Assembly: GCA_041228335.1 (NCBI GenBank)
Contig: CP166130.1
Span: forward strand, 1,264,638 to 1,328,637
Origin: Alphaproteobacteria bacterium LSUCC0684
GTDB taxonomy: Bacteria; Pseudomonadota; Alphaproteobacteria; Puniceispirillales; UBA1172
DNA: 64,000 nt
Direction: 5' to 3'
Shown here: positions 1-64,000 of the stretch, in pieces
Layout: every line of letters starts with the position of its first letter
How positions within the stretch are numbered: the stretch's first letter is position 1
Notes under the pieces: model-generated
Database searches by the model: none
Told to the model about the DNA's origin: nothing
The model's input: only the letters and a program-made list of their open reading frames with translations
Made by a program: the position numbers and the translations under genes

Positions 1-1175
1 CCGATGCGCATGGGAAGAAGCACGTAGACAAGGGCGGTGTTCTTGATCCGGTCAAGCGCCATCCCGTATTCGCGGATGAACCCGTTGAGGCTTGAATTTA
101 TTCCCGCCTCCGCCTCGCGAAGCGACATGGCCGTATTGACCGCAAGAGTATCGAGATTTTCGGCAAAAACGACACCAAGCGCCCCTGCACCAATGACCAG
201 CGCAAGATCACCAAGGGTGAGCTGACGCCGGTGTCCGGGGGCGGAGGGCTCGGCCGCCGCCCTTGTCAGCCGGTCAATCACCACCGCCAGCAACACGATG
301 ACTATCCCTGCCCCGAGCGCTTCACCAAAACGGGCAGATCCCTTGTTGGTGGCGACCAGCACTTCGCGGCCGATATCATCAAACCCGCCGATAACCGCGG
401 CAATGATCACCATGGAAAGGGTGGCAAGAACCGTCTGGTTGACGCCGACGAGGATCTGCTGTTTGGCGTGGGGAAGTTCGATGGAATGGAACCGCTGCCA
501 GGCGGACGCGCCGGAAATATCGGCAACCTCACGCAATTCCAGCGGCACCTGACGCAGCCCGAGCATCACGTTTCTTGTAATCGGCGGGGCGGCATAGATC
601 ATGCTGGCCAGCACGCCGGGCACCGGACCGAAGCCGAAAAGCACCACCAGCGGGGCAAGATAGGCAAAGGTGGGGATGGTCTGCATCAGATCAAGGGCGG
701 GCTGAAGCACCAGATTGGCGCGGCGAGATTTCGCCCCAAGCACGCCAAGCCCGAAGCCAAAGATAAGGGCAAGCGGCACCGATACCCCGACCATGGCCAG
801 CGTGTTCATGGATTTGAACCAGTGCCCCGAGAGGGCCATGTAGAGGACGGCCAGGGCCGAAAACGCGCCCAGCGTCGGGGATTTCAGCCTCAAACCCAGC
901 ACCCCGCAGGCCACAACGAGGGCAAGCCAGGGGACGGCGTGAAGCCAGGACTGAAGCCCGCGGACCGACGCATCGACAAGTCCGGCCACAAAGCGCAGCC
1001 CGGGTTTGAAGACATCGACAAAAAGCGAAATACCCCGGTTGATCGCATCGGCCAGCGTTTCCGCCCCGGGAACAGGTGCAAGAGAGAGGAGCGGCAGCGT
1101 TTCGGGCAGAAGAATGGCCAGGGCCGCAAGCATTGTTGCCGCCATGGCAAGAAGCAGTTTCCGATCGGCAATCAT
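1..1175 (-). CDS. Glycine betaine/choline-type ABC transporter permease, apparently a double-permease fusion (partial at left edge)
   Basis: Inner-membrane permease of a ProU/Cho-type importer. The frame is open from an ATG at 1175 to the window edge (391 codons), so the C-terminus is missing. The first ~300 residues form a complete ProW-like unit: hydrophobic segments, then the EAA-type loop containing ELREVADISGAS and LPHAKQQILVGVNQ, which contacts the ATPase. After a linker near residue 310 (AAAEPSAPGHRRQ) new hydrophobic segments begin, followed by a second permease-like N-terminus (NSSLNGFIREYGMALDRIKN). This suggests two permease modules in one chain. It starts 16 nt after the ATPase stop, with AGGAGG ahead of the ATG. 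The family call is strong; the tandem fusion is inferred from the extra ~90 residues visible. Confidence 0.85.
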   Translation of the reverse strand, partial: MIADRKLLLAMAATMLAALAILLPETLPLLSLAPVPGAETLADAINRGISLFVDVFKPGLRFVAGLVDASVRGLQSWLHAVPWLALVVACGVLGLRLKSPTLGAFSALAVLYMALSGHWFKSMNTLAMVGVSVPLALIFGFGLGVLGAKSRRANLVLQPALDLMQTIPTFAYLAPLVVLFGFGPVPGVLASMIYAAPPITRNVMLGLRQVPLELREVADISGASAWQRFHSIELPHAKQQILVGVNQTVLATLSMVIIAAVIGGFDDIGREVLVATNKGSARFGEALGAGIVIVLLAVVIDRLTRAAAEPSAPGHRRQLTLGDLALVIGAGALGVVFAENLDTLAVNTAMSLREAEAGINSSLNGFIREYGMALDRIKNTALVYVLLPMRI

Positions 1176-1191
1176 TGGACACCCGCCTCCT

Positions 1192-2229
1192 TTACTGGTT
1201 GGCCGCAACGGTGGCGAGAATGTCAGCGCGCATGACCTTGCCGATGGTCTGGCCTTTTTCATCGCAAACCTTGATCCGGTCCCCGCCATCACCCATCGCC
1301 AGCATGGCCTCTTCAAGCGAGGCGGTCATGGGCAGGGCAAGGTCAGTCCTGATGCGCGAAGCCGGGGTCATGATATCCTTTAGCTTCAGGACCTGCAGGC
1401 GCGGCACATCACGCACGAACGACCGAACGTAATCATCTGCCGGATGAAGCAGAAGCGAGGCGGCGCTGCCCTGCTGAATGATCCTTCCATCGCGCATGAT
1501 GGCGATCCGGTCTGCAAGACGGACGGCTTCGGCAAAATCATGGGTGATGAAGATGATGGATTTGCGCAGACTGGCCTGAAGATCAAGGAGTTCATCCTGA
1601 AGCTGCCGCCGGATCAACGGGTCAAGCGCGCTGAACGGCTCATCAAGAAGCCAGAGTTCAGGATCAACCGCCAGCGAACGGGCAATGCCGATCCGCTGCT
1701 GCTGGCCGCCGGAAAGCTCATTCGGGAAGGCATCGCCGCGACCTTCAAGACCCACCAGTTCAAGCATTTCCCGTGCCTTGGCGTCGCGGGTGGATTGATC
1801 CTCCCCGCGAACCTTCAGGGGGAAAGCGATATTCTGCAGGGCCGTGAAATGGGGCACCAGCCCGAAATGCTGAAACACCATGCCCATTTTCCGGCGGCGG
1901 ATATCCCGCAACGCCTCTTCACCCATGGCAACAAGATCCGCACCATCAAAGAGAACCTCCCCGATCGTGGGGCGCTGCAATTGGGCGATACTGCGCAGAA
2001 CGGTCGACTTGCCGGAGCCAGAAAGCCCCATGATGACAAAGAGCTCCCCCGGCGCAACGTCAAAACTGACTTCCCGCGCGCCGATGATGCCGCCATGATC
2101 CAGCGCGGCCTGTTCCATCTCATCAGCGGTGCCGTTCCGGGCGGCGATCTCGCGGCATGAATTTTCCGCCCGCTCGCCAAAGATCTTCCAGACCCCGCGG
2201 CATTCTATCTTCGCTTGGTGTTCGGTCAT
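1192..2229 (-). CDS. Glycine betaine/choline ABC transporter ATP-binding protein
   Basis: ATPase of the quaternary-amine importer (ProV/ChoV family, cytoplasmic). It has Walker A GLSGSGKST, signature LSGGQQQRIGIARSLA, Walker B LWLLDEP and switch His in FITHDFAEA. A C-terminal regulatory tail with partial CBS-like sequence (LKLKDIMTPASRIRT and later) is typical of ProV. The frame could begin at 2283, but the first 18 codons lie in the terminator-like hairpin after the binding-protein gene and do not resemble the family, so the ATG at 2229 (MTEHQAKIECRGVWKIFG) is preferred. It is followed directly by the permease. Confidence 0.92.
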   Translation of the reverse strand: MTEHQAKIECRGVWKIFGERAENSCREIAARNGTADEMEQAALDHGGIIGAREVSFDVAPGELFVIMGLSGSGKSTVLRSIAQLQRPTIGEVLFDGADLVAMGEEALRDIRRRKMGMVFQHFGLVPHFTALQNIAFPLKVRGEDQSTRDAKAREMLELVGLEGRGDAFPNELSGGQQQRIGIARSLAVDPELWLLDEPFSALDPLIRRQLQDELLDLQASLRKSIIFITHDFAEAVRLADRIAIMRDGRIIQQGSAASLLLHPADDYVRSFVRDVPRLQVLKLKDIMTPASRIRTDLALPMTASLEEAMLAMGDGGDRIKVCDEKGQTIGKVMRADILATVAANQ

Positions 2230-2252
2230 ATGCTTTTGCCCTGAGGCAGAGG

Positions 2253-2280
2253 AAAAAGGGGCGGCACGCGGCCGCCCCCT
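2253..2280 (-). terminator. Terminator-like hairpin between binding-protein and ATPase genes
   Basis: On the minus strand, six bases after the binding-protein stop, there is an 8-bp GC-only stem (GGGGCGGC paired with GCCGCCCC, loop of 5) followed by TTTTT. This is a classic intrinsic terminator, but it lies inside a transporter operon. Partial read-through would give more binding protein than ATPase and permease. Confidence 0.7.
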
Positions 2281-2284
2281 CAAG

Positions 2285-3247
2285 TTACATGGATTTCGCT
2301 TTGGAAATCATCGCATCGATGGAGCCGGCATTGGCATCGATATACGCCGCAACGACCTTGTTGATATCCTCGCCACGGCTATCAACCGCCGCCATCATGT
2401 TCTGCTGGCTGGTGGCATCAAGCGTGTACATCTTGAGGATGGCATCGGCCATCGGCCAGGTGTCAGCCATGCCGGACCAGGTGACCTTGAAGATGCGCGT
2501 CGGGCTGAAATCGCAATCGCCGGTGGCGTTCGGATTGACGCCCCAGGAGGCATCCGAATAGCACTCATCGGTACCGGCAGGAAGGGCAACCCATTCGGTA
2601 TCGTATTCGGCCAGCGCCCAATGCGGCTGCCAGAAGGTCATGACAAGGGGGGATTTCTTGGCGATGGACGCCTCAAGCTCGGTGATGAGCGCCCCTTCGG
2701 AACCGGCCGGAACGGCGGTGAAATCAATACCGATGGCTTCAAAACGGTCCTTGCCGGGTGAGCCCCAATCCGCCGGGTAATCAAGCAATCGTCCCTTGGG
2801 GAGCGTATCGACGGTGGCAAATTTCGCCGCACAGGCATTGAGCGCTTCCCAACTTGGCAGGCCCGGGCACATTTCCTTCATGTGTACGGGGTAGAGAACA
2901 CCTTCCCGTGCATCAAGACCAAGATCACCGATATCGATCACCTTGCCGGCATCGGCGGCTTCGTTGAACTGACCTGGTGCGTTGGAGGTCCAGATCTCAA
3001 GCGTGGCGTGAAGATCACCTTCTCCAAGAGCAATGAACTGCGGGCCATAACCGGCGGTCACGTATTCAACGCTATATCCGGCACGTTCCAGAATTGCCCC
3101 GGCAACACGGGTTGATAGATGCTGACCTGTCCATTCATTGATCGCAAGCTTGATTGGTTTCTCCGATCCCATATCAAGTGCGGACGCCGCGCCAGTAAAG
3201 GCAACTGAAACCCCGAGGGCCATCGCAGCGATGGTGGTTTTTAACAT
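2285..3247 (-). CDS. Glycine betaine/choline-type substrate-binding protein (OpuAC/ChoX family)
   Basis: Periplasmic solute-binding protein of 320 residues with a signal peptide ending near ALA/SALDMG at residue ~24. The segments KLAINEWTGQHLSTRVAGA and TLEIWTSN are characteristic of the OpuAC/ProX/ChoX fold, and several aromatic residues (NEWTG, FWQPHW, VTWSGMADTW) could form the aromatic cage for a trimethylammonium head group. It is the first gene of the transporter operon (binding protein, ATPase, permease). The ligand (choline, betaine or carnitine) cannot be decided from sequence alone. The neighbouring choline-sulfatase and carnitine-type genes make any of these plausible. Confidence 0.88.
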   Translation of the reverse strand: MLKTTIAAMALGVSVAFTGAASALDMGSEKPIKLAINEWTGQHLSTRVAGAILERAGYSVEYVTAGYGPQFIALGEGDLHATLEIWTSNAPGQFNEAADAGKVIDIGDLGLDAREGVLYPVHMKEMCPGLPSWEALNACAAKFATVDTLPKGRLLDYPADWGSPGKDRFEAIGIDFTAVPAGSEGALITELEASIAKKSPLVMTFWQPHWALAEYDTEWVALPAGTDECYSDASWGVNPNATGDCDFSPTRIFKVTWSGMADTWPMADAILKMYTLDATSQQNMMAAVDSRGEDINKVVAAYIDANAGSIDAMISKAKSM

Positions 3248-3412
3248 TCTTCAAATCTCCCTGTTAACTTTTATGGTTGGATAGTGTTTACGACACATTC
3301 ATAAACCTGATCGTTCCTTACAAATCCCCTTCTTGCAAGTAAAAATATATTCATGCATTTCCCGCTTACCGAAAACAGGCGCCGGGGCAACCCCCTTATC
3401 TGCCCTGCCTGG

Positions 3413-4417
3413 CTAGCGAGGCGGGATGTCGGCGCGGAACTGAAATGGTGTTCTGCCCTGAAGACGGCCTGCCGAAGGCGTGAGACCAAATCTCTTTTTA
3501 TAGGCGCGGGAGAAATGCTCACGCGAGGAAAACCCGCTTGCGACGGCAACCTCAAGCAGGTTCAAATCGGTCTGGGTGACCAGCCGATGCGCATGCGAGA
3601 GGCGGATTTCCAGATAATTTCGCACCGGGGACTGGCCCGTATACTGAACGAATATCCGATCCAGCTGACGCTGGGAGATACCGGCCTTATGGGCAATCTC
3701 GCTGATTTTCAGCGGCTGATCGAGATGTGACTGCATGATATTCAGTGCCTCGGCAAGAATCCGGGGAACAAAACCGCCGCCGGACATGTGGAAATCGGTC
3801 TGGCGTTCCACCCCTGTCCGGATGCGTTCATGGAAGACATAGGACTGAGCCGCCTGCGCCAGATCAGCACCATGAACTTCGCCGATCATGGTAAGGGCAA
3901 GATCGAGCGTCGCCACCCCGCCTGCGGCACTGAAGCGCGACGCTTCAAGACTAAACAGTCCCGCATCGATATTTATATCCGGAAAGATTTCCCTAAGGGC
4001 GGCGATATGTTCAAAATGGACCACATAGCGCGCCTCACCGAGCAGCCCCGCATAGCCAAGAAGGAATACACCCGTATCAAGCCCGCCCAGTCTGGCCCCG
4101 GCCCGGGCCTGCTGACGCAGCCAGTTGAACAGCTGCGGCGAACGATGCGCTTCGGGAGTCCAGCTCGAATTGACCACCACCATGTCAAACACATCAGCCA
4201 AATTCTGCTGATCGAGTGGCCCGGCCGCCATGACCATCCCGTTGCTTGCCCTGATCGACGATCCGGAAGGGGACAGTATCGTCCATTCGTAAAGACGGAT
4301 GCCTGAAAGATAATTGGCGGCGCGAAACCCATCAAGAAAGGCTGTTGCCGCGAGCAGGTTGAAATCCGGCACAAGGATCATGCCGATCCGGGTTGTTTTC
4401 GCATCCATGATCCGCAT
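3413..4417 (-). CDS. GlxA/CdhR/GbdR-type AraC-family transcriptional regulator
   Basis: 334 residues. The N-terminal ~190 residues form a DJ-1/PfpI-like amidotransferase fold. The usual nucleophile elbow reads GGLDTGVFLLG (Asp114-Thr115, no Cys), so it is a sensor rather than an enzyme. The C-terminal ~100 residues are a double helix-turn-helix AraC domain (ISEIAHKAGISQRQLDRIF and VAVASGFSSREHFSRAYKKRFG). This architecture is that of GbdR and CdhR, regulators of glycine betaine and carnitine catabolism. It is divergent from the choline-sulfatase operon and next to the betaine-type transporter, so it probably controls both. AAGGA eight bases before the ATG supports the start. The specific inducer is unknown. 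Confidence 0.87.
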   Translation of the reverse strand: MRIMDAKTTRIGMILVPDFNLLAATAFLDGFRAANYLSGIRLYEWTILSPSGSSIRASNGMVMAAGPLDQQNLADVFDMVVVNSSWTPEAHRSPQLFNWLRQQARAGARLGGLDTGVFLLGYAGLLGEARYVVHFEHIAALREIFPDINIDAGLFSLEASRFSAAGGVATLDLALTMIGEVHGADLAQAAQSYVFHERIRTGVERQTDFHMSGGGFVPRILAEALNIMQSHLDQPLKISEIAHKAGISQRQLDRIFVQYTGQSPVRNYLEIRLSHAHRLVTQTDLNLLEVAVASGFSSREHFSRAYKKRFGLTPSAGRLQGRTPFQFRADIPPR

Positions 4418-4487
4418 TTGAGCAATCCTTGCGGCCGGCGGAACCCTGTCCCCCCATCCCCTGCCAAGAGGGTGACTTCAGGCCAAG

Positions 4488-4531
4488 CACATGTCTGAAT
4501 AAGTCATTTATATGGCGATTTATTACATGTG
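4488..4531. repeat. Paired CACATGT/ACATGTG inverted half-sites around the regulator promoter
   Basis: CACATGT at 4488-4494 and its reverse complement ACATGTG at 4525-4531 flank the -10/-35 elements of the minus-strand promoter in the regulator/sulfatase divergent region. Each contains the palindrome ACATGT. Spacing between centres is about 36 bp. Function as operator half-sites is inferred. Confidence 0.35.
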
Positions 4532-4535
4532 GCAA
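4507..4535 (-). promoter_or_regulatory. Sigma-70-like promoter for the GlxA-type regulator
   Basis: Minus strand TTGCCA (4535-4530), 17-nt spacer, TATAAA (4512-4507). It lies ~90 nt upstream of the regulator ATG at 4417. The rest of the 205-bp divergent region shows no convincing plus-strand promoter by eye. Confidence 0.5.
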
Positions 4536-4622
4536 GGCAGGTTTTCACCCAATATCAAAGAGTGTATCGGACCGCGCCAATATATGTGCCCGGTTTCACC
4601 CTTTTTTCTTGAGGAAAAAAAG

Positions 4623-6134
4623 ATGAGTTCATCGCCGCCAAACATACTGCTCATCATGGCTGACCAGCTGGCGCCGCAATTTACCGGTGCCTATGGTCAT
4701 CCTATCGTCAAAACCCCGCATATGGAGGCGCTGGCCAGCCGTGGCAGCCGATTTGATGCCGCCTATTGCAACTCACCGCTCTGCGCCCCGTCGCGGTTCA
4801 GTTTCATGTCGGGCCAGCTCATCACGCGGATTGCCGCCTATGACAATGCGGCGGAATTTCCAGCCTCGATCCCGACCTTTGCGCATTATCTGCGCCAGGC
4901 CGGATATCGCACCTGCCTTTCGGGGAAGATGCATTTTGTCGGCCCGGACCAGCTGCACGGATTTGAAGAGCGCATCACCACCGATGTCTACCCTTCCGAC
5001 CACGCCTGGACACCGGACTGGGAGATGCCGGATGAGCGCATCGACAAATGGTATCACAATATGGACTCGGTCAAGGAAGCCGGGGAAGCCGCCACCACGT
5101 TTCAGATCGAATATGATGAGGAAGTGGCGTTTTTCGCTCGCCGCAAGATTTTCGAATATGCCATGGAAAAGGTCGCCCCTTTCTGCATGGTTGCAAGTTT
5201 CATCCACCCCCATGATCCGTATGTCGCCCGCCCGGAATGGTGGGGGCTTTACAAGGATGTGGAGATCGACATGCCCGGCGACATTCCTGAGGCGGATGCC
5301 CATACAAAACGGCTCATGCACGGGATCGAAGCTGACCGGACCAGCGTCAGCGAGGATGAAATCCGCACCGCGCGCCGGGCGTATTACGCCAATACCTCCT
5401 ATTTTGACAGCAAGGTGGGGGAGCTGCTTAAAACCCTCGAAGAAGCGGGCCTTCGCGAGAACACGGTTGTCATCGTCACCGCCGACCATGGTGACATGCT
5501 CGGTGAGCGCGGGCTGTGGTACAAGATGAATTTCTTTGAACATTCCGCCCGGGTGCCGCTGATCATGGCCGGGCCGGGGATACAGCATCAGCGCGTGGAC
5601 AGCGCCTGCTCCCTTGTGGATATTCTGCCGACCCTCAATGATATTGCCGGTATCGCACCTGATCTCGGCATGCCGGTGGATGGACGCTCGCTCTGGCCGG
5701 TTGCCACGGGGGGAAGCGACTCCAAGGATGAAGCGATCGGGGAATATTGCGCGGAATGTGCCTCGCATCCGATCTACATGATCCGCCGCGGTCACCTGAA
5801 ATATATCCATTGCGATATCGACCCGCCGCAACTCTATGATCTTGCAAAAGATCCCGATGAACGGCACAACCTGGCCACAGACCCGGGCTACGCCGCCGAA
5901 GCCGCCACCTTTGCCGAGGAGGTTGCCCGGCGATGGAACAGTGATATCATTCGTCAAAACGTCATTGCCACCCAGCGCCAGCGCCGGGCGGTGCATCAGG
6001 CGATGCAGGAAGGCAGGCTGACCTCCTGGGATTACCAGCCGCATCGTGATGCCGCAAACGAATATGTCCGCAACCATATGGACTGGACGGTGGCCGCCGA
6101 GAAGACCAGATTCCCGCCGTTTTCAAGGAAATGA
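4623..6134 (+). CDS. betC: Choline-sulfatase
   Basis: Type I sulfatase that hydrolyses choline-O-sulfate to choline and sulfate, normally cytoplasmic; no signal peptide is seen. Residues 54-58 are CAPSR, the CxPSR motif whose Cys is converted to formylglycine. Metal ligands include Asp14 (MADQ) and the later HGDMLGERGLWYK motif. The C-terminal WDYQPHRDAANEYVRNHMDW stretch is typical of BetC rather than of other sulfatases. The length, 503 residues, fits the family. The frame continues upstream to 4512, but the ATG at 4623 follows GAGGAAAAAAAG and gives the canonical N-terminus. It is the first gene of the operon and its stop overlaps the next start (ATGA). No betA, betB, betI or sulfatase-maturase gene is present in the window. 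Confidence 0.93.
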   Translation: MSSSPPNILLIMADQLAPQFTGAYGHPIVKTPHMEALASRGSRFDAAYCNSPLCAPSRFSFMSGQLITRIAAYDNAAEFPASIPTFAHYLRQAGYRTCLSGKMHFVGPDQLHGFEERITTDVYPSDHAWTPDWEMPDERIDKWYHNMDSVKEAGEAATTFQIEYDEEVAFFARRKIFEYAMEKVAPFCMVASFIHPHDPYVARPEWWGLYKDVEIDMPGDIPEADAHTKRLMHGIEADRTSVSEDEIRTARRAYYANTSYFDSKVGELLKTLEEAGLRENTVVIVTADHGDMLGERGLWYKMNFFEHSARVPLIMAGPGIQHQRVDSACSLVDILPTLNDIAGIAPDLGMPVDGRSLWPVATGGSDSKDEAIGEYCAECASHPIYMIRRGHLKYIHCDIDPPQLYDLAKDPDERHNLATDPGYAAEAATFAEEVARRWNSDIIRQNVIATQRQRRAVHQAMQEGRLTSWDYQPHRDAANEYVRNHMDWTVAAEKTRFPPFSRK

Positions 6135-7279
6135 CCATGCCCGGAGATAAAATCGCCATGACGGCGGAAAGATTGTTCAACGGCTGGGATGACCGCCCTG
6201 CCCGCTCACTTTCCATGCACAAGGATGCCTATATCGATCCGCGCTGGCTCGAAGTGGAGAAAAAAGAGATATTCCATCGCTCCTGGCAATTCCTCTGCCA
6301 TGAGGAAACCTTGCGAGAGTGCGGCCAGTATGTCGCCATGAACATTCAGGGCCAGAGCATTGTCGCCATCCGCGGCAAGGATGGCGAGTTGCGCGCCTTT
6401 TATAATGTCTGCAAGCATCGCGGGCATGAACTCCTCAACGGCAGCGGCCAGACAAAACGGGTGATCTGCCCCTATCATGCCTGGTCCTATGATCTGGACG
6501 GACGGTTTCTTGAAGCCCGGCAATCCCGCTTCATCGAGGATTTCAACCCTGAGGATTTCTGTCTTGATCCGGTCCGGATTGAAACCTTCTGCCATCTTGT
6601 CTTTGTCAATCTTGACCCGCAGGCACCGCCGCTCGCCGAGCAATCGGGCAATCTGGCAAAGGAGATCATGCAGCATGCACCTGATCTGGGCCAGCTGACA
6701 TTCGCCCACCGGCTGACCTACAGGATCAAGGCGAACTGGAAATCGGTGGTCGATAATTTTCTTGAATGCTACCATTGCCCGGTGGCGCATCAGGATTTCT
6801 GTACGCTTATCGAAATGGATACCTACAAGGTCGAAACCCACGGGATATATTCAAGCCACATGGCCAAGGCCGGACGCAGCGACAACAAGGCCTACCGTAC
6901 CGATGGCGCGAGGGTTACCGATCACGCGGTATGGTATCTCTGGCCCAATACGACGCTGATGCGCTACCCGGGGCGGGGCAATTTCATGGTCTGGCGGTTT
7001 TACCCGGACGGGCCGGAAGAAACCTATGAAGAATTCGACTTCTTCTTTGAAAGCGCTGATCTGGTGGATGAAGAGAAGGACGCGATACGATTTATTGATG
7101 ATGTTCTCCAGCCCGAGGATATCGGCCTTGTGGAAAGCGTGCAGCGCGGCATGCAGACCCCGGCTTACCAGCAGGGCCGATATATGGTTGACCCGGATGG
7201 CTCCGGATTGAGCGAGCATGCCGTCCATCATTTCCACGGCCTGATCCGCAAAGCCTATCTGGGGGAGAAACTCGCATGA
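6131..7279 (+). CDS. Rieske-type non-haem iron oxygenase, alpha subunit (carnitine/glycine-betaine monooxygenase-like)
   Basis: 382 residues. The Rieske 2Fe-2S ligands are Cys94-x-His96 and Cys113-x2-His116 (CKHRG and CPYHAW). The catalytic iron site is DNFLECYHCPVAH, with His215 and His220. The position normally held by the inter-subunit bridging Asp is Glu212. Glu here is known from CntA-type carnitine oxygenases and relatives acting on quaternary amines. The reaction would be O2-dependent hydroxylation that releases a methyl group or cleaves the C-N bond. The substrate is open: carnitine (CntA), glycine betaine (GbcA) or a related betaine. It overlaps betC by ATGA and the next SDR by ATGA. 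No ferredoxin reductase partner (CntB/GbcB) is encoded nearby. Confidence 0.88.
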   Translation: MTMPGDKIAMTAERLFNGWDDRPARSLSMHKDAYIDPRWLEVEKKEIFHRSWQFLCHEETLRECGQYVAMNIQGQSIVAIRGKDGELRAFYNVCKHRGHELLNGSGQTKRVICPYHAWSYDLDGRFLEARQSRFIEDFNPEDFCLDPVRIETFCHLVFVNLDPQAPPLAEQSGNLAKEIMQHAPDLGQLTFAHRLTYRIKANWKSVVDNFLECYHCPVAHQDFCTLIEMDTYKVETHGIYSSHMAKAGRSDNKAYRTDGARVTDHAVWYLWPNTTLMRYPGRGNFMVWRFYPDGPEETYEEFDFFFESADLVDEEKDAIRFIDDVLQPEDIGLVESVQRGMQTPAYQQGRYMVDPDGSGLSEHAVHHFHGLIRKAYLGEKLA

Positions 7280-8061
7280 CGGCCGAGAGGGAAACAGCAG
7301 CTTCCGCCCCGCTTGCAGGCCGGATCGCCCTGGTGACCGGCGGAACAGGCGGGATCGGCACCGCGATCTGCGCCCGGCTTGCCCGCGAAGGCGCAACGGT
7401 GATTGCAACAGATCGCCAACGCCCGAAAGGTGACCTGCCGGATGGGGTGCGCTTCTGCCATACCGATATCACCGATGATGCCAGCATTCGCGCGACAATC
7501 TCAACGCTGGAAGCTGAATTCGGCAAGATCCATATCCTTGTCAATGCCGCCGGGATCGAGATTGAAAAAACCATCGAAGATACCAGTCTTGAAGAATGGA
7601 ATCATATCTTTGCCGTCAATGTCACCGGAACGTTTCTTGTCAGCAAACATGCCCTGAACCTGATGCGGAACGCCGGCGGCGGCTCGATCATCAATTTCGG
7701 CTCCTATGACGGATTTATCGCCGATCCGGGCCTTGCCGCCTATTGCGCGACCAAGGGCGCTGTCCATGCCCTCACCCGTGCCATGGCCTGCGATTACGGC
7801 CCCGAAGGTATCCGCGTCAACGCCATCTGCCCGGGATATATCGACACGCCGATGCTGCAGAGTTTCTTTGGTGACAGCGGTGATATCGAAAGCCTGCAGC
7901 AGGCCGTCCGTGATGTGCACCCGATGCGGCGCTATGGCACCCCCGATGATGTGGCGGGGCTGGTAAACTGGCTTGCTGGTGACGAGGCACGCTATGCTTC
8001 GGGGCAGCTCTGGGTTCTTGACGGCGGCCTGACCGCCCAGGTTCAGCAAATGAGATTTTAG
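7276..8061 (+). CDS. SDR-family NAD(P)-dependent oxidoreductase
   Basis: 261 residues with the classical short-chain dehydrogenase layout: cofactor motif TGGTGGIG (21-28), NAAG at ~90, Ser143, and the catalytic pair Tyr156/Lys160 (YCATK). An Asp in the TDRQ stretch after the second strand favours NAD over NADP. It overlaps the upstream Rieske gene by four bases, so it is co-translated in the sulfatase operon. The substrate is not evident. D-carnitine dehydrogenases and several 3-hydroxyacid dehydrogenases are SDRs, so oxidation of a hydroxylated quaternary amine fits the setting but is inference. Confidence 0.88.
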   Translation: MTAERETAASAPLAGRIALVTGGTGGIGTAICARLAREGATVIATDRQRPKGDLPDGVRFCHTDITDDASIRATISTLEAEFGKIHILVNAAGIEIEKTIEDTSLEEWNHIFAVNVTGTFLVSKHALNLMRNAGGGSIINFGSYDGFIADPGLAAYCATKGAVHALTRAMACDYGPEGIRVNAICPGYIDTPMLQSFFGDSGDIESLQQAVRDVHPMRRYGTPDDVAGLVNWLAGDEARYASGQLWVLDGGLTAQVQQMRF

Positions 8062-8071
8062 GAGGAGTACC

Positions 8072-9007
8072 ATGGCAAAAGCAAAAAGCGTTATCATCAC
8101 CTGTGCGGTTACCGGCGGCATTCATACCCCGACCATGTCACCGCATCTGCCCGTGACCCCGCAACAGATCGCCGCTGATGCGATTGCCGCCTCCGATGCC
8201 GGGGCGTCGATCATCCATCTGCATGCACGCGACCCTGAAACAGGTAAACCCACCGCTGATCCGGATGTCTTCATGCAGTTTCTGCCGGTGATCAAGCAAA
8301 GTTCCGAGGCGGTGATCAATATATCCACCGGCGGCGGGCTCGGCATGACCCTTGACCAGCGACTGGCAGCAGCACGGCGGGCAAGCCCGGAGATGGCCTC
8401 GCTCAATATGGGATCGATGAATTTCGGTATCTTCCCGATGCTGGAAAAATACAGCGAGTGGAATCATGCCTGGGAGCCTGAATTTCTCGGCATGACAAAG
8501 GATTTCATTTTCAAGAATACTTTCAATGATATTGAAACTGTACTTAAAGATTTAGGAGAAGGTCACGGCACCAGGTTCGAAATGGAATGCTATGACCTCG
8601 GCCATCTTTATACGGTGGCGCATTTCGTCGACAAGGGGCTGATCAAGCCGCCGTTCTTCCTGCAGCTGATCTATGGCATCCTTGGCGGTGCGGGCGCGGA
8701 GATCGATAATCTTGTCCATATGAACACGGTCGCTGACCGCCTTTTCGGTGATGATTACGAGTGGTCGGTGCTCGCTGCGGGCAAAAACCAGATGGGGTTT
8801 GCCACCACCGCCGGACTGCTTGGCGGGAATCTGCGGGTCGGTCTCGAAGACAGCCTTTATATCGGCAAGGGTGAACTTGCCCGGAGCAACGCCGATCAGG
8901 TCAGCAAGATCCGCCGCATTGTCGAAGATCTGTCGCTGACGGTCGCCACGCCTGAAGAAGCCAGGCAGCGACTGGCGCTCAAAGGTGGCGATGCGGTTGG
9001 TTTCTAG
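8072..9007 (+). CDS. BKACE-family beta-keto acid cleavage enzyme (DUF849), probable dehydrocarnitine cleavage enzyme
   Basis: 311-residue TIM-barrel enzyme of the beta-keto acid cleavage (Kce/BKACE) family, which condenses a beta-keto acid with acetyl-CoA and releases acetoacetate plus a new CoA ester. Visible hallmarks are the zinc-binding HLHARDPETGKPT (His-x-His), NISTGGG, and the C-terminal GGNLRVGLEDSLYIGKGE carrying the catalytic Arg and metal-ligand Glu. A strong AGGAGG precedes the ATG. With a carnitine-dehydrogenase-like gene two genes downstream, the best guess is CdhC-type cleavage of 3-dehydrocarnitine to betainyl-CoA and acetoacetate. BKACE specificity varies widely, so the substrate is inferred from context only. 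Confidence 0.88.
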   Translation: MAKAKSVIITCAVTGGIHTPTMSPHLPVTPQQIAADAIAASDAGASIIHLHARDPETGKPTADPDVFMQFLPVIKQSSEAVINISTGGGLGMTLDQRLAAARRASPEMASLNMGSMNFGIFPMLEKYSEWNHAWEPEFLGMTKDFIFKNTFNDIETVLKDLGEGHGTRFEMECYDLGHLYTVAHFVDKGLIKPPFFLQLIYGILGGAGAEIDNLVHMNTVADRLFGDDYEWSVLAAGKNQMGFATTAGLLGGNLRVGLEDSLYIGKGELARSNADQVSKIRRIVEDLSLTVATPEEARQRLALKGGDAVGF

Positions 9008-9025
9008 AAGAAACAAGGGGAAACC

Positions 9026-9091
9026 ATGTCTGATGATACCGAACTGCTCTTCCATGGAGATCATGGCACGTCATGTCATGATCGGCCATGA
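9026..9091 (+). CDS. Possible 21-residue leader or remnant ORF
   Basis: ATG at 9026 follows AAGGGG by six bases and opens 21 codons (beginning MSDDTELLFHGDHG, ending at TGA 9089-9091) between the BKACE gene and the second SDR. It is very short and matches nothing I recognise. It sits near where the betainyl-CoA thioesterase (cdhB) is found in Pseudomonas carnitine loci, so it might be the 5' remnant of a lost gene, a translational coupler for the next SDR, or chance. Confidence 0.2.
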   Translation: MSDDTELLFHGDHGTSCHDRP

Positions 9092-9118
9092 CCAGACTTG
9101 AGCCGGAGCACGCCGCCC

Positions 9119-9877
9119 ATGCCTGAAGGGAAAACAGCACTTGTGACGGGCGGCAGCCGCGGCATCGGGGCCGGGATTGTCCAGCGCCTCACCGCCGACG
9201 GGACCAGGGTGATTACCTGCGGGCGTGGCCCGCGGCCGGGCAATCTTGCGGGGGAAGTGGACTGGATTTCGGCCGATGTCTCCGACAGCGGCGATGTATC
9301 GGTGCTTTTCACCCATATCGAGACGACGTATGGACGCCTTGACCTGCTCGTCAACAATGCCGGTGTCCAGGTGGAAAAGACGGTGGCGGATTCCACCGAT
9401 CAAGACTGGAACGAGGTGATGGGGATAAACGCCAAGGGCGTGTTCCTCACCATCCGTGCCGCAATCCCCCTGATGATCCGGGGTGGCGGCGGAAGTATCG
9501 TGAATATCGGCTCCATCTCCGGCAATCACGCCGATCCTTCCATGGCGCTCTACAATGCTTCGAAGGCTTTCGTCCATGGACTGACACGATCGGTTGCGGT
9601 GGATCATGGCAAGGACGGGATCAGGTGCAACGCGGTCTGCCCCGGCTGGATCATGACCGGCATGGCGGATGCGGCCTTTGCCCTCGCATCTGATCCGGAA
9701 AAAGCACGGGCGGACGCACTCAACCGCCATGCCGCCGGGAGATTTGGCAAACCCGAAGATATCGCCGCCGCCGTTGCCTGGCTGCTTTCCGATGAAGCGC
9801 AATTTGTCACCGGCCAGACCCTGACGGTTGATGGCGGGCTCGTCGCCGCCACCCCTATCCGACCCGAGTTAAGTTAA
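9119..9877 (+). CDS. SDR-family NAD(P)-dependent oxidoreductase (second copy in operon)
   Basis: Classical SDR with GGSRGIG cofactor loop (11-17), NNAG (79-82), Ser132 and Tyr145/Lys149 (YNASK), about 252 residues from the ATG at 9119. An in-frame TTG at 9098 would add seven residues; the ATG, with GGAG 11 bases upstream, gives the more usual N-terminus. CGRGP after the second strand lacks the acidic residue seen in the first SDR, so the two paralogues may differ in cofactor preference. Two SDRs flanking a BKACE gene in one operon could act on the two enantiomers of a hydroxylated substrate or on successive steps; that is speculation. Confidence 0.86.
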   Translation: MPEGKTALVTGGSRGIGAGIVQRLTADGTRVITCGRGPRPGNLAGEVDWISADVSDSGDVSVLFTHIETTYGRLDLLVNNAGVQVEKTVADSTDQDWNEVMGINAKGVFLTIRAAIPLMIRGGGGSIVNIGSISGNHADPSMALYNASKAFVHGLTRSVAVDHGKDGIRCNAVCPGWIMTGMADAAFALASDPEKARADALNRHAAGRFGKPEDIAAAVAWLLSDEAQFVTGQTLTVDGGLVAATPIRPELS

Positions 9878-9897
9878 TCCTTTTTACGAGATATATA

Positions 9898-10833
9898 ATG
9901 AAAGATATTGATAGAGTTGGAATTATCGGATCAGGAGTTATAGGGGCAAGCTGGAGTGCCCTGTTTCTTGCCTCGGGCCGTGAGGTGGTCAATTACGATC
10001 CCAATCCAGATAACGAAAACCTGACCAAACGCTATATCGAAAAGGCCTGGGGGCATCTTGAAGAGCTGGGAAGCATCACCGATGGCGCCTCGCCTTCACG
10101 CATCCGCTTTGTCGGTGATCCCGCCGCGGCGGTCGAGGGATGCGGCTTCATTCAGGAAAGCGTGCCCGAGCGTCTTGAGATCAAGCATGAAACCTACAAG
10201 CGAATAGAACCTGCCCTTGGGGAAGATGCTGTTTTGTCGACGAGTTCGTCCGGTCTGCTTCTCGGTGATATGCAGGCCGGGCTTAAAGATGCGTCCCGGC
10301 TCATTGTCGGCCATCCTTTCAATCCGCCGCATCTGATCCCGCTGGTGGAATTGCTCGGCAACGCAAATACCGCCGGAGGCGTGCTTGATCGGGCGGCAGA
10401 ATTTTACTTGTCCTGCGGCAAGGTCACCATTCGCGTGAACAAGGAAGTTCCCGCCCATGTTGCCAATCGTCTGCAGGCCGCGCTCTGGCGTGAGGCGATC
10501 AGCCTGGTGGCCGAGGGCGTGGCCAGCGTCGAAGATGTCGACAAGGCGGTGACGGCGGGGCCGGGGCTCAGATGGTCGGTCATGGGGCCGCATATGCTGT
10601 TCAGCCTTGGATCCGGTGGCGGCGGCATGAAAACCTTCTGCGAGAGATACGGGCCGAGTTTCCGCAGCTGGTGGGATTCCATGGGCACGCCTGACCTGAC
10701 ACCTGAAGTGATTGACCTCTTGGAGCGGGGTATCCGTGAAGAAGAAGACGGCCGTGATTTTGATACCCTTTCGGCTGAACGTGATGCTAAACTCATCGCC
10801 AGCATGAAAGCCTTGAAGGGAATACAGTCATGA
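9898..10833 (+). CDS. L-carnitine dehydrogenase-like / 3-hydroxyacyl-CoA dehydrogenase-family protein
   Basis: 311 residues, NAD-dependent oxidation of a 3-hydroxy group. Rossmann motif GSGVIGAS (11-18), the 3-hydroxyacyl-CoA dehydrogenase signature with catalytic residues in STSSSG and GHPFNPPHLIPLVE (His139, Glu151) and the VANRLQAALWRE helix. Single-domain length and sequence style match CdhA, which oxidises L-carnitine to 3-dehydrocarnitine. In some rhizobia the enzyme is fused to a hot-dog thioesterase; here there is no such extension. It lies 20 nt after the second SDR, with a weak ribosome site, and its stop overlaps the next start. The role is strongly supported by the BKACE neighbour, but the substrate is not proven. 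Confidence 0.82.
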   Translation: MKDIDRVGIIGSGVIGASWSALFLASGREVVNYDPNPDNENLTKRYIEKAWGHLEELGSITDGASPSRIRFVGDPAAAVEGCGFIQESVPERLEIKHETYKRIEPALGEDAVLSTSSSGLLLGDMQAGLKDASRLIVGHPFNPPHLIPLVELLGNANTAGGVLDRAAEFYLSCGKVTIRVNKEVPAHVANRLQAALWREAISLVAEGVASVEDVDKAVTAGPGLRWSVMGPHMLFSLGSGGGGMKTFCERYGPSFRSWWDSMGTPDLTPEVIDLLERGIREEEDGRDFDTLSAERDAKLIASMKALKGIQS

Positions 10834-11024
10834 CCGGAGCGCCGAAGCCTATCCGCGCGAGCATGGAAATCATCTGGCACCTGACCTGCGGGGAGTGCAG
10901 CTTTTACTGGACATATCCGACCATGAATCTCAAGGAAAATATCGATGCCAAGCCGATGCACTGCCCGCTTTGCGGTGCCCGCAGCCTGATCAAGACAGAA
11001 ACCTCACCTGAAAGTCCGGGCTGA
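10830..11024 (+). CDS. Small four-cysteine zinc-ribbon/rubredoxin-like protein
   Basis: 64 residues with two CxxC knuckles: CGEC near residue 20 and CPLCGAR near residue 46, about 25 residues apart. That pattern can bind one zinc or iron. It resembles a zinc ribbon, and the second knuckle (CPLCGA) is also reminiscent of rubredoxin. It starts within the stop of the carnitine-dehydrogenase-like gene (ATGA) and its own stop overlaps the next start (TGATG), so it is a genuine, co-translated operon member. I do not recognise a named family. Possible roles are an electron carrier for the Rieske oxygenase, a metal chaperone or a regulator. Confidence 0.72.
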   Translation: MTGAPKPIRASMEIIWHLTCGECSFYWTYPTMNLKENIDAKPMHCPLCGARSLIKTETSPESPG

Positions 11025-11956
11025 TGTCATCACCATCGAGGTCCCTGCCCGCCGTCTCTTCCGGCGCACAGGCGTCGCTGGGCAGCCTGTTTTTCATCTG
11101 TGCCGTGGTGGTCTTCGCCACCCAGGACGGGATTTCCAAATATCTTGCGCTGAGCTACAGCGTCTTTTTCATCGTCATGGTCCGGTACTGGGTGTTCGGG
11201 ATCTTTGTCCTGGCCATCAGCATGCGGAAGCCCGGCGGTATCGCCGCTGTTGCACGTTCAGCGGTACTGCCGGTACAGATTTTCCGCGGTGTCCTTCTGG
11301 TGATCCAGATCTGCTGTATTGTCTGGAGTTTCGGGCATATCGGCCTGATCAACACCCATAGCGTCTTTGCCTCCTACCCGCTGATGGTAACCGCCCTGTC
11401 TGTTCCCCTGCTCGGGGAGAAGGTCGGCCTGCAGCGATGGCTTGCCATCTGCACCGGGTTCACCGGCGTGCTGATCATCCTGCAGCCCGGCAGCAGCATT
11501 TTCACCCCGGCCTCGCTTTTCCCCTTGGGTTTTGCCGTCATGTTCGCGCTCTATAACATTGCCACCCGCTATGTGGCGAGGTTCGACAAGCCTGAGACAA
11601 GCTTTTTCTGGACCGGTATCAGCGGTGCGCTCACCATCACCCTGATCGGCCCGTTTTTCTGGGACCCGATGCAGTCCTCAATTGACTGGATGTGGATGGT
11701 GATCCTCAGCATCACCGGTGCGTTGGGGCATTACCTGATGATCCGGGCGCTGGACCTGACCGAGGCCTCCCGGGTGCAGCCTTTTGTCTTTCTGCAGATG
11801 GTTTTTGCCAGCGGGATCGGCATTGTCATTTTTCAGGAAGAACTCCGCCCCACCACCATGCTCGGTGCTGCCATCGTCATCGCCTCGGGGATGTTCACCT
11901 TCTGGCGGGAGCGGCTGCATGCACGAAGGGAAACCCTTGCCCGGCGGCAGGGATGA
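11024..11956 (+). CDS. EamA/DMT-superfamily transporter
   Basis: 310-residue inner-membrane protein with about ten hydrophobic segments arranged as two five-helix EamA repeats (first from ~18, second from ~165), ending in a basic tail (RERLHARRETLARRQG). It is the last gene of the sulfatase operon, translationally coupled to the zinc-ribbon gene. DMT proteins usually export small metabolites or amino acids; removal of a by-product or exchange of an osmolyte is possible, but the substrate cannot be inferred. Confidence 0.87.
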   Translation: MSSPSRSLPAVSSGAQASLGSLFFICAVVVFATQDGISKYLALSYSVFFIVMVRYWVFGIFVLAISMRKPGGIAAVARSAVLPVQIFRGVLLVIQICCIVWSFGHIGLINTHSVFASYPLMVTALSVPLLGEKVGLQRWLAICTGFTGVLIILQPGSSIFTPASLFPLGFAVMFALYNIATRYVARFDKPETSFFWTGISGALTITLIGPFFWDPMQSSIDWMWMVILSITGALGHYLMIRALDLTEASRVQPFVFLQMVFASGIGIVIFQEELRPTTMLGAAIVIASGMFTFWRERLHARRETLARRQG

Positions 11957-11982
11957 TCCGGCCTGCCGCTGAAGACTGGCTC

Positions 11983-12011
11983 TTGTCTTTATTGCTGGCG
12001 CGTTTCATAAT
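11983..12011 (+). promoter_or_regulatory. Sigma-70-like promoter for the YeeE/YedE-aminotransferase unit
   Basis: TTGTCT (11983-11988), 17-nt spacer, CATAAT (12006-12011), 30 nt before the first YeeE/YedE start. It suggests this unit is transcribed independently of the sulfatase operon, whose last gene ends at 11956. Confidence 0.5.
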
Positions 12012-12041
12012 CATGACGTTAATTTAACTCCTGAGGTTTTC

Positions 12042-12479
12042 ATGCAGATCGATCTTGATCATTTCACGCCCTACCTGTCCTTGACCGGCGGGGTGCTTAT
12101 CGGGCTTGCGGCGCTGTTGCTGCTCCTTCTGAATGGCCGGGTGATGGGGATCAGCGGCATTATGGGCGGGCTTGTCAGCCCCGGCATGGAGCCAGGTGAC
12201 CGCAGCTGGCGCCTTGTTTTCGTCATCGGCGTCATCCTCGGCCCGTTCCTTGTGATGCAGATGACGGGGGATGCCATTGAAATCCGCCCTGCCGCCTCCG
12301 GTTTCTGGCTGATGGCAAGCGGGCTGATCATCGGCCTCGGCACCGCTATCGGTTCGGGCTGCACCTCCGGTCACGGTATCTGCGGGATGGCGCGGCTTTC
12401 CATCCGCTCGATTGTCGCCGTGATGATTTTCATGGCCAGTGCCGTCGTTACCGTCGGTCTTGTTCGTCACGTTTTTTGA
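12042..12479 (+). CDS. YeeE/YedE-family (sulphur transport domain) membrane protein, N-terminal half
   Basis: 145 residues with four predicted membrane helices and the family hallmark GSGCTSGHGICGMARLS, whose cysteines handle thiosulfate in characterised YeeE proteins. Many alphaproteobacteria encode the protein as two adjacent halves; the second half follows at 12490. CCTGAGG precedes the ATG. Import of a reduced sulphur compound such as thiosulfate is likely. The link to the nearby sulfatase, which releases sulfate, is only positional. Confidence 0.88.
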   Translation: MQIDLDHFTPYLSLTGGVLIGLAALLLLLLNGRVMGISGIMGGLVSPGMEPGDRSWRLVFVIGVILGPFLVMQMTGDAIEIRPAASGFWLMASGLIIGLGTAIGSGCTSGHGICGMARLSIRSIVAVMIFMASAVVTVGLVRHVF

Positions 12480-12489
12480 GGATATCGCC

Positions 12490-12903
12490 ATGGTTCTTTT
12501 TGCTTCACTCATCACGGGTATTCTCTTTGGTGTCGGCCTCGCCCTCGGCGGTATGCTGGACCCATCCAAGGTGATCGGGTTTCTTGATATTTTCGGCCTC
12601 TGGGATCCTTCGCTTGCCTTTGTCATGGGTGGCGGTGTTATTGTCAGCGGGATTGGCTATCGTCTTGCGATGCGTCGCAGCAAGCCTCTCTTCACCGATG
12701 CCTTCCAGCTTCCCACCAGCAACATGATTGATCGCCCCCTGGTGATTGGCGCGGTCCTCTTCGGCATCGGCTGGGGGGTGTCCGGGCTTTGCCCCGGCCC
12801 GGCGCTGGCATCTGCCCTGCTCAACCCCGGTGACGGTATCGGTTTTCTGTTTTTCATGATTGCCGGTCTTGCTCTGGGACGTGTTATCAAAAGAAGGATG
12901 TAA
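12490..12903 (+). CDS. YeeE/YedE-family (sulphur transport domain) membrane protein, C-terminal half
   Basis: 137 residues starting MVLFASLITGILFG, with several membrane helices and the conserved GVSGLCPGPAL cysteine loop that pairs with the first half. The frame continues upstream into the preceding gene, but GAGG eight bases before the ATG at 12490 supports this start. The stop (12901-12903) is 4 nt before the aminotransferase ATG. The two halves should assemble into one transporter. Confidence 0.88.
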   Translation: MVLFASLITGILFGVGLALGGMLDPSKVIGFLDIFGLWDPSLAFVMGGGVIVSGIGYRLAMRRSKPLFTDAFQLPTSNMIDRPLVIGAVLFGIGWGVSGLCPGPALASALLNPGDGIGFLFFMIAGLALGRVIKRRM

Positions 12904-12907
12904 ACCC

Positions 12908-14293
12908 ATGACTGATACCAATCGCGTCCGGCCAAAGGATATCCAGAAATGGGATAACGATCATGTTTTTCATCCCTGGGAATCCATGGGGGTGGAAAAC
13001 GCTGACCTGGGTATTATCCATGAAGCCAAGGGTATCTACATGACCGATCCCGATGGGCGCCGGATGATCGACGGACCTGGCGGCATGTGGTGCGTCAATA
13101 TCGGGCACGGCCGGGAAGAGATGGCCCTGGCTATTTCAAATCAGGCCAGCAAGCTTGGCTATTCAAGTCCATGGACATCGGCAACAAAACCCTCGAGCAT
13201 CCTTGCCAGACGCATTGCCGAGAAAACGCCGGGGGACCTCAATACCGTCTTCTTTACAACAGGCGGATCATCGGCGGTGGATACAGCGCTCAGATTCGTG
13301 CATTTCTACAACAATATCAAAGGCAGGCCTGAAAAGAAGATCACGATTGCCCGGGAAAAGGGATATCACGGCTCCACCTATCTTTCGGCCAGCGTTTCAG
13401 GCAAGGAACGTGACCGCAGGTTTCTTGACACGAACAAGGAGATGGTCCGCTTTCTGCCCAATGTGAACCCTTATATCCGCCCTCAAGGGATGAGTCTCGA
13501 GGCCTGGCGGGATGAAAAACTGGCTGACCTGGAGAACATGATCCTCGAAACCGGGCCGGACAAAGTTGCGGCCTTCATCGCCGAGCCCATCCTTGCCTCG
13601 GGCGGGGTGATCGTCCCGCCGGAAGGATATCACAAGGGATGTCTTGAAATCTGCCGGAAATATGATGTGCTCTATATCTCGGATGAGGTAGTCACGGGTT
13701 TCGGCCGACTTGGTCACTGGTTTGCCTCGGAAGAGGTGTTCGGCATCACGCCGGATATCATCACCTGCGCCAAGGGGCTGACTTCGGGCTATGTTCCCAT
13801 GGGGGCGGCGATCTTCTCCGACAGCCTTCTTGCGGAAATTCAGGATGAGGAAAACGACGGTATCCTGTTTTCAAACGGCTATACCTATTCCGGCCATCCG
13901 GTTTCTGCCGCCGCCGCGCTCAAGAACATGGATATCATCGAAGATGAAAACCTGCTCCGGCATGTGCGCGAGATCTCGCCACATTTTCAGGACCGGCTCA
14001 AGCAGCTCGGGGAAAAGCACCGGATCGTCGGCGATGCGCGCGGGATGGGGTTGCTTGGCTGTCTTGAAGGTGCCGCCGCGCCCGGCAGCCCTGAAAGCGT
14101 GAAACTCCCCATTGATCTTGAATTCGGGCACCGCATGGATGTGGCTGCGGAAAAACGCGGCCTCCTGGTACGGCCCATCATCAATATGTGCGTCTTCTCA
14201 CCGCCGCTGGTCATCACCAGAGAAGAAATCGATACAATGTTTGATATTCTTGATGATGCGATAGAAGAAGTTCAGGCGGAAATGCTGCCTTAA
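12908..14293 (+). CDS. Class III (omega) aminotransferase, PLP-dependent
   Basis: 461 residues, fold-type I. The PLP lysine is Lys289 in CAKGLTSGYVPMGA, with the cofactor Asp at 259 (YISDEVVTGFGR) and the phosphate-binding GGSSAVDTAL near 120. Related enzymes move the terminal amine of polyamines, beta-alanine or taurine to pyruvate. It follows the YeeE/YedE pair by 4 nt and precedes a polyamine-type binding protein gene that has its own promoter. The true amine donor is undecided between polyamine-like and sulfonate amines. An upstream in-frame start at 12860 lies inside the YeeE/YedE gene and is rejected. Confidence 0.88.
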   Translation: MTDTNRVRPKDIQKWDNDHVFHPWESMGVENADLGIIHEAKGIYMTDPDGRRMIDGPGGMWCVNIGHGREEMALAISNQASKLGYSSPWTSATKPSSILARRIAEKTPGDLNTVFFTTGGSSAVDTALRFVHFYNNIKGRPEKKITIAREKGYHGSTYLSASVSGKERDRRFLDTNKEMVRFLPNVNPYIRPQGMSLEAWRDEKLADLENMILETGPDKVAAFIAEPILASGGVIVPPEGYHKGCLEICRKYDVLYISDEVVTGFGRLGHWFASEEVFGITPDIITCAKGLTSGYVPMGAAIFSDSLLAEIQDEENDGILFSNGYTYSGHPVSAAAALKNMDIIEDENLLRHVREISPHFQDRLKQLGEKHRIVGDARGMGLLGCLEGAAAPGSPESVKLPIDLEFGHRMDVAAEKRGLLVRPIINMCVFSPPLVITREEIDTMFDILDDAIEEVQAEMLP

Positions 14294-14301
14294 ATTTTCA
14301 G

Positions 14302-14329
14302 TTGTTGCCGCCCCTATCCATGCTAGGAT
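14302..14329 (+). promoter_or_regulatory. Extended -10 promoter for the PotD/PotF-like binding protein
   Basis: TTGTTG (14302-14307), 16-nt spacer ending TGC, TAGGAT (14324-14329). The TG one base before the -10 box makes an extended -10 element. It lies 28 nt upstream of the ATG at 14358. Confidence 0.4.
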
Positions 14330-14357
14330 AAACCCATCTAATCCGGGAGGAACTGAA

Positions 14358-15407
14358 ATGAATGTATTTAGAAAAACTCTGATGTCGGCGGTGGCGGTGG
14401 TGTCTTTGTCAGGCGCTGCTCTTGCCGCCGATAGTGAACTCGTCGTTTTTGACTGGGCTGGCTATGAAGATCCGAACTTCTTCCAGGCTTATGTCGACAA
14501 GCATGGTGATGCGCCGACCTATTCCTTCTTTTCCGATGAAGAAGAAGCTTTTCAGAAAATTCGGGCAGGTTTCAAGGCTGATCTTGGCCATCCCTGCTCG
14601 CAGTCGGTGATCAAATGGCGCGAAGCCGGCATTATCGAGCCGATCGATACATCACGGCTCAAGAACTGGGACAAGGTGATCCCGAATTTCAAAAACATGG
14701 AAGGCTTCAATGTGGGCGGCAAGCAATGGGTGATGCCGGTGGACTGGGGCGCAACAGCGCTCACCTACCGCACGGACCTGGTTTCCGAATCCGAAGCTGC
14801 AACGCTGCAATCTTTTGCCGATCCCAAATTCGCCGGGCGAATTTCCGTTGTTGACAACGTTGATGATGCCTATGCGCTCGGCTTTCTTGCCACCGGCGTA
14901 ACGGACTGGAACAAGGCCACCATGGCTGACCTTGACAAGGCCTCCGCTTTCCTGCGCGAAGTTCACAAGAATGTCCGCACCTACTGGCAGGACGGCGCTG
15001 AAGTCCGCAGCCTGATGGCCAGTGGCGAGATTCTCCTGTCCTGGTCCTGGAACGAAGTGGCGGTTATCCTTGAATCCGAAGGGGTGCCGGTCGGCATGAA
15101 TCGCGATACCAAGGAAGGATCCTCCACCTGGGTCTGCGGTTATGTCATGCTCAAAGACGGCAATGGGTCAAAGGACAAGGCCTATGACTTCCTCAATGCC
15201 TGGCTTGAAGAAAGTTCCGCCAACTACATCGTGACCGAATGGGGTTATGGCCATTCCAACGGTGAAGTGATGGACGCCATTGGTGAGGAAAACGGCTTTG
15301 GCACGCTCGAGAGCTATTCCAAGAACACGCTCTGGCAGGCACCGATCTCCCCTGAAATGCGGGAGAAGATGATCAAGGAATTCGAATTGATCAAGGCCGG
15401 GTTCTGA
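14358..15407 (+). CDS. Polyamine-type (PotD/PotF family) periplasmic substrate-binding protein
   Basis: 349 residues with a clear signal peptide (cleavage after ALA at ~23). LVVFDWAGYEDPNFFQAY at the mature N-terminus, MPVDWGATALTYR and LSWSWNEVAV are hallmarks of spermidine/putrescine-binding family 1 proteins. A strong GGGAGG precedes the ATG. It is convergent with the matching ATPase and permeases (15490-18279), separated from them by a bidirectional terminator. Because those genes are coupled to a Rieske oxygenase, the ligand may be an N-methylated amine or betaine rather than putrescine. Confidence 0.85.
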   Translation: MNVFRKTLMSAVAVVSLSGAALAADSELVVFDWAGYEDPNFFQAYVDKHGDAPTYSFFSDEEEAFQKIRAGFKADLGHPCSQSVIKWREAGIIEPIDTSRLKNWDKVIPNFKNMEGFNVGGKQWVMPVDWGATALTYRTDLVSESEAATLQSFADPKFAGRISVVDNVDDAYALGFLATGVTDWNKATMADLDKASAFLREVHKNVRTYWQDGAEVRSLMASGEILLSWSWNEVAVILESEGVPVGMNRDTKEGSSTWVCGYVMLKDGNGSKDKAYDFLNAWLEESSANYIVTEWGYGHSNGEVMDAIGEENGFGTLESYSKNTLWQAPISPEMREKMIKEFELIKAGF

Positions 15408-15425
15408 GGATTTTCAGCAACAAGG

Positions 15426-15453
15426 AAAAGGCGGGGTTATCCCCGCCTTTTTT
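15426..15453. terminator. Bidirectional intrinsic terminator
   Basis: AAGGCGGGG/CCCCGCCTT stem with a TTAT loop, flanked by six T on the plus strand and four T on the minus strand. It sits between the convergent binding-protein gene (ends 15407) and the ATPase gene (ends 15490) and can end transcription from both sides. Confidence 0.88.
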
Positions 15454-15489
15454 ATGCCGGAAATCCGGAGATTATCGGCGGGCGGCCTG

Positions 15490-16593
15490 TCAACCCAACA
15501 AGAGAAGCGATTCCCGGCCAAGGCCAAGCCTTGTTTTCTCACCTATATCGAGAACCCGGCGGCCGGCGGTGTTGCGCATCGATACCGTAACTTCCCTGTC
15601 AAGACCATCCACGGCAACGTCATAATAGGTCATGTCGCCGTAATATCCTGTATTTGTAATCGTGCCCGAAACCTCAATTTCGGCCTTGTCCTTGGATGAA
15701 TAGAGAACGGTCAGCATTTCAGGCCGTATGCCGATGGACACCTTACCCGGTGCCAGAGGAAGAGGCATCTGATCGGGGGCGATGGTCATGCTGCCGAGGG
15801 GGCCTGCATCGATATCAATGCCCTTCTTCGTCACCGATTTGAGCGTCCCATCGATAAAATTCATGATCCCGATGAAGGAGGCGATGCGTTTATCCAATGG
15901 GCGGCGATAAAGAACCTGGGGCGTGGCAAGCTGGGCAATCTCACCATTGAACATGACGGCGATCCGGTCACTCATGGTGAGTGCCTCTTCCTGATCATGG
16001 GTCACCAGGATGAAGGTGATCCCAACGGTGCGCTGCAGATTTCTGAGCTCAACCTGCATCTGCTCCCGCAATTTGCGATCCAGCGCCGAGAGCGGCTCAT
16101 CAAGGAGAAGGACCTTCGGCTTCATGATCAGGGCACGGGCGAGCGCCACTCGCTGGCGCTGCCCTCCTGAAAGAGCATGGGCAGGACGAGTGTTATACCC
16201 TTCGAGATCAACGAGGCTGAGCATCTCATTCACCCGCGCCAGCAATTCCTGTTTCGGGAGTTTCTGCTTCTGCAGCCCGTAAGCCACGTTTTCCTGAACA
16301 TTGAGATGCGGAAAGATCGCGTAGGACTGAAAGACCATGTTGGTGGGGCGATGATTGGGTTCAACCTGATCCATGTTCTGCCCGGCAATGACGATGCTGC
16401 CCGCATCAGGATGCTCAAATCCGGCGATCAGACGCAGCAGGGTTGTCTTGCCGCAGCCGGACGGCCCGAGAAGGGAGAAAAACTCGCCTTCCCTTATGAC
16501 GGCATCGACGCCATTGACGGCGCGGACTTCGCCAAAGGACTTCTGGACGGATTGAAGCTCCACCATCGGCCGTGTATCAGTAGAAACACCCAT
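15490..16593 (-). CDS. Polyamine-type ABC transporter ATP-binding protein (PotA family)
   Basis: 367-residue ATPase with Walker A GPSGCGKTT, Q-loop FQSYAIFPH, signature LSGGQRQRVALARAL, Walker B VLLLDEP and switch His in LVTHDQEEA. The C-terminal ~110 residues form the TOBE/MOP-like domain of PotA and sugar importers. It is the last gene of the Rieske-potB-potC-potA operon, 7 nt after the potC-like gene. It energises import of the ligand caught by the convergently encoded binding protein. Confidence 0.9.
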   Translation of the reverse strand: MGVSTDTRPMVELQSVQKSFGEVRAVNGVDAVIREGEFFSLLGPSGCGKTTLLRLIAGFEHPDAGSIVIAGQNMDQVEPNHRPTNMVFQSYAIFPHLNVQENVAYGLQKQKLPKQELLARVNEMLSLVDLEGYNTRPAHALSGGQRQRVALARALIMKPKVLLLDEPLSALDRKLREQMQVELRNLQRTVGITFILVTHDQEEALTMSDRIAVMFNGEIAQLATPQVLYRRPLDKRIASFIGIMNFIDGTLKSVTKKGIDIDAGPLGSMTIAPDQMPLPLAPGKVSIGIRPEMLTVLYSSKDKAEIEVSGTITNTGYYGDMTYYDVAVDGLDREVTVSMRNTAGRRVLDIGEKTRLGLGRESLLLLG

Positions 16594-16600
16594 GTTTTCT

Positions 16601-17416
16601 TTATCCCTTCTGAATTCCTTGTGACCCTGCCCCGATCAGTGCGGCTGACTTCTTGCGGTAATACTCCCCCAAAGTCAGCAGGATCAACGACAGGACGAGC
16701 ATGATGAAACCCAAAGCCATCACGCCGGGCAGTTTTGACGGGAACCTGAGCTGCGACCAGATATAGACCGGCAGCGTCGGCTCTGTTCCGGTAAGGAAAA
16801 ACGCGATGATGAACTCATCAAGCGAAAGCGTAAACCCGATCAGCAGGGACGATATCAGCCCCGGCATGACCAGGGGCAGGATTACCCGGAAAAATGTTTC
16901 CCGCCGCGTCGCCCCAAGATCAAGCGATGCTTCTTCGAGGTATTTGTCCATGTTGTTGAAGGCGGAAAGAAGAATGGCGATCGAAAAGGGCATGCAGATC
17001 AGGACATGCCCGAGAATGACGGTCCAGACATTGAGCTCGATCCCGAGCTGCACCAGCACGATCAACAGAGCAACGCCGACAATGATCTCCGGCAGGACAA
17101 GAGGCAGCATCAGGAAGGACATCATCGGCTTCTTGCCGAGAAAATCATATCGCGCCGCCGCCCGGGCCGCGAGCACCCCGAAACAGGTGCTCAACACCGA
17201 TGCCGACAGCGCCACGATCAGCGAATTTTTAAGCGCCACGATCAACGTGCTCTCATGCTGAAGACCTTCGAACCATCTGAGGCTGAACCCTTTGAGCGGA
17301 AAGGCGATGATGGCGCTGTCATTGAACGCAAACAACGGCAACAACACCACCGGCGCGTAGAGAAAAACAAGATAAACGCCGACAAAAACAGTCAGATATC
17401 TGGGTGAGCTCATCAT
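16601..17416 (-). CDS. Polyamine-type ABC transporter permease (PotC/PotI family)
   Basis: 271-residue inner-membrane permease with six hydrophobic segments and the EAA loop EEASLDLGATRRETFFRVILPLV. The ATG at 17416 overlaps the stop of the preceding permease (ATGA), which fixes the start better than the upstream in-frame codons. It forms a heterodimer with the PotB-like protein. Confidence 0.89.
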   Translation of the reverse strand: MMSSPRYLTVFVGVYLVFLYAPVVLLPLFAFNDSAIIAFPLKGFSLRWFEGLQHESTLIVALKNSLIVALSASVLSTCFGVLAARAAARYDFLGKKPMMSFLMLPLVLPEIIVGVALLIVLVQLGIELNVWTVILGHVLICMPFSIAILLSAFNNMDKYLEEASLDLGATRRETFFRVILPLVMPGLISSLLIGFTLSLDEFIIAFFLTGTEPTLPVYIWSQLRFPSKLPGVMALGFIMLVLSLILLTLGEYYRKKSAALIGAGSQGIQKG

Positions 17417-18279
17417 ACCTGCCTCCGGAGATAGCGCCGATTGAGGAAGACAAAACACGCCGCGATCATGCCGACAATCAACATCGCGGACACGGCAAGC
17501 GCGGCGCCGAGCGGGGCGTTGTTTGCCTTGGAAAACTGAACCTGGATCATGTTGGCAATCATCAGCCCGTCGGTGCCGCCGACAAGTTTGGGCGTGATAT
17601 AGTCACCGATGGTGGGGATGAAGACGATCAGCGATGCGGCGATGATCCCGGGCATGGCCAGCGGCAGGGTTATCCGCATGAACCGGCGGAACGCGGTATC
17701 GCCGAGATCACGGGCAGCTTCAAGGAGCGAGCGGTCAATTTTCTCAAGCGCAACATAGATCGGCAGAATGGCAAAGGGCGCCCAGGCATGGGCGAGGGAA
17801 ATCACCACGGCATTGGCATTGTAGAGGATGAAGGTGAGCGGCTCATCGATGAGAGACATCCATTGCAGGGTGGAATTCAGCACCCCGTTATAACCGAGGA
17901 TGATTTTCCACATGAAAATCCGCAGAAGATAGCTTGTCCAGAAGGGAATCGTGATCAGAAAAATCCACAGCGATTTCCGTCTCCCTCCGTAAAAGGAAAT
18001 GAAATACGCCATGGGAAAGGCGAGAACGACCGTTGAAAGTGTCACCAGGAATGAGATGACGAGCGAGCGCTGCATCAACATCCGGTAGACAGGATGAGAC
18101 CAGGCTTCTTCATAATTCGCCATGGTCAGCGTGCGATCAAGATCAAGATAGTTCTGTGTCCAGAAACTGAGCAGCAGCATCATGAGCAATGGTGCGGCCA
18201 GCAACAGAAGCGAAAAGCCGAACGGCCCGGCAATCAGTTTAAGTCCCGATCGGGTCTCCCGCGAAAACCATGATTTCAT
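17413..18279 (-). CDS. Polyamine-type ABC transporter permease (PotB/PotH family)
   Basis: 288-residue permease with six hydrophobic segments. The EAA loop is LEAARDLGDTAFRRFMRITLPLAMPG, followed by FIPTIGDYITPKLVGG, which is characteristic of PotB/PotH. Both ends overlap neighbouring genes by four bases: the Rieske oxygenase upstream and the PotC-like permease downstream. Confidence 0.9.
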   Translation of the reverse strand: MKSWFSRETRSGLKLIAGPFGFSLLLLAAPLLMMLLLSFWTQNYLDLDRTLTMANYEEAWSHPVYRMLMQRSLVISFLVTLSTVVLAFPMAYFISFYGGRRKSLWIFLITIPFWTSYLLRIFMWKIILGYNGVLNSTLQWMSLIDEPLTFILYNANAVVISLAHAWAPFAILPIYVALEKIDRSLLEAARDLGDTAFRRFMRITLPLAMPGIIAASLIVFIPTIGDYITPKLVGGTDGLMIANMIQVQFSKANNAPLGAALAVSAMLIVGMIAACFVFLNRRYLRRQV

Positions 18280-19487
18280 CCGTATTTTCCATCCTGATTT
18301 TCAGCAAGAGATTGATTGCACTCCAAGAGCGTTCCGGCCGGGGGCTCTTCTTCTCGGGCCATGACGGGCATGGCCTTGCGCAACCTGTCATGGTAGCTGC
18401 GCACGCCGCTTTCGAGATCAGAAAGAATGACCCCGTCAAAGGCGCTTGACTGGATGGCTTCCTGCACCCAGACGGTCAGCATGCGGTCTTCCTCGGCGGT
18501 AAGATTGTCAATCCGCGATGAAAGATACCGGGCGGCACGGGTAACGCGATCCTCATCGGCCCGGCGGTAGATCGCACCGCGGATGGCGGTTTTATCCACC
18601 CCGAGCGGAATATCCTGATAGAAGATCACCGAATCCGGATAAAGGGCGAGCACGCTGTTGGGATAAATTCCCATATACACCCATTGCCGAGGCAGGCTCC
18701 TCCAGGGTTCGGGCAGATGATCGAGAAGCTTCCGGTAGTTCCTGACCGACCAGAGACGTGCCGGGCCATCATTCAGCACCCCGACCGACCGGAACGTGTC
18801 CCCGACCATGGCATCATCAACATAATCCTTGCCATAAAGATCATGCAGGCCGGGGTGAGCCATGGGAACATGGTAGCCTTCATTATCCACATCACGGACG
18901 GATTTCCAGTTCACTTGTGCGTTTTCCATCAGGTAGATGCCATCTTCGGACGGGCAAAGGTCTTCCAGATGATAGGCCGATGCTTCGCGCTCAAACCTCT
19001 TCAATACTTTTGCAATCGACGGCTGGGGGCCTTCCTGAAACCGGATAAAGACGAAACCGTGCCAGATTTCCATCTCCACGGGTTTCAGCCCCCATTCCAC
19101 CGGGTCCAGTTGAGGAAAACTGCGCGGTTTTGCCGGGGACCGAAGACGACCATCAAGCTCAAAACTCCAGGCATGGAAGGGACAGGTCACCACCCCGGGG
19201 CAATTCCCCTTTTCTTCTGCCACCACACGTGAGCCGCGATGGCGGCAAAGATTGTGAAACGCGCGGACAACACCATCCTGCCCGCGGATAATCAAGGCAC
19301 GTTCGCCGACCAGATCAAAAGTAATGAAATCCCCGGGCGAGGGCAGATCCGATATATGGCAGACCAGCTGCCAGTACTGGCGGAAAAGGGTGTTGCATTC
19401 CAACTCATACAGTTCCGGGTTGGTGTAGCACCAGCCAGGCAGGCCTTCCCTGCCTTCGGTGACATTATGCTGATAATGTGTATCCAT
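18276..19487 (-). CDS. Rieske-type non-haem iron oxygenase, alpha subunit, coupled to an ABC importer
   Basis: 403 residues. Rieske ligands are Cys81-x-His83 (CRHRGS) and Cys102-x2-His105 (CPFHAW). The mononuclear iron site is DNEGYHVPMAH, with Glu203 in the bridging position and His206/His211. It is the first gene of a translationally coupled operon with PotB-, PotC- and PotA-type transporter genes, so the imported compound is probably its substrate. Its iron-site surroundings differ clearly from those of the oxygenase at 6131, so the two are distant paralogues. Candidate substrates are betaines or N-methylated amines. No reductase or ferredoxin gene is adjacent; a host-shared reductase would be needed. 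Confidence 0.87.
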   Translation of the reverse strand: MDTHYQHNVTEGREGLPGWCYTNPELYELECNTLFRQYWQLVCHISDLPSPGDFITFDLVGERALIIRGQDGVVRAFHNLCRHRGSRVVAEEKGNCPGVVTCPFHAWSFELDGRLRSPAKPRSFPQLDPVEWGLKPVEMEIWHGFVFIRFQEGPQPSIAKVLKRFEREASAYHLEDLCPSEDGIYLMENAQVNWKSVRDVDNEGYHVPMAHPGLHDLYGKDYVDDAMVGDTFRSVGVLNDGPARLWSVRNYRKLLDHLPEPWRSLPRQWVYMGIYPNSVLALYPDSVIFYQDIPLGVDKTAIRGAIYRRADEDRVTRAARYLSSRIDNLTAEEDRMLTVWVQEAIQSSAFDGVILSDLESGVRSYHDRLRKAMPVMAREEEPPAGTLLECNQSLAENQDGKYG

Positions 19488-19506
19488 GACGTTTCGTTAA
19501 GGTTAC

Positions 19507-19535
19507 TTGCAATTCATCGGTTAGGTTTTCATAAT
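19507..19535 (+). promoter_or_regulatory. Sigma-70-like promoter for the FAD oxidoreductase
   Basis: TTGCAA (19507-19512), 17-nt spacer, CATAAT (19530-19535), in the 140-bp divergent region between the Rieske oxygenase and the FAD-dependent oxidoreductase. The transcript would have a ~85-nt leader. Confidence 0.5.
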
Positions 19536-19627
19536 CATACCCGGTATCGAAAAATATGCCAGCACGGTTTTTTTCAGCATAACTTATCCATGCCGCCAAG
19601 GGCTGATGGCAGAACAGGGAAAATCAG

Positions 19628-21214
19628 ATGATATATGATGCGATTATTATCGGCGCCGGCCATAACGGGCTGACCGCGGCGGGATATCTTGCCGGCAAGG
19701 GGAAATCCGTGCTGGTACTGGAACGACGTGATGTGATCGGCGGGGCGGCGCTGACCACCGAATTTGCCCCCGGATTCCGGAATTCCGAATTTTCCTATGT
19801 GGTCAGCCTGCTTGATCCCGAAGTGATCCGTGATCTTGATCTTGAACAGCACGGGCTCAACATTATCCCGCGAGAAGGTGCATCGATCACCTTCGGCCCG
19901 GAAGGTCATCTGTGGCTTCCCCAGAAACTCGAGGATTCCTGCCGCGAAATTGCGAAATTTTCCAGAAATGACGCCGAAAACTATGCCCGGCTTGATGAGT
20001 TACTGGAAGATATCTGCGCTATTCTGAGGCCGCTCATGCGGGCCACGCCCTATAATCTCACCTCATCGCTTTTCAGCCAGATTTCGGACGCGCTTGCCAC
20101 CGGCCGGGTGCTTGCCAAAGCCTCGCTGGAAAACCGTGCCCATCTCGCCGAGCTCATGACCAAATCGGTGGGGCATTACCTTGATCAGTGGTTTGAAACA
20201 GATATTCTCAAGGGCACGATGGCCTATAGCGGCAGCGTCGGCAATTTTGTCAGCCCGTATCACCCCAGCACGGCCTATGTGCTGCTGCATCATGTCTTCG
20301 GTCAGGTCAATGGCAAGACCGGTGCCTGGGGCCATGCAAGGGGCGGGATGGGCGCGATAACACAAGCCATGGCCAGTTCCGCCCGGGCCAGAGGGGTTGA
20401 AATCCGCACCGAGGCCGACGTCACGGGCGCGTTGATCAATGCCGGCCGCATCGACGGCGTTCGCCTCGGCAATGGTGAGGAAATCCGGGCCCGAAGTGTT
20501 ATCGCCAACTGCCATCCGCAAATCCTCTTCGGCAATATCATCGCGTTTGATGACCTGCCCGGTGATTTCAGCCGCCGGATCAAAGGATATCGTTCCGAAT
20601 CAGGCAGTTTCAGGATGAATCTGGCGATCAGCGAGTTGCCGAAATTCTCCTCCCTCAAAGGGCTGGATACGCCGCCGGAGATGATGCTGAACGGCTCGAA
20701 CAACGTCATGCCATCAATCGCCTATATCCAACAGGCCTATGATGATGCCCGCACCCATGGCTGGGCCCGAAAGCCGGTGATCGAATTCTGCATCCCCAGC
20801 CTTCTTGACGACAGCCTGGCCCCGAAAGGCGCCCATGTCATGAGTCTGTTCTGTCAGCATTTCCAGCGGCACCTTCCCGATGGGCGGAGCTGGGATGATG
20901 CCCGGGATGAAGCCGCCGATACGGTAATCGATACGATTGAGGAATTTGCCCCCGGATTCCGGCAATCCATCATCGCAAGACAGATCAATTCACCCCTTGA
21001 TATCGAACGCAAACTCAACATGGTTGGCGGTGATATTTTCCATGGCGCGCTGCATCTTGACCAGCTCTATGCGATGCGGCCCGTGGTGGGGGCGGCGGAT
21101 TACCGGATGCCGATACGCGGGCTTTATCTTGGCGGCTCCGGCGCGCATCCGGGTGGCGGGGTGAGTGGCCTGCCCGGGCGAAACTGCGCAAAAGCGGTGT
21201 TGCGTGATCTCTGA
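19628..21214 (+). CDS. FAD-dependent oxidoreductase, phytoene-desaturase-like (COG1233 type)
   Basis: 528 residues. The N-terminal dinucleotide-binding motif GAGHNG (9-14) is followed by an acidic residue ~20 residues on (LERRDVIGG). The C-terminal LYLGGSGAHPGGGVSGLPG is the second FAD-contact motif of the phytoene desaturase/amine oxidase group. No carotenoid genes are nearby, so a carotenoid role is unlikely. In this island it may oxidise an amine or a demethylated product. It is divergent from the Rieske-transporter operon and shares its control region. Reaction and electron acceptor are unknown. Confidence 0.82.
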   Translation: MIYDAIIIGAGHNGLTAAGYLAGKGKSVLVLERRDVIGGAALTTEFAPGFRNSEFSYVVSLLDPEVIRDLDLEQHGLNIIPREGASITFGPEGHLWLPQKLEDSCREIAKFSRNDAENYARLDELLEDICAILRPLMRATPYNLTSSLFSQISDALATGRVLAKASLENRAHLAELMTKSVGHYLDQWFETDILKGTMAYSGSVGNFVSPYHPSTAYVLLHHVFGQVNGKTGAWGHARGGMGAITQAMASSARARGVEIRTEADVTGALINAGRIDGVRLGNGEEIRARSVIANCHPQILFGNIIAFDDLPGDFSRRIKGYRSESGSFRMNLAISELPKFSSLKGLDTPPEMMLNGSNNVMPSIAYIQQAYDDARTHGWARKPVIEFCIPSLLDDSLAPKGAHVMSLFCQHFQRHLPDGRSWDDARDEAADTVIDTIEEFAPGFRQSIIARQINSPLDIERKLNMVGGDIFHGALHLDQLYAMRPVVGAADYRMPIRGLYLGGSGAHPGGGVSGLPGRNCAKAVLRDL

Positions 21215-21224
21215 GTTCAGCCGC

Positions 21225-21674
21225 TCATAACCGGGCCTGCAGCGGCAGGCTCGGCACCCAGCAATAACCAAGCGGGTCAAGAATGAAGGCCTCCCTTATG
21301 CCGTGCTCCTTGTCGGTGGCATGTTGCAGGACCGTCCATCCTTCCTCGGCCTCAGCCCTGGTGGCGGCGGCGTCCGGATCAACGGCGTAAAGACGCAGCT
21401 CGACCCCGAGACCGCGCACCTGCCCTTCGCCAAGAAAGGCATGATAGGGATTGCTGGCGTAGGTATTGTCTGCATGTATCTGGATCAGGCTGGTGATATC
21501 GGGGGGCGATGCCCAGGAAAGAAGGGCAAAAAAGGCATCAACGCGGATGAGTTCCAGCCCCATCACCCGTGCCAGCGACGGCGCGTAAACCAGCGGCGCC
21601 GGGCACAGGATATTGATCCCCATCCCTTTCAGGCGGCGCCCGAGATCATCTGCTTCTATCTCCTTGAAATCCAT
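21225..21674 (-). CDS. VOC-superfamily (glyoxalase/bleomycin-resistance-like) protein
   Basis: 149 residues with the repeated beta-alpha-beta pattern of vicinal-oxygen-chelate proteins. The C-terminal EAFILDPLGYCWVPS is the usual 'DPDGN-x-W' strand, though with DPLGYCW. Metal ligands are not obvious. It is convergent with the FAD oxidoreductase and downstream of hflX, with a 14-bp tandem repeat between. Substrate unknown. Confidence 0.65.
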   Translation of the reverse strand: MDFKEIEADDLGRRLKGMGINILCPAPLVYAPSLARVMGLELIRVDAFFALLSWASPPDITSLIQIHADNTYASNPYHAFLGEGQVRGLGVELRLYAVDPDAAATRAEAEEGWTVLQHATDKEHGIREAFILDPLGYCWVPSLPLQARL

Positions 21675-21686
21675 GCCATATCTCTA

Positions 21687-21728
21687 TTTCAGCAGCTCTG
21701 TTTCAGCAGCTCTGTTTGAGCAACTCTA
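21687..21728. repeat. Tandem 14-bp repeat, three copies, at the hflX 3' end
   Basis: TTTCAGCAGCTCTG at 21687-21700 and 21701-21714 (identical), then a degenerate copy TTTGAGCAACTCTA at 21715-21728 that includes the hflX TAG stop, followed by TTTCAGC at the end of the coding region. This looks like slippage duplication of the last codons of hflX into the spacer. Confidence 0.85.
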
Positions 21729-23003
21729 TTTCAGCGTAATTTCCGGCCAGCGGGCAGAAAACCGCGCAAAATCCGCCTTGGACAGCGTGACCTCGACCGC
21801 CTCCCAGCCATCATCCTGCATGATTGCATCATGCACCCGGCCCTGCGCATAAAGCCAGGCCCGGGCTGCGCCTTCTCCCGGCGGCAGTTTCAGTTTAATG
21901 ACCTGATCCTGTATCGACAAGACATGTTCGATCCGCTGTTCAAGCTCGGCGATGCCGTCACCGGTCAGGGCCGAGATCATCACCGGCTTCCGGAACCGCT
22001 CATGGACCGCAGCGGCTATCTCGCCGGCAAGATCCGATTTGTTGAAGACATGGACCACTCTTGTTGCCAGCATCTGCTCATCAATGCCAAGATCCTGGAG
22101 CACCCCGAACACATCATCGGCTTCCTCAAGCAGCAGCGGTGAGGACGCATCATGGACGTGAAGAAGCAGATCAGCCGAGACGACTTCTTCGAGGGTGCTC
22201 TTGAATGCCTCAACAAGTTCGGTTGGCAACTGGCTGATGAACCCGACCGTATCGGCCAGCACAACCTTGCGGGATGAGGCAAGCCTGACCGCCCGCATCG
22301 TGGGATCAAGGGTGGCGAAAAGCATATCCTTTGACAACACCCCTGCCCCGGTCAACGCATTGAAAAGCGTTGATTTGCCCGCATTGGTATAGCCGATCAG
22401 GGCAAGAGTGGGGGTTTCCGCCCGGCCCCTGTTCTGCCGCTGAAGCCGGCGGGTGCGTTCCACATCCTCAAGCTCTTTTCGGATCTGCAGGACGCGCTGC
22501 ATCAGCATCCGCCGGTCAAGTTCGATCTGTCGTTCCCCCGGCCCGCCGAGAAACCCGCCGCCGCCACGCTGGCGTTCAAGGTGGGTCCAGCTCCGAACCA
22601 GACGGCTGCGCTGAAAGCTGAGGGCGGCAAGTTCAACCTGAAGCCGCCCGGCATGGGTGCTGGCTCTGGCGCCAAAAATCTCAAGGATGAGCGCGGTGCG
22701 GTCGATCACCTTGCAGCCGGTGATCATTTCAAGATTGCGCTGCTGAACCGGGGCAAGATCGGTGTTGATGACAATCAGGGGATCATCATCTTCGGCGGCG
22801 CGTTCTTTCAGCATATCGGCGTATCCCTTGCCGATGAATGTTCCGGCACGGGGCCGGTTCACCGACGTGATATCCGCAAATCCAACCGCAAGCCCGATGG
22901 CCTCCACCAGCCCGCAAGCCTCCTCAAGGCATGTTTCCGGCGGCCGGGGCAGAGGCTCAAGCCGGTTATCGGGATGAATGACATAGGCAATTGCCTGTCC
23001 CAT
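21726..23003 (-). CDS. hflX: GTPase HflX, ribosome-associated
   Basis: 425 residues. The N-terminal HflX domain has the glycine-rich LERQRGGGGFLGGPGE(R)Q signature; the G domain has GYTNAGKS (G1), DPTMR (G2), DTVGF (G3) and NKSD (G4). HflX splits stalled or heat-damaged ribosomes. In many alphaproteobacteria hflX directly follows hfq; here hfq is about 8.4 kb away, with mfd, sdhE, recG, a DUF502 gene and mazG between them. Confidence 0.95.
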   Translation of the reverse strand: MGQAIAYVIHPDNRLEPLPRPPETCLEEACGLVEAIGLAVGFADITSVNRPRAGTFIGKGYADMLKERAAEDDDPLIVINTDLAPVQQRNLEMITGCKVIDRTALILEIFGARASTHAGRLQVELAALSFQRSRLVRSWTHLERQRGGGGFLGGPGERQIELDRRMLMQRVLQIRKELEDVERTRRLQRQNRGRAETPTLALIGYTNAGKSTLFNALTGAGVLSKDMLFATLDPTMRAVRLASSRKVVLADTVGFISQLPTELVEAFKSTLEEVVSADLLLHVHDASSPLLLEEADDVFGVLQDLGIDEQMLATRVVHVFNKSDLAGEIAAAVHERFRKPVMISALTGDGIAELEQRIEHVLSIQDQVIKLKLPPGEGAARAWLYAQGRVHDAIMQDDGWEAVEVTLSKADFARFSARWPEITLK

Positions 23004-23104
23004 GGTTAATTCCTCGCGACTCGAGCGTGACGGAGAAAAATCTTTCCATCATCGCCCGGATATATGTTAGGCAGAAAACGCATCACGCCATGAGGATACG
23101 ACGG

Positions 23105-23731
23105 ATGAGCATGAAAACAACCATAAGCGTGGATATTTTTTCCGATGTCATCTGCCCCTGGTGCATGATCGGCAAGAAACGGCTCGAAGATGCCGCCCTG
23201 CTGCATGGCGGTGTTACGCTCAAGATCAACTGGCGTGCCTTTCTGCTCAACCCGAACATGCCCCCCGAAGGCATGGAGCGTAAAACCTATATCCAGAACA
23301 AGTTTGGCAATGCCGGGCCGAGTTTCTATGCGCGGATTGCCGCCACCGGCAAAGATGCCGGGATCGTTTTTCAATTTGACGCGATCAAGCGGACACCGGA
23401 CAGCCGCCCGGCCCTTCTGCTTGTGCTCGGGGCAGACAAGGCGGCCAATGACGTCAAGGGGGACATATTTCACGCCTATTTCCAGAAGGGTGTCGATATC
23501 AGTGATGATGCGTTTCTTGGCGATCTTGCCAAGCGATATCAGATACCTCATCCGGCGAGCGAAAGCCTGCGCCGCAAACTCGAAAAAGATCTGGGTGAAG
23601 CTGCCCGCCTCGGTATCCAGGGGGTGCCGTATTTTGTCTTTGAAAATCAATGGGCCATTTCCGGGGCACATCCACCGGAATCCTTTCTTCCTCTTATTGA
23701 TGCAGCCATTGCCCAGAAAACCTCTCCCTAG
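23105..23731 (+). CDS. DsbA-family thioredoxin-fold oxidoreductase (FrnE-like)
   Basis: 208 residues starting MSMKTTISVDIFSDVICPWC. The redox motif is CPWC, with the cis-Pro loop GVPYFVFENQWAISGA near the C-terminus. There is no signal peptide, as in cytoplasmic FrnE/polyketide-isomerase-like DsbA proteins. The frame extends 38 codons upstream without family similarity, so the ATG at 23105 is chosen. Its last bases overlap the 3' end of mfd on the opposite strand. Substrate unknown. Confidence 0.85.
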   Translation: MSMKTTISVDIFSDVICPWCMIGKKRLEDAALLHGGVTLKINWRAFLLNPNMPPEGMERKTYIQNKFGNAGPSFYARIAATGKDAGIVFQFDAIKRTPDSRPALLLVLGADKAANDVKGDIFHAYFQKGVDISDDAFLGDLAKRYQIPHPASESLRRKLEKDLGEAARLGIQGVPYFVFENQWAISGAHPPESFLPLIDAAIAQKTSP

Positions 23732-26700
23732 ACGGTAAGGGCGACAAGCTCCTGGAGCTGTTCGCGAATGACTCTGGCACGGCTTGACAGGGGCAGGGCC
23801 TGTTTCATCACCAGCCGATGATCCTGGGCGAGTTGCAACCGCCCTGCCTTTGAGGCGATATGACCGATCAGCCTTTCCGGGTTGGGGAAGGTGTTGTTGC
23901 GGAACGACAGGCTCAACCCCTTGGGTCCGGCGTCAATCCGGACAACATTGGCCATCCGGCAGAGGATCTTGATGGTGATGGTATCAAGAAGATTGCGGGC
24001 CTGATCAGGTATCGGGCCGAAGCGGTCGACAAGTTCCGCCGAGAGCTGATCAAGCTCTTCCATGGTCTCAAGTGCCGCAATCCGGCGGTAGAGAGAGAGC
24101 CTGACCGTGAGATCCTCAACATAACTGTCGGGAAGCAAGACCGCCGCGCCAAGATTGATGACAGGTGACCAAGCCTTGTCTTCGGGCTCGCCATCCCCTT
24201 CTCCCATCCTGGCCGCGATCACCGCCTCTTTCAGCATTTCCTGATAGAGTTCAACCCCGACTTCGCGGACATGGCCGGATTGCTCATCGCCGAGAAGATT
24301 GCCAGCACCGCGAATATCAAGATCATATGAGGCGAGAGAGAACCCGGCGCCGAGGGCGTCAAGGGTCTGCATCACCTCAAGCCGGCGGCGGGAATTCGGG
24401 GTCAGCAGACGCGTCGGGTCCGTGGTCAGGAAGGCATAGGCCCGCTGGCGACTGCGGCCGACGCGGCCACGGAGCTGGTAGAGCTGGGAAAGGCCGAACA
24501 TATCGGCGCGATGAATGATCATCGTATTGGCCGAAGGGATATCAATTCCGCTTTCGATGATATTGGTGGAAAGAAGGACATCGCCGCCACCTTCGCCAAA
24601 ATTCGTCATCGCCTCGTCAAGATCAGCTGCCGGCATCTGGCCATGGGCGGTGATGATTCGGGCTTCGGGCACCATTGTCTGAAGCCTTGTGTAGACACGC
24701 TCAAGATGATCTATCCTCGGGCAGACGCAGAACACCTGACCGCCGCGAAACCGCTCACGCCGGATGGCTTCGGCCAGGACCACCGGATCCCACGGCCCCA
24801 CCGAGGTGCGGACGGCAAGCCGGTCCACCGGCGGGGTGGCGATGATCGACATCTCCCGCACGCCGCTGAGCGCCATCTGCAAGGTCCGGGGTATGGGCGT
24901 CGCGCTCAGGGTGAGGACATGAATATCCCCGCGGAGGGATTTGAGCCGCTCTTTCTGCGTCACGCCGAAATTCTGCTCTTCATCGACGATGACAAGCCCG
25001 AGATTGCTGTAGGACACCGATTTCGAAAGCAGGGCATGGGTGCCGACAATGATCTGGCAATCACCGGTCGCGATATCCTTGCGGAGCTGGGTTGCCGCCC
25101 CTGAACCTGTCATCCGCGACAACACACCGATGCGCAGGGGAAAGCCCTGAAACCGATCCTTAAAGGTCTTGCCATGCTGGCGTGCGAGAAGCGTTGTCGG
25201 CGTGATCACCGCAACCTGAAACCCGGCCATGGCCACGGCGAAAGCCGCCCGCATGGCTACTTCGGTCTTGCCGAACCCGACATCGCCGCAGATCAGCCTG
25301 TCCATGACCCGGCCGGATGCCAGATCATCCATGACATCGCCAATCGTATCGAGCTGATCATCTGTTTCCGCGTAAGGGAAGCGCTGGCAGAATTCAGCAA
25401 AACTTCCTGCATCGGGGAGTATCGGCTCACAGGTGGCGGTCTGCCGGAGGGCGGCAACCTTGATAAGCTGATCGGCGATATCACGAACCCGGCCCTTGAT
25501 CCGCGCCTTGCGGGCCTGCCAGGAGGCGCCGCCAAGCCGGTCCAGTTGGGCGTCGCTCCCTTCCTTGCCGTAGCGAGACAGAAGATCGATATTTTCCACC
25601 GGCAGAAAGAGTTTATCGCCACCGGCATAGACAATCAGCAGGCAATCATGGTCTATCCCGCCGGTGGTGATCTTCTCAAGACCTTCATAGCGGCCGATGC
25701 CGTGATCGACATGGACAACGAAATCACCTACCGCGAGGCTGGAGACTTCACGCAGGAAATTTTCCGCCCGGCGGCGCTTGCCTTGCGGGCGGGCGATACG
25801 GGAGCCGTAAATATCCTTTTCCGTAATCACCACGCATCCGGGCAGGACAAAACCGTCTTCAATCGGCCAGATGACGGAATGGACTTTCCCCTTCTCAAGA
25901 GAAAGGAAATCCGCCACCGGATGAATGGCAAGCCTGGCGGGAAGATGTTCGGCAATCAGTTCATCCATCCGCACCCTTGCCCCTTCGGTAGAGGCGGCGA
26001 GTAGAACGATATTATCCCGGGCAAGTTCAACCGCAGCTTCCGCCACCGCTCGGCTGGGCGAGATCGATGACGCCTCCCCGGCAAGACGGCTTTCGGTTGC
26101 CGCGGTATGATAAATGGTGCCGCGGCGCCCCTGAAGATCAAATCCCTCGCCCGCCTCGCCTTCCTGACGCGAAAAGCGGCTGAGCTGGTGGAAGACCCGC
26201 GCATCTTTCCGGCTTTCCCATTCTTTTGAGGAAAGGTAGAGGCTTTCCGGTGGCAGCGGCCGCCAGACAAGTTCTGTTTCCGCGTCCTCGCTCGCCTCCC
26301 GGCGGGCGGTGAAGAAATCATCGATCTGGGCCAGCCGTTGCGCCGCTGCCTGCGGAACATCCGGGTCGATCAGGACAGGCTTGCGGCCGATATAGGCGGA
26401 AAACGGCACCAGCATATCGTGAAACAGCGGCAGCATCTGCTCCATCCCGGGGTGATGCCTGCCCTCGCTCACCGAGAGGTAAAGCGGGTCGCGCGTGGCG
26501 TCGGCACCGAACAACTCCCGATAGCGGCCACGAAAGGCGGTGATCGTCGCTTCATCCAGGATAAATTCACTCACCGGATGCAGGGTGACCGCCTCCACCT
26601 TATCCATGCTGCGCTGGGTTTCGGCATCGAATCTCTTGATTGTTTCTATTTCGGTATCAAAGAAATCAACCCGAACCGGATCTTCGGCGCCCGGCGGAAA

Positions 26701-27216
26701 GATATCGACAATACTGCCGCGAATGGCGTATTCCCCTGCTTCGCGAACCGTATCCGCCCGGCGGTAGGCATGCTGGATGGCAAACTGGCTGATATCCTTG
26801 GGCGACAGATTGCCGCCTGCGGCCAGATGCAGGGATGCCCCTTGAAAATGCGACGGTGGCGGCACCCTTTGCAGCCAGGCATTGATCGTTGTCAGGACAA
26901 AGCGCGGCGCATCAGGGGCTGAGTTGAGCGCGGCAAGACAGCTGAGCCGCTGGCCGGTGATGATGCCATTGGGTGAGATCCGGTCATAGGGCAGACAATC
27001 CCAGGCTGGAAATGTCAGGATCTGATCTTCGGTTACGCCCACCAGCTCAAGCGATGCCCGCATCCGGGCAAGTCCGGCATCATCAAGACCGACATGGACA
27101 GCCTGCCCGCCATGGGTATCGGCAAGTGCTTTCAGTGCCAGCGCATCGGCACCGTCCGGAACACCCCACAGATTGCCCGAAGACGCCTTCTGCCATTCAT
27201 CGAAATAGGAAAACAT
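23728..27216 (-). CDS. mfd: Transcription-repair coupling factor
   Basis: 1162 residues, standard length. The N-terminal UvrB-like region, the RNA-polymerase-interaction/CarD-like segment (GDFVVHVDHGIGRYEGLEKI), and a RecG-like translocase with Walker A GDVGFGKTEVAMR, VDEEQNFGVTQKERLK and ATPIPRTLQMALSG, then the TRCF C-terminal domain. It displaces RNA polymerase stalled at DNA damage and recruits UvrA. It follows sdhE with no gap (sdhE stop at 27217), so the two are co-transcribed. Confidence 0.97.
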   Translation of the reverse strand: MFSYFDEWQKASSGNLWGVPDGADALALKALADTHGGQAVHVGLDDAGLARMRASLELVGVTEDQILTFPAWDCLPYDRISPNGIITGQRLSCLAALNSAPDAPRFVLTTINAWLQRVPPPSHFQGASLHLAAGGNLSPKDISQFAIQHAYRRADTVREAGEYAIRGSIVDIFPPGAEDPVRVDFFDTEIETIKRFDAETQRSMDKVEAVTLHPVSEFILDEATITAFRGRYRELFGADATRDPLYLSVSEGRHHPGMEQMLPLFHDMLVPFSAYIGRKPVLIDPDVPQAAAQRLAQIDDFFTARREASEDAETELVWRPLPPESLYLSSKEWESRKDARVFHQLSRFSRQEGEAGEGFDLQGRRGTIYHTAATESRLAGEASSISPSRAVAEAAVELARDNIVLLAASTEGARVRMDELIAEHLPARLAIHPVADFLSLEKGKVHSVIWPIEDGFVLPGCVVITEKDIYGSRIARPQGKRRRAENFLREVSSLAVGDFVVHVDHGIGRYEGLEKITTGGIDHDCLLIVYAGGDKLFLPVENIDLLSRYGKEGSDAQLDRLGGASWQARKARIKGRVRDIADQLIKVAALRQTATCEPILPDAGSFAEFCQRFPYAETDDQLDTIGDVMDDLASGRVMDRLICGDVGFGKTEVAMRAAFAVAMAGFQVAVITPTTLLARQHGKTFKDRFQGFPLRIGVLSRMTGSGAATQLRKDIATGDCQIIVGTHALLSKSVSYSNLGLVIVDEEQNFGVTQKERLKSLRGDIHVLTLSATPIPRTLQMALSGVREMSIIATPPVDRLAVRTSVGPWDPVVLAEAIRRERFRGGQVFCVCPRIDHLERVYTRLQTMVPEARIITAHGQMPAADLDEAMTNFGEGGGDVLLSTNIIESGIDIPSANTMIIHRADMFGLSQLYQLRGRVGRSRQRAYAFLTTDPTRLLTPNSRRRLEVMQTLDALGAGFSLASYDLDIRGAGNLLGDEQSGHVREVGVELYQEMLKEAVIAARMGEGDGEPEDKAWSPVINLGAAVLLPDSYVEDLTVRLSLYRRIAALETMEELDQLSAELVDRFGPIPDQARNLLDTITIKILCRMANVVRIDAGPKGLSLSFRNNTFPNPERLIGHIASKAGRLQLAQDHRLVMKQALPLSSRARVIREQLQELVALTV

Positions 27217-27486
27217 CTAGCGGTGCTGCTCCCGCGACCAGCGGATCAACGCATCAAGGGCAGGATTTTCCATGCCCTCGGGGCGATCTTCCTGGCCGCT
27301 GACCCAGGCCCAGATCGACGGATCGCCCGCGTCAAGAAGCTCTTCATACGCATCCAGACCTGCCGCATCCATCCCGGGCAGAACATCACGGGCAAATCCC
27401 CCAAGAAGCAGATCGGTCTCCCTGGTGCCGGTATAGGCGGATCGATAGATCAATCGGCGGACGCGCTGGGTGTGGGTTTCGGTCAT
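27217..27486 (-). CDS. sdhE: Succinate dehydrogenase assembly factor SdhE
   Basis: 89 residues, DUF339 family. The conserved RSAYTGTRETDLLLGGFA stretch corresponds to the RGxxE flavinylation motif, here with Thr-Arg-Glu at the core, as in alphaproteobacterial members. It promotes covalent FAD attachment to SdhA. The sdhE-mfd pair, divergent from recG, is a usual alphaproteobacterial arrangement. Confidence 0.88.
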   Translation of the reverse strand: MTETHTQRVRRLIYRSAYTGTRETDLLLGGFARDVLPGMDAAGLDAYEELLDAGDPSIWAWVSGQEDRPEGMENPALDALIRWSREQHR

Positions 27487-27589
27487 GTCAGTGTCAGATA
27501 CTCAAGAGATGATGCGCTCCATGCAATTATGATCTAACATGCGAGGGGGAAATAGCAAGACATCCCTTAAGGATGGAGGGCAAATCGCC

Positions 27590-29707
27590 GTGACGACACC
27601 GGCAGATTTTCAGCATTTCAGGAGACCCGAAGAGCTGTTTCGCCTCTTCGCCCGGGTCACCGCGCTGCCAGGTGTCGGCGACAAGGTGGCCAAACTGCTC
27701 GAAAAACGGATGGGCGGTCTTGTCATTGATCTGCTGAGGCATCTGCCTGTGGGCCTTATTGACCGGACAAAACGTCCGCCGCTCAATATGGTGGAACATG
27801 GCAGTGTCATCACCGTTGAAGTGACGATCACCGGCCACGACAAGCCCCCCAAGGGAAGCCGGCGGCCGATGCGGGTGACAGCGCAAAACGACACCGGGGT
27901 GCTGGATATCATCTTTTTTCACGCCCGGGGGGATTATGTTGAAAAACTGCTGCCCATCGGCGCCAAACGCATCATCAGCGGCCGGGCTGAATGGTTTCAG
28001 CACAAAATCCAGATGGCGCATCCGGATCATGTGGTGGCACCGGAAAAAGCCGAACAGCTGCCGCAGCTCGAGCCTGTCTATCCCCTGACGGCCGGGTTGA
28101 CCGCAAAACTCCTCGCCCGGGCCATGGCAGCCGCCATTGAACGTATCCCCCAACTTGAGGAATGGATCGATGCGGATATCCTTGCCCGGTTCAACTGGCC
28201 TTCCTGGGATGCGGCGATGCGTGAAGTCCATGCCCCGAAGAAAGAGGCGGATGTGCTGCCGGGAAGCCCGACCCGGGCAAGGCTCGCCTATGACGAGCTT
28301 CTTGCCAATCAGCTGGCACTGGCGCTGGTGCGCCTCGGCTCAAGCCGGCAGACAGGACGGATCATCGAAGGTGACGGGGCACTGCGGGAAAAACTGCTCT
28401 CCTCCCTGCCTTTCGAGCTGACCCGGGCCCAGCAACGGGTGGTGACGGAAATCGAGGCCGATCAGCGCTCGGGGGACCGGATGCTCCGCCTGATCCAGGG
28501 AGATGTCGGCTCCGGCAAGACACTGGTTGCGCTGATGGCCATGCTCAATGCCGTGGAAGCCGGAAGCCAGGCGGCGATGCTGGTGCCGACGGAAATACTT
28601 GCCCGCCAGCATCACCAGACACTCACCCGAATGCTTGCCCCGCTCGGGCTTGTGCCCGGCCTGCTCATGGGCAAGATGAAGGCAGCGGAAAAGCGGGCCG
28701 TTCTCGAAGGGCTTGCCGATGGCAGCATCCCCATTGTCATCGGCACCCACGCTCTGCTGACCGATACCGTCACGTTCCACGATCTGGCCCTTGGGGTGGT
28801 CGATGAGCAGCATCGTTTCGGGGTCAGGCAACGTCTTGTGCTTGGCGAAAAGGGTCGAGGCGTCGATGTGCTGGTCATGACGGCAACGCCGATCCCGAGA
28901 ACACTTGCCATGACGTCTTATGGCGATCTTTTGTCTTCGAGAATTGACGAAAAGCCGCCTGGCCGCAAGGAGGTCACCACCACCGCCCTGCCCCTTGAGC
29001 GCGTCGATGATGTCATCGGCCGGTTGCGGGTGGCACTTGGCAACGGCCAGCGGGTGTACTGGATCTGCCCGCTGGTGGATGAAAGCGATGTGCTTGACGT
29101 GGCCGCGGCGGAAGAACGCCATATCATGCTGAAAGCCGCCCTGCCGCAAACGAAAATTTCGCTTGTGCATGGACGTATGGATGCCGAAATGCGCGAGACC
29201 GCCATGGAAGACTTCCGATCCGGCGAAAGCCAGCTGCTCGTCGCCACCACGGTGGTTGAAGTTGGCGTCGATGTTCCCGAAGCCAGCATCATGATCATCG
29301 AGCATGCCGAACGCTTTGGACTTGCCCAGATGCATCAGCTGAGGGGGCGCGTGGGCCGGGGCAAGGAAAGCGCCAACTGTCTTCTGCTCTATAAGGGACC
29401 GCTTTCAGATACCGCCAAGGCAAGGCTCAACATCATGCGGGAGAGCAACGACGGATTCCGCATTGCCGAAGAAGATCTCAGACTTCGCGGCCCCGGTGAA
29501 GTGCTCGGGCGACGTCAATCCGGTGACCCTGATTTCCAGCTGGCGGATCTGGCCTATCATGGAGATCTTCTGGAACTGGCGCGTGATCAGGTGCTTGCGG
29601 TCATCGAACAAAACCCGACTCTGACCGGCGCTCAAGGACAGCGGCTAAAGACCCTGCTTGCGCTGTTTGAACGTGACATGGCGGTGACGTATCTATCCGG
29701 GGGATAA
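27590..29707 (+). CDS. recG: ATP-dependent DNA helicase RecG
   Basis: About 705 residues. A wedge/OB domain (PGVGDKVAKLLEKR, then TAQNDTGVLDIIFFH) precedes helicase motifs GDVGSGKT, VPTEILARQ, VDEQHRFGVRQR (DEQH box), ATPIPRTLAMTSYGD and HQLRGRVGRG. It remodels stalled forks and Holliday junctions. The frame opens at an ATG at 27539, but GTG at 27590 is preceded by GGAGGG nine bases away, while the ATG lacks a good ribosome site. The GTG is preferred, not certain. Divergent from sdhE-mfd. Confidence 0.95.
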   Translation: MTTPADFQHFRRPEELFRLFARVTALPGVGDKVAKLLEKRMGGLVIDLLRHLPVGLIDRTKRPPLNMVEHGSVITVEVTITGHDKPPKGSRRPMRVTAQNDTGVLDIIFFHARGDYVEKLLPIGAKRIISGRAEWFQHKIQMAHPDHVVAPEKAEQLPQLEPVYPLTAGLTAKLLARAMAAAIERIPQLEEWIDADILARFNWPSWDAAMREVHAPKKEADVLPGSPTRARLAYDELLANQLALALVRLGSSRQTGRIIEGDGALREKLLSSLPFELTRAQQRVVTEIEADQRSGDRMLRLIQGDVGSGKTLVALMAMLNAVEAGSQAAMLVPTEILARQHHQTLTRMLAPLGLVPGLLMGKMKAAEKRAVLEGLADGSIPIVIGTHALLTDTVTFHDLALGVVDEQHRFGVRQRLVLGEKGRGVDVLVMTATPIPRTLAMTSYGDLLSSRIDEKPPGRKEVTTTALPLERVDDVIGRLRVALGNGQRVYWICPLVDESDVLDVAAAEERHIMLKAALPQTKISLVHGRMDAEMRETAMEDFRSGESQLLVATTVVEVGVDVPEASIMIIEHAERFGLAQMHQLRGRVGRGKESANCLLLYKGPLSDTAKARLNIMRESNDGFRIAEEDLRLRGPGEVLGRRQSGDPDFQLADLAYHGDLLELARDQVLAVIEQNPTLTGAQGQRLKTLLALFERDMAVTYLSGG

Positions 29708-29720
29708 TCTTCCGGCCGGA

Positions 29721-30479
29721 TCAGCTTTTGGGTGATGCTTTTGTCCGTGGCCCTGATTTTTTCCGGGCTGGTGTTTTTGCGGCGGTTTTCATGGATGAAA
29801 GAGCTTTCGGCTTGCGGTCAGCCCGAGGGTCACTCGGCGTCACAATACCGCCGGAGACAACCATCTTGACCGCCTCTTCCACCCCCATTTCAAGGGTGAT
29901 GAGATCCTCGCGCGGGAAAAACAAGAGAAATCCTGACGTCGGGTTCGGCGTTGTCGGCACAAACACATTGACCAGTTGTTCCTTTGACATGTTCTGGACT
30001 TCACCACGGGTGGTACCGGTCACAAAACCGATTGCCCATATGCCGCGCCGCGGATATTCGATCAGCACCACTTCACGGAACGCATCAGACTGGCTGGCCA
30101 TTACCGTTTCCATGATCTGCTTGGTCGCGCCATAGACAGACCGGATCACCGGCACGCCGTTCAGCATGCGTTCACCAAAACGCAACAGGGAACGGCCCAG
30201 AAATCCGGTGGTCAGTGCCCCGATGATAATGATCGTCAATCCACCGATGATCAGCCCGAAACCTGGAAGCGGGAAATCAACATAGGTCTGCGGGTTCAGG
30301 TTCTCGGGCAGGAAATTCGATACATACCCGTCGATAATGCCGATGATGAGCCAGGTCAGGTAGCCGGTCAGCAGGATCGGTGCCGTTACCAGAAACCCGG
30401 CAAGAAACCAGCGCCTCAGGTAGCCGAAGACAGAAGTACCGGTTTTGTTTTCCGCATCCGGGGAGTCATTTATGGACAT
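29721..30479 (-). CDS. DUF502 (COG2928) membrane protein with a basic C-terminal tail
   Basis: 252 residues. Two long membrane helices (about residues 22-52 and 72-95) precede a conserved soluble region (NGVPVIRSVYGATKQIMETV, VFVPTTPNPTSGFLLF) that defines the family. The last ~40 residues are rich in Lys, Arg, Ser and Pro (KTAAKTPARKKSGPRTKAS), a tail not part of the core domain. The molecular function of the family is unknown. Convergent with recG (13-bp gap). Confidence 0.85.
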   Translation of the reverse strand: MSINDSPDAENKTGTSVFGYLRRWFLAGFLVTAPILLTGYLTWLIIGIIDGYVSNFLPENLNPQTYVDFPLPGFGLIIGGLTIIIIGALTTGFLGRSLLRFGERMLNGVPVIRSVYGATKQIMETVMASQSDAFREVVLIEYPRRGIWAIGFVTGTTRGEVQNMSKEQLVNVFVPTTPNPTSGFLLFFPREDLITLEMGVEEAVKMVVSGGIVTPSDPRADRKPKALSSMKTAAKTPARKKSGPRTKASPKS

Positions 30480-30558
30480 GGCTTTATCCCATCCGTGAAT
30501 ATATCTAGTATATAGACGAAAACTGACTCAATACAACACGGCATATCGCGGAAGTTCC

Positions 30559-31407
30559 ATGACTGATCACACAACCCCTCCAGCCGCCCCCCCTCCAGCC
30601 GGGCGGACCAACGCCGAAAAAAATCTTACAGCCCTGATCTCGGTAATGGCAACATTACGAGACCCTGAAAAGGGATGTGCGTGGGATCTCAACCAGACGC
30701 ATGAGAGCATCTCCCCCTATACGATCGAAGAAGCGTATGAAGTCGCCGAAGCCATCCAGGAGGGAAATCCTGAAACCATCCGGGACGAGCTCGGGGATCT
30801 GCTGCTTCAGGTTGTCTTTCAGGCCCGGATCGGGGAAGAAGCCGGTCATTTTGATTTTGCCTCCATCGCCGACAGCATCACCGAAAAGATGATTCGTCGC
30901 CATCCGCATATCTTCGGGGATGACCGGTATCGCGACAGCGACGAACAACGCAAGGCCTGGGAAGATATCAAGGAAGCCGAACGCCACGCCAAGAAAGAGA
31001 AGGGAACACTCGACGGGGTGGCGAGCACCCTGCCGCCGGTCACCCGCGCCGTCAAACTCCAGAAACGGGCAGCGCGAGTCGGCTTTGACTGGACCGACCC
31101 CGCCGATGTACTTGCCAAGATACGGGAGGAAATTGACGAGGTTGAAATGGAGATGAAAGCCGATACCAAGGACAGGAAATCCCTTGAGGCGGAACTCGGC
31201 GATCTGCTCTTTGCCGTGATCAATCTGGCCCGGAAATGCCAGATTGATCCAGATCATGCAATTAACTTAACAAATCGTAAATTTATCAACCGTTTTACGG
31301 TGATGGAACGCCTTGCCAAAAGCCAAGGCAAGAGTTTTCCAGACAGCACGCTTGCAGAAATGGAAGAATGGTGGACGCAAGCCAAGAGAGAGGAAAGCCA
31401 AGGCTGA
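30559..31407 (+). CDS. mazG: Nucleoside triphosphate pyrophosphohydrolase MazG
   Basis: 282 residues with two MazG helical repeats. The first has CAWDLNQTHESISPYTIEEAYE and EELGDLLLQ-type metal ligands (DELGDLLLQVVF); the second has EIDEVEMEMKADTKD and EAELGDLLFAVINLARK. It hydrolyses NTPs to NMPs and clears aberrant nucleotides. An N-terminal Pro/Ala-rich stretch (TTPPAAPPPAGR) precedes the first repeat. Convergent with hfq (15-bp gap). Confidence 0.95.
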   Translation: MTDHTTPPAAPPPAGRTNAEKNLTALISVMATLRDPEKGCAWDLNQTHESISPYTIEEAYEVAEAIQEGNPETIRDELGDLLLQVVFQARIGEEAGHFDFASIADSITEKMIRRHPHIFGDDRYRDSDEQRKAWEDIKEAERHAKKEKGTLDGVASTLPPVTRAVKLQKRAARVGFDWTDPADVLAKIREEIDEVEMEMKADTKDRKSLEAELGDLLFAVINLARKCQIDPDHAINLTNRKFINRFTVMERLAKSQGKSFPDSTLAEMEEWWTQAKREESQG

Positions 31408-31422
31408 CGCCCTGGATTTACA

Positions 31423-31692
31423 TCACTCCTCCAGTTGCTCCAGTTCCCCCAGCTCCTCCTGTGGGTCCACGATGAGGTTCACCGGCACGGCGGGCATAAT
31501 GGTGGAAATGGCGTGTTTGTAGACCAGCTGGACATGTTGATCACGTTTCAGCAGTAAACAGAAATTATCAAACCAGGTGATAATTCCCTGTAACTTGACA
31601 CCATTGACCAGAAACACCGTAACGGCAATGTGATCCTTGCGAACGGAATTCAGGAAAATTTCCTGCAGATTGTGGCTCTTCTCTGTAGCCAT
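31423..31692 (-). CDS. hfq: RNA chaperone Hfq
   Basis: 89 residues. Sm1 contains [29 protein letters not shown]; the Sm2 motif is [11 protein letters not shown], with the conserved KH. The C-terminal tail is short and acidic ([14 protein letters not shown]), as is common in alphaproteobacteria. GGGGGA lies upstream of the ATG. It has its own promoter just after dat and is convergent with mazG. Confidence 0.96.
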
Positions 31693-31713
31693 ATTGTATT
31701 CCCCCTGAACACT

Positions 31714-31742
31714 ATATTACGCATTATTAAAAAAAATGTAAA
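31714..31742 (-). promoter_or_regulatory. Sigma-70-like promoter for hfq
   Basis: Minus strand TTTACA (31742-31737), 17-nt spacer containing a run of T, TAATAT (31719-31714). It lies 22 nt upstream of the hfq ATG, giving a very short leader, and follows the end of dat (31768). Confidence 0.6.
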
Positions 31743-31767
31743 TTATTCGTTTTATCAGGGAATGGAA

Positions 31768-32622
31768 TTATTCGGCAGCCTGGGAAATATGATCAAAATA
31801 TGCCTGCCGGAGCGCCATGGAAACCGGCCCGGCTTCGCCATCGCCGATGGTTGTCTCGTCAATCTGGCCCACCGGCGTGATAAGCGATGATGCGCTGGTC
31901 ACGAAGGCTTCGGCGGCGGCTTTCGCCTCATCAGGAGTGAAGGCCCGTTCCACGATCTTCAGATTTCGTTCCGCGGCGATGGCCAGCACGGCTTTCCGGG
32001 TGATTCCGTTCAGGATATCGTAGGTGGCAGGCCGGGTGACAAGCTCACCTTCCCTGGTAACGATCCAGGCGTTCGAGCTTGATCCCTCGGTGATATAGCC
32101 CGTGTCATCGACCATCAACGCTTCATAGGCGCCCGCCTCGACCGCTTTTGTCTTGGCAATACAGTTCGGCAATAACTGGGTTGTCTTGATATCACGCCGC
32201 TGCCAGCGCTGATCCGGCACGGTGACCACCTTGACGGCGCGGGTGCTGTCACGTTCCGGGAAGGTAAGATGCTTGGCGGTCATGATCATCTGCGGGGTCA
32301 GTGCCGAGTTGATGGCATGATCGCGGCGCATAACCCCACGCGTCACCTGAAAATACACAAGACCGAAGGTGACCGAATTCATGCGGATGATATTGCGAAT
32401 GACGATTTTCAGCGCCGGACGCGACATCGGCATGGGAATGCCAAGCTCACCAAGCGAAAACTCAAGCCGGTCCAGATGCCAGTCTTCATCCGCCAAGACG
32501 CCATTGATCACCGATACGACTTCATAAACGCCATCCCCGAACTGGTACCCGCGATCATCGATATGCACTTCGGCATGGGTGTGGGGAAGATATTGACCGT
32601 TGACATAAGCTATTCGAGACAT
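31768..32622 (-). CDS. dat: D-amino-acid aminotransferase-like PLP enzyme (class IV)
   Basis: 284 residues, fold-type IV. The PLP lysine is in RDIKTTQLLPNCIAK, and the signature EGSSSNAWIV and SLITPVGQIDE motifs follow. It resembles D-alanine aminotransferases and lies where alphaproteobacteria place dat (trkA-dat-hfq). It may make D-glutamate/D-alanine for the cell wall or act on branched-chain acids; class IV specificity is hard to call from sequence. Confidence 0.88.
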   Translation of the reverse strand: MSRIAYVNGQYLPHTHAEVHIDDRGYQFGDGVYEVVSVINGVLADEDWHLDRLEFSLGELGIPMPMSRPALKIVIRNIIRMNSVTFGLVYFQVTRGVMRRDHAINSALTPQMIMTAKHLTFPERDSTRAVKVVTVPDQRWQRRDIKTTQLLPNCIAKTKAVEAGAYEALMVDDTGYITEGSSSNAWIVTREGELVTRPATYDILNGITRKAVLAIAAERNLKIVERAFTPDEAKAAAEAFVTSASSLITPVGQIDETTIGDGEAGPVSMALRQAYFDHISQAAE

Positions 32623-32652
32623 GGCGCAACCACCTGGAAGAATTGAGAAAGA

Positions 32653-34029
32653 TCAGAAGAAATCGGGGCGGACCGACAAGAGTTTTTCAACTTCGGGTAC
32701 CGCATGACGGGCAGAAAACAGTATCACCTTGTCGTTGGGCTCAATCATCGTGTCGCCACGCGCCGTGATCACCTCATCACCGCGAACGATCGCGCCCACG
32801 GCCGCATTTTTGGGCAGATTGGCTGACCGCAACGGCACCCCGACCAGCGGCGAAGACGGCATGGCCTCAACTTCCATGAACTCACCCTTGTCCTCGATGA
32901 TGGTGTGGATATCCCTGATCCGGCCACGTCGAACATGACGCAGAATAGATGAGACGGTGATCGCCGGAGGATTGATAACCGAATCCACGCCCAGGGTTGA
33001 GATCAGCGGCACGAAACTCGCCATATTTACAAGCGTGACGGTATGGGTTGCACCAAATCGACGTGCCAGCAGTGATGAGAGGACGTTCACCTCATCATCA
33101 TTGGTGAGGGCAACAAAGGTATCCGCATCCGCCACATCGCCTTCACTGAGCCGGTCCGGATCAAGCGCGTCGCCATGGATGACCATGATATCCGGCAGGA
33201 GATGCGCGGCTTCATTTGCCATCTCCTTGTTTTCCTCGATGATCGTGCAGCGTGAATTATCAATCTTCTGCAGCACATCGGCGGCAACCATCTTGCCGAT
33301 CGTTCCGCCGCCTGCGATCAGGACCTTGCGGCTCTCCGGCTCTTCATGCCCGAAGGACGCCATCGCCCGGGACATGTGACTTTCCTCACAGACAAAATAG
33401 ACCTGATCGCCTTCCTTCATCTTGACCGAACCATCACGGGGAACGATCACATCTCCGCCACGGAGGATCGCGACAATCGTGATCTTGAGATCTTCGAAGA
33501 GATCGGTCAGGTAGCGAATGGGCGAGCCGAGTATAGGGCAGGAACTGGTGCAGCGAACACCGATAATCCGGACCCTGTTGTCGCACATGTTCGCAACATC
33601 GAATGCCCCCGGCACCCTAAGACGACGGCTGACCGCATCAGAGACTTCGGCTTCGGGTGAGATAATATGATCGATCGGCAGATTTTCCGGGCTGTAGAGA
33701 TCACCAAATACCGGATTGAGGTAGGACCTGGCCCGGACACGGGCAATTTTCATCGGCGTGTTGTAGAGCGAATGCGCAACCTGACAGGCCACCATGTTGA
33801 CTTCGTCGGAATCGGTCACGGCGATGATCATATCGGCATCCTTGGCGCCGGCCTGCTCAAGAATATCCGGATGCGACGACACCCCGATCACGCCGCGCAG
33901 ATTGCTTGTTTCGGCCGCCCGCTGAACCCTGTCCGCATGTGTATCGACAATGGTGACGTTATTATCCAAAGCCAGATGGGCGGCGATCGACATGCCAACC
34001 TGGCCAGTGCCACAGATAATGATGTTCAT
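32653..34029 (-). CDS. trkA: Trk potassium uptake system peripheral protein TrkA
   Basis: 458 residues with two RCK units. Each has an N-terminal NAD-binding motif (CGTGQVGMS at the start and AGGGTIGKMVA at ~235) and a C-terminal TrkA-C domain. It gates the TrkH potassium channel in response to nucleotides. It follows ntrX by 12 bp; the ntrYX-trkA arrangement is common in alphaproteobacteria. A G-rich ribosome site precedes the ATG. Confidence 0.95.
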   Translation of the reverse strand: MNIIICGTGQVGMSIAAHLALDNNVTIVDTHADRVQRAAETSNLRGVIGVSSHPDILEQAGAKDADMIIAVTDSDEVNMVACQVAHSLYNTPMKIARVRARSYLNPVFGDLYSPENLPIDHIISPEAEVSDAVSRRLRVPGAFDVANMCDNRVRIIGVRCTSSCPILGSPIRYLTDLFEDLKITIVAILRGGDVIVPRDGSVKMKEGDQVYFVCEESHMSRAMASFGHEEPESRKVLIAGGGTIGKMVAADVLQKIDNSRCTIIEENKEMANEAAHLLPDIMVIHGDALDPDRLSEGDVADADTFVALTNDDEVNVLSSLLARRFGATHTVTLVNMASFVPLISTLGVDSVINPPAITVSSILRHVRRGRIRDIHTIIEDKGEFMEVEAMPSSPLVGVPLRSANLPKNAAVGAIVRGDEVITARGDTMIEPNDKVILFSARHAVPEVEKLLSVRPDFF

Positions 34030-34041
34030 CAGGCGACCCCC

Positions 34042-35418
34042 CTAGTCACTGTCTTCGGGATTGATATTGAGACTCTTGAGCTTTCGGTGCAGGGCTGATC
34101 TTTCCATCCCGATAAATGCTGCGGTTTTGGATATATTGCCATCAAACCGCGAGAGTTGCGATATCAAATACCGGGTTTCGAACTGCTCCCGCGCGGCCTT
34201 GAGCGGAAGCCCGACCACGGATTCCATGCCGCCATCCTGATTTTTGACGGAATTGCCGGTGATATCCGGCGGCAGATCACCCGGCTTGATCAAATTATCA
34301 GGGGCTGCGTCAACCATGATGATGAGCCAGTCAATCACGTTGCGCAACTGGGTGACGTTCCCGGGCCAGTTATAGACCTGCATCGCCATCAGCGCTTCAT
34401 TGGAAAAAGAAAGTTTCCGGCCATGGCTTTCGCAGGCCTTCCTGAGAAAATGCCGCGCAAGATCAGGAATATCCTCCTTATGATGGGACAGCGCCGGCAC
34501 GGTCATCGGCACGACCCCGAGGCGATAGAAAAGATCTTCACGGAGATTGCCGTTCCTGATCTCTTCCTGAAGGTCAAGTTTCGAGGCGCTGATCACCCGG
34601 ACGTCAACGCTGACCTCCTGGCTGCCCCCGACCCGCCGGAACCGCTGATCCTGTACGGCCCGGACAAGCTTGCCTTGTGTTTCCAGCGGAAGATCACCGA
34701 TTTCGTCAAAATAGAGCGTCCCGCCATTGGCCTGCTCAAACAGACCGACGATACGCTGGCGGCCATCGGCGCCTTCGGTGCCAAACAGTTCCGCCGTCAC
34801 CCGTTCCGGGGAAAGCATCGCGCAATTTGCCAGAACAAACCTGCCCTTCCTGCGATCGGAAAGCTGATGAATGTTGCGGGCGACGATCTCCTTGCCGCTG
34901 CCCGAGGGACCGCTGATCATCACCCGGCTGTTGGATTGCGCCACCTTTTCGATTGTCTGATGAAGCGATGTCATGACCGCCGAAGATCCGACAAGATCGA
35001 CGTCAAGCGACGCCTTCTTCCTGAGTTCACGGTTTTCAGCTTCGAGCGCGGCTTTGGCGAGCGCACGTTCAACAAGAAGGATCAACCGGTCAGATTTGAA
35101 CGGTTTTTCGACAAAATCAAAGGCGCCGTCTTTCATCGCCTGAACCGCTGTTTCAATATTCCCATGCCCGGACATCATGATCGCCGGAACGTCAGGATAT
35201 AGATTGCGCAGCCATTTCTGCAATTCGAGGCCATCCATATCGGATTTATCCATCCAGATATCGAGGATCACCAGTGCTGGCGGAAATGTATTGACGATCT
35301 GCCGCGCATCGGCGGCGTTTGAGGCTGTGCGGCAATGATACCCTTCATCTTCCAGCAGCATACTGGTCAGGCGGCAGATATCCTCCTCGTCATCTACGAT
35401 CAGAATGTCCTGTTTCAT
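34042..35418 (-). CDS. ntrX: Nitrogen-assimilation response regulator NtrX (AAA+ without GAFTGA)
   Basis: 458 residues: receiver domain with Asp53 (VILDIWMD), AAA+ domain with Walker A GPSGSGKE and Walker B YFDEIGD, and a Fis-type helix-turn-helix (NISKTAAFIGMERSALHRKLK). The L1 loop that in NtrC-type activators reads GAFTGA is replaced by LFGTEGADGRQRIVG, so contact with sigma-54 is not expected. This loss is known in other alphaproteobacterial NtrX proteins, which act with sigma-70. It is 21 bp downstream of ntrY. Confidence 0.94.
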   Translation of the reverse strand: MKQDILIVDDEEDICRLTSMLLEDEGYHCRTASNAADARQIVNTFPPALVILDIWMDKSDMDGLELQKWLRNLYPDVPAIMMSGHGNIETAVQAMKDGAFDFVEKPFKSDRLILLVERALAKAALEAENRELRKKASLDVDLVGSSAVMTSLHQTIEKVAQSNSRVMISGPSGSGKEIVARNIHQLSDRRKGRFVLANCAMLSPERVTAELFGTEGADGRQRIVGLFEQANGGTLYFDEIGDLPLETQGKLVRAVQDQRFRRVGGSQEVSVDVRVISASKLDLQEEIRNGNLREDLFYRLGVVPMTVPALSHHKEDIPDLARHFLRKACESHGRKLSFSNEALMAMQVYNWPGNVTQLRNVIDWLIIMVDAAPDNLIKPGDLPPDITGNSVKNQDGGMESVVGLPLKAAREQFETRYLISQLSRFDGNISKTAAFIGMERSALHRKLKSLNINPEDSD

Positions 35419-35439
35419 GCGCCTGGTACCGTCACAGCG

Positions 35440-37650
35440 TTAGCGGGAAGGAAAGACAATCGTAATCTCAGCCCCGGAAAACCTGCCTTTTCTCCCATTG
35501 GCAAGACTGAGGCTGCCGTAATGATCTTCGACAATCTTTCGCACAATCGCAAGACCAAGACCCGTTCCCTTTTCCCGCATCGTCACATAAGGTGCGGTCA
35601 GATCCGTATGATCATCAAGCGGCAGACCTGGACCGTTATCCCGGATCACGAGTGCTATATTGTCAGCACCTCTGGATATTTCAACATGTATCTGGCCTTT
35701 TTTTACCTCTGCATCACGCAAGGCATCAACCGCGTTCTGGACAAGATTGGTGATGACCTGCCGGATCATGCCGTCATCGCAAGTGAAAAGAAGCCGCGAT
35801 TTGCCGTTTGTCTCAACGGTAAATCTGATGTCCTTTTCTGCCGCTTCAAAGAGATTGATCTGGCCTCGCACCATCTTGACGAGATCATGGGACGCCATCT
35901 GGGGCGCCGGCATCCGGGCAAAGGATGAAAATTCATTCACCAGCCGGCCAATATCATCCACCTGCCGGATGATGGTGTCGATATAGGTGGAAAACGCCTG
36001 CTTCGCGTTTTCCTCATCCGGGGTGTATTTGGCGCCAAGGCGTTCGGCGGCAAGCTGGATCGGTGTCAGGGGATTCTTGATTTCATGGGCGATGCGGCGG
36101 GCGACATCCGACCAGGCCGCCTTGCGCTGGGCATCGAGCAGTTCGGACACATCCTCAAACGTCACCACATAGCCGACAATGCGTCTGGCCACGGTTTCGG
36201 TGGTCACCCGGACGAGCAGATTCCGCTGGACACCATTTCTGTTGATCTCAACATTCTGTTCCTTGTTGCGGCGACCTGGCTTGCCCGCGGAAACAAGAAG
36301 GTTTTCAAACTCCGGCACGATCTCCACCAGTTTCCTGCCGATAGTTTCGGCGCGTGTCAGGCCAAGCATTTCAAGAGCCGCAAGATTGGGCAGGGTGATG
36401 TATTTATTCTCATCAATCCCGATAACACCCGAAGACACCCCGGCCAGCACCGCTTCGGTAAACTCACGACGTTTATCGATCTGGCGGTTGGCCTCAACAA
36501 GCTCTTCCCTGTTGCGGGCAACCTCTTCGAGCATGCGGTTGAAGGAAAGACCAAGCTGGGCAATTTCGTCATTGGTTTTCACATAAGGGACCCGGGAGGC
36601 CAGATTGCCGGAACGGACCTGCTCGGCAACCTGGATCACCGCCCCAAGCGGCAGAATGATCGCGTTGGCAAAGTTGATCCCCACCCATACCGAGCCGAGA
36701 ACCAGCAACAGCGCCACCATGCCGAAAAGAATGGCAAAACTTACCTTGAGATCAAGCTGGCGGATATCGAGGGACTGATATTCCGTTACCGCCGTCTGTG
36801 TCCGGTCAACGGCACCTGATACGTTCGGGTCGATGAAGCGGCCTACCAGGAGGTAGGCGTCAACAAACTGGTTGAGCCGAACACCGGCGCGAATACGGTT
36901 GGTGATATCGGTGCGGGTGATGGCAACATCGCCATCTCTTGCGCTGGAATAGAAATCCTCACCAAGGCTTGAAAACGTCACGGCATAGGCAAATCTGGAA
37001 TTGGCGATAACGCGGCCGGTGGAATCCATCACCAGCGCTTCGGAAAGGTTGCGGACACCTGCCTGGTTGGTGAGAAACGCATCGAACGCCCGGCGATTGC
37101 CTGAAAGCGAGCTTGCCTCCCTGTTGATATCATTGGCCATGGCAAGGATCTGGCCACGGACGGAAAGCACATGTTCTTCGAGATAGGCATCCGCCACGGT
37201 CACGCTTTCGTTAATCGCCGTGGATATGCGCTCGTTGAACCAGCCGCGAAGCGAAAAATCGAGCACAAAATAGGAAAAGGCTACAACGATCACCGCCGGA
37301 AAAACGGTAATGACGCCGAAAAGTGTCACCAGTTTCCAGTGCAGCTGGTAGCCGGCAAGGCGGTTTCGCCGCTCCCGGATAAGCCGCAATACCTGGCGGC
37401 CGACAAAAAACAGCAGCACCGTGACGGCAAGGATATCCACGCCGATGAGGAGGCCGACCAGATCGCTCTTGTTATTGAGAAAATCCTCGCTCGAAAGAAG
37501 GCTGAAAGTGGCGGCGCCGAGAACAAGGGCAACGCCAATTGAAAAATATGCAAGACTGCGCTCATTCATTCCGGTCATCAAAAAGGTGCGAAGACGCGGG
37601 ATCATGCCCGTATCTGCCCCTGATGCCGAGGTATCGCTGACGTTGCTCAT
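35440..37650 (-). CDS. ntrY: Nitrogen-sensing membrane histidine kinase NtrY
   Basis: 736 residues. Three N-terminal membrane helices, a periplasmic sensor region (~150-310), a fourth helix near residue 315, HAMP (NAIILPLGAVIQVAEQVRSG), PAS, HisKA with the phospho-His box ARRIAHEIKNPLTPIQLAAERL, and HATPase motifs (NLVQNAVDAL, DNGPGLP, GTGLGLAIV). It phosphorylates NtrX. Its 210-bp upstream region contains a 19-bp tandem repeat array. Confidence 0.95.
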   Translation of the reverse strand: MSNVSDTSASGADTGMIPRLRTFLMTGMNERSLAYFSIGVALVLGAATFSLLSSEDFLNNKSDLVGLLIGVDILAVTVLLFFVGRQVLRLIRERRNRLAGYQLHWKLVTLFGVITVFPAVIVVAFSYFVLDFSLRGWFNERISTAINESVTVADAYLEEHVLSVRGQILAMANDINREASSLSGNRRAFDAFLTNQAGVRNLSEALVMDSTGRVIANSRFAYAVTFSSLGEDFYSSARDGDVAITRTDITNRIRAGVRLNQFVDAYLLVGRFIDPNVSGAVDRTQTAVTEYQSLDIRQLDLKVSFAILFGMVALLLVLGSVWVGINFANAIILPLGAVIQVAEQVRSGNLASRVPYVKTNDEIAQLGLSFNRMLEEVARNREELVEANRQIDKRREFTEAVLAGVSSGVIGIDENKYITLPNLAALEMLGLTRAETIGRKLVEIVPEFENLLVSAGKPGRRNKEQNVEINRNGVQRNLLVRVTTETVARRIVGYVVTFEDVSELLDAQRKAAWSDVARRIAHEIKNPLTPIQLAAERLGAKYTPDEENAKQAFSTYIDTIIRQVDDIGRLVNEFSSFARMPAPQMASHDLVKMVRGQINLFEAAEKDIRFTVETNGKSRLLFTCDDGMIRQVITNLVQNAVDALRDAEVKKGQIHVEISRGADNIALVIRDNGPGLPLDDHTDLTAPYVTMREKGTGLGLAIVRKIVEDHYGSLSLANGRKGRFSGAEITIVFPSR

Positions 37651-37719
37651 GCCACTACCTTACTGGAATTCATGTCATAAAACCAGTTTCCGGCCAAATG
37701 AAGGCGCGATGCGGCAAGA

Positions 37720-37833
37720 CCTGAAATTCCTGTATGGGCCTGAAATTCCTGCATGGGCCTGAAATTCCTGCATGGGCCTGAAATTCCTGCATGGGCCTGA
37801 AATTCCTGTATGGGCCTGAAATTCCTGTATGGG
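37720..37833. repeat. Six tandem copies of a 19-bp repeat in the ntrC-ntrY spacer
   Basis: Unit CCTGAAATTCCTGYATGGG repeated head-to-tail six times without gaps at 37720, 37739, 37758, 37777, 37796 and 37815. The only variation is at base 14, reading T,C,C,C,T,T. Length 19 is not a multiple of three, and the array lies outside the genes, 70 bp upstream of the ntrY start and 27 bp downstream of the ntrC stop. Possible roles are a variable spacer in the ntrY promoter or leader, or repeated binding sites. The rest of the 210-bp gap shows nothing recognisable. Confidence 0.95.
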
Positions 37834-37860
37834 AAGGGGAAATCCGGCGTGCATCCATCC

Positions 37861-39363
37861 TCACCTCCTCGCCTGTCGCCGCTGGCCGGTGAAGGTGATC
37901 CCGAGTTCACGGATCTTCTTTCTCAGCGTGTTGCGGTTGAGCCCGAGGAGATCAGCCGCTTTCAGCTGATTTCCTGATGTCGCGCGCAAGGTTTCCTCGA
38001 TCAGCGGTTTTTCCACTTCAGCCATGATCCGCGTGTAGAGCCCGGCCGGAGGCAAATCATCTTCATGGGCGCGAAAATACCTGTCAATGTGGAAGCGGGC
38101 GGATTCGGCAAGAGATGCCGAGGCCAGGCTGGAACCGGCAACCATTTCGGCATCATCCTCATCATTGCGTTGAGGCTGGATCATCAATGCCCTGATATCG
38201 GCAGGTTTGATCACCGGATCATCCACCAGCACCAGAAGACGCAGGACAAGGTTTTCAAGCTCACGGACATTGCCGGGCCAGGTCAAGGTATTCAGCAAGT
38301 CAAGCGCATCACGGCTGAATTCCTTTTCCGCCAGCCCGTCACGAGCACCTCTGGCAAGAAAATGATTGGCAAGATCGGCGATATCCTCAGGCCGGTCCCG
38401 CAAGGGCGGCAGATTGAGCGGCACGACATTGAGCCGATAGTAAAGATCTTCCCGAAACTGGCCGGAGCGGATCTGTTCCGGCAAATCCTTATGCGTTGCG
38501 GCAATGATACGGACATCCGAGCGCAGAAGTTCACGTCCTCCGACACGGGTATAGGCACCATCCTGAAGGACACGCAGAAGCCGCGTCTGGGCTTCGGGCG
38601 GCATATCCCCGATCTCATCGAGGAATAATGTTCCCCCCCGGGCCTGGGCAAAACGTCCTTCATGGCGACGATCCGCGCCGGTAAACGCCCCTCGCTCATG
38701 GCCGAAAAGTTCGGATTCGATCAGATCACGGGGAATGGCCGCCATGTTGATGGCAACAAAGGGGCCGGATTTGCGGTGGCCGAGATCATGGAGTGCGCGG
38801 GCAACAACTTCCTTGCCGGTGCCGCTTTCGCCGGTGATCATGACCGAAAGATCGGTGTTGATCAGCCGGGCCATGGAGCGGAAAATCCCCTGCATCGCCG
38901 GTGAACGTCCAATCAGCGGGCCCTGATCAAATTGAGCATTCCCCGCAGGCGCCCCTTCGGTATCCGCCCCCCCATCTTCTGGCATTGCCGAGGGGATGGA
39001 TCTGTACGCATCCGCCACCGCATTCACCAGATCATCCAGCGGAAACGGTTTCGGCAGATAGGCAAAAACCTCACCTTCCTGGGCTTTGAGCGCGGTCAGC
39101 AGCGTCGATCTTGCGCTCATCATGATGATCCGCAACCCGGGATGGCTGGCCTTGATTTCCGGCAGCACATCAAGTGCATCCCCATCCGGATAGACAACAT
39201 CGGAAACAAGGACCGGATATGTCTCGTGGCTCAGCGCCTCCATCACCCCTGAAAGGGTTGAGACAGCATGAACCGAATAGCCTGCTTTCTCCAGCGCGGT
39301 CGTTGCCACAAGTCGGATGGCATGATCATCATCGGCAAGAAGGATCCGCGCATGTTCTGTCAT
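37861..39363 (-). CDS. ntrC: Nitrogen regulation response regulator NtrC (sigma-54 activator)
   Basis: 500 residues: receiver domain with Asp55 (VLVSDVVYPD), AAA+ domain with Walker A GESGTGKE, an intact GAFTGA loop (HERGAFTGADRR), Walker B FLDEIGD, and a Fis helix-turn-helix (NQLKAADLLGLNRNTLRKKI). The frame begins at 39384, overlapping the ntrB stop (ATGA), but GGAGG eight bases before the ATG at 39363 gives the better start, MTEHARILLADDD. It activates nitrogen-limitation genes with sigma-54. Confidence 0.95.
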   Translation of the reverse strand: MTEHARILLADDDHAIRLVATTALEKAGYSVHAVSTLSGVMEALSHETYPVLVSDVVYPDGDALDVLPEIKASHPGLRIIMMSARSTLLTALKAQEGEVFAYLPKPFPLDDLVNAVADAYRSIPSAMPEDGGADTEGAPAGNAQFDQGPLIGRSPAMQGIFRSMARLINTDLSVMITGESGTGKEVVARALHDLGHRKSGPFVAINMAAIPRDLIESELFGHERGAFTGADRRHEGRFAQARGGTLFLDEIGDMPPEAQTRLLRVLQDGAYTRVGGRELLRSDVRIIAATHKDLPEQIRSGQFREDLYYRLNVVPLNLPPLRDRPEDIADLANHFLARGARDGLAEKEFSRDALDLLNTLTWPGNVRELENLVLRLLVLVDDPVIKPADIRALMIQPQRNDEDDAEMVAGSSLASASLAESARFHIDRYFRAHEDDLPPAGLYTRIMAEVEKPLIEETLRATSGNQLKAADLLGLNRNTLRKKIRELGITFTGQRRQARR

Positions 39364-39380
39364 TTTTCCGGCCTCCATGA

Positions 39381-40469
39381 TCACGCCTCCCCTGCCATGG
39401 GCAGGCCAAGCCGGAATGAGGTATGCCCCGGGGTTGAGGTGACGTCGATTGTCCCGCCATGATCGGCAATCGTGCTCGCCACGAGAGCAAGGCCAAGACC
39501 GCTGCCATTGGATTTGCTGGTGAAGAACGGATCGAAAATATAGGGTTGCATCTCTTTGCGGATACCGGCGCCGTCATCCTCAACCTCGATGACCAGCGGC
39601 GATGACGTTTTTTTTCTGGCCGAGGAAACCGCATAGCCGGCGCTGATATCGTAATAGGTTTTTATCTTTATTATCCCATTATTATCAGTTGCTTCACATG
39701 CGTTCTTGATCAAGTTTAATAACGCTTGTATCAAGAGATCACGATCCCCGAGTGCCGCCGGAAGCGATGGATCAAAACTCGCCCTGATCCGGCGTTCCTT
39801 GCCAAAACTGTTTTCCGCAAGCCTGATGCAGTGATCGATGATCTCATGGACATTGACCGGGATTCGTTCGATAGGCTTGCCGCCGGCAAGATTTTCCATC
39901 CGGGTGAGAAGCGCGGCAATACGGTCGGTTTCCGACATGATCAACCCGGTCAGGGCTTCGGTATCGCCATCGGGATGGTTTTGGATGAGTTCGGCAGCGC
40001 CGCGTATCCCGGCAAGGGGATTCTTGATCTCATGGGCAAGAAGGGCGGAAATCGAGGTCATGGATCGCGCCGCGCCCCTGAACTGCTCCTGCCCGCGCAG
40101 GCGTTCTGCCAGCGCGCGTTCCTGAATGGCCATGACCATATAGCCCGGGTGATCAACCAGCGGCGTGACCTGAAGATTGATCAGCCGCCGCCCAAGGCGA
40201 TCGGAGAGGATCTCAATCCCCTGATCGCTGACGCTGGCGCGAGAGGACCGGGCGCGGCCTAGCATGGCGTAGATCGTATGATCACCGGCAATGTAGGAGG
40301 AAAGAGGCTGGCCCTTTATCACGCCGATACTTGAACGGAAGAACTCTTCGGCGGCGGAATTTACAAAGATGAAACAGTCGCGCTCATCGATCACGGCCAC
40401 GGGATAGACGAGGCTGGCAAGGATGGCCGAGATCAGATCAGGCCTCGCGTGAGCTACTGCCGGTATCAT
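39381..40469 (-). CDS. ntrB: Nitrogen regulation histidine kinase NtrB
   Basis: About 362 residues, soluble. An N-terminal PAS domain (YPVAVIDERDCFIFVNSAAEEF) is followed by HisKA with LLAHEIKNPLAGIRGAAEL and HATPase motifs NLIKNACEA, DDGAGIRKE and GSGLGLALV. It phosphorylates or dephosphorylates NtrC under PII control. The ATG at 40469 overlaps the dusB stop (ATGA); an ATG four codons upstream is also possible. Confidence 0.94.
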   Translation of the reverse strand: MIPAVAHARPDLISAILASLVYPVAVIDERDCFIFVNSAAEEFFRSSIGVIKGQPLSSYIAGDHTIYAMLGRARSSRASVSDQGIEILSDRLGRRLINLQVTPLVDHPGYMVMAIQERALAERLRGQEQFRGAARSMTSISALLAHEIKNPLAGIRGAAELIQNHPDGDTEALTGLIMSETDRIAALLTRMENLAGGKPIERIPVNVHEIIDHCIRLAENSFGKERRIRASFDPSLPAALGDRDLLIQALLNLIKNACEATDNNGIIKIKTYYDISAGYAVSSARKKTSSPLVIEVEDDGAGIRKEMQPYIFDPFFTSKSNGSGLGLALVASTIADHGGTIDVTSTPGHTSFRLGLPMAGEA

Positions 40470-41488
40470 GCCGCTTCCCATCTGTCTCTTTTTTTCTCCT
40501 CGGTTTCGGCGGCGCGCATGTTTTCAAAATAGAGATCCAGCGCTGCAAAAACAGCTTTGGCATCGGCGGTGTTATTGGCGATCTGCCGCATCAGGGCCGA
40601 TCCTGCCAAGCCTCTGGTGTAGGCGGCGATATGCTTGCGTGCCAGCCTGAGGCCGTCTTCACCGTAATGGGACAACATCAGATCAAGATGCCGACGCATT
40701 ATGTCATGACGCTCCGCAAGGGTGGGATCATCCGGAACCTTCTCCCCGTTCAGATAACAGCCTGCCTGATGGATGAACCATGGACGACCCATGGCGGCAC
40801 GGCCGATCATGACGCCATCCGCCCGGGAAAGCGCAACTGCCCGGTCAATATCTTCAAGCGTGCCGATATCGCCATTAACGAAAAGGGGAATGGAAATCGC
40901 ATCCCTGATCTCGGCGATGGCCGCCCAGTCCGCCTGGCCTTTATAGAACTGGCAGCGTGTTCTGCCATGCACGGCAACCATGGCAAAGCCTTCATCTTCG
41001 GCCATGCGGGCAAGTGTGCCGGCGTTGCGGCGCTGATCATCCCAGCCGAGCCGCATCTTGACGGTGACGGGAATATCCACCGCGTCCCGGACCGCCTTCA
41101 TGATCTGCCCGACCAACACCTCATCGCGCATCAGCGCTGATCCCGAAAGCTTGCCCGTAACCTTGCGCGCGGGGCAGCCCATGTTGATATCAATGATCGC
41201 GGCCCCCATATCTGCCCCGACCTTTGCGGCCTCTGCCATGACTGCCGGATCCCAGCCCGCGAGCTGAAGCGAAAACGGGTATTCCGCCACCGCATCGGTG
41301 TAAAGTTTGCGCATTTCGCTCTTCACGCCGCTGATGATCGCCGTGCTGGCCACCATTTCCGAGACAACAAGCCCGCCTCCAAGCATCCGCACCAGACGGC
41401 GGAACGGCCAGTCCGTCACGCCGGACATCGGCGCCAGGATCACCGGGGCTGGCAGGTTGATATCGCCAATGGAAAGCGGTCGACGCAT
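40466..41488 (-). CDS. dusB: tRNA-dihydrouridine synthase DusB (NifR3-like)
   Basis: 340 residues, FMN-binding TIM barrel. It has APMSGVTDWPFR, the catalytic Cys in NMGCPARKVTGKLSGSAL, HGRTRCQFYKG and NGDIGT. It reduces uridines in the tRNA D-loop. First gene of the dusB-ntrB-ntrC operon, as in rhizobia and Rhodobacter (nifR3-ntrBC). A perfect palindrome lies 17 bp upstream of its start. Confidence 0.95.
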   Translation of the reverse strand: MRRPLSIGDINLPAPVILAPMSGVTDWPFRRLVRMLGGGLVVSEMVASTAIISGVKSEMRKLYTDAVAEYPFSLQLAGWDPAVMAEAAKVGADMGAAIIDINMGCPARKVTGKLSGSALMRDEVLVGQIMKAVRDAVDIPVTVKMRLGWDDQRRNAGTLARMAEDEGFAMVAVHGRTRCQFYKGQADWAAIAEIRDAISIPLFVNGDIGTLEDIDRAVALSRADGVMIGRAAMGRPWFIHQAGCYLNGEKVPDDPTLAERHDIMRRHLDLMLSHYGEDGLRLARKHIAAYTRGLAGSALMRQIANNTADAKAVFAALDLYFENMRAAETEEKKRDRWEAA

Positions 41489-41504
41489 TGAATTTCCCTT
41501 CAGG

Positions 41505-41525
41505 TCTGCCTAAATTTTAGGCAGA
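41505..41525. promoter_or_regulatory. Perfect 10-bp palindrome upstream of dusB-ntrBC (candidate operator)
   Basis: TCTGCCTAAA, one central T, then TTTAGGCAGA: a perfect inverted repeat ending 17 bp upstream of the dusB ATG, in the 142-bp divergent region with ispDF. The A/T-rich centre and position suit a repressor or autoregulatory site. As an RNA it could not act as a terminator because of its single-base loop. The regulator is unknown. Confidence 0.55.
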
Positions 41526-41630
41526 AAATCTGTGCGTAAAATATAGGCACTTGCACCATAGAGCAAGACAAACCTTGGCTCTGTAAAAGCGGGTGATGGC
41601 AAAAGCGCAAAGACACGCTATAAAGACGGA

Positions 41631-42863
41631 ATGAAAACACCACCTGTTCATGTTGTTCTGCTTTGCGCCGGGCGCAGCACCCGGCTTGGCGGAGAGGTTG
41701 CCAAACCCTGGCGGCATATCGGCGGCGCCATGGTCATGCGTCATGCGCTTGAGGCTTTCATGGCCCATCCCTCGATCTCAGGCGGCGTCGTTGTGGCCGC
41801 GGCGGACGCCATGGACGAAGCCCGCCGGCAAAGCAAGGGAAGCGGCTGGATCATTGCCGAAGGCGGGGCGGAACGGAGCGATTCCGTCCGAAACGGTCTT
41901 GAAGCGCTGGCAGGGATTGAACCTGCGCCGCAACATGTGCTGATCCATGATGCCGCCCGCCCCTTTGTTCCCGCATCGGTGATCACCAGCCTTCTGGACG
42001 AGTTGGAAAAAGGGGCCGTGGCGGCGGTTCCTGTCCTGCCGCCTGCCGACAGTCTCAAACGACTGGATGGAAATATCGTAACCGGCCGGGTGGACCGGGA
42101 GGGCATTGCCCGGGTCCAGACACCGCAAGCATTTGATTTCCCCCTTATTCTGGACCTGCATCGCCAAAACAGTGCCAGCATGACCGATGACAGCAGTCTT
42201 TTGGAAGATGCCGGAAAGACGGTGATCACGGTTGACGGTGACCCTATTCTGAACAAGATCACCACCGCACAGGACCTTGAGATGGCGGAACGCCTCGCCC
42301 TGACATGGCCCCGCCCCTATTCGCAATCAGCAGAGGACAGCACCCCCATGGCAGATACCCCCTTTCGTGAATTCCGCAGTGCCAGCGGGTTTGATGTGCA
42401 CCGGTTCAGCGATGCCGCCGGGCCGATCATGCTGGGCGGGATCGCGCTTGATCATGATCGCGGCTTTGATGCCCATTCCGATGGGGATGTTGCGCTACAC
42501 GCCCTCACCGATGCAATGTTCGGCCTTGTATCCGATGGTGATATCGGCACGCATTTCCCTCCTTCGGACCCGCAATGGAAAGATCAGGACAGCGCTGCCT
42601 TTCTCAAGGAAGCCAGGGCCCGGGTGGACAAGGCGGGCGGCGTTATCACCCTTGCCGATCTGACCATCATTGCCGAGGTGCCTAAAATCCTCCCCCATCG
42701 TGACGCGATACGGCGCCGGATTGCCGATATCCTCGATCTTTCCATGGACCGGATTTCCGTCAAGGCCACCACCTCCGAAGGTCTTGGCTTTACCGGTCGG
42801 CGCGAAGGTATCGCCGTGATGGCATCCGTCACCGCCCATTTCCCGGGGAAAGCCGATGGCTGA
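41631..42863 (+). CDS. ispDF: Bifunctional IspD/IspF isoprenoid enzyme
   Basis: 410 residues. The N-terminal ~230 are IspD (LLCAGRSTRLGGEVAKPW for CTP binding; HDAARPFVP), making CDP-methylerythritol. The C-terminal ~165 are IspF (ASGFDVHRF, DAHSDGDVALHALTDA, TTSEGLGFTGR), forming the cyclodiphosphate. The fusion of these two MEP-pathway steps is common in alphaproteobacteria. Its stop overlaps the pgpA start by eight bases. Confidence 0.96.
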   Translation: MKTPPVHVVLLCAGRSTRLGGEVAKPWRHIGGAMVMRHALEAFMAHPSISGGVVVAAADAMDEARRQSKGSGWIIAEGGAERSDSVRNGLEALAGIEPAPQHVLIHDAARPFVPASVITSLLDELEKGAVAAVPVLPPADSLKRLDGNIVTGRVDREGIARVQTPQAFDFPLILDLHRQNSASMTDDSSLLEDAGKTVITVDGDPILNKITTAQDLEMAERLALTWPRPYSQSAEDSTPMADTPFREFRSASGFDVHRFSDAAGPIMLGGIALDHDRGFDAHSDGDVALHALTDAMFGLVSDGDIGTHFPPSDPQWKDQDSAAFLKEARARVDKAGGVITLADLTIIAEVPKILPHRDAIRRRIADILDLSMDRISVKATTSEGLGFTGRREGIAVMASVTAHFPGKADG

Positions 42864-43338
42864 CCGGATGCTTTTATGGATCGCGACGCTGGGGCCGGTC
42901 GGACACCTGCCCGCCCCCGGGACGGCAGGATCTTTTGTCGCGGTCCTGCTCGGGCTTGCCTGCATCAACGCCTTCAGCCTTGGCGGATTTGTGGCCGCGA
43001 CGGCCCTTGTGGCGGTGATCGGCCTTTCGGCCGCCGGGGCGCATTACCGGCGCACCGGCCAGCATGACGCCGGGGCGGTGGTCATTGATGAAGTGGTGGG
43101 CCAGTGGCTGGCGATGATGGCCATTCCCCTTGCCCCGGATTTCTCCCTGCCCTATCTCGCGGCGGTTGCCTGCTCATTTCTGCTGTTTCGCCTTTTCGAC
43201 ATTCTGAAGCCAGGCCCGATCCGCCGGGCCGAATCCCTCCCCGGAGCGGCCGGGGTCATGGCCGATGATGTGCTGGCAGGCATCGCCGCCGGTGTTGTTG
43301 TTTTCATGGCTGCAAGCCTCTGGGAGATGATACCGTGA
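42856..43338 (+). CDS. pgpA: Phosphatidylglycerophosphatase A
   Basis: 160 residues with membrane helices. GPVGHLPAPGTAGS, VIDEVVGQWLAM and FRLFDILKPGPIRRAE are the conserved motifs of PgpA, which dephosphorylates phosphatidylglycerophosphate in the inner membrane. Overlaps both neighbours and is therefore in the ispDF-pgpA-cinA operon. Confidence 0.94.
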   Translation: MADRMLLWIATLGPVGHLPAPGTAGSFVAVLLGLACINAFSLGGFVAATALVAVIGLSAAGAHYRRTGQHDAGAVVIDEVVGQWLAMMAIPLAPDFSLPYLAAVACSFLLFRLFDILKPGPIRRAESLPGAAGVMADDVLAGIAAGVVVFMAASLWEMIP

Positions 43339-43862
43339 TCCTTGCTGATCTGGCCTCTGCCGTGCTCGAAGCCGCCAAATCCCGGGATATTCTGCTCACG
43401 ACAGCGGAATCCTGCACCGGCGGCATGGTCATCTCTGCCCTGACCGATATTGCCGGATCCTCGGCAGTGGTGGATCGCGGGTTCATCACCTATTCGAACG
43501 AGGCCAAATCCGCCATGCTCGGTGTTTCGCCCCAACTCATCACCACCCATGGCGCGGTCAGTATTGAGGTGGTGCGGGCCATGGCCGCGGGGGCACTAGA
43601 GCAGATTAAATCGGATAAAATCAGCCACAAGGGAAGGCTGGCGGTGGCAACCAGCGGCATTGCCGGCCCCGGGGGCGGCTCGAGGGATAAACCTGTCGGT
43701 CTTGTCTGGTTCGGGCTGGCGATGGAGATTGAAGACCGGCAGATACTCACGGCCGAAAAACAGATTTTCGATGGTGACCGCAAGGCAGTGCGCCAGGCAG
43801 CGACGCTCCACGCACTTCGGATGATGCGGGATCAGCTGGCGGCGGAATCCAGCCTCGGATAA
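43335..43862 (+). CDS. CinA C-terminal-domain protein (nicotinamide-nucleotide amidase type)
   Basis: 175 residues starting at GTG within the pgpA stop. TAESCTGGMVISALTDIAGSS and GIAGPGGGSRDKPVGLVWFG are hallmarks of the CinA C-terminal/PncC domain, which deamidates NMN. The N-terminal molybdopterin-like CinA domain is absent, as in stand-alone PncC. Its 3' end overlaps the convergent ratA by 31 bp. Confidence 0.92.
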   Translation: MILADLASAVLEAAKSRDILLTTAESCTGGMVISALTDIAGSSAVVDRGFITYSNEAKSAMLGVSPQLITTHGAVSIEVVRAMAAGALEQIKSDKISHKGRLAVATSGIAGPGGGSRDKPVGLVWFGLAMEIEDRQILTAEKQIFDGDRKAVRQAATLHALRMMRDQLAAESSLG

Positions 43863-44284
43863 AGCGCATCGGCGCGATCTTCGAACGCCCGCACCATTCG
43901 CCGTACCGCTTCCGAAAACAAGGTCTCAATCACGGATTGAAACAATCGGGACTGGAATTCAAAATCAACATAGAATTCAATCCGGCACCCTTCTTCATGG
44001 GAATGAAATGCCCAGGAGTTTTGCAGATACTTAAACGGACCTTCGGCATATTCAACTTTAATTTCAAGAGTTTTCGGATTGCAATCAACGTAAGAGGTGA
44101 ACTTCTCACGATAAAATCTGAAACCGATAATCAGATCCGCGACAAGCCGGTGGGCGGATTTCTCCCGTATCCGGGCGGCCATGCACCAGGGCAGAAACTC
44201 CGGATACGATTTCACATCCGCGACAAGCGCGTAAAGATCTTCGGGGCGATGAGGGATGATGCGGGTTTCCTGATGAACGGTCAT
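43832..44284 (-). CDS. RatA/Coq10-type START-domain protein
   Basis: 150 residues, polyketide-cyclase/START fold: [17 protein letters not shown] near the N-terminus and [31 protein letters not shown] at the C-terminus. Homologues are described as coenzyme Q-binding (Coq10) or as the RatA toxin that binds 50S subunits. Its ATG overlaps the lipA stop (ATGA). The lipA-ratA pair is conserved in alphaproteobacteria. Confidence 0.9.
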
Positions 44285-45276
44285 GTCGCACGAGGTGCCT
44301 TATGCCCCAGTTTTTCCATGCGGGCAGATTTAAGGGCGGCAAAATCTTCATCGGCGTGATAGGAGGATCGGGTCAGGGGTGTTGCCGAGATCAGAAGAAA
44401 GCCCTTGCTTTTTCCAAGCTGGCTCAGGCTCGCAAATTCATCCGGTGTCCAGAACCGGTCAAGCGGGTGATGTTTCGGGGTCGGTTGAAGATACTGGCCG
44501 ATGGTCATGAAATCGATCTCCGCTGCGCGCATGTCATCCATGACCTGCACCACCTCTTCCCGTTCTTCGCCAAGCCCCACCATGATCCCGGATTTGGTGA
44601 AAATCGAGGGATCAAGCGCCTTGACATCATGGAGCAGGCGAAGCGAGGCGAAATACCGCGCCCCGGGGCGGACCGACGGATAAAGACGGGGGACGGTTTC
44701 AAGATTGTGGTTGAACACATCTGGTCTGGCCTCGACCACGAGCTCAAGCGCGCCGTCCTTTTTCAGGAAATCGGGGGTCAGGACTTCCACCGTTGTTCCG
44801 GGTGAGGCCGCGCGCACCGCCGCGATTGTGCGGGCGAAATGCCCGGCGCCGCCATCGGGCAGATCATCCCTGTCGACCGAGGTGATGACCACATGCGCAA
44901 GCGCAAGCCTCGCCACGGCGTCGGCCACCCTTTCCGGCTCTCCCTCATCAAGACGGTCCGGGCGTCCGGTTGCAACATTGCAGAAGGCGCAGGCCCTGGT
45001 GCAGACCGAGCCCAATATCATCATGGTTGCATGCTTTTTCTGCCAGCATTCGCCGATATTCGGGCAGGCAGCCTCTTCGCATACCGTCACCAACTGGTTG
45101 TCGCGGATGATGTTTCGGGTTTCAAGATACCCTTTGCTCACCGGTGCCTTGACGCGGAGCCATTCCGGACGGCGCGGCTGGGGCCTGTCTTCATTGCGTG
45201 CCTTTTCCGGATGCCGGGCCGCGCCCTTGAGCCCCTGGCCACGAAACTTGACGATATCTTCGGGTTGCGACGCCAT
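44281..45276 (-). CDS. lipA: Lipoyl synthase
   Basis: 331 residues, radical SAM. The auxiliary cluster cysteines are in [13 protein letters not shown] and the SAM cluster in [10 protein letters not shown]; the C-terminal region ends with the usual [10 protein letters not shown], whose Ser is conserved. It inserts sulphur into octanoyl-lipoyl domains, here including those of the adjacent PdhB and PdhC. It follows lpd by 28 bp. Confidence 0.96.
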
Positions 45277-45304
45277 GTAAAAATTTCCTCAGGATCTGAT
45301 ATCT

Positions 45305-46705
45305 CTAGAAATGGAGGGCCTTGCCGTAGGCGTCAAGTACGGATTCATGCATGGCTTCCGAAAGTGTCGGATGCGGGAAGACTGTCCCCATCAGTTCCGC
45401 CTCGGTGGTTTCAAGTTGACGGGCGATGGCATAGCCCTGGATCAGCTCGGTGACTTCAGGCCCGATCATATGCGCACCAAGCAGGGCGCCGGTACGGGCA
45501 TCGAAAATGGTCTTGATCATGCCGTCGTCATCCCCGAGCGCGATGGCCTTGCCATTGGCCTTGAAGGGAAAGCGGCCAACCTTGATTTCATGACCGGCAT
45601 CAAGCGCCGCCTGTTCGGTCAGCCCGACACTCGCCACCTGCGGGCGGCAATAGGTGCAGCCCGGGATATCCTCACGCCGGAGAGGATGGCCCGCCCCCAT
45701 GCCGGCGATATGCTCGGCCGCAATGATCCCTTCGTGGCTGGCTTTATGGGCAAGCCATGGCGCGCCGGTCATATCACCGATGGCATAGATACCGGGCTCG
45801 CCGGTACGCATCGCCGCATCGGTGACAACATGGCCCCGGTCGAGTTCAACCGAAGTGCCTTCAAGTCCGAGTTCTTCGGTATTGGCAACAATACCGACGG
45901 CGAGAATAAGCCGTTCCGCCTTGAGGGTTTCGGTCTCGCCGCCCGTATCGATCACGGCGTCAACCCCGTCCGGCCCCGCTTTGACCGATTTGACGGATAC
46001 GCCGGCCCTCAGATCAATGCCGCGGCGGGTGAAAATCTTGGCCGCCATGGCAGATATTTCCGCATCCTCGGCAGGAAGAATACGGTCAACGGCTTCAAGC
46101 ACCGTCACGTCCGCGCCCATATCTTGATAGAAAGAGGCAAACTCGATCCCGATGGCGCCGGAGCCGACAACGATCAGGGATTTCGGCATCGTGCCCGGCG
46201 TCATGGCATCGCGGTAGGTGACGATTGCCTTGCCGTCCACCTCTATCCCCGGCAATTCCCGCGCGCGGGCGCCGGTGGCAAGGATGACGGCGCCGCCGAT
46301 CACCACCTCACCTGTATCGAGCAGAATCTCACGGCCCTCTGCCCGCGCCTCACCAAGACGTGCCGAAGCTGCATATACCGTGACGGAGTTTTTCTTCATC
46401 AGATGCTTGACCCCGGCCGAAAGCCGCGCTGCCACTTTGCGTGATCTCTTGACCACGGCATCGATATCGGCGGTGACCGGGCCGACCTCAAGCCCGAAAT
46501 CTTTGGCGTTCTCGATCAGGTGCTTGACCTCGGCTGTACGAAGCAAGGCCTTGGTGGGAATACATCCCCAGTTCAGGCAGATCCCCCCCATATTTTCACG
46601 TTCGATCACCGCAGCGCCGAGGCCGAGCTGGCTTGCCCGGATCGCGGCGACATAGCCGCCGGGGCCGCCGCCGATGACAACAACATCATAGCGTGGATTG
46701 GTCAT
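45305..46705 (-). CDS. lpdA: Dihydrolipoamide dehydrogenase (E3)
   Basis: 466 residues. FAD motif GGGPGG (12-17), redox disulfide Cys43/Cys48 in GGICLNWGCIPTK, NAD motif GSGAIGIE, and the His-Glu pair in HPTLSEAMHE at the C-terminus. It reoxidises the lipoyl groups of the pyruvate dehydrogenase complex. AAAGGAAAAG before the ATG at 46705 marks the start; the frame continues 22 codons upstream into pdhC and is not used. Confidence 0.95.
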   Translation of the reverse strand: MTNPRYDVVVIGGGPGGYVAAIRASQLGLGAAVIERENMGGICLNWGCIPTKALLRTAEVKHLIENAKDFGLEVGPVTADIDAVVKRSRKVAARLSAGVKHLMKKNSVTVYAASARLGEARAEGREILLDTGEVVIGGAVILATGARARELPGIEVDGKAIVTYRDAMTPGTMPKSLIVVGSGAIGIEFASFYQDMGADVTVLEAVDRILPAEDAEISAMAAKIFTRRGIDLRAGVSVKSVKAGPDGVDAVIDTGGETETLKAERLILAVGIVANTEELGLEGTSVELDRGHVVTDAAMRTGEPGIYAIGDMTGAPWLAHKASHEGIIAAEHIAGMGAGHPLRREDIPGCTYCRPQVASVGLTEQAALDAGHEIKVGRFPFKANGKAIALGDDDGMIKTIFDARTGALLGAHMIGPEVTELIQGYAIARQLETTEAELMGTVFPHPTLSEAMHESVLDAYGKALHF

Positions 46706-46716
46706 GATCTTTTCCT

Positions 46717-47982
46717 TTATCCAAGTGCCAGAACCGGATTTTCGACAACCTGCTTGAACGCGGCGAGCCACCGGGCCCCGATCGCTCCGTCCACCACGCG
46801 ATGATCACAGGAAAGCGTGGCGGTCATCATGGTGGCAATCTTTACTTCGCCATTGCGTGCAACCGGACGTTCTTCCCCTGCGCCAATCGCGAGGATAGCC
46901 CCTTGCGGCGGGTTGATCACGGCTGAAAAGGACGTGATCCCGTACATCCCGAGATTGGATATGGTGAACGAGCCGCCATTGAATTCCTCAGGCAGAAGTT
47001 TGCCCGCCCGGGCCCGGGTTGAAAGGTCAACCATCTCCCGCGAGATGGCATAGAGCCCTTTTTCTTCTGCCCTTGCCACAACCGGGGTCACCAGCCCGCC
47101 ATCGACAGCCACCGCAACGGCGATATCGGCATGGGCATATAGCCGTGTATGAGTGCCTTCCCAGCTGGCGTTGGCGCCCGGCACCATTTTCAGGGCCACG
47201 GCCGCAGCCTTGATGATCATGTCATTGACCGAAACCTTTACCCCTTCGGGGGCATGGGCATTGAGCGCCTTGCGCGCCGCGAGCATGGCTTCGATTTCGA
47301 TATCCATGTTGAGGTAGAAATGCGGCGCCTCAAGTTTCGACTGCTGAAGCCTTTCGGCAATGATCCGCCGCATCTGGCTGTTCTCGACAAGCGTCGATGC
47401 CTCGACCGGGGATGGAGCAGGCATGGCCAAAGCTGGCGCCGCGGGCATCGCCTCAATACCTGGTGAGGCCGTCATGCCTGCACCTGCCCCGTCGATATCC
47501 GCGCGGATAATCCTGCCATGGGGACCGGAGCCTTTGACAAGCGCAAGATCGATCCCGCGTTCCGCTGCAAGCCTGCGGGCTAGGGGACTTGCGAAGATCC
47601 GGCTCGATCCGTCTTTATCGCTCCCGGTTGCGGGGGCAGTTTCCGGATGTGCGGGCTTGCCGGATTGCGCGGCAGGTTCGGCCGGATCTGCTTTTTCCGG
47701 GGGCTGATCGGTGCTCTCCGCCTCGCCCCAGCGGCTTTCTTCACCTTCGGCAAGAATTTCGGCAATCGCGGCACCGACTTTGACGCCTTCCGTGCCTTCG
47801 GCAACCCCGATACGCGCAAGAACGCCGTCATCAAGCGCCTCGACTTCCATCACCGCCTTGTCGGTTTCTATTTCGGCAATAACGTCGCCGGAACGGACGG
47901 AATCCCCTTCCTTGACCAGCCATCTTGCCAGTTTGCCCTCGGTCATGGTCGGCGACAGCGCCGGCATGGTGATAATGGCCAT
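46717..47982 (-). CDS. pdhC: Pyruvate dehydrogenase E2, dihydrolipoamide acetyltransferase
   Basis: 421 residues: one lipoyl domain (Lys42 in [10 protein letters not shown]), a linker rich in Ala/Pro/Glu, a peripheral subunit-binding domain ([19 protein letters not shown]), and the catalytic domain ending with [16 protein letters not shown]. It transfers acetyl groups to CoA and forms the complex core. It starts 2 bp after pdhB. The lipoyl-domain DNA is nearly identical to that of pdhB. Confidence 0.96.
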
Positions 47983-47984
47983 GA

Positions 47985-49367
47985 TCAGGACTCCTTCCCG
48001 CGATAACAGGCTTTCCGGGCGGCGCGGACTATATCCTCCACCTGCGGCAGCGCCAGTGCTTCGAGATTGGCGGCATAGGGCATGGGCACATCCTTGCCGG
48101 TCACCCGTTCCACCGGGGCATCGAGATAATCGAAGGCCTGTTCGTTCACCTGCGCGATCAGTTCCGCCCCGATCCCGGCAAACGGGAACCCTTCTTCGCA
48201 GGACACCATGCGGTTGGTCTTGCGGACCGACTGCATGATCGTTTCATGATCCAGCGGCCGGAGTGAGCGCAGGTCAATCACTTCCGCTTCAATCCCCTCA
48301 CGAGCAAGAATTTCCGCCGCTTCAAGCGCCTTTCCCACCATGATGGAAAAAGCAGTGATCGTGATATCCGAGCCAGGCCGGACAATATTCGCCTTGCCGA
48401 TGGGGATGAGCCAGTCCTTGTCATCCGGCACATCGAAACTCTGGCCGTAGAGAACCTCATTCTCAAGGAAGATCACCGGATTTGGATCCCTGATGGCTGA
48501 TTTGAGCAGCCCCTTGGCATCCGACGCCGACCAGGGCGCAACAACCTTGAGCCCCGGGCAATGGGCATACCAGCTGGCGTAGCATTGCGAATGCTGGGCC
48601 GCCACCCGTGACGCGGCGCCGTTCGGCCCCCTGAAGACGATCGGGCATCCCATCTGGCCACCTGACATGTACAAGGTCTTGGCGGCGGAATTGATGATCT
48701 GGTCAATCGCCTGCATGGCGAAGTTGAAGGTCATGAATTCAATTACCGGACGCAGATCACCGAACGCCGCCCCGACACCAAGCCCGGCGAAACCCATTTC
48801 GGTGATCGGGGTGTCGACGACGCGGCGCGGGCCGAATTCATCCAGAAGACCCTGCGTGACCTTGTAGGCGCCCTGATACTGGCCCACCTCTTCGCCCATG
48901 ACAAAGACACGTTCATCGTGGCGCATCTCTTCTGCCATGGCATCGCGCAACGCTTCCCGAACCGTCATGGAATGGCTGGCGCCGCTGGCAACCGGTTCAG
49001 CCGCCACGGCCGCAGCCTGAGGCTTTGGAGCCGGAGCGGATGAGGCTGCGGGCCCGGCCGTCACGGCTTCTTCTTTTGCGGCGGATTTTGCCGGTGGGGA
49101 CGAAGGGGCGGTTTCCGCTGTCTCCCCCTCCCCCGTGATCATGGCGATGACCGTGCCGACGGCAACGCCTTCGGTTCCTTCTGCCACCGCGATGGAGGTA
49201 AGGATGCCGTCATCAAGCGCCTCGACTTCCATCACCGCCTTGTCGGTTTCAATTTCAGCGATGACGTCGCCGGAACGGACGGTATCGCCCTCGTTGACCA
49301 GCCATTTCGTCAGTTTGCCCTCGGTCATGGTCGGCGACAGCGCCGGCATGGTTACCTGACTGCTCAT
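47985..49367 (-). CDS. pdhB: Pyruvate dehydrogenase E1 beta subunit with N-terminal lipoyl domain
   Basis: 460 residues. Residues 1-80 are a lipoyl domain (Lys43), then an Ala/Pro/Glu-rich linker to ~130, then the transketolase-type E1 beta domain ([22 protein letters not shown] onward), ending [12 protein letters not shown]. The lipoyl fusion is an alphaproteobacterial trait. It overlaps the pdhA stop by four bases and pairs with PdhA to decarboxylate pyruvate using thiamine diphosphate. Confidence 0.96.
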
Positions 49368-50425
49368 TCTGCGGCTCCTTCGATGAGAATATCGGTCCAG
49401 AGTTCGGCGGGATCCGGCTCAGGGCTCTTCATTGCAAAATCGGCGGATTCCGTCACCACCGCCTTCACCCTGGCGTCCATTTCCCGAAGTTTTTCATCGC
49501 TGACGCCGTTTCGGACAAGCCGTTCCTTGAGCTGGTCAAGAGGATCACGCTGCTTGCGCATGGCGTCCACTTCTTCCCGGGTGCGGTATTTGGCCGGGTC
49601 GCTCATGGAATGCCCGCGATAGCGGTAGGTCTGCATCTCGAGAATATAAGGCCCCTTGCCTTCACGGCAATGGGCAATGGCCTCAGCCCCGGCGGTGCGC
49701 ACCGCCAGCACATCCATGCCGTCTACCTGCATCCCCGGAATCCCGTAGGCCTTGCCGCGATCCGCCAGCGCCCGGCCAGCTGCCGCACGCGCAACCGACG
49801 TGCCCATCCCGTACTGGTTGTTTTCAATGACAAAGATCACCGGCAACTGCCAAAGTGCGGCCATGTTGAAACTTTCATAGACCTGCCCCTGGTTGATCGC
49901 GCCATCGCCAAGATAGGTCATCGACACCGCGTCACTGCCACGATACCGGTGGGCGAAAGCAAGCCCGATCCCGATGGGCACCTGGGCACCGACAATTCCA
50001 TGCCCGCCAAAGAAATTCTTCTCCCGGCTGAACATATGCATCGAGCCGCCCTTGCCGCGGGAATATCCGCCTGACCTGCCCGTGAGTTCGGCCATGACGC
50101 CGTTGGCATCCATGCCGCAGGCCAGCATATGACCATGATCACGATAGGAGGTGACCACCGTATCCTTCGGGTCCGCCACCGACTGCATGCCGACAACAAC
50201 GGCTTCCTGCCCGATATAGAGATGACAGAAGCCGCCGATCTGCCCCATGCCATAGAGCTGACCTGCCTTTTCTTCAAACCGGCGGATCAGCAGCATCTGC
50301 TCATAAAGATGAAGAAGGGTTTTCTCATCAGGTTCCGGCAGTTGGGACGATTTTGCCGGTCGTCCCGGGTTGCGTTTGATCGCTTTTTTGGCGGTAGTTC
50401 TGGATGGTGAGGTTGAACGTGCCAT
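49364..50425 (-). CDS. pdhA: Pyruvate dehydrogenase E1 alpha subunit
   Basis: 353 residues. After a basic Ser/Thr/Lys/Arg-rich N-terminal tail of ~30 residues, [21 protein letters not shown] and the thiamine-diphosphate motif [17 protein letters not shown]...VIENN follow. [16 protein letters not shown] is the phosphorylation-loop region. GGAGG precedes the ATG. First gene of the pdhABC-lpd-lipA-ratA series, with an A/T-rich leader. Confidence 0.96.
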
Positions 50426-50449
50426 GATCTGGCCTCCTGTAGCACAACA

Positions 50450-50531
50450 CCACTACAGAATGCCTGAAAAGATATAATTTACAACCTTTTTTAATTTATT
50501 AAAAACAATAAGTTAAGGTATGTTAACTTAA
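50450..50531 (-). promoter_or_regulatory. A/T-rich pdhA promoter region with repeated TTAA boxes
   Basis: The gap between ftsB and pdhA is strikingly A/T-rich compared with its surroundings. On the minus strand it holds four TTAA elements within about 26 bases (around 50506-50531), three of them as TTAAC. TTAA pairs resemble CtrA half-sites, but the spacings here (5, 1 and 6 nt) are not the canonical seven. No single -35/-10 pair stands out. Confidence 0.35.
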
Positions 50532-50532
50532 A

Positions 50533-50844
50533 CTAGTTAAACTCAATGACGATTTCATCGGGGGCATAAAGACCACCTTCTTTCCTGGCGAGCTCACCAA
50601 GAATATCCGCATCGATCTGATCCCGGGAGACGAGTTTGACCTTATGTTCAAGCCACGCACGTTCCGTCACGAGATCCGCCAGCCGCGCCCGGGCATCAAC
50701 AATATCATGGTTAAGCTTGTCGATGGTCAGCACCCCGCGCTCATTGCCGAGCCCGAGCCCGTGTACCGTAAAATAACCTGCAATGAAAAAGGTCAGTACC
50801 CAGAAACCGAATACCCGAAGACGGGTAGAAGCTGCGCGCCCCAT
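50533..50844 (-). CDS. ftsB: Septum-formation initiator FtsB/DivIC-like protein
   Basis: 103 residues: one membrane helix near residues 11-29, then a short coiled coil (LTIDKLNHDIVDARARLADLVTERAWLE) and a conserved C-terminal segment. Cell-division protein partner of FtsL/FtsQ. GGAGG five bases before the ATG at 50844 decides the start over longer in-frame options. Located between eno and pdhA as in many alphaproteobacteria. Confidence 0.88.
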   Translation of the reverse strand: MGRAASTRLRVFGFWVLTFFIAGYFTVHGLGLGNERGVLTIDKLNHDIVDARARLADLVTERAWLEHKVKLVSRDQIDADILGELARKEGGLYAPDEIVIEFN

Positions 50845-50861
50845 GAAAGCCTCCATAAACC

Positions 50862-50890
50862 TGCGAATCGTGTATTTGTAACGATTCGCA
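50862..50890. repeat. Perfect 10-bp inverted repeat between eno and ftsB
   Basis: TGCGAATCGT (50862-50871), nine-base A/T-rich spacer, ACGATTCGCA (50881-50890), directly upstream of the ftsB ribosome site. No T-run follows on the minus strand, so a leader hairpin or an operator is more likely than a terminator. Confidence 0.6.
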
Positions 50891-50944
50891 AGATTAAGTG
50901 AATCATAAGGCATGAGATGGGTCAAGTGCTTTCGCCAAATCCTC

Positions 50945-52219
<1,275 letters not shown>

Positions 52220-52228
52220 TCAACTCCT

Positions 52229-53071
52229 TCAGGGCTTGCCGCCCCCATGTTTAACCACCTGATCAAGCGCGACCAGCGATGAAAGAAGCGCCCTCATCTC
52301 ATTGAGCGGCACCATATTCGGGCCATCGGATGGCGCTGTATCCGGATCCTGGTGGGTTTCGATGAAAAGCCCCGCCACACCGACCGCCACCGCCGCCCGC
52401 GCCAGCACCGGCACGAATTCGCGCTGTCCGCCGGAGGCGCCGCCAAGCCCGCCCGGCTGCTGGACCGAATGGGTGGCATCGAAAATCACCGGCCAGCCGG
52501 TTGCCGCCATGCGCGGCAGACTGCGCATATCCGAGACAAGCGTATTATAGCCGAAACTGGTGCCACGTTCCGTCAGCATGATATTGGTGTTGCCGGCATC
52601 TTCAACCTTGGCGGCGACATGATCCATGTCCCATGGGGCCAGAAACTGACCTTTCTTGATATTGACCGCGCGCCCGGTTTTTGCCGCCGCGATCAGAAGA
52701 TCGGTCTGCCGACAGAGAAACGCCGGTATCTGGAGCACATCCACCACCGCACCGACTTCATCGCAGTGATCCGGCAGGTGAACATCGGTAAGAACAGGGA
52801 CGGAAAGCGACGCGCGCACCGCTTCGAGTATCTTGAGCCCTTCTTCAAGGCCAACCCCGCGCCTTGATCTGATCGAGGTCCGGTTTGCCTTGTCAAATGA
52901 GGATTTGTAGATGAACCCGATCCCGAGATCAGCACAGATCTCCACCAGCGCCGAGGCCATGTCGAGCGCGTGGTCCCGGCTTTCGATGGAGCACGGACCG
53001 GCGATAAGCATGAGCGGAGAGGTGTTGCCGCAGACAACCGGGCCAATGGAAAGAGTCTTGTGTTGCGCCAT
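52229..53071 (-). CDS. kdsA: 3-deoxy-D-manno-octulosonate 8-phosphate synthase
   Basis: 280 residues, DAHP-synthase-like TIM barrel: [30 protein letters not shown] and [12 protein letters not shown]. Condenses PEP with arabinose 5-phosphate for lipopolysaccharide KDO, so the cell is a Gram-negative with KDO-type lipid A core. Between pyrG and eno in the conserved order. Confidence 0.96.
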
Positions 53072-53102
53072 GATTTGCCTGTTCAGGTTGATCTAGCAGG
53101 TT

Positions 53103-54740
<1,638 letters not shown>

Positions 54741-54787
54741 CTATATCAGAGGATAAGGCAAACGGGGAGACTTAATTTTAAGTTTTT

Positions 54788-55108
54788 TTACTGATCTGTC
54801 GGAACGCTTGGTACAGCAGGGATTGCAGGCACTGATGAATTCTCCTGAATGACCTCATCAATAACTGAAGGGGCGTTGCGGTCGACACCGGAAAGAATCG
54901 CCAGCACGATCGATGTTACAAAGAAACATGCCGCCAGAATAGCTGTCAGGCGCGTCATCATGTTTGCCGTCCCGCGCGCCGTCATGAAGCCGCCACCCTG
55001 GCCGCCGCCGCCGATGCCAAGCCCGCCGCCTTCGCTGCGCTGAAGCAACACAACGGCAACAAGCGAAACAGCAATGATGATATGAATGGTCAGCATGATC
55101 GTCATCAT
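54788..55108 (-). CDS. secG: Protein translocase subunit SecG
   Basis: 106 residues with two membrane helices (about 4-22 and 50-70), the family motif LLQRSEGGGLGIGGGGQGG between them, and a Pro/Val-rich C-terminal tail (SSVPAIPAVPSVPTDQ). Accessory subunit of the SecYEG channel. Between tpiA and pyrG, the usual alphaproteobacterial place. Confidence 0.93.
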   Translation of the reverse strand: MMTIMLTIHIIIAVSLVAVVLLQRSEGGGLGIGGGGQGGGFMTARGTANMMTRLTAILAACFFVTSIVLAILSGVDRNAPSVIDEVIQENSSVPAIPAVPSVPTDQ

Positions 55109-55169
55109 GATGGAAACTCCTGTAATCTCGGGCGGTTATAGCCAATCCACCGCGTCAATGCCAGTAAAA

Positions 55170-55913
55170 TCAGCGGCCCTCTGCCGCCCGGGCGATTGCA
55201 ATGAAATCCGCTGCTTTCAGGCTGGCCCCGCCAACCAGCGCCCCGCCCACCTCCGGCAGGCTGAAAATATCAGCGGCATTGTCCGGCTTGACCGAGCCGC
55301 CGTAAAGTATCGGCACATCCCGGTATTCCGATGAGACAGAACAGAGCACCGCGCGGATATGCGCGTGCATGAGTTCGATATCCCCGGGGCTGGCGACCTT
55401 GCCGGTGCCGATAGCCCATACAGGTTCATAAGCGACAGCAACGGAAGATGCCGCCACCCCTTCGGGAAGCGAAGAGATGACCTGGGTTTCAACCACGTCA
55501 TTGGCGGCACCGCTTTCCCTTTCTGCAAGGGTTTCGCCGACACAGATCATGGCCTTGAGGCCGCAAGAGACCGCCTGACCTGCCTTTGCTGCCACATCCG
55601 CGCTCGTCTCGCCGTGATCAGCCCGCCTTTCGGAATGACCGGTGAGCACCCAGCTGCATCCCGCCTCCACCAGCATCGGGGCGGCTATATCTCCTGTATG
55701 CGCGCCGGAAAGGCTGGCGTGGCAGTCCTGCCCGCCAACAGCGATCTGACCTGAATAATTTGCCGCAACGACAGTATCAATCAGCACCGCAGGCGGGAAG
55801 ACGATCATGTTTACCTGCTTTGCCGCCTCGCGCTGATACGCCGCCAGATCCGCCATCAGCCCTGCGCTGTCCTGACGGTTCATGTTCATTTTCCAGTTGC
55901 CTGCAATTATCAT
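55170..55913 (-). CDS. tpiA: Triosephosphate isomerase
   Basis: 247 residues. Catalytic Lys8 (GNWKMN), His in TGHSERR and Glu in AYEPVWAIGTGK; phosphate loop YGGSVKPDN. The frame opens further upstream, but GAGGG five bases before the ATG at 55913 and the family N-terminus fix the start. Glycolysis enzyme, first of the tpiA-secG-pyrG run. Confidence 0.96.
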   Translation of the reverse strand: MIIAGNWKMNMNRQDSAGLMADLAAYQREAAKQVNMIVFPPAVLIDTVVAANYSGQIAVGGQDCHASLSGAHTGDIAAPMLVEAGCSWVLTGHSERRADHGETSADVAAKAGQAVSCGLKAMICVGETLAERESGAANDVVETQVISSLPEGVAASSVAVAYEPVWAIGTGKVASPGDIELMHAHIRAVLCSVSSEYRDVPILYGGSVKPDNAADIFSLPEVGGALVGGASLKAADFIAIARAAEGR

Positions 55914-56033
55914 GACTGCCCTCATTGCCTTTATGTTTATTTGTCTATCAAAAAAACCGGCAGAAAACCACCCGCGGATGGAAGGGGGCAGAAGATGAAA
56001 CAAAACATGCATTCAGTCTCCCTTGCGCGTGAC

Positions 56034-56061
56034 TTGACGCGCCAGCCATGCTAGGTAGGTT
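56034..56061 (+). promoter_or_regulatory. Possible sigma-70 promoter for ppiD-trpE
   Basis: TTGACG (56034-56039), 16-nt spacer, TAGGTT (56056-56061), 49 nt before the foldase ATG in the ~196-bp divergent region with tpiA. The -35 is good and the -10 moderate. Confidence 0.4.
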
Positions 56062-56109
56062 TTACGAAGAATATCTCTATCAATTCCAGGAAAGACAACG
56101 GGTCACTCC

Positions 56110-57981
56110 ATGCTCAATTCTCTTCGCACCGGCGCCAAATCTCTTCCCATGCGTATTTTTCTCATCACCCTTGCCGTTGGCTTTGCCATGTGGGGTATTG
56201 GTGATGTGTTCCGGGCTGTTTCAACAAGCGACAGCGCGATCCGCATCGGCGATGTCAATGTCACCCCGCTCAAGGTTGCCGAAGAATTCGATCGCTCCCG
56301 CCGGACCTATTTTCCCGGTGCAAACAACAGCGAAGCCATCGCCTCGGGGCTGCTCAACAATATCGTCTCCGAAATGGCCCGCCGCGCCCTTTTCGTGGCC
56401 GAAGGTGAGCGTATCGGTCTTGCCGTCACCCGCAAGATGCAGAAAGATACCCTCGGGCGTGAAACGGCTTTCCTCGACGATGCCGGGCAGTTCAGCGTCA
56501 TCCGATTTCAGGATGCGCTCAGCCGGGCCGGCCTGACCGAAACCCGGTATCTTGAATATATCAATGACGCGCTGATGCGGGATCAGGTCCTGACGGCACT
56601 GAATATCGGGATTGTCTACCCTGCTTCGATTTCGGAAGAGCTGGCCCGCTGGCGGCTTGAGCATCGTGTCGTTGCGGTCGGCAATATTCCGGTTGATATC
56701 GACGCCGTTCCGGCGCCGGGCGAGGCGGAGCTCAATGCCTGGTATGCGGAAAACAGTTCAGGCTTTGACAGCCCTGATCTCAGATATGTAACCGCGGCCG
56801 TCCTGTCGCCGGATGTGCTGATGGAAAAGGTGACCCTTTCGGATGCGAGCCTCAACGACGCGTATGAAAGCCGGATTGATACCTACCGCTCCCCGGAAGA
56901 ACGCAAACTCCGCCAGATGATCTTTACCGATGCCGGTGATGCTGACACCGCCCGCTCACGGCTTGATGGCGGCGAAGAATTCACGGCGATCGCCAAAGAC
57001 ATGCTAAGCCTTGACGGGGATGATACAGACCTCGGCACCCTCAGCCGTGATGATCTCACCGAAGAACTGGCCGAGGCGGCCTTTTCCGCAAGCGAAGGCC
57101 AGTGGGCCGGGCCGGTCAAGACCGCCCTTGGCCATCATCTCATTCTCGTGGAAAGCGTCACGCCTGCAACGGTGCTTTCGCTCGATGATGTCCGCGCGGA
57201 GCTTGAAGATGAACTCAAGCGTGAACAAGCCACCGATCTTGTCTATCAGCGTGTTGCCAGCCTTGAAGATGCCCTGGCAAGCGGCGCCACCATCGAGGAA
57301 GCGGCAAAATCCTCGGATGCGGAACTTGTCATCATCGCCGGCATGGACCGCAACGGCCGCGATATAGACGGCAATACCCTAGATGGGATTGCCGGTGACA
57401 CGCTTTTCCGCCAGTCGGTCTGGACGGCGGAGCCGGGACAGGACGGGCTGGTTGAAGAAGCCAATGCAGATACATTCTTTGTCCTGCGTCTTGATCGTGA
57501 AGAAGAAAAGCGTCCACGTGATCTGGCCGAAGTCCGTATCCGGGCCATCGAAGCGATGCGCCTTGAAACCGCGATCCGCAACGCCCGCGAGAAAGCCGAG
57601 ATGATTTCAAGCGCAACCGACCCGAAGGAGGCGGCAAGAAAGGCTGGAATATCCCTTGAAACCAGCACGCCGATGCGCCGCGACGGGGTCGGTTTCGATA
57701 ATGCCGATGCCCGGCTCATCGCCAATGAGGCCTTTACCCTTGAGGTTGACGAAACCAGCTATATCGAAACCGGCAGGGCGGCGATTGTCATCATGGTGGA
57801 GGCTGTCACCCCGGCCGATGAAGATGCGGTTCGCGCCGAAACCGAGCGGTTCCAGGCAAATCTTGGTGAATCTGTGGCCCAGGGGGTCGAGTTCACCCTT
57901 GCCAATGGCCTTAACGGTATTCATGACATTGACGTGAATATCACCAGCGTCCAGCAGCTTCTTCTCGGGTCAGGAAACTGA
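56110..57981 (+). CDS. Membrane-anchored periplasmic peptidyl-prolyl isomerase/foldase (PpiD-like)
   Basis: 623 residues: one N-terminal membrane helix (~15-35), a SurA_N-like helical region (residues ~40-240, including LKVAEEFDRSRRTYF), a parvulin-type PPIC domain (~265-360; RKLRQMIFTDAGDADTARSRL, GLxxxD-like region and LGHHLILVES), and a C-terminal chaperone-like region. Helps fold exported and outer-membrane proteins. trpE starts in its stop codon (TGATG). The ppiD-trpE pairing is common in alphaproteobacteria. Confidence 0.9.
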   Translation: MLNSLRTGAKSLPMRIFLITLAVGFAMWGIGDVFRAVSTSDSAIRIGDVNVTPLKVAEEFDRSRRTYFPGANNSEAIASGLLNNIVSEMARRALFVAEGERIGLAVTRKMQKDTLGRETAFLDDAGQFSVIRFQDALSRAGLTETRYLEYINDALMRDQVLTALNIGIVYPASISEELARWRLEHRVVAVGNIPVDIDAVPAPGEAELNAWYAENSSGFDSPDLRYVTAAVLSPDVLMEKVTLSDASLNDAYESRIDTYRSPEERKLRQMIFTDAGDADTARSRLDGGEEFTAIAKDMLSLDGDDTDLGTLSRDDLTEELAEAAFSASEGQWAGPVKTALGHHLILVESVTPATVLSLDDVRAELEDELKREQATDLVYQRVASLEDALASGATIEEAAKSSDAELVIIAGMDRNGRDIDGNTLDGIAGDTLFRQSVWTAEPGQDGLVEEANADTFFVLRLDREEEKRPRDLAEVRIRAIEAMRLETAIRNAREKAEMISSATDPKEAARKAGISLETSTPMRRDGVGFDNADARLIANEAFTLEVDETSYIETGRAAIVIMVEAVTPADEDAVRAETERFQANLGESVAQGVEFTLANGLNGIHDIDVNITSVQQLLLGSGN

Positions 57982-59486
57982 TGCAGGTTACCCCCAGCCG
58001 TGATCAGATACACCATGTGCTGAGCGATACCAGCCACGGGACCATCATGTTCACCCAGCTGGTGGCTGACCTTGAGACACCTGTCTCGGCCATGATAAAG
58101 CTTGGCGCAGATCAGCCCTATTCCTGTCTTCTGGAATCGGTGGAGGGCGGCAATGTCCGGGGCAGGTTTTCGGTCATTGCGCTTGACCCGGACCTGATCT
58201 GGACATGCGATGAAACCAGCGCCCACCGGCTCACCCCCGATGGTGAGAAGATGGGTTCAACTTCTGATGATCCTTTTGCCTCCCTGAGGGAGCTGATCGA
58301 GGAATCTTCCCTTGATATACCGGCAAATCTGCCGCCCATGTCGGCCGGGCTTTTCGGCTATTTCGGGTATGAGATGATCCAGTTCATGGAACGTATCCCC
58401 ATCAGCAATCCCGATACGATCAACGCCCCCAATGCCATGCTGATGCGGCCACAGATCGTGGTGATTTTTGACCGCCTCAAGGATGAAATGACGATCTGCA
58501 CCCCCATCCGCAAGACTGAAACCGGATCAGCGGAAGACAGCTGGGACAGAGCCTATGAGCGGCTTTCTTCAACGGTTGAGGCGCTGAACACGCCGCTCAA
58601 CCAGGAAGAGAAAATTGAGACCACCGGTCCTCTGCCGGAATATACCTCTAATGTGGAAAAGCCCACCTTCCTTGGTATGGTGAAAAAAGCGGTCGAATAC
58701 ATCAAGGCTGGTGATATCTTTCAGGTCGTGCTTTCGCAGCGGTTTTCCGTTCCCTTCACCCTGCCGCCAATCAGCCTTTATCGCGCGCTCAGACGGCTCA
58801 ATCCTTCGCCTTTCCTCATCCTTTTCAACATGAAGGATATGTCGCTCGTCGGATCAAGCCCGGAAATTCTGGTCCGTCTCCGTGATGGCAAGGTCACGAT
58901 ACGTCCCATCGCCGGCACGCGCCCGCGCGGGAAAACCCCGGAAGAGGACGCAAATCACGCATCCGATCTCATTGCCGATATCAAGGAACGCGCGGAACAC
59001 CTGATGCTTCTTGATCTCGGCCGCAACGACACAGGCAGGGTCTCCAAACCCGGAACGGTAAGGCTGGTGGACAGTTTCACCATCGAGCGCTACAGCCATG
59101 TGATGCATATCGCCTCCGAAGTCGAAGGGGAGATCAGGGACGATATGGATGTTGTTGATGCGCTGAAAGCTGGGTTTCCCGCTGGCACCGTTTCCGGTGC
59201 TCCCAAGATCAGGGCCATGGAAATCATTGATGAACTTGAGCCATGCCGTCGCGGCCCCTACGGTGGTGCGGCCGGATATATTTCCGCCGATGGTGATATG
59301 GATACCTGCATTGTACTGCGGACGGCCATTCTGAAAGACGGGATGATGCACGCCCAGGCAGGCGCCGGCATTGTCTATGACAGCAAGCCTGACATGGAAT
59401 TCGAGGAAACCGTCAACAAGGCGATGGCACTTATCCGCGCCGCCGCCGAAGCAACTAACATGCATCGGGAAACGTCGAACAACTGA
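57981..59486 (+). CDS. trpE: Anthranilate synthase component I
   Basis: 501 residues, chorismate-binding enzyme: PIAGTRPRGKTPEED, DLGRNDTGRVSKPGTV, YSHVMHIASEVEGE and the GFPAGTVSGAPKIRAME motif. The N-terminal region has the tryptophan feedback site (LLESVEGG). Needs the glutamine amidotransferase TrpG, which is not encoded next to it. In many alphaproteobacteria trpG-trpD-trpC follow; here a transporter does. Confidence 0.95.
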   Translation: MQVTPSRDQIHHVLSDTSHGTIMFTQLVADLETPVSAMIKLGADQPYSCLLESVEGGNVRGRFSVIALDPDLIWTCDETSAHRLTPDGEKMGSTSDDPFASLRELIEESSLDIPANLPPMSAGLFGYFGYEMIQFMERIPISNPDTINAPNAMLMRPQIVVIFDRLKDEMTICTPIRKTETGSAEDSWDRAYERLSSTVEALNTPLNQEEKIETTGPLPEYTSNVEKPTFLGMVKKAVEYIKAGDIFQVVLSQRFSVPFTLPPISLYRALRRLNPSPFLILFNMKDMSLVGSSPEILVRLRDGKVTIRPIAGTRPRGKTPEEDANHASDLIADIKERAEHLMLLDLGRNDTGRVSKPGTVRLVDSFTIERYSHVMHIASEVEGEIRDDMDVVDALKAGFPAGTVSGAPKIRAMEIIDELEPCRRGPYGGAAGYISADGDMDTCIVLRTAILKDGMMHAQAGAGIVYDSKPDMEFEETVNKAMALIRAAAEATNMHRETSNN

Positions 59487-59625
59487 TCGGTGGCGACACG
59501 CCCTCCCCTATCCGGCAACAGGCCAGAAAGTAATTCACTTTCAATTCAAGATAAAGGATGACCGCAAGCTGAAATTGGTTGTATCCTTTCATAAGTTTCA
59601 CTTTTTGGTCTTGGATATCTCCGTC

Positions 59626-60531
59626 ATGCTGGAAACCTGGGTGTTCGTTACAATCATAGCGGCGGTGGCCCAGACGTTCCGCAGCGCCATCCAGAAACGG
59701 ATGAAACCGGTGATCGGTGACAGCGGGGCAAGCTATATCCGGTTTTCCTATGCCGTGCCTTTTGCCTGGATCTGGGTGCTTGGATATCAATCCTATACCG
59801 GCCTTGCCTTGCCAGTACCTGATGCCGGGTTCTGGTTCTGGGTTGTGCTGGCAAGCCTGATGCAGGTGCTTTTTACCGTCCTGCTGATCCGTCTTTTCTC
59901 CCACCGCACCTTCGCTGCGGGTACGGCGTTTTCCAAAACCGAAGTCCTGCAGGCGGCAATCTATGAAGCGTTGATCCTTGGGGTTGTGGTATCTGTTCTG
60001 ACCGGAACAGCCATTATCCTCGGCGCGGTTGCCGTGGTGATGCTCTCGCTTGCCAAGGCGGATTTCCGTGAAAAGGGGCTTATTGCCACCCTTCTTTCAA
60101 CACAGACGCTGATCGGCCTTGCCAGCGGGTCCTTCCTCGGGTTGTCGACGGTATTCTTCAAGGCAGCGGTGCTGGAACTCGACGGCGGGGACTGGCTCCT
60201 CAATGCCGGATTCACCGGTGCGATGGCGGTGGTGGTTCAGACACTCGGGATGGGTATCTGGATGTTTGTCTCCTCACGTCATGAGCTTGTTGCAAGTTTT
60301 CGTCACTGGAAGCAATCCTTCGGGGCGGGTTTCTTTGGTGCGGTTGCAACCGCCGCCTGGTTCACCGCCTTCACCCTTCATGCGGTTGCGCCGGTTCGTG
60401 CCGTCGGGCAGATCGAGCTCTTGATCACCATTGGCGTGTCGCTGTTCTATTTCAAGGAAACAGTTAGCCGGATCGAGTTGCTGGCCATACTGATGCTGGC
60501 CATTTCCATTATCATGGTATTGCTTGGGTAA
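59626..60531 (+). CDS. EamA/DMT-type transporter
   Basis: 301 residues, about ten hydrophobic segments in two repeats. KTEVLQAAIYEALILG in the middle and VAPVRAVGQIELLITIGVSLFYFKE at the end resemble EamA proteins. The ATG at 59626 is chosen because upstream codons lie in the trpE coding region and the 139-bp gap, in which I see no confident promoter. Its stop overlaps the next start (TAATG). Substrate unknown. Confidence 0.8.
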   Translation: MLETWVFVTIIAAVAQTFRSAIQKRMKPVIGDSGASYIRFSYAVPFAWIWVLGYQSYTGLALPVPDAGFWFWVVLASLMQVLFTVLLIRLFSHRTFAAGTAFSKTEVLQAAIYEALILGVVVSVLTGTAIILGAVAVVMLSLAKADFREKGLIATLLSTQTLIGLASGSFLGLSTVFFKAAVLELDGGDWLLNAGFTGAMAVVVQTLGMGIWMFVSSRHELVASFRHWKQSFGAGFFGAVATAAWFTAFTLHAVAPVRAVGQIELLITIGVSLFYFKETVSRIELLAILMLAISIIMVLLG

Positions 60532-61856
60532 TGATGGAAAAACTGAAGATATTCCGGTTCTGGCTGCTGCTCCTTGCCTGGCTTTCGGCGGTGCTTCAGA
60601 TCGTGCTTGGCCGGTATTTTGAGCCTATCTCCGTCATCGGGGTGACGATCTTCACCGTCTATATCGTGCTGACCCTCCCCTACCTGAAAAGAGACAGCCT
60701 GATCATCATCAGTTTTCTTCTGCTGCTCGGCGTGTTGATCATCCCCTCGATGCCTGATCATGAGACACTTCTAGGGGCCGGACGATTCATGCTGATCTTC
60801 GCGGGGCTCGTGCCCACCATGGCGCTGGTCAAACATACCGCCATGACCATGCCGTCGGTGCGCAAGACACAAGAAGCCCTGGGGGAATTACCGCCGGAAG
60901 CCTCGGCCGCAGGATTGCAGCTGGCCGGTCATGCCTTTGGCGGCGTCATCAATACAGGCACCTTTGCCATGCTTTCCGCCGCGCTGCCTGAAAACAGCAG
61001 CCTTCAGCGCCGCAAGACCGCCGCCCTCGCCGCCCTCCGGGGGATGAATTCCTCGGCGGTCTGGTCGCCGTTTTTTGTGGCTTTCGCGATTGGCCAGAGT
61101 TTCATCGATGCCCATTCATCCTGGGTTGCGATAGGGTATGGGGTGCTGATTTCCTTCTTGTTTACACTCTCTTGTCTGTTTGCGTTCACGCCCGGGCTCA
61201 ATCTCTCCATCCTGCGATCTTCGCTGATCTGCCTCAAGCCCGTTTCACTCAGGCTTCTGGTGGTGCTGGTATCGGTTCTTGGCGGGGCGCTCATCTTCAA
61301 ACTGACGGCTCTTTCCGCCGTGGTTTCCGTGATGCCCCTGCTTATCCTCATCCAGTTCCTGCGTCACCCCGGCAATGTATCATCGATACTCGCGAAGACG
61401 ACCACATCACTCAAATCCACGGCGGATGATATTGTGGTCATTTCATCGGCAATGCTGCTCGGCTATCTTGTGACACGCACCGGCGGGGTTGCATTGATCC
61501 TAGAGCATTTCAGCACCAGTGCCTCACCTGCATGGGTGGCGCTGATCACGACGCCGGTTGTCATGATGCTGGCTTCGGTTATCGGCATTCATCCGGTAAT
61601 TTCCAGCACCATTCTCTTGTCTATTTTCAGCGGCAGTGGATCCGATGCCGATCCGGCGCTGCTGATGCAGTCGCATCTTATCGGCTGGGCGGCGGGGACC
61701 ATGAGTTCGGTTGCTTCTCTTTCGGTCATCACCTGCACGACACTTTATGAGGTATCGTCGCGCGAGCTTGCCATGGGCGCCAATCTGACCGCCGCATTCG
61801 GGCTCGCATTTGGCGGTGGCGTGGTGCTCACGCTCATCAATCTGATCATTGGATAA
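60531..61856 (+). CDS. Unrecognised multi-spanning membrane protein (possible permease)
   Basis: 441 residues, roughly ten to twelve hydrophobic segments, no signal peptide. A central polar stretch (HTAMTMPSVRKTQEALGELP) and the loop ALRGMNSSAVWSPFFVAFAIGQ, plus a later IGIHPVISSTILLS helix, may be substrate-path elements as in ion-coupled dicarboxylate-type carriers. I cannot assign a family by eye. Translational overlap with the EamA gene suggests the two act together. Convergent with livF (4-bp gap). Confidence 0.75.
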   Translation: MMEKLKIFRFWLLLLAWLSAVLQIVLGRYFEPISVIGVTIFTVYIVLTLPYLKRDSLIIISFLLLLGVLIIPSMPDHETLLGAGRFMLIFAGLVPTMALVKHTAMTMPSVRKTQEALGELPPEASAAGLQLAGHAFGGVINTGTFAMLSAALPENSSLQRRKTAALAALRGMNSSAVWSPFFVAFAIGQSFIDAHSSWVAIGYGVLISFLFTLSCLFAFTPGLNLSILRSSLICLKPVSLRLLVVLVSVLGGALIFKLTALSAVVSVMPLLILIQFLRHPGNVSSILAKTTTSLKSTADDIVVISSAMLLGYLVTRTGGVALILEHFSTSASPAWVALITTPVVMMLASVIGIHPVISSTILLSIFSGSGSDADPALLMQSHLIGWAAGTMSSVASLSVITCTTLYEVSSRELAMGANLTAAFGLAFGGGVVLTLINLIIG

Positions 61857-61860
61857 AGCG

Positions 61861-62823
61861 TCAGCCGCCGAGGAACAGCCGCCCGACTTCCGGGTTGTTC
61901 AGGAGGTCATTGCCAATATCAGCGATAGCGGTTTCCCCAGATACCAGCACATAGCCTATATCGGCAAATTCCAGCCCTTTTTTGGCGTTCTGCTCAACCA
62001 TGATGATGGTCTTGCCATCTTTGCGCTGCAGATCGTCAAGAATTTCGAACACCATGTCGATAAAGCGCGGCTCAAGCCCGATAGAAGGCTCATCCACCAG
62101 AAGAACATTCGGCTCCATGACCAGCGCACGCGAGATTTCAAGAAGACGCCGCTCCCCTCCTGAAAGAACGCCGGCAGGCTTGTCGCGACGTTCGGCAAGG
62201 CGGCTGTATTTATCAAACACCATTTCTGCTGCGGCCTTCGCTTCGGCCGGCTTGTTCTTGAGGAAACCGCCCATCAGCAGGTTTTCTTCAACCGTCATGC
62301 CCGGGAAGACCGATTTATCCTGCAGGATATAGGCAATGCCGGCCTGCGCCAGTTTCTGCGACGGCGAGAGATTGGTCACATTCTTGCCATCGACCACGAT
62401 ACTGCCGGAGAAGATATTGGTAAAACCAAAGATCGAGTGCAGAACCGTTGATTTTCCCGCGCCGTTCGGGCCGATCAGGCAGAGAGACTGGCCCCGGCCG
62501 ATCTTGAGGGTGAAATCATGCAGGATCTGCATCTTGCCATACCCGGCACAGAGTTTGTCTATGGTCATATAGACATCGTTGCCGGTGAGCGCTTCAAGCT
62601 CGGCAATGGTGGGGGCATTGACCGCGATACTGGCCGCTTCCTTCGCCACCTGGTCAACGGACATGACCACATCAACCTTGCCCATACCATAGCCGCTGGT
62701 GGGCTTGCTTGTGCCAGCCTTCTTTGATTTTTTAGCTGCCTTTTTGGCCGCAGGGCGTGACTTGGCCTTGGCGGCAGCTTTCCTGGATGATTTCTTGGCG
62801 GCTTTTTTCTTTGCTTCAGCCAT
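61861..62823 (-). CDS. livF: Branched-chain amino-acid-type ABC transporter ATPase LivF with histone-like N-terminal tail
   Basis: 320 residues; LivF proteins are usually ~235. The ABC domain begins at about residue 86 (YMTIDKLCAGYGKMQILHDF) with Walker A GPNGAGKST, signature LSGGERRLLEISRAL, Walker B VLLVDEPSIGL. The extra first 40 residues contain 15 Lys, 2 Arg and 13 Ala in AAKK-like repeats resembling histone H1 tails, then a ~45-residue linker. The extension is real coding sequence: GGGAGG lies seven bases before the ATG at 62823, which overlaps the livG stop (TGATG). The tail function is unknown. Confidence 0.88.
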   Translation of the reverse strand: MAEAKKKAAKKSSRKAAAKAKSRPAAKKAAKKSKKAGTSKPTSGYGMGKVDVVMSVDQVAKEAASIAVNAPTIAELEALTGNDVYMTIDKLCAGYGKMQILHDFTLKIGRGQSLCLIGPNGAGKSTVLHSIFGFTNIFSGSIVVDGKNVTNLSPSQKLAQAGIAYILQDKSVFPGMTVEENLLMGGFLKNKPAEAKAAAEMVFDKYSRLAERRDKPAGVLSGGERRLLEISRALVMEPNVLLVDEPSIGLEPRFIDMVFEILDDLQRKDGKTIIMVEQNAKKGLEFADIGYVLVSGETAIADIGNDLLNNPEVGRLFLGG

Positions 62824-63569
62824 CAATGGCCTCCCAGATACGCATCGATAACACGTTGATCATTCTGCAGGTCTTCCGGCTTGCCATCGGCAAGCATGTG
62901 ACCATTCGACAGACAGTAGATATGTTCAGCAAGGTTCATGATCACCCGCATGTTGTGTTCAATCACACAAAGGGTGATCCCCAGCTCCTCGTTCGCCCGT
63001 TTGAGACGGTCAATAAGACCGTTGATCAGGGTCGGGTTGATCCCGGCTGTTGGCTCATCAAGCAGCAGCACTTTCGGCTCGTTCATCAATGCCATCGCAA
63101 ATTCAAGCAGTTTCTGCTGGCCGAAGGAAAGATCGCCTGAAATAAGGTTCCGTTTCGAATAGAGGCCGACAAACTCAAGCAGGTTTTCGGCACGTTCCAG
63201 AATTTCCCCCTTGCGGCTGGCGAAAATCCCGTCACGGGCATCTTTCCGGTGAGATACCGAGATTTGCATATTGTCCACGCAATTCATCTCAGAATAAATG
63301 CGTGTCTGCTGAAAGGTACGAAGCAACCCAAGCCTGGCGATAGGCCCGACGCGGAGTTTCGATATTTCCCTGCCATCGAAACTGATTGACCCTTCATCAA
63401 TCGGGTGATAGCCGACAATCGAATTGAACAAGGTGGATTTACCGCATCCGTTCGGGCCGATGATACCGGTGATCGATCCTTCCTTGACCGTCATCGAAAT
63501 ATCGACATTCGCCCTGACCCCGCCAAAGGATTTCGAAACATTCCTGACTTCAATAATATCGCGGGCCAT
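62823..63569 (-). CDS. livG: Branched-chain amino-acid-type ABC transporter ATPase LivG
   Basis: 248 residues. Walker A GPNGCGKST, signature LSFGQQKLLEFAMALM (LSxGQ with Phe), Walker B VLLLDEPTAGINP and switch His in CVIEHNMRVIM, ending with the LivG-type VIDAYLGGH. Partners with LivF and the LivM permease to import branched-chain amino acids, amides or urea. Start ATG three bases after the livM stop region. Confidence 0.93.
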   Translation of the reverse strand: MARDIIEVRNVSKSFGGVRANVDISMTVKEGSITGIIGPNGCGKSTLFNSIVGYHPIDEGSISFDGREISKLRVGPIARLGLLRTFQQTRIYSEMNCVDNMQISVSHRKDARDGIFASRKGEILERAENLLEFVGLYSKRNLISGDLSFGQQKLLEFAMALMNEPKVLLLDEPTAGINPTLINGLIDRLKRANEELGITLCVIEHNMRVIMNLAEHIYCLSNGHMLADGKPEDLQNDQRVIDAYLGGH

Positions 63570-63572
63570 GGC

Positions 63573-64000
63573 TCAACCTCCCTTGATGTCTTCGCGTGAA
63601 GATGTATCGACGGTTATGCCGAACATTTCAGGGAATTTCGTCTGCAACCATCCCATGATGCCCTGCTGAAAATAGACGATATTGACAATCAGAAGCAAGC
63701 CAAGGGCGATCCACTGGAAGCCAAGAAGAAGGGTCCATGCCGTATCCTTGATCACATGGAAGATGATGGCACCAAGAACCGGCCCCCAGAGAGTCCCCTT
63801 CCCGCCCAGCAACGCCGATGCAACCATGAAGATACCAAAGGTAGGAATAGGATAGGCAACTTCCTTGTCGATAAATCCGATCATATTACCGACAACGGCA
63901 CCAATGCAGCCCATAAAGAAAGCCGCAATCGCCCAGCCGATTCGCTTATAGGCAAGGGTGGGAATACCCATGGCCTCGGCTTTATCCTCGTCATCACGGA
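63573..64000 (-). CDS. livM: Branched-chain amino-acid-type ABC transporter permease LivM (C-terminal part, cut by right edge)
   Basis: The frame is open to the window end. Visible residues begin RDDEDKAEAMGIPTLAYKRIGW, the conserved EAA-like loop of LivM, followed by hydrophobic segments and GGKGTLWGPVLGAIIFH. Its stop lies 3 bp before the livG start. The tail after the last helix is polar (DTSSREDIKGG). The N-terminal half and other liv genes should lie to the right. Confidence 0.92.
   Translation of the reverse strand, partial: RDDEDKAEAMGIPTLAYKRIGWAIAAFFMGCIGAVVGNMIGFIDKEVAYPIPTFGIFMVASALLGGKGTLWGPVLGAIIFHVIKDTAWTLLLGFQWIALGLLLIVNIVYFQQGIMGWLQTKFPEMFGITVDTSSREDIKGG

Follow-up and report, generated by a model that had tools for sequence, protein, structure and literature searches.

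A Rieske oxygenase operon of an alphaproteobacterium that probably degrades a carnitine-like nitrogen compound

What does an operon degrade that joins a choline sulfatase and a Rieske oxygenase to enzymes of the carnitine type, and is it a pathway with gaps? In the sea, quaternary amines make up large pools of nitrogen and carbon, and their microbial fate (glycine betaine versus trimethylamine) bears on methylamine cycling. A Rieske operon that is conserved, broad in taxonomic range and in part carried by plasmids would represent an additional route, overlooked by current annotation. The operon analysed here occupies positions 4623-11956, on the plus strand, of a window of 64,000 nucleotides (the whole stretch of DNA analysed) of Alphaproteobacteria bacterium LSUCC0684 (CP166130.1:1264638-1328637). 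Its probable function is the degradation of a carnitine-like nitrogen compound, and the first step would fall to an iron-dependent oxygenase unlike the known carnitine enzyme.

The eight tightly spaced genes described in the first-pass annotation are all present, with open and intact reading frames: betC, encoding a choline-O-sulfatase (4623-6134); the alpha subunit of a Rieske oxygenase (6131-7279; Pfam Rieske and Ring_hydroxyl_A); the short-chain dehydrogenase SDR1 (7276-8061; adh_short_C2, 213 bits); a BKACE (8072-9007); the short-chain dehydrogenase SDR2 (9098-9877; adh_short_C2, 213 bits), whose start codon is TTG and whose 5' end is uncertain; a 3-hydroxy-acid dehydrogenase of the L-carnitine dehydrogenase/lambda-crystallin family (CDH, 9898-10833); a 64-aa CxxC...CxxC zinc-ribbon protein without a Pfam match (10830-11024); and an EamA-family transporter (11024-11956; PF00892, 89 bits). 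The intergenic gaps are, in order, -4, -4, 10, 90, 20, -4 and -1 bp, four of the seven junctions being overlapping, and the 90-bp gap (9008-9097) is the place of an aldehyde dehydrogenase gene in several relatives. None of betA, betB, betI and betT is among the operon genes, nor is a cdhB-type thioesterase, in line with the earlier remark that betA, betB and cdhB are absent from the operon itself (CdhA and CdhB are the carnitine dehydrogenase and the betainyl-CoA thioesterase).

The core of this operon (Rieske-SDR1, often SDR2, BKACE and CDH, and in some cases betC and an aldehyde dehydrogenase) is found again on plasmids and in Alpha- and Gammaproteobacteria, SAR324 and Acidimicrobiia. Among the 38 long loci (those reaching 3 kb or more upstream of the Rieske gene and 5 kb or more downstream of it, with genes counted from 3.5 kb before to 6 kb after), SDR1 is present in 37, SDR2 in 26, CDH in 17 and BKACE in 16, indicating that the combination is not due to chance; betC is present in 10. 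In the 80 related loci, SDR1 lies near the Rieske gene in 70, SDR2 in 51, CDH in 28 and betC in 13. Of the 65 loci in which SDR1 follows the Rieske gene within 3 kb, it is at most 200 bp away in 56, with a median gap of -3. The comparison of gene order proposed in the first-pass annotation shows a recurrent combination, with no prior assignment, that unites the choline sulfatase, the Rieske oxygenase and the CDH/BKACE pair. A CDH at 60% identity or more (query, the Ruegeria protein) and a Rieske protein at 55-58% (query, the window protein) occur in an identical set of ten plasmid records, and betC adjoins the core in five of the eight annotated plasmid loci.

Several relatives carry additional genes. 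The plasmid of Pseudomonas MPC6 encodes, behind the core, a PDR/VanB reductase, a thioesterase and a choline-type binding protein (440 versus 379 bits). This thioesterase has a single strong match, to positions 345-492 of the fused carnitine dehydrogenase model, which form its C-terminal thioesterase part (112 bits). A Reductase_C-type reductase is added in Mesorhizobium (L143), and an annotated FAD-dependent oxidoreductase in Shinella (L146). The place of the 90-bp gap is taken by a 475-residue ORF of aldehyde-dehydrogenase type in L052 and by an annotated aminobutyraldehyde dehydrogenase in L142, L143, L145 and L146 (in L142, 662 bits against a cut-off of 615 for the subfamily model and 603 against 909 for the equivalog), and a dimethylglycine dehydrogenase (609 bits) adjoins the core in L071. 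The genes are also found apart: of 385 Alphaproteobacteria sampled, 23 genomes besides that of the window have a CDH match at E 1e-90, and of the 18 such CDH loci fetched one (L235) has the Rieske cluster. In one genome (G185, locus L230) a CDH at 61% and a BKACE at 73% are neighbours, with neither a window-type Rieske nor the SDRs, and in Rhizobium CB3171 the best Rieske match is about 10 kb from BKACE and CDH, on the opposite strand. Of the 17 genomes without a BKACE adjacent to the locus (all MAGs by title, completeness not stated), seven have a 58-67% BKACE elsewhere, four only a 33-34% one and six none at E 1e-30, so the Rieske-SDR1 pair may work without a window-type BKACE.

The rest of the 2.70 Mb genome largely answers the question of the gaps. 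The first-pass annotation had described canonical steps as missing, and had named betAB and cdhB genes elsewhere in the genome, under the same regulation, as a finding that would speak against this; its whole-genome search now yields betA (835 bits, curated cut-off 732, C1:2064767-2066353) and a cdhB-type thioesterase, as part of a fused carnitine dehydrogenase-thioesterase (712 bits, cut-off 592, C1:340833-342293) that adjoins a different BKACE, while for betB 15 aldehyde dehydrogenases match the BADH model, the best with 574.7 bits against 668.6. Because betA and the fused enzyme are present, the notion of missing steps is largely refuted, and the operon is therefore an extra module beside the ordinary carnitine operon of the same genome, not a pathway with holes.

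The best solved relative of the Rieske protein is the carnitine monooxygenase CntA (6y8j; 271 bits over 359 residues, 35-37% identity in the alignment). In the accessible text of PMC7948474, an aromatic residue at CntA position 203 marks group Va of the group V Rieske proteins, to which choline monooxygenases belong, and Asn marks group Vb; CntA with Y203F alone is reported there to be active. A Cys-x-x-Cys pair beside the iron site is described for some group V enzymes in the part available of PMC10952381. The window protein has F210 at CntA Y203, together with C213/C216, E212, H215, H220 and D330, and the aromatic residue (F), the Cys pair, the bridging Glu and the Fe ligands are conserved in 92 of 92 family rows. 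The aromatic residue is insufficient as a mark, because Phe is also found at this position in two other Rieske proteins of the window genome and two of Roseovarius pelagicus, all without the Cys pair; the window protein carries both group Va marks, and its predicted substrate is a quaternary ammonium compound. The seven CntA pocket residues (Y203, Y225, F258, N270, Y295, Y315, F319) are all kept in four of four CntA/YeaW-type proteins; the window family has F, Y, H, M/L, F/Y, I/V/L and L, with F258, N270, Y315 and F319 altered in all 92 rows, the residue assigned to position 270 varying with the alignment. In the tree the CntA group is separate (support 100/100), and the window family lies on one side of a branch with weak support (52/68) in a set with long branches. 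By sequence, the protein is thus nearest to CntA yet outside the CntA clade, with an altered pocket, and an assignment as CntA/YeaW carnitine monooxygenase was discarded on these grounds. An assignment as the glycine betaine monooxygenase GbcA was likewise discarded (NF058607, 158/670 bits, residues 24-231 only).

Divergently to the operon, on the minus strand, are encoded a ProV-like ABC transporter ATPase (1192-2283; ABC_tran, 117 bits), an OpuAC-type substrate-binding protein of predicted glycine betaine/choline class (2285-3247; PF04069, 144 bits) and a GbdR-like AraC/GlxA-type regulator (3413-4417), far under the cut-off of the GbdR model (256 versus 480 bits). Copies of the ATPase (60-68% identical) and of the binding protein (73-80%) occur in L053 and L055, the ATPase near the Rieske gene, and 20 of the 80 related loci have a regulator that is at least 33% identical. 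The divergent intergenic region (4418-4622) contains the inverted repeat CACATGT (4488-4494)/ACATGTG (4525-4531), a possible operator. At the other end, tblastn finds no match to the zinc ribbon at E 1e-3 among 95 other loci, in which some contigs occur twice, and the EamA genes of other loci are only 24-28% identical; both genes are local additions outside the conserved set, from which the zinc ribbon, counted in the combination by the first-pass annotation, is thus removed.

A quaternary-ammonium substrate is favoured because the Rieske protein is nearest to CntA and has the group Va marks, BetC keeps its glutamate, and the transporter and regulator are of betaine class; it is also supported by the joint occurrence of CDH and the Rieske protein on plasmids, the thioesterase and binding protein of MPC6, the relatives' reductases, the aminobutyraldehyde-type and dimethylglycine dehydrogenases, the trimethylamine/histamine-dehydrogenase-family gene that adjoins the core in L067, and the overlapping gene set, with another oxygenase, of the Arctic SAR11 island described below. 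At the level of the class (a quaternary-ammonium betaine taken by the oxygenase to a 3-keto acid and on to BKACE) we regard this reading as fairly probable, slightly less so than at the outset because CDH occurs without the Rieske gene more often than first held. Gamma-butyrobetaine is the leading, unproven candidate substrate, and the whole course with it or a close homologue is proposed tentatively, as somewhat short of an even chance. The OpuAC-type transporter would take up the substrate; the Rieske oxygenase, bearing the signature residues and served by a reductase encoded elsewhere, would hydroxylate the chain, most likely that of gamma-butyrobetaine or a close homologue at C-3; SDR1 and CDH, perhaps acting on opposite hydroxy-acid enantiomers, would oxidise the putative product to the 3-keto acid; BKACE, by the known chemistry of its family, would convert a keto acid with the presumed R group and acetyl-CoA to acetoacetate and a betainyl-CoA-like acyl-CoA; and a thioesterase from outside the operon would free glycine betaine. 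CDH contains 3HCDH domains (Pfam 3HCDH_N), and its best model, NF005471 L-carnitine dehydrogenase (262/414 bits), stays below cut-off, as does NF005716 carnitine 3-dehydrogenase (242/592, compared with 712 for the fused enzyme elsewhere in the genome).

BetC would free choline from choline-O-sulfate, and BetA, coded elsewhere, would lead it towards glycine betaine, the same end product. BetC scores 721 bits against the TIGR03417 equivalog cut-off of 433.45, and 211 of the first 412 aligned columns are identical to the S. meliloti choline sulfatase, for which the accessible part of PMC5870055 gives the fGly cysteine C54, Q15, H201, K309 and the quaternary-ammonium glutamate E386; their equivalents are kept as C54, Q15, H197, K301 and E378. 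The betC identity given earlier is thereby borne out, and from its residues the enzyme looks like a genuine choline-O-sulfatase that recognises choline sulfate.

The case for gamma-butyrobetaine is weakened by the BKACE, which belongs to the 3,5-dioxohexanoate-type subfamily (NF053538, 514 bits, cut-off 430) and is 60% identical to 3e02 and 56% to BKACE15, because it is only 33-34% identical to carnitine-type BKACEs and because the substrates given for BKACE15 in the part of the source available are uncharged keto acids only (malonate semialdehyde, beta-ketopentanoate, beta-ketohexanoate, 5-hydroxy-beta-ketohexanoate, 3,5-dioxohexanoate). The BKACEs of the genome's two carnitine-type clusters (L044, 34%; L043, 33%) are 59% identical to each other, and placing the window protein in the sequence group of the dehydrocarnitine-type BKACE beside the fused carnitine dehydrogenase was rejected at 34%. 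Also against this candidate, acyl-CoA dehydrogenase and CoA-ligase genes accompany BKACE+CDH in two further clusters of the genome, through which gamma-butyrobetaine could already be processed as a CoA ester. In favour of the candidate, no gamma-butyrobetaine dioxygenase was found at the TIGR02409 cut-off in 61 genomes searched, two proteins being within 10 bits; the best match of the window genome (405.6 versus 414.75 bits) is a different enzyme, TmpA (545 versus 400 bits). A second dioxygenase-like gene (225 bits, well under the cut-off) counts against it. Against the course as a whole stand the loci in which the genes lie apart or BKACE is missing, the Phe of Rieske proteins that have no Cys pair, and a search of the window genome at E 1e-10 in which no GbcB-type reductase was found. 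CntA cleaves the C-N bond and does not hydroxylate C-3, which also counts against the proposed C-3 hydroxylase.

The main rival takes up this point: the Rieske protein would cut the C-N bond first, releasing trimethylamine, the nitrogen-free aldehyde or hydroxy acid would be oxidised by SDR, CDH or ALDH, and BKACE would cleave any beta-keto acid arising, such as malonate semialdehyde (from beta-alanine betaine) or 4-hydroxy-3-oxobutanoate. It holds this rank because the BKACE subfamily is, in the source as available, assayed only on uncharged keto acids, among them the malonate semialdehyde taken by BKACE15; CntA is moreover the closest solved relative of the Rieske protein, and in L067 a trimethylamine/histamine-dehydrogenase-family gene and a formaldehyde-activating enzyme gene adjoin the operon. 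The altered pocket positions argue against it, as do the carnitine-type thioesterase of MPC6 and the absence of a full-length TMAO demethylase from the window genome and from six of the eight Rieske-bearing genomes among the 61 searched; the three annotated CntA-type loci pair with succinate-semialdehyde dehydrogenase, with no BKACE or CDH in the short stretches fetched. On balance we consider this route unlikely, with an appreciable minority chance.

The operon could instead serve D- and L-carnitine, as first proposed, SDR and CDH oxidising both enantiomers to 3-dehydrocarnitine for BKACE and the Rieske protein serving another compound. The family of CDH and the frequency of both SDRs near the Rieske gene are compatible with this idea, which is nevertheless improbable: SDR1 goes together with the Rieske gene more than it does with CDH (of the long loci, 37 have SDR1 and only 17 CDH), the fused enzyme already accounts for L-carnitine, and the BKACE is of a different subfamily from that of the carnitine operon. 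Lowest of all we place an operon for choline-O-sulfate, in which the Rieske protein would be a choline monooxygenase, SDR/ALDH would oxidise the aldehyde, and BKACE and CDH would serve something else; the genuine look of BetC, its position in the plasmid loci, the group Va membership of choline monooxygenases and the MPC6 binding protein favour it, whereas betC is near in few loci, betA lies elsewhere in the genome, and BKACE and CDH are left unexplained. There is a small chance that the same logic applies to another onium compound of marine algae, with a different acyl-CoA, for example the sulfonium analogue gonyol. Delta-valerobetaine, in the available part of the source a homologue of the carnitine precursor, would be another such compound. 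The presence of three BKACE/CDH sets in parallel within one genome points to as many related substrates, while the lack of any direct sign of chain length or sulfur counts against the idea.

Compared with carnitine catabolism via carnitine dehydrogenase, BKACE and betainyl-CoA thioesterase (Pseudomonas; fused enzyme in Sinorhizobium), the operon shares a same-family 3-hydroxy-acid dehydrogenase beside BKACE, a betaine-type transporter and a GlxA-type regulator, but places a Rieske oxygenase and two SDRs ahead of them, lacks a thioesterase and has a BKACE from another subfamily; the ordinary system is separately present in the genome. With CntA/CntB (YeaW/YeaX) it shares a Rieske alpha subunit with the aromatic residue and the Cys pair, but no CntB gene adjoins and an SDR replaces the succinate-semialdehyde dehydrogenase. 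With the bet operon for choline-O-sulfate (betICBA) it has betC in common. BKACE15 of Paracoccus denitrificans (PDB 8RIO/8RIP/9HNF), one of the solved relatives, is reported, in the part available, from a context of aromatic degradation. The Arctic SAR11 glycine-betaine island, as described in the accessible text of PMC12421898, resembles the window in its betaine ABC transporter, CDH, BKACE, alcohol/aldehyde/choline dehydrogenases (CHDH, ALDH) and DMT-type transporter; it has gamma-butyrobetaine dioxygenases where the window has the Rieske protein, additional thioesterase, class II aldolase, glyoxalase-type and phosphodiesterase genes, and no betC named in that text.

With the leading substrate in mind, the Rieske protein might be the founding member of a new CntA-like (group Va) type, a stereospecific C-3 hydroxylase of gamma-butyrobetaine or homologues replacing the unrelated 2-oxoglutarate-dependent BBOX and partnered by an SDR dedicated to it and a BKACE of unusual kind. 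In oxic water, at least four bacterial groups would thereby degrade such betaines to acetoacetate and glycine betaine and form no trimethylamine; we consider this extended proposal doubtful. The operon offers four clean enzymes for assay, and isolates carrying it include Ruegeria sp. THAF33, Pseudomonas sp. MPC6, Shinella and Mesorhizobium. In the plasmid records the Rieske protein is labelled only "ring-hydroxylating oxygenase".

The eight open reading frames of the operon (window positions 4623-11956, forward strand; betC, Rieske enzyme, SDR1, BKACE, SDR2, CDH, a 64-residue zinc ribbon and EamA) were intact, ordered and tightly packed, as the first-pass annotation had described. The genome of LSUCC0684 consists of one contig (C1) of 2,704,644 bases, listed as 100% complete, of which the window is C1:1264638-1328637. 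The earlier description of a pathway with missing canonical steps is mostly explained away by genes located elsewhere in this genome: betA was found above its cut-off (835 of 732 bits), and a 495-residue protein (C1:340833-342293) matched the fused carnitine 3-dehydrogenase (CdhA-thioesterase) model over positions 3-494 of 495 (712 of 592 bits), adjoining its own BKACE, an acyl-CoA dehydrogenase and a CoA-ligase-like gene. The betB search gave 15 aldehyde dehydrogenases, none above the BADH cut-off. Since betA and the fused carnitine enzyme are encoded elsewhere, the operon is an additional module rather than a deficient carnitine or choline pathway. A third BKACE/CDH pair, at about C1:1.70 Mb, is accompanied by similar dehydrogenase and ligase genes. 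Three parallel BKACE/CDH sets are thus present in this 2.7 Mb genome, the two outside the operon (C1:1.69-1.71 Mb and C1:332-348 kb) each holding an acyl-CoA dehydrogenase gene together with one for an ADP-forming CoA-ligase-like protein.

Upstream of the operon, and divergent from it, are genes encoding a GlxA/AraC-type regulator, an OpuAC-type binding protein and an ABC ATPase. The same transporter was found near the same Rieske gene in two relatives (loci L053 and L055), indicating that the functional unit exceeds the eight genes. An inverted repeat, CACATGT (4488-4494) / ACATGTG (4525-4531), lies between the divergent regulator and betC, and is a putative operator. The zinc ribbon and EamA were rejected as pathway components, as their conservation was absent among related loci. 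On the downstream side, window positions 12860-15407 encode an aminotransferase (634 of 618 bits) together with a PotD-like polyamine-type binding protein (71 of 582 bits), neither of which belongs to the conserved cluster.

One scan of 84,980 species genomes, using an alignment of eight Rieske proteins as query, gave 388 encoded relatives, and the best 80 of the 388 loci were kept. According to the record titles, these 80 belong to Alpha- and Gammaproteobacteria, SAR324 and Acidimicrobiia, and nearly all are MAGs. Counting cases at contig ends, the best 80 of 388 loci include SDR1 (70/80), SDR2 (51/80), BKACE (30/80), CDH (28/80), the regulator (20/80), betC (13/80) and an aldehyde dehydrogenase (6/80); the corresponding numbers for the 38 loci with sufficient flank were 37, 26, 16, 17, 10, 10 and 5. 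Gene models of the fetched loci follow a simple longest-ORF rule, and unnamed wrong-strand ORFs occur among them. The gene order differs (Rieske-SDR1-BKACE-SDR2-CDH; Rieske-CDH-SDR1-BKACE-SDR2; SDR1-SDR2-betC-Rieske-BKACE-ALDH-CDH); this variation favours a common function over a single inherited block. Some loci, including ones of Acidimicrobiia, are reduced to Rieske-SDR1 and others to Rieske-SDR1-SDR2; the fixed core is Rieske-SDR1. In the gammaproteobacterial locus L099, a fatty-acid-hydroxylase-family gene (8753-9781, reverse strand; PF04116, 67 bits, computed for this locus alone) immediately precedes the Rieske gene or its regulator in divergent orientation, and similar-looking ORFs occupy this place in three other gammaproteobacterial loci (L070, L074, L100).

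The plasmid records with a Rieske match at E 1e-60 were 27, ten of them at 55-58% identity (eight covered by annotation, a ninth unannotated, the tenth being Rhizobium CB3171). A plasmid search with the Ruegeria CDH retrieved ten records at 60% identity or more, the next being at 52%, and these were exactly the same ten. BKACE at 72% or more was present in eight of them; the other two (Alisedimentitalea and M382) show the order Rieske-betC-SDR1-SDR2-CDH. The best Rieske place of CB3171 lies about 10 kb from BKACE/CDH, on opposite strands, indicating co-occurrence there and not one operon.

A control sample of 385 evenly drawn Alphaproteobacteria included 24 genomes with a CDH match (E 1e-90), LSUCC0684 among them. 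Surroundings were examined for 18 of the 23 others, and the Rieske cluster was present in one locus of 18 (L235: regulator-Rieske-SDR1-BKACE-ALDH-SDR2-CDH). Locus L230 has a 73% BKACE adjoining a 61% CDH, lacks SDRs and the operon-type Rieske gene, and has a Rieske gene of another branch at the stretch edge; L238 has a 65% BKACE beside CDH; the remaining loci have CDH without the core. The proposal that CDH always accompanies this Rieske enzyme is consequently weakened, being true for the ten plasmid records but for 1/18 CDH loci in the alphaproteobacterial sample. The CDH loci without the cluster indicate that CDH, and the CDH/BKACE pair, serve elsewhere too.

The best solved match of the operon Rieske enzyme was the carnitine monooxygenase CntA (271 bits). 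Trimethylamine release of the CntA kind is the main alternative to hydroxylation. Group Va enzymes, which act on carnitine, choline or benzalkonium, are recognised by an aromatic residue at position 203, whereas the demethylases GbcA and Stc2 carry Asn there (PMC7948474, PMC10952381). The operon family has Phe at 203 in 92/92 rows (near-copies included, the same contig twice for L054/L064 and L055/L065, some rows partial), together with the Cys pair, the bridging Glu and the Fe ligands. This Phe is not exclusive, being also present in two other Rieske proteins of LSUCC0684 and two of Roseovarius pelagicus, all without the Cys pair. The seven pocket residues named in one of these papers were all kept in 4/4 CntA/YeaW-type proteins; with His at 258, an aliphatic residue at 315 and Leu at 319, the operon family has a pocket unlike that of CntA. 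Plain CntA and plain GbcA identities were rejected from the pocket and the GbcA model score. The CntA group was separate (100/100) in a tree of 29 rows, and the operon family falls on one side of a branch with weak support (52/68) in a set containing long branches, with one long-branched LSUCC0684 protein placed among the family rows. The candidate carboxylate-binding Arg278, at CntA N270, was weakened: the pairwise alignment gives R278 and the multiple alignment M277. Another Rieske branch (C1:2188651-2191166, L047:8640-11197; also L195 and L196) has Tyr at 203, the Cys pair and a distinct pocket pattern (Y, Y, Y, Q, R, D, T), and is followed by an aldehyde dehydrogenase gene; Sulfitobacter and Mesorhizobium plasmids carry relatives.

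A reductase gene is missing from the operon, and no GbcB-like protein was found in the LSUCC0684 genome at E 1e-10. One Reductase_C-type protein is encoded at C1:776916, and in Mesorhizobium a reductase of this type adjoins the operon. The nine Rieske matches in the LSUCC0684 genome (E 1e-20) make reductase sharing plausible.

The genes surrounding related loci are consistent with glycine betaine as the product. On the MPC6 plasmid, the genes after the core encode a reductase, a thioesterase that strongly matched only the thioesterase portion of the carnitine enzyme, and also a choline-type binding protein; locus L071 has a dimethylglycine dehydrogenase after SDR2 (609 bits to a solved enzyme of that kind); and L067 is adjoined by a trimethylamine/histamine dehydrogenase family gene and a formaldehyde-activating enzyme. 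The trimethylamine-dehydrogenase-like gene of L067 would also suit trimethylamine release. The enzyme set of an Arctic SAR11 island overlaps with that of the operon, and includes gamma-butyrobetaine dioxygenases, no Rieske enzyme being named for it (PMC12421898). Gamma-butyrobetaine dioxygenase was above cut-off in 0/61 genomes of the order, two being within 10 bits, and its best match in LSUCC0684 was TmpA of a phosphonate cluster. From the end-product hints, the SAR11 island and the lack of an above-cut-off dioxygenase in the 61 genomes, we infer that the Rieske enzyme would hydroxylate gamma-butyrobetaine or a close homologue, with SDR/CDH oxidation and BKACE cleavage following. The ordinary carnitine enzyme was present in 8/8 genomes with the Rieske gene and 20/53 without it, a co-occurrence confounded by kinship.

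Confidence in gamma-butyrobetaine hydroxylation is limited by the BKACE subfamily, which speaks most strongly against a plain carnitine interpretation. The operon BKACE belongs to NF053538 (56% identity to BKACE15), and the carnitine-type BKACEs of the genome form a separate group, to which the known dehydrocarnitine BKACE would belong, judging from the fused carnitine dehydrogenase encoded next to it. CDH falls in the carnitine dehydrogenase family, reaching no cut-off. Related CDH/BKACE pairs without this Rieske gene occur in Azospirillum and Paracoccus (the latter with a BKACE of the carnitine-like group), so the pair alone is no proof of a quaternary amine. Positions separating the cluster BKACEs, which are not known to lie in the active site, include E230, F138 and R300; an acidic pocket residue as a carnitine-type specificity mark was weakened, not being borne out by the 3c6c alignment. 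Among 17 genomes without an adjacent BKACE, seven have a 58-67% BKACE elsewhere, four only a 33-34% one, and six none genome-wide at E 1e-30. In 9/20 genomes of that search, a BKACE neighboured a CDH, both of the ordinary carnitine type (33-43% identity); the Rieske-SDR1 module could therefore feed the ordinary carnitine pathway.

The gene set recurs. In the open-access literature searched (most subscription papers being outside the scope), no title or abstract start among the papers matched described the Rieske and BKACE combination, and no paper joined three of Rieske, carnitine, SDR family oxidoreductase and choline-sulfatase. An undescribed route, as originally suggested, may be considered a good, testable possibility.

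BetC scored above its curated cut-off and keeps the residues for catalysis and choline recognition described in the structure paper (PMC5870055), and by sequence is a real choline-O-sulfatase. betC is an optional cluster member (13 of the best 80 of 388 loci; 5/8 annotated plasmid loci). A Roseovarius pelagicus plasmid locus (L184) is another betaine-like setting for this BKACE type: a 69% relative of the operon BKACE, an alpha/beta hydrolase, an aldehyde dehydrogenase, Rieske genes without the Cys pair and a choline-dehydrogenase-family gene (718 of 605 bits), with neither SDR nor CDH annotated in the stretch. The LSUCC0684 phosphonate cluster (C1:269.5-277.8 kb, L228:8524-16761) encodes TmpA (545 of 400 bits), a TmpB-like HD oxygenase (246 of 300 bits), and PhnA, PhnW and phosphonoacetaldehyde dehydrogenase, all three above cut-off, suggesting conversion of trimethylaminoethylphosphonate to glycine betaine.

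Follow-up and report, generated by a model that had tools for sequence, protein, structure and literature searches.

The window analysed here, a stretch of 64,000 nucleotides from Alphaproteobacteria bacterium LSUCC0684, carries a Rieske oxygenase gene coupled with the genes of a Pot-type ABC importer, and our results revealed that this pairing is conserved among the relatives of the oxygenase and is kept even where the importer has been replaced by a non-orthologous one. It is very probable that importer and oxygenase share one substrate; moreover, since the pairing, together with altered active and binding sites, recurs in many bacteria, the importer very probably feeds the oxygenase a nitrogen compound other than an ordinary polyamine. 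Our best explanation, which we hold with about even confidence, is that the locus serves, as a dedicated module, the uptake and oxidation of a small organic cation which is not a standard polyamine. The gene order, the co-conservation, the changed binding residues, the changed active site of the oxygenase and the position of its clade are all direct observations.

In the window the genes follow each other on the minus strand in the order Rieske oxygenase, PotB, PotC and PotA, as read from the open reading frames and the sequence (Table 1). This layout, with two 4-bp ATGA overlaps (at Rieske/PotB and at PotB/PotC) and 7 bp from the PotC stop to the PotA start, had been described in the first-pass annotation and is exact to the base; the start codon of PotC is the ATG at 17416. 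The binding-protein gene lies outside the oxygenase-potBCA unit and points toward potA, and it starts 64 bp after the aminotransferase gene, which is the first gene of the binding-protein unit. The aminotransferase reaches 634.6 of 618 bits with the PRK07036 model of NCBIfam (NF005447), above the curated cut-off, and the importer subunits are matched best by the PotA, PotB and PotC models, all below their curated cut-offs (369.9 of 482 bits for PotA). The host genome is a single contig of 2.70 Mb, and among its named relatives the closest is a metagenome-assembled genome of SAR116 (L016).

Table 1. Features of the oxygenase-importer locus, in positions of the window
Feature	Position	Strand	Domains and remarks
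Rieske non-heme iron oxygenase alpha subunit, 403 aa	18276..19487	-	Pfam PF00355 (Rieske) + PF00848 (Ring_hydroxyl_A)
PotB-like ABC permease	17413..18279	-	BPD_transp_1; ATGA overlap with Rieske gene
PotC-like ABC permease	16601..17416	-	BPD_transp_1; ATGA overlap with potB
PotA-like ABC ATPase	15490..16593	-	ABC_tran + TOBE_2; 7 bp after potC
PotD/PotF-fold substrate-binding protein	14358..15407	+	SBP_bac_8
Class III aminotransferase, PRK07036 family	12905..14293	+	NCBIfam above cut-off
FAD-dependent oxidoreductase (CrtI/CrtO/PYROXD2-like)	19628..21214	+	Divergent from Rieske gene
Bidirectional intrinsic terminator, 11-bp stem	15426..15451		Strong; between convergent binding-protein gene and potA

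Close relatives of the oxygenase, with 47-72% identity, are found in SAR116, in other Alphaproteobacteria, in SAR324 and on plasmids, the latter in Parasedimentitalea, Shinella, Ensifer, Rhizobium and Fuscovulum. Using BLAST with the genes of the window and with annotated plasmid genes, we compared the surroundings of some 70 loci and scored the presence of PotB/PotC within 8 kb, with one count per locus. PotB/PotC genes lie within this distance in 43 of the 46 Rieske loci of the type with an aspartate at position 201 (Asp201, see below), against 0/23 loci of the nearest outgroup (Fisher p about 2e-15 with shared ancestry ignored, and 7e-5 after a rough count collapsed by hand). Three loci depart from this: the contig of L033 stops within the Rieske gene, one short contig without importer has an agmatine deiminase in the importer's place (L021), and a 42% relative without importer sits in a carnitine-type cluster (L140). 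The spacing between Rieske gene and PotB in the relatives is -4, -1, 0, 2, 18-29 or >80 bp, in some cases with an inserted gene, and hence the conserved feature is the gene order and not the exact 4-bp overlap. Furthermore, nine Rhodobacteraceae loci have the same oxygenase beside a non-orthologous Pot-type importer, whose identity to the window importer is 43% for PotA, 33% for PotB, 32% for PotC and 21% for the binding protein. No other argument speaks as strongly for the imported compound being the substrate of the oxygenase, or its precursor, as the persistence of the pairing through such an exchange of importers. The coupling of importer and oxygenase claimed in the first-pass annotation is thus borne out, and the check proposed there on gene pairing in related genomes, which was run, left the claim unrefuted. 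A literature search limited to open-licence PMC articles found no paper describing such an oxygenase/Pot-importer pairing. Two arrangements were also observed among these loci: in three of them (L019, L020, L022) the oxygenase has two distinct Pot-type importers as flanking neighbours, of which one is orthologous to the window importer and the other is divergently transcribed, and in one SAR116 genus (five loci) the immediate upstream neighbour of the oxygenase is an MmgE/PrpD-family gene.

The AlphaFold2 model of the oxygenase is confident (pLDDT 91.9), and its nearest fold in the PDB is CntA (E 9.6e-29), followed by stachydrine demethylase. The Rieske motif CxH..CxxH and the iron ligands H206, H211 and D334 are invariant, and the bridging glutamate E203, equivalent to E205 of CntA, occurs in 26/26 importer-clade sequences. 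At the position of Tyr203 in CntA, the same 26 sequences all have Asp201, as have all the 46 loci classed as Asp201-type, while the sister sequences compared have Tyr or Phe (7/7); the sister clade overall has mostly Tyr with an Asp bridge, and a few of its members have Phe or Asn. In CntA this tyrosine holds the quaternary ammonium, and group V is divided by the residue there into Va (Tyr/Phe) and Vb (Asn) (PMC7948474). The importer-clade motif RDVDNEGYHV is near-invariant, with one R198C, and its Gly204 and Val207 take the places of the Cys-X-X-Cys pair that is found next to the iron in part of group V (PMC10952381), so the pair is absent. In a tree of 63 sequences, obtained by a quick search and with some long branches, the importer clade and its FAD-linked sister group together (98), apart from CntA/YeaW, RieskeB and GbcA-like/Stc2; the references CntA, Stc2 and 3n0q were N-terminal fragments, and that for GbcA was the one GbcA-like protein found, itself below cut-off. 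With the GbcA model, the oxygenase scores 143.8 of 670 bits. The phylogeny, which had been proposed earlier as a check, accordingly puts the oxygenase, whose nearest known enzymes are those of group V, outside the CntA, Stc2 and GbcA-like clade; it also lacks the residue of that group at the substrate position. Because it has a clade of its own, Asp201 and no Cys pair, the oxygenase is, on sequence grounds, a relative of group V rather than a member of the group as defined.

With CntA/YeaW, Stc2 and GbcA, the window-type enzymes have in common the single alpha-subunit architecture, the bridging Glu and the His-His-Asp iron site; they differ in forming a separate and strongly supported clade, in having Asp201 without Cys-X-X-Cys, and in being coupled with a Pot-type ABC importer, where the known enzymes have a linked reductase or a BCCT carrier. 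No YeaX/CntB-type reductase was found in the window genome, where the only match was partial with 19.8 bits, and the PF00970 proteins there are two, one of them MmoC/BenC-like. A single reductase may serve many oxygenases in this genome; matches to Rieske oxygenases, ureohydrolases and GcvT-like proteins number ten, six and fourteen in its 2.7 Mb.

The binding protein has a PotD-like fold (Z 28.6, rmsd 2.6 over 312 residues) in a moderately confident model (78.4), from which distances were not read. W33, Y36, W231, W258, Y297 and Q327 are kept in 15/15 orthologues, and the three tryptophans match the aromatic box W37, W244 and F/W276. The acids tell another story, and again in 15/15 orthologues: G35 replaces D39/E36 of PotF/PotD, V/T234 replaces D247/S, C260 replaces D278/D257, N167 stands at the A182/D168 position and C80 at the S85/S83 position, so that of the amine-anchoring acids only E185 survives, as D170. 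Among PotF relatives D39, D247, D278 and E185 are at least 96% conserved, and the PotF_Prox exchanges alone abolish the binding of putrescine, according to the study from which the residue roles are also taken (PMC8666671). Compared with E. coli PotABCD/PotFGHI, the window importer appears to have the same subunit composition and shares the binding-protein fold and the aromatic box, whereas its family is without the acids D39/E36, D247 and D278/D257, has a linked oxygenase, and has two invariant cysteines, C80 and C260, at the PotD pocket positions S83 and D257. The first-pass annotation had doubted the 'polyamine' label and suggested N-methylated amines or betaines as ligand; for the window's own importer the doubt is supported by these losses, while the suggested ligand, only partly supported, is one of two candidate classes.

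The module occurs in two forms. Form A has the order Rieske-PotB-PotC-PotA with the binding protein and the PRK07036 aminotransferase nearby, usually convergent, and is carried by SAR116, SAR324, HTCC2150 and two further loci (L017, L062), as well as by Rhizobiaceae with rearranged order. Form B, that of Rhodobacteraceae, runs from an aminotransferase through two FAD oxidoreductases, a GcvT-like protein, a second Rieske and the Rieske gene to the binding protein, PotA, PotB, PotC, a DMSP-lyase-like cupin and a methyltransferase, and its clusters carry a BetI/TetR-type regulator. The binding proteins of Form B keep the PotF acid pattern. With the polyamine-binding acids lost, a standard diamine is an unlikely ligand for Form A; with PotF-like acids kept, the Form B importer may bind a dication. 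The cupin of the DMSP-lyase family (L066:17183-18034 and Rhodobacteraceae relatives) is constant in Form B, with no obvious sulfonium chemistry there.

Several partner genes recur with the module. The PRK07036-type aminotransferase is a conserved one, the second Rieske is of group V type, and the GcvT-like protein has its closest matches among aminomethyltransferases and in trimethylamine-N-oxide demethylase. An FAD-oxidoreductase family, of the 19628-21214 type, is directly coupled to the Rieske gene in about half of the sister clade. A flavoprotein like histamine/trimethylamine dehydrogenase is present in three loci (L021, L026 and L062); as in that family, it is a full-length OYE-type protein, with 810 bits to the histamine dehydrogenase 3k30, but it is not adjacent to the module copy of the window. 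Taken as a group, GcvT-like protein, FAD oxidoreductases, aminotransferase, flavoprotein and second Rieske would suit the removal of C1 units and of the amine, which speaks for our best explanation, while the variation of neighbour genes between lineages is a point against it, and so are the PotF-like acids of the Form B importer, the lack of the CntA tyrosine that grips a quaternary ammonium, and L021, which has oxygenase and agmatine deiminase but no importer on its short contig.

As for the route itself, the PotD-fold binding protein and PotABC would import the compound, and the Rieske oxygenase, drawing electrons from an unlinked reductase, would most likely hydroxylate the carbon adjoining the cationic nitrogen, with loss of an N-methyl or N-alkyl group as aldehyde; the FAD oxidoreductases, the GcvT-like protein and the class III aminotransferase would then remove the remaining carbon and the amine. 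The common substrate, the N-dealkylation chemistry and the order of this pathway are what we infer. A plain polyamine is argued against by the lost acids of the binding protein and by the distinct active site and clade of the oxygenase, and the leading substrate classes are N-methylated amines or betaine-like compounds and N-substituted guanidines. The N-methyl side is represented by the GcvT-like, flavoprotein and second Rieske neighbours and by the carnitine dehydrogenase beside the basal relative L140; the linked genes would also suit a guanidine with an N-substituent or a polyamine carrying methyl groups, and a protonated amine or a guanidinium would agree no less well with the absence of the aromatic Tyr of CntA. 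A tentative reading that goes further, and which we think somewhat doubtful, is that a distinct Rieske clade, sister to the known quaternary-ammonium oxygenases, has exchanged the cation-pi tyrosine for an aspartate and uses protonated polyamine-like cations, such as N-substituted guanidinium, which a re-tooled Pot-type importer delivers; if true, it would mean a widespread and undescribed organic-nitrogen route in marine and root-associated bacteria. Homarine catabolism was dropped as an explanation, as no paper in the accessible literature connects the homarine operon with the module genes.

More specifically, the substrate might be a guanidino compound related to agmatine or methylarginine, with Asp201 pairing with the guanidinium, the oxygenase removing or hydroxylating an N-substituent, and an agmatinase, agmatine deiminase or DDAH-like enzyme completing the guanidine step. 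This we judge unlikely, though it has several neighbourhoods to its credit: in L024 an agmatinase gene shares an operon with the oxygenase, as its immediate upstream neighbour, while in 8 SAR116 loci (f4) the two genes are divergent, an agmatine deiminase comes directly after it (L021) or 6 kb off (L141), and a DDAH-like gene follows the Rieske-FAD pair in two loci (L038, L039). The Rhodobacteraceae aminotransferase is nearest to GntE, the transaminase of guanitoxin biosynthesis (420 of 525 bits), and for the OYE-type partner the best match is histamine dehydrogenase, an enzyme that has agmatine among the compounds it oxidises (PMC10180351). However, most lineages, the window included, have no guanidino-type gene nearby, the agmatine deiminases and the GntE match are all below the NCBIfam cut-off, and the excess of guanidino genes was noticed after the fact. 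The agmatinase of the 8 SAR116 loci is part of a separate agmatine cluster, which sits elsewhere in the window genome, and the agmatinase neighbourhood was for this reason rejected as proof of a guanidino substrate. In seven module loci, no guanidine riboswitch was found at gathering score.

That the oxygenase is a normal group V enzyme, a demethylase or lyase which takes one of the known betaines (carnitine, butyrobetaine, stachydrine or glycine betaine) and has an unusual importer, is improbable: CntA and stachydrine demethylase are indeed the closest solved structures, a carnitine 3-dehydrogenase/thioesterase fusion (590.6 of 592 bits) comes after the basal Asp201-type relative L140, and a choline-sulfate/carnitine block lies 8 kb away in the window, but the tree sets the enzyme outside the CntA/YeaW and GbcA/Stc2 clades, the GbcA score is as given above, neither Y/F203 nor N203 is found and the Cys pair is missing. 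Quite improbable is a true polyamine importer whose oxygenase acts on putrescine, spermidine or agmatine itself. The PotABC and PotD/F fold, the polyamine-catabolic neighbours of some lineages and the PotF acids of the Rhodobacteraceae binding proteins would agree with it; against it stand the fact that none of the 15 orthologous binding proteins retains the counterparts of D39, D247 and D278, and the effect of the PotF_Prox exchanges on putrescine binding, and it would leave the N-methyl-handling partners without a role. Finally, mere co-location of oxygenase and importer genes with no common substrate is highly improbable, for although oxygenase and binding protein belong to separate transcription units in the window, the pairing is conserved over Alphaproteobacteria and SAR324 and survives the exchange of importers.

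Among the abundant users of dissolved organic nitrogen are SAR116 and Roseobacter relatives, in which many transporters bear the label 'polyamine' on homology alone. Our analysis adds that one such family is without the polyamine-binding acids and travels with an oxygenase, and therefore estimates of polyamine cycling based on transporters would count the wrong compound for it. Moreover, nature has here varied a single active-site residue, Asp or Tyr, and this makes a clean contrast by which to see how Rieske enzymes tell quaternary cations from others. Elsewhere in the window, positions 1192-10833 hold a catabolic block of choline-sulfate/carnitine type, with ABC importer genes, an AraC-type regulator, a choline-sulfatase (720.6 of 433 bits), a BKACE protein above cut-off, two SDRs, a carnitine-dehydrogenase-like protein and a YeaW/CntA-like Rieske (40% to YeaW); within these bounds lies the window's other Rieske, at 6131-7279. 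Between this block and the aminotransferase gene there are two consecutive YeeE/YedE-like membrane proteins (12042-12903), named by their sequence appearance.
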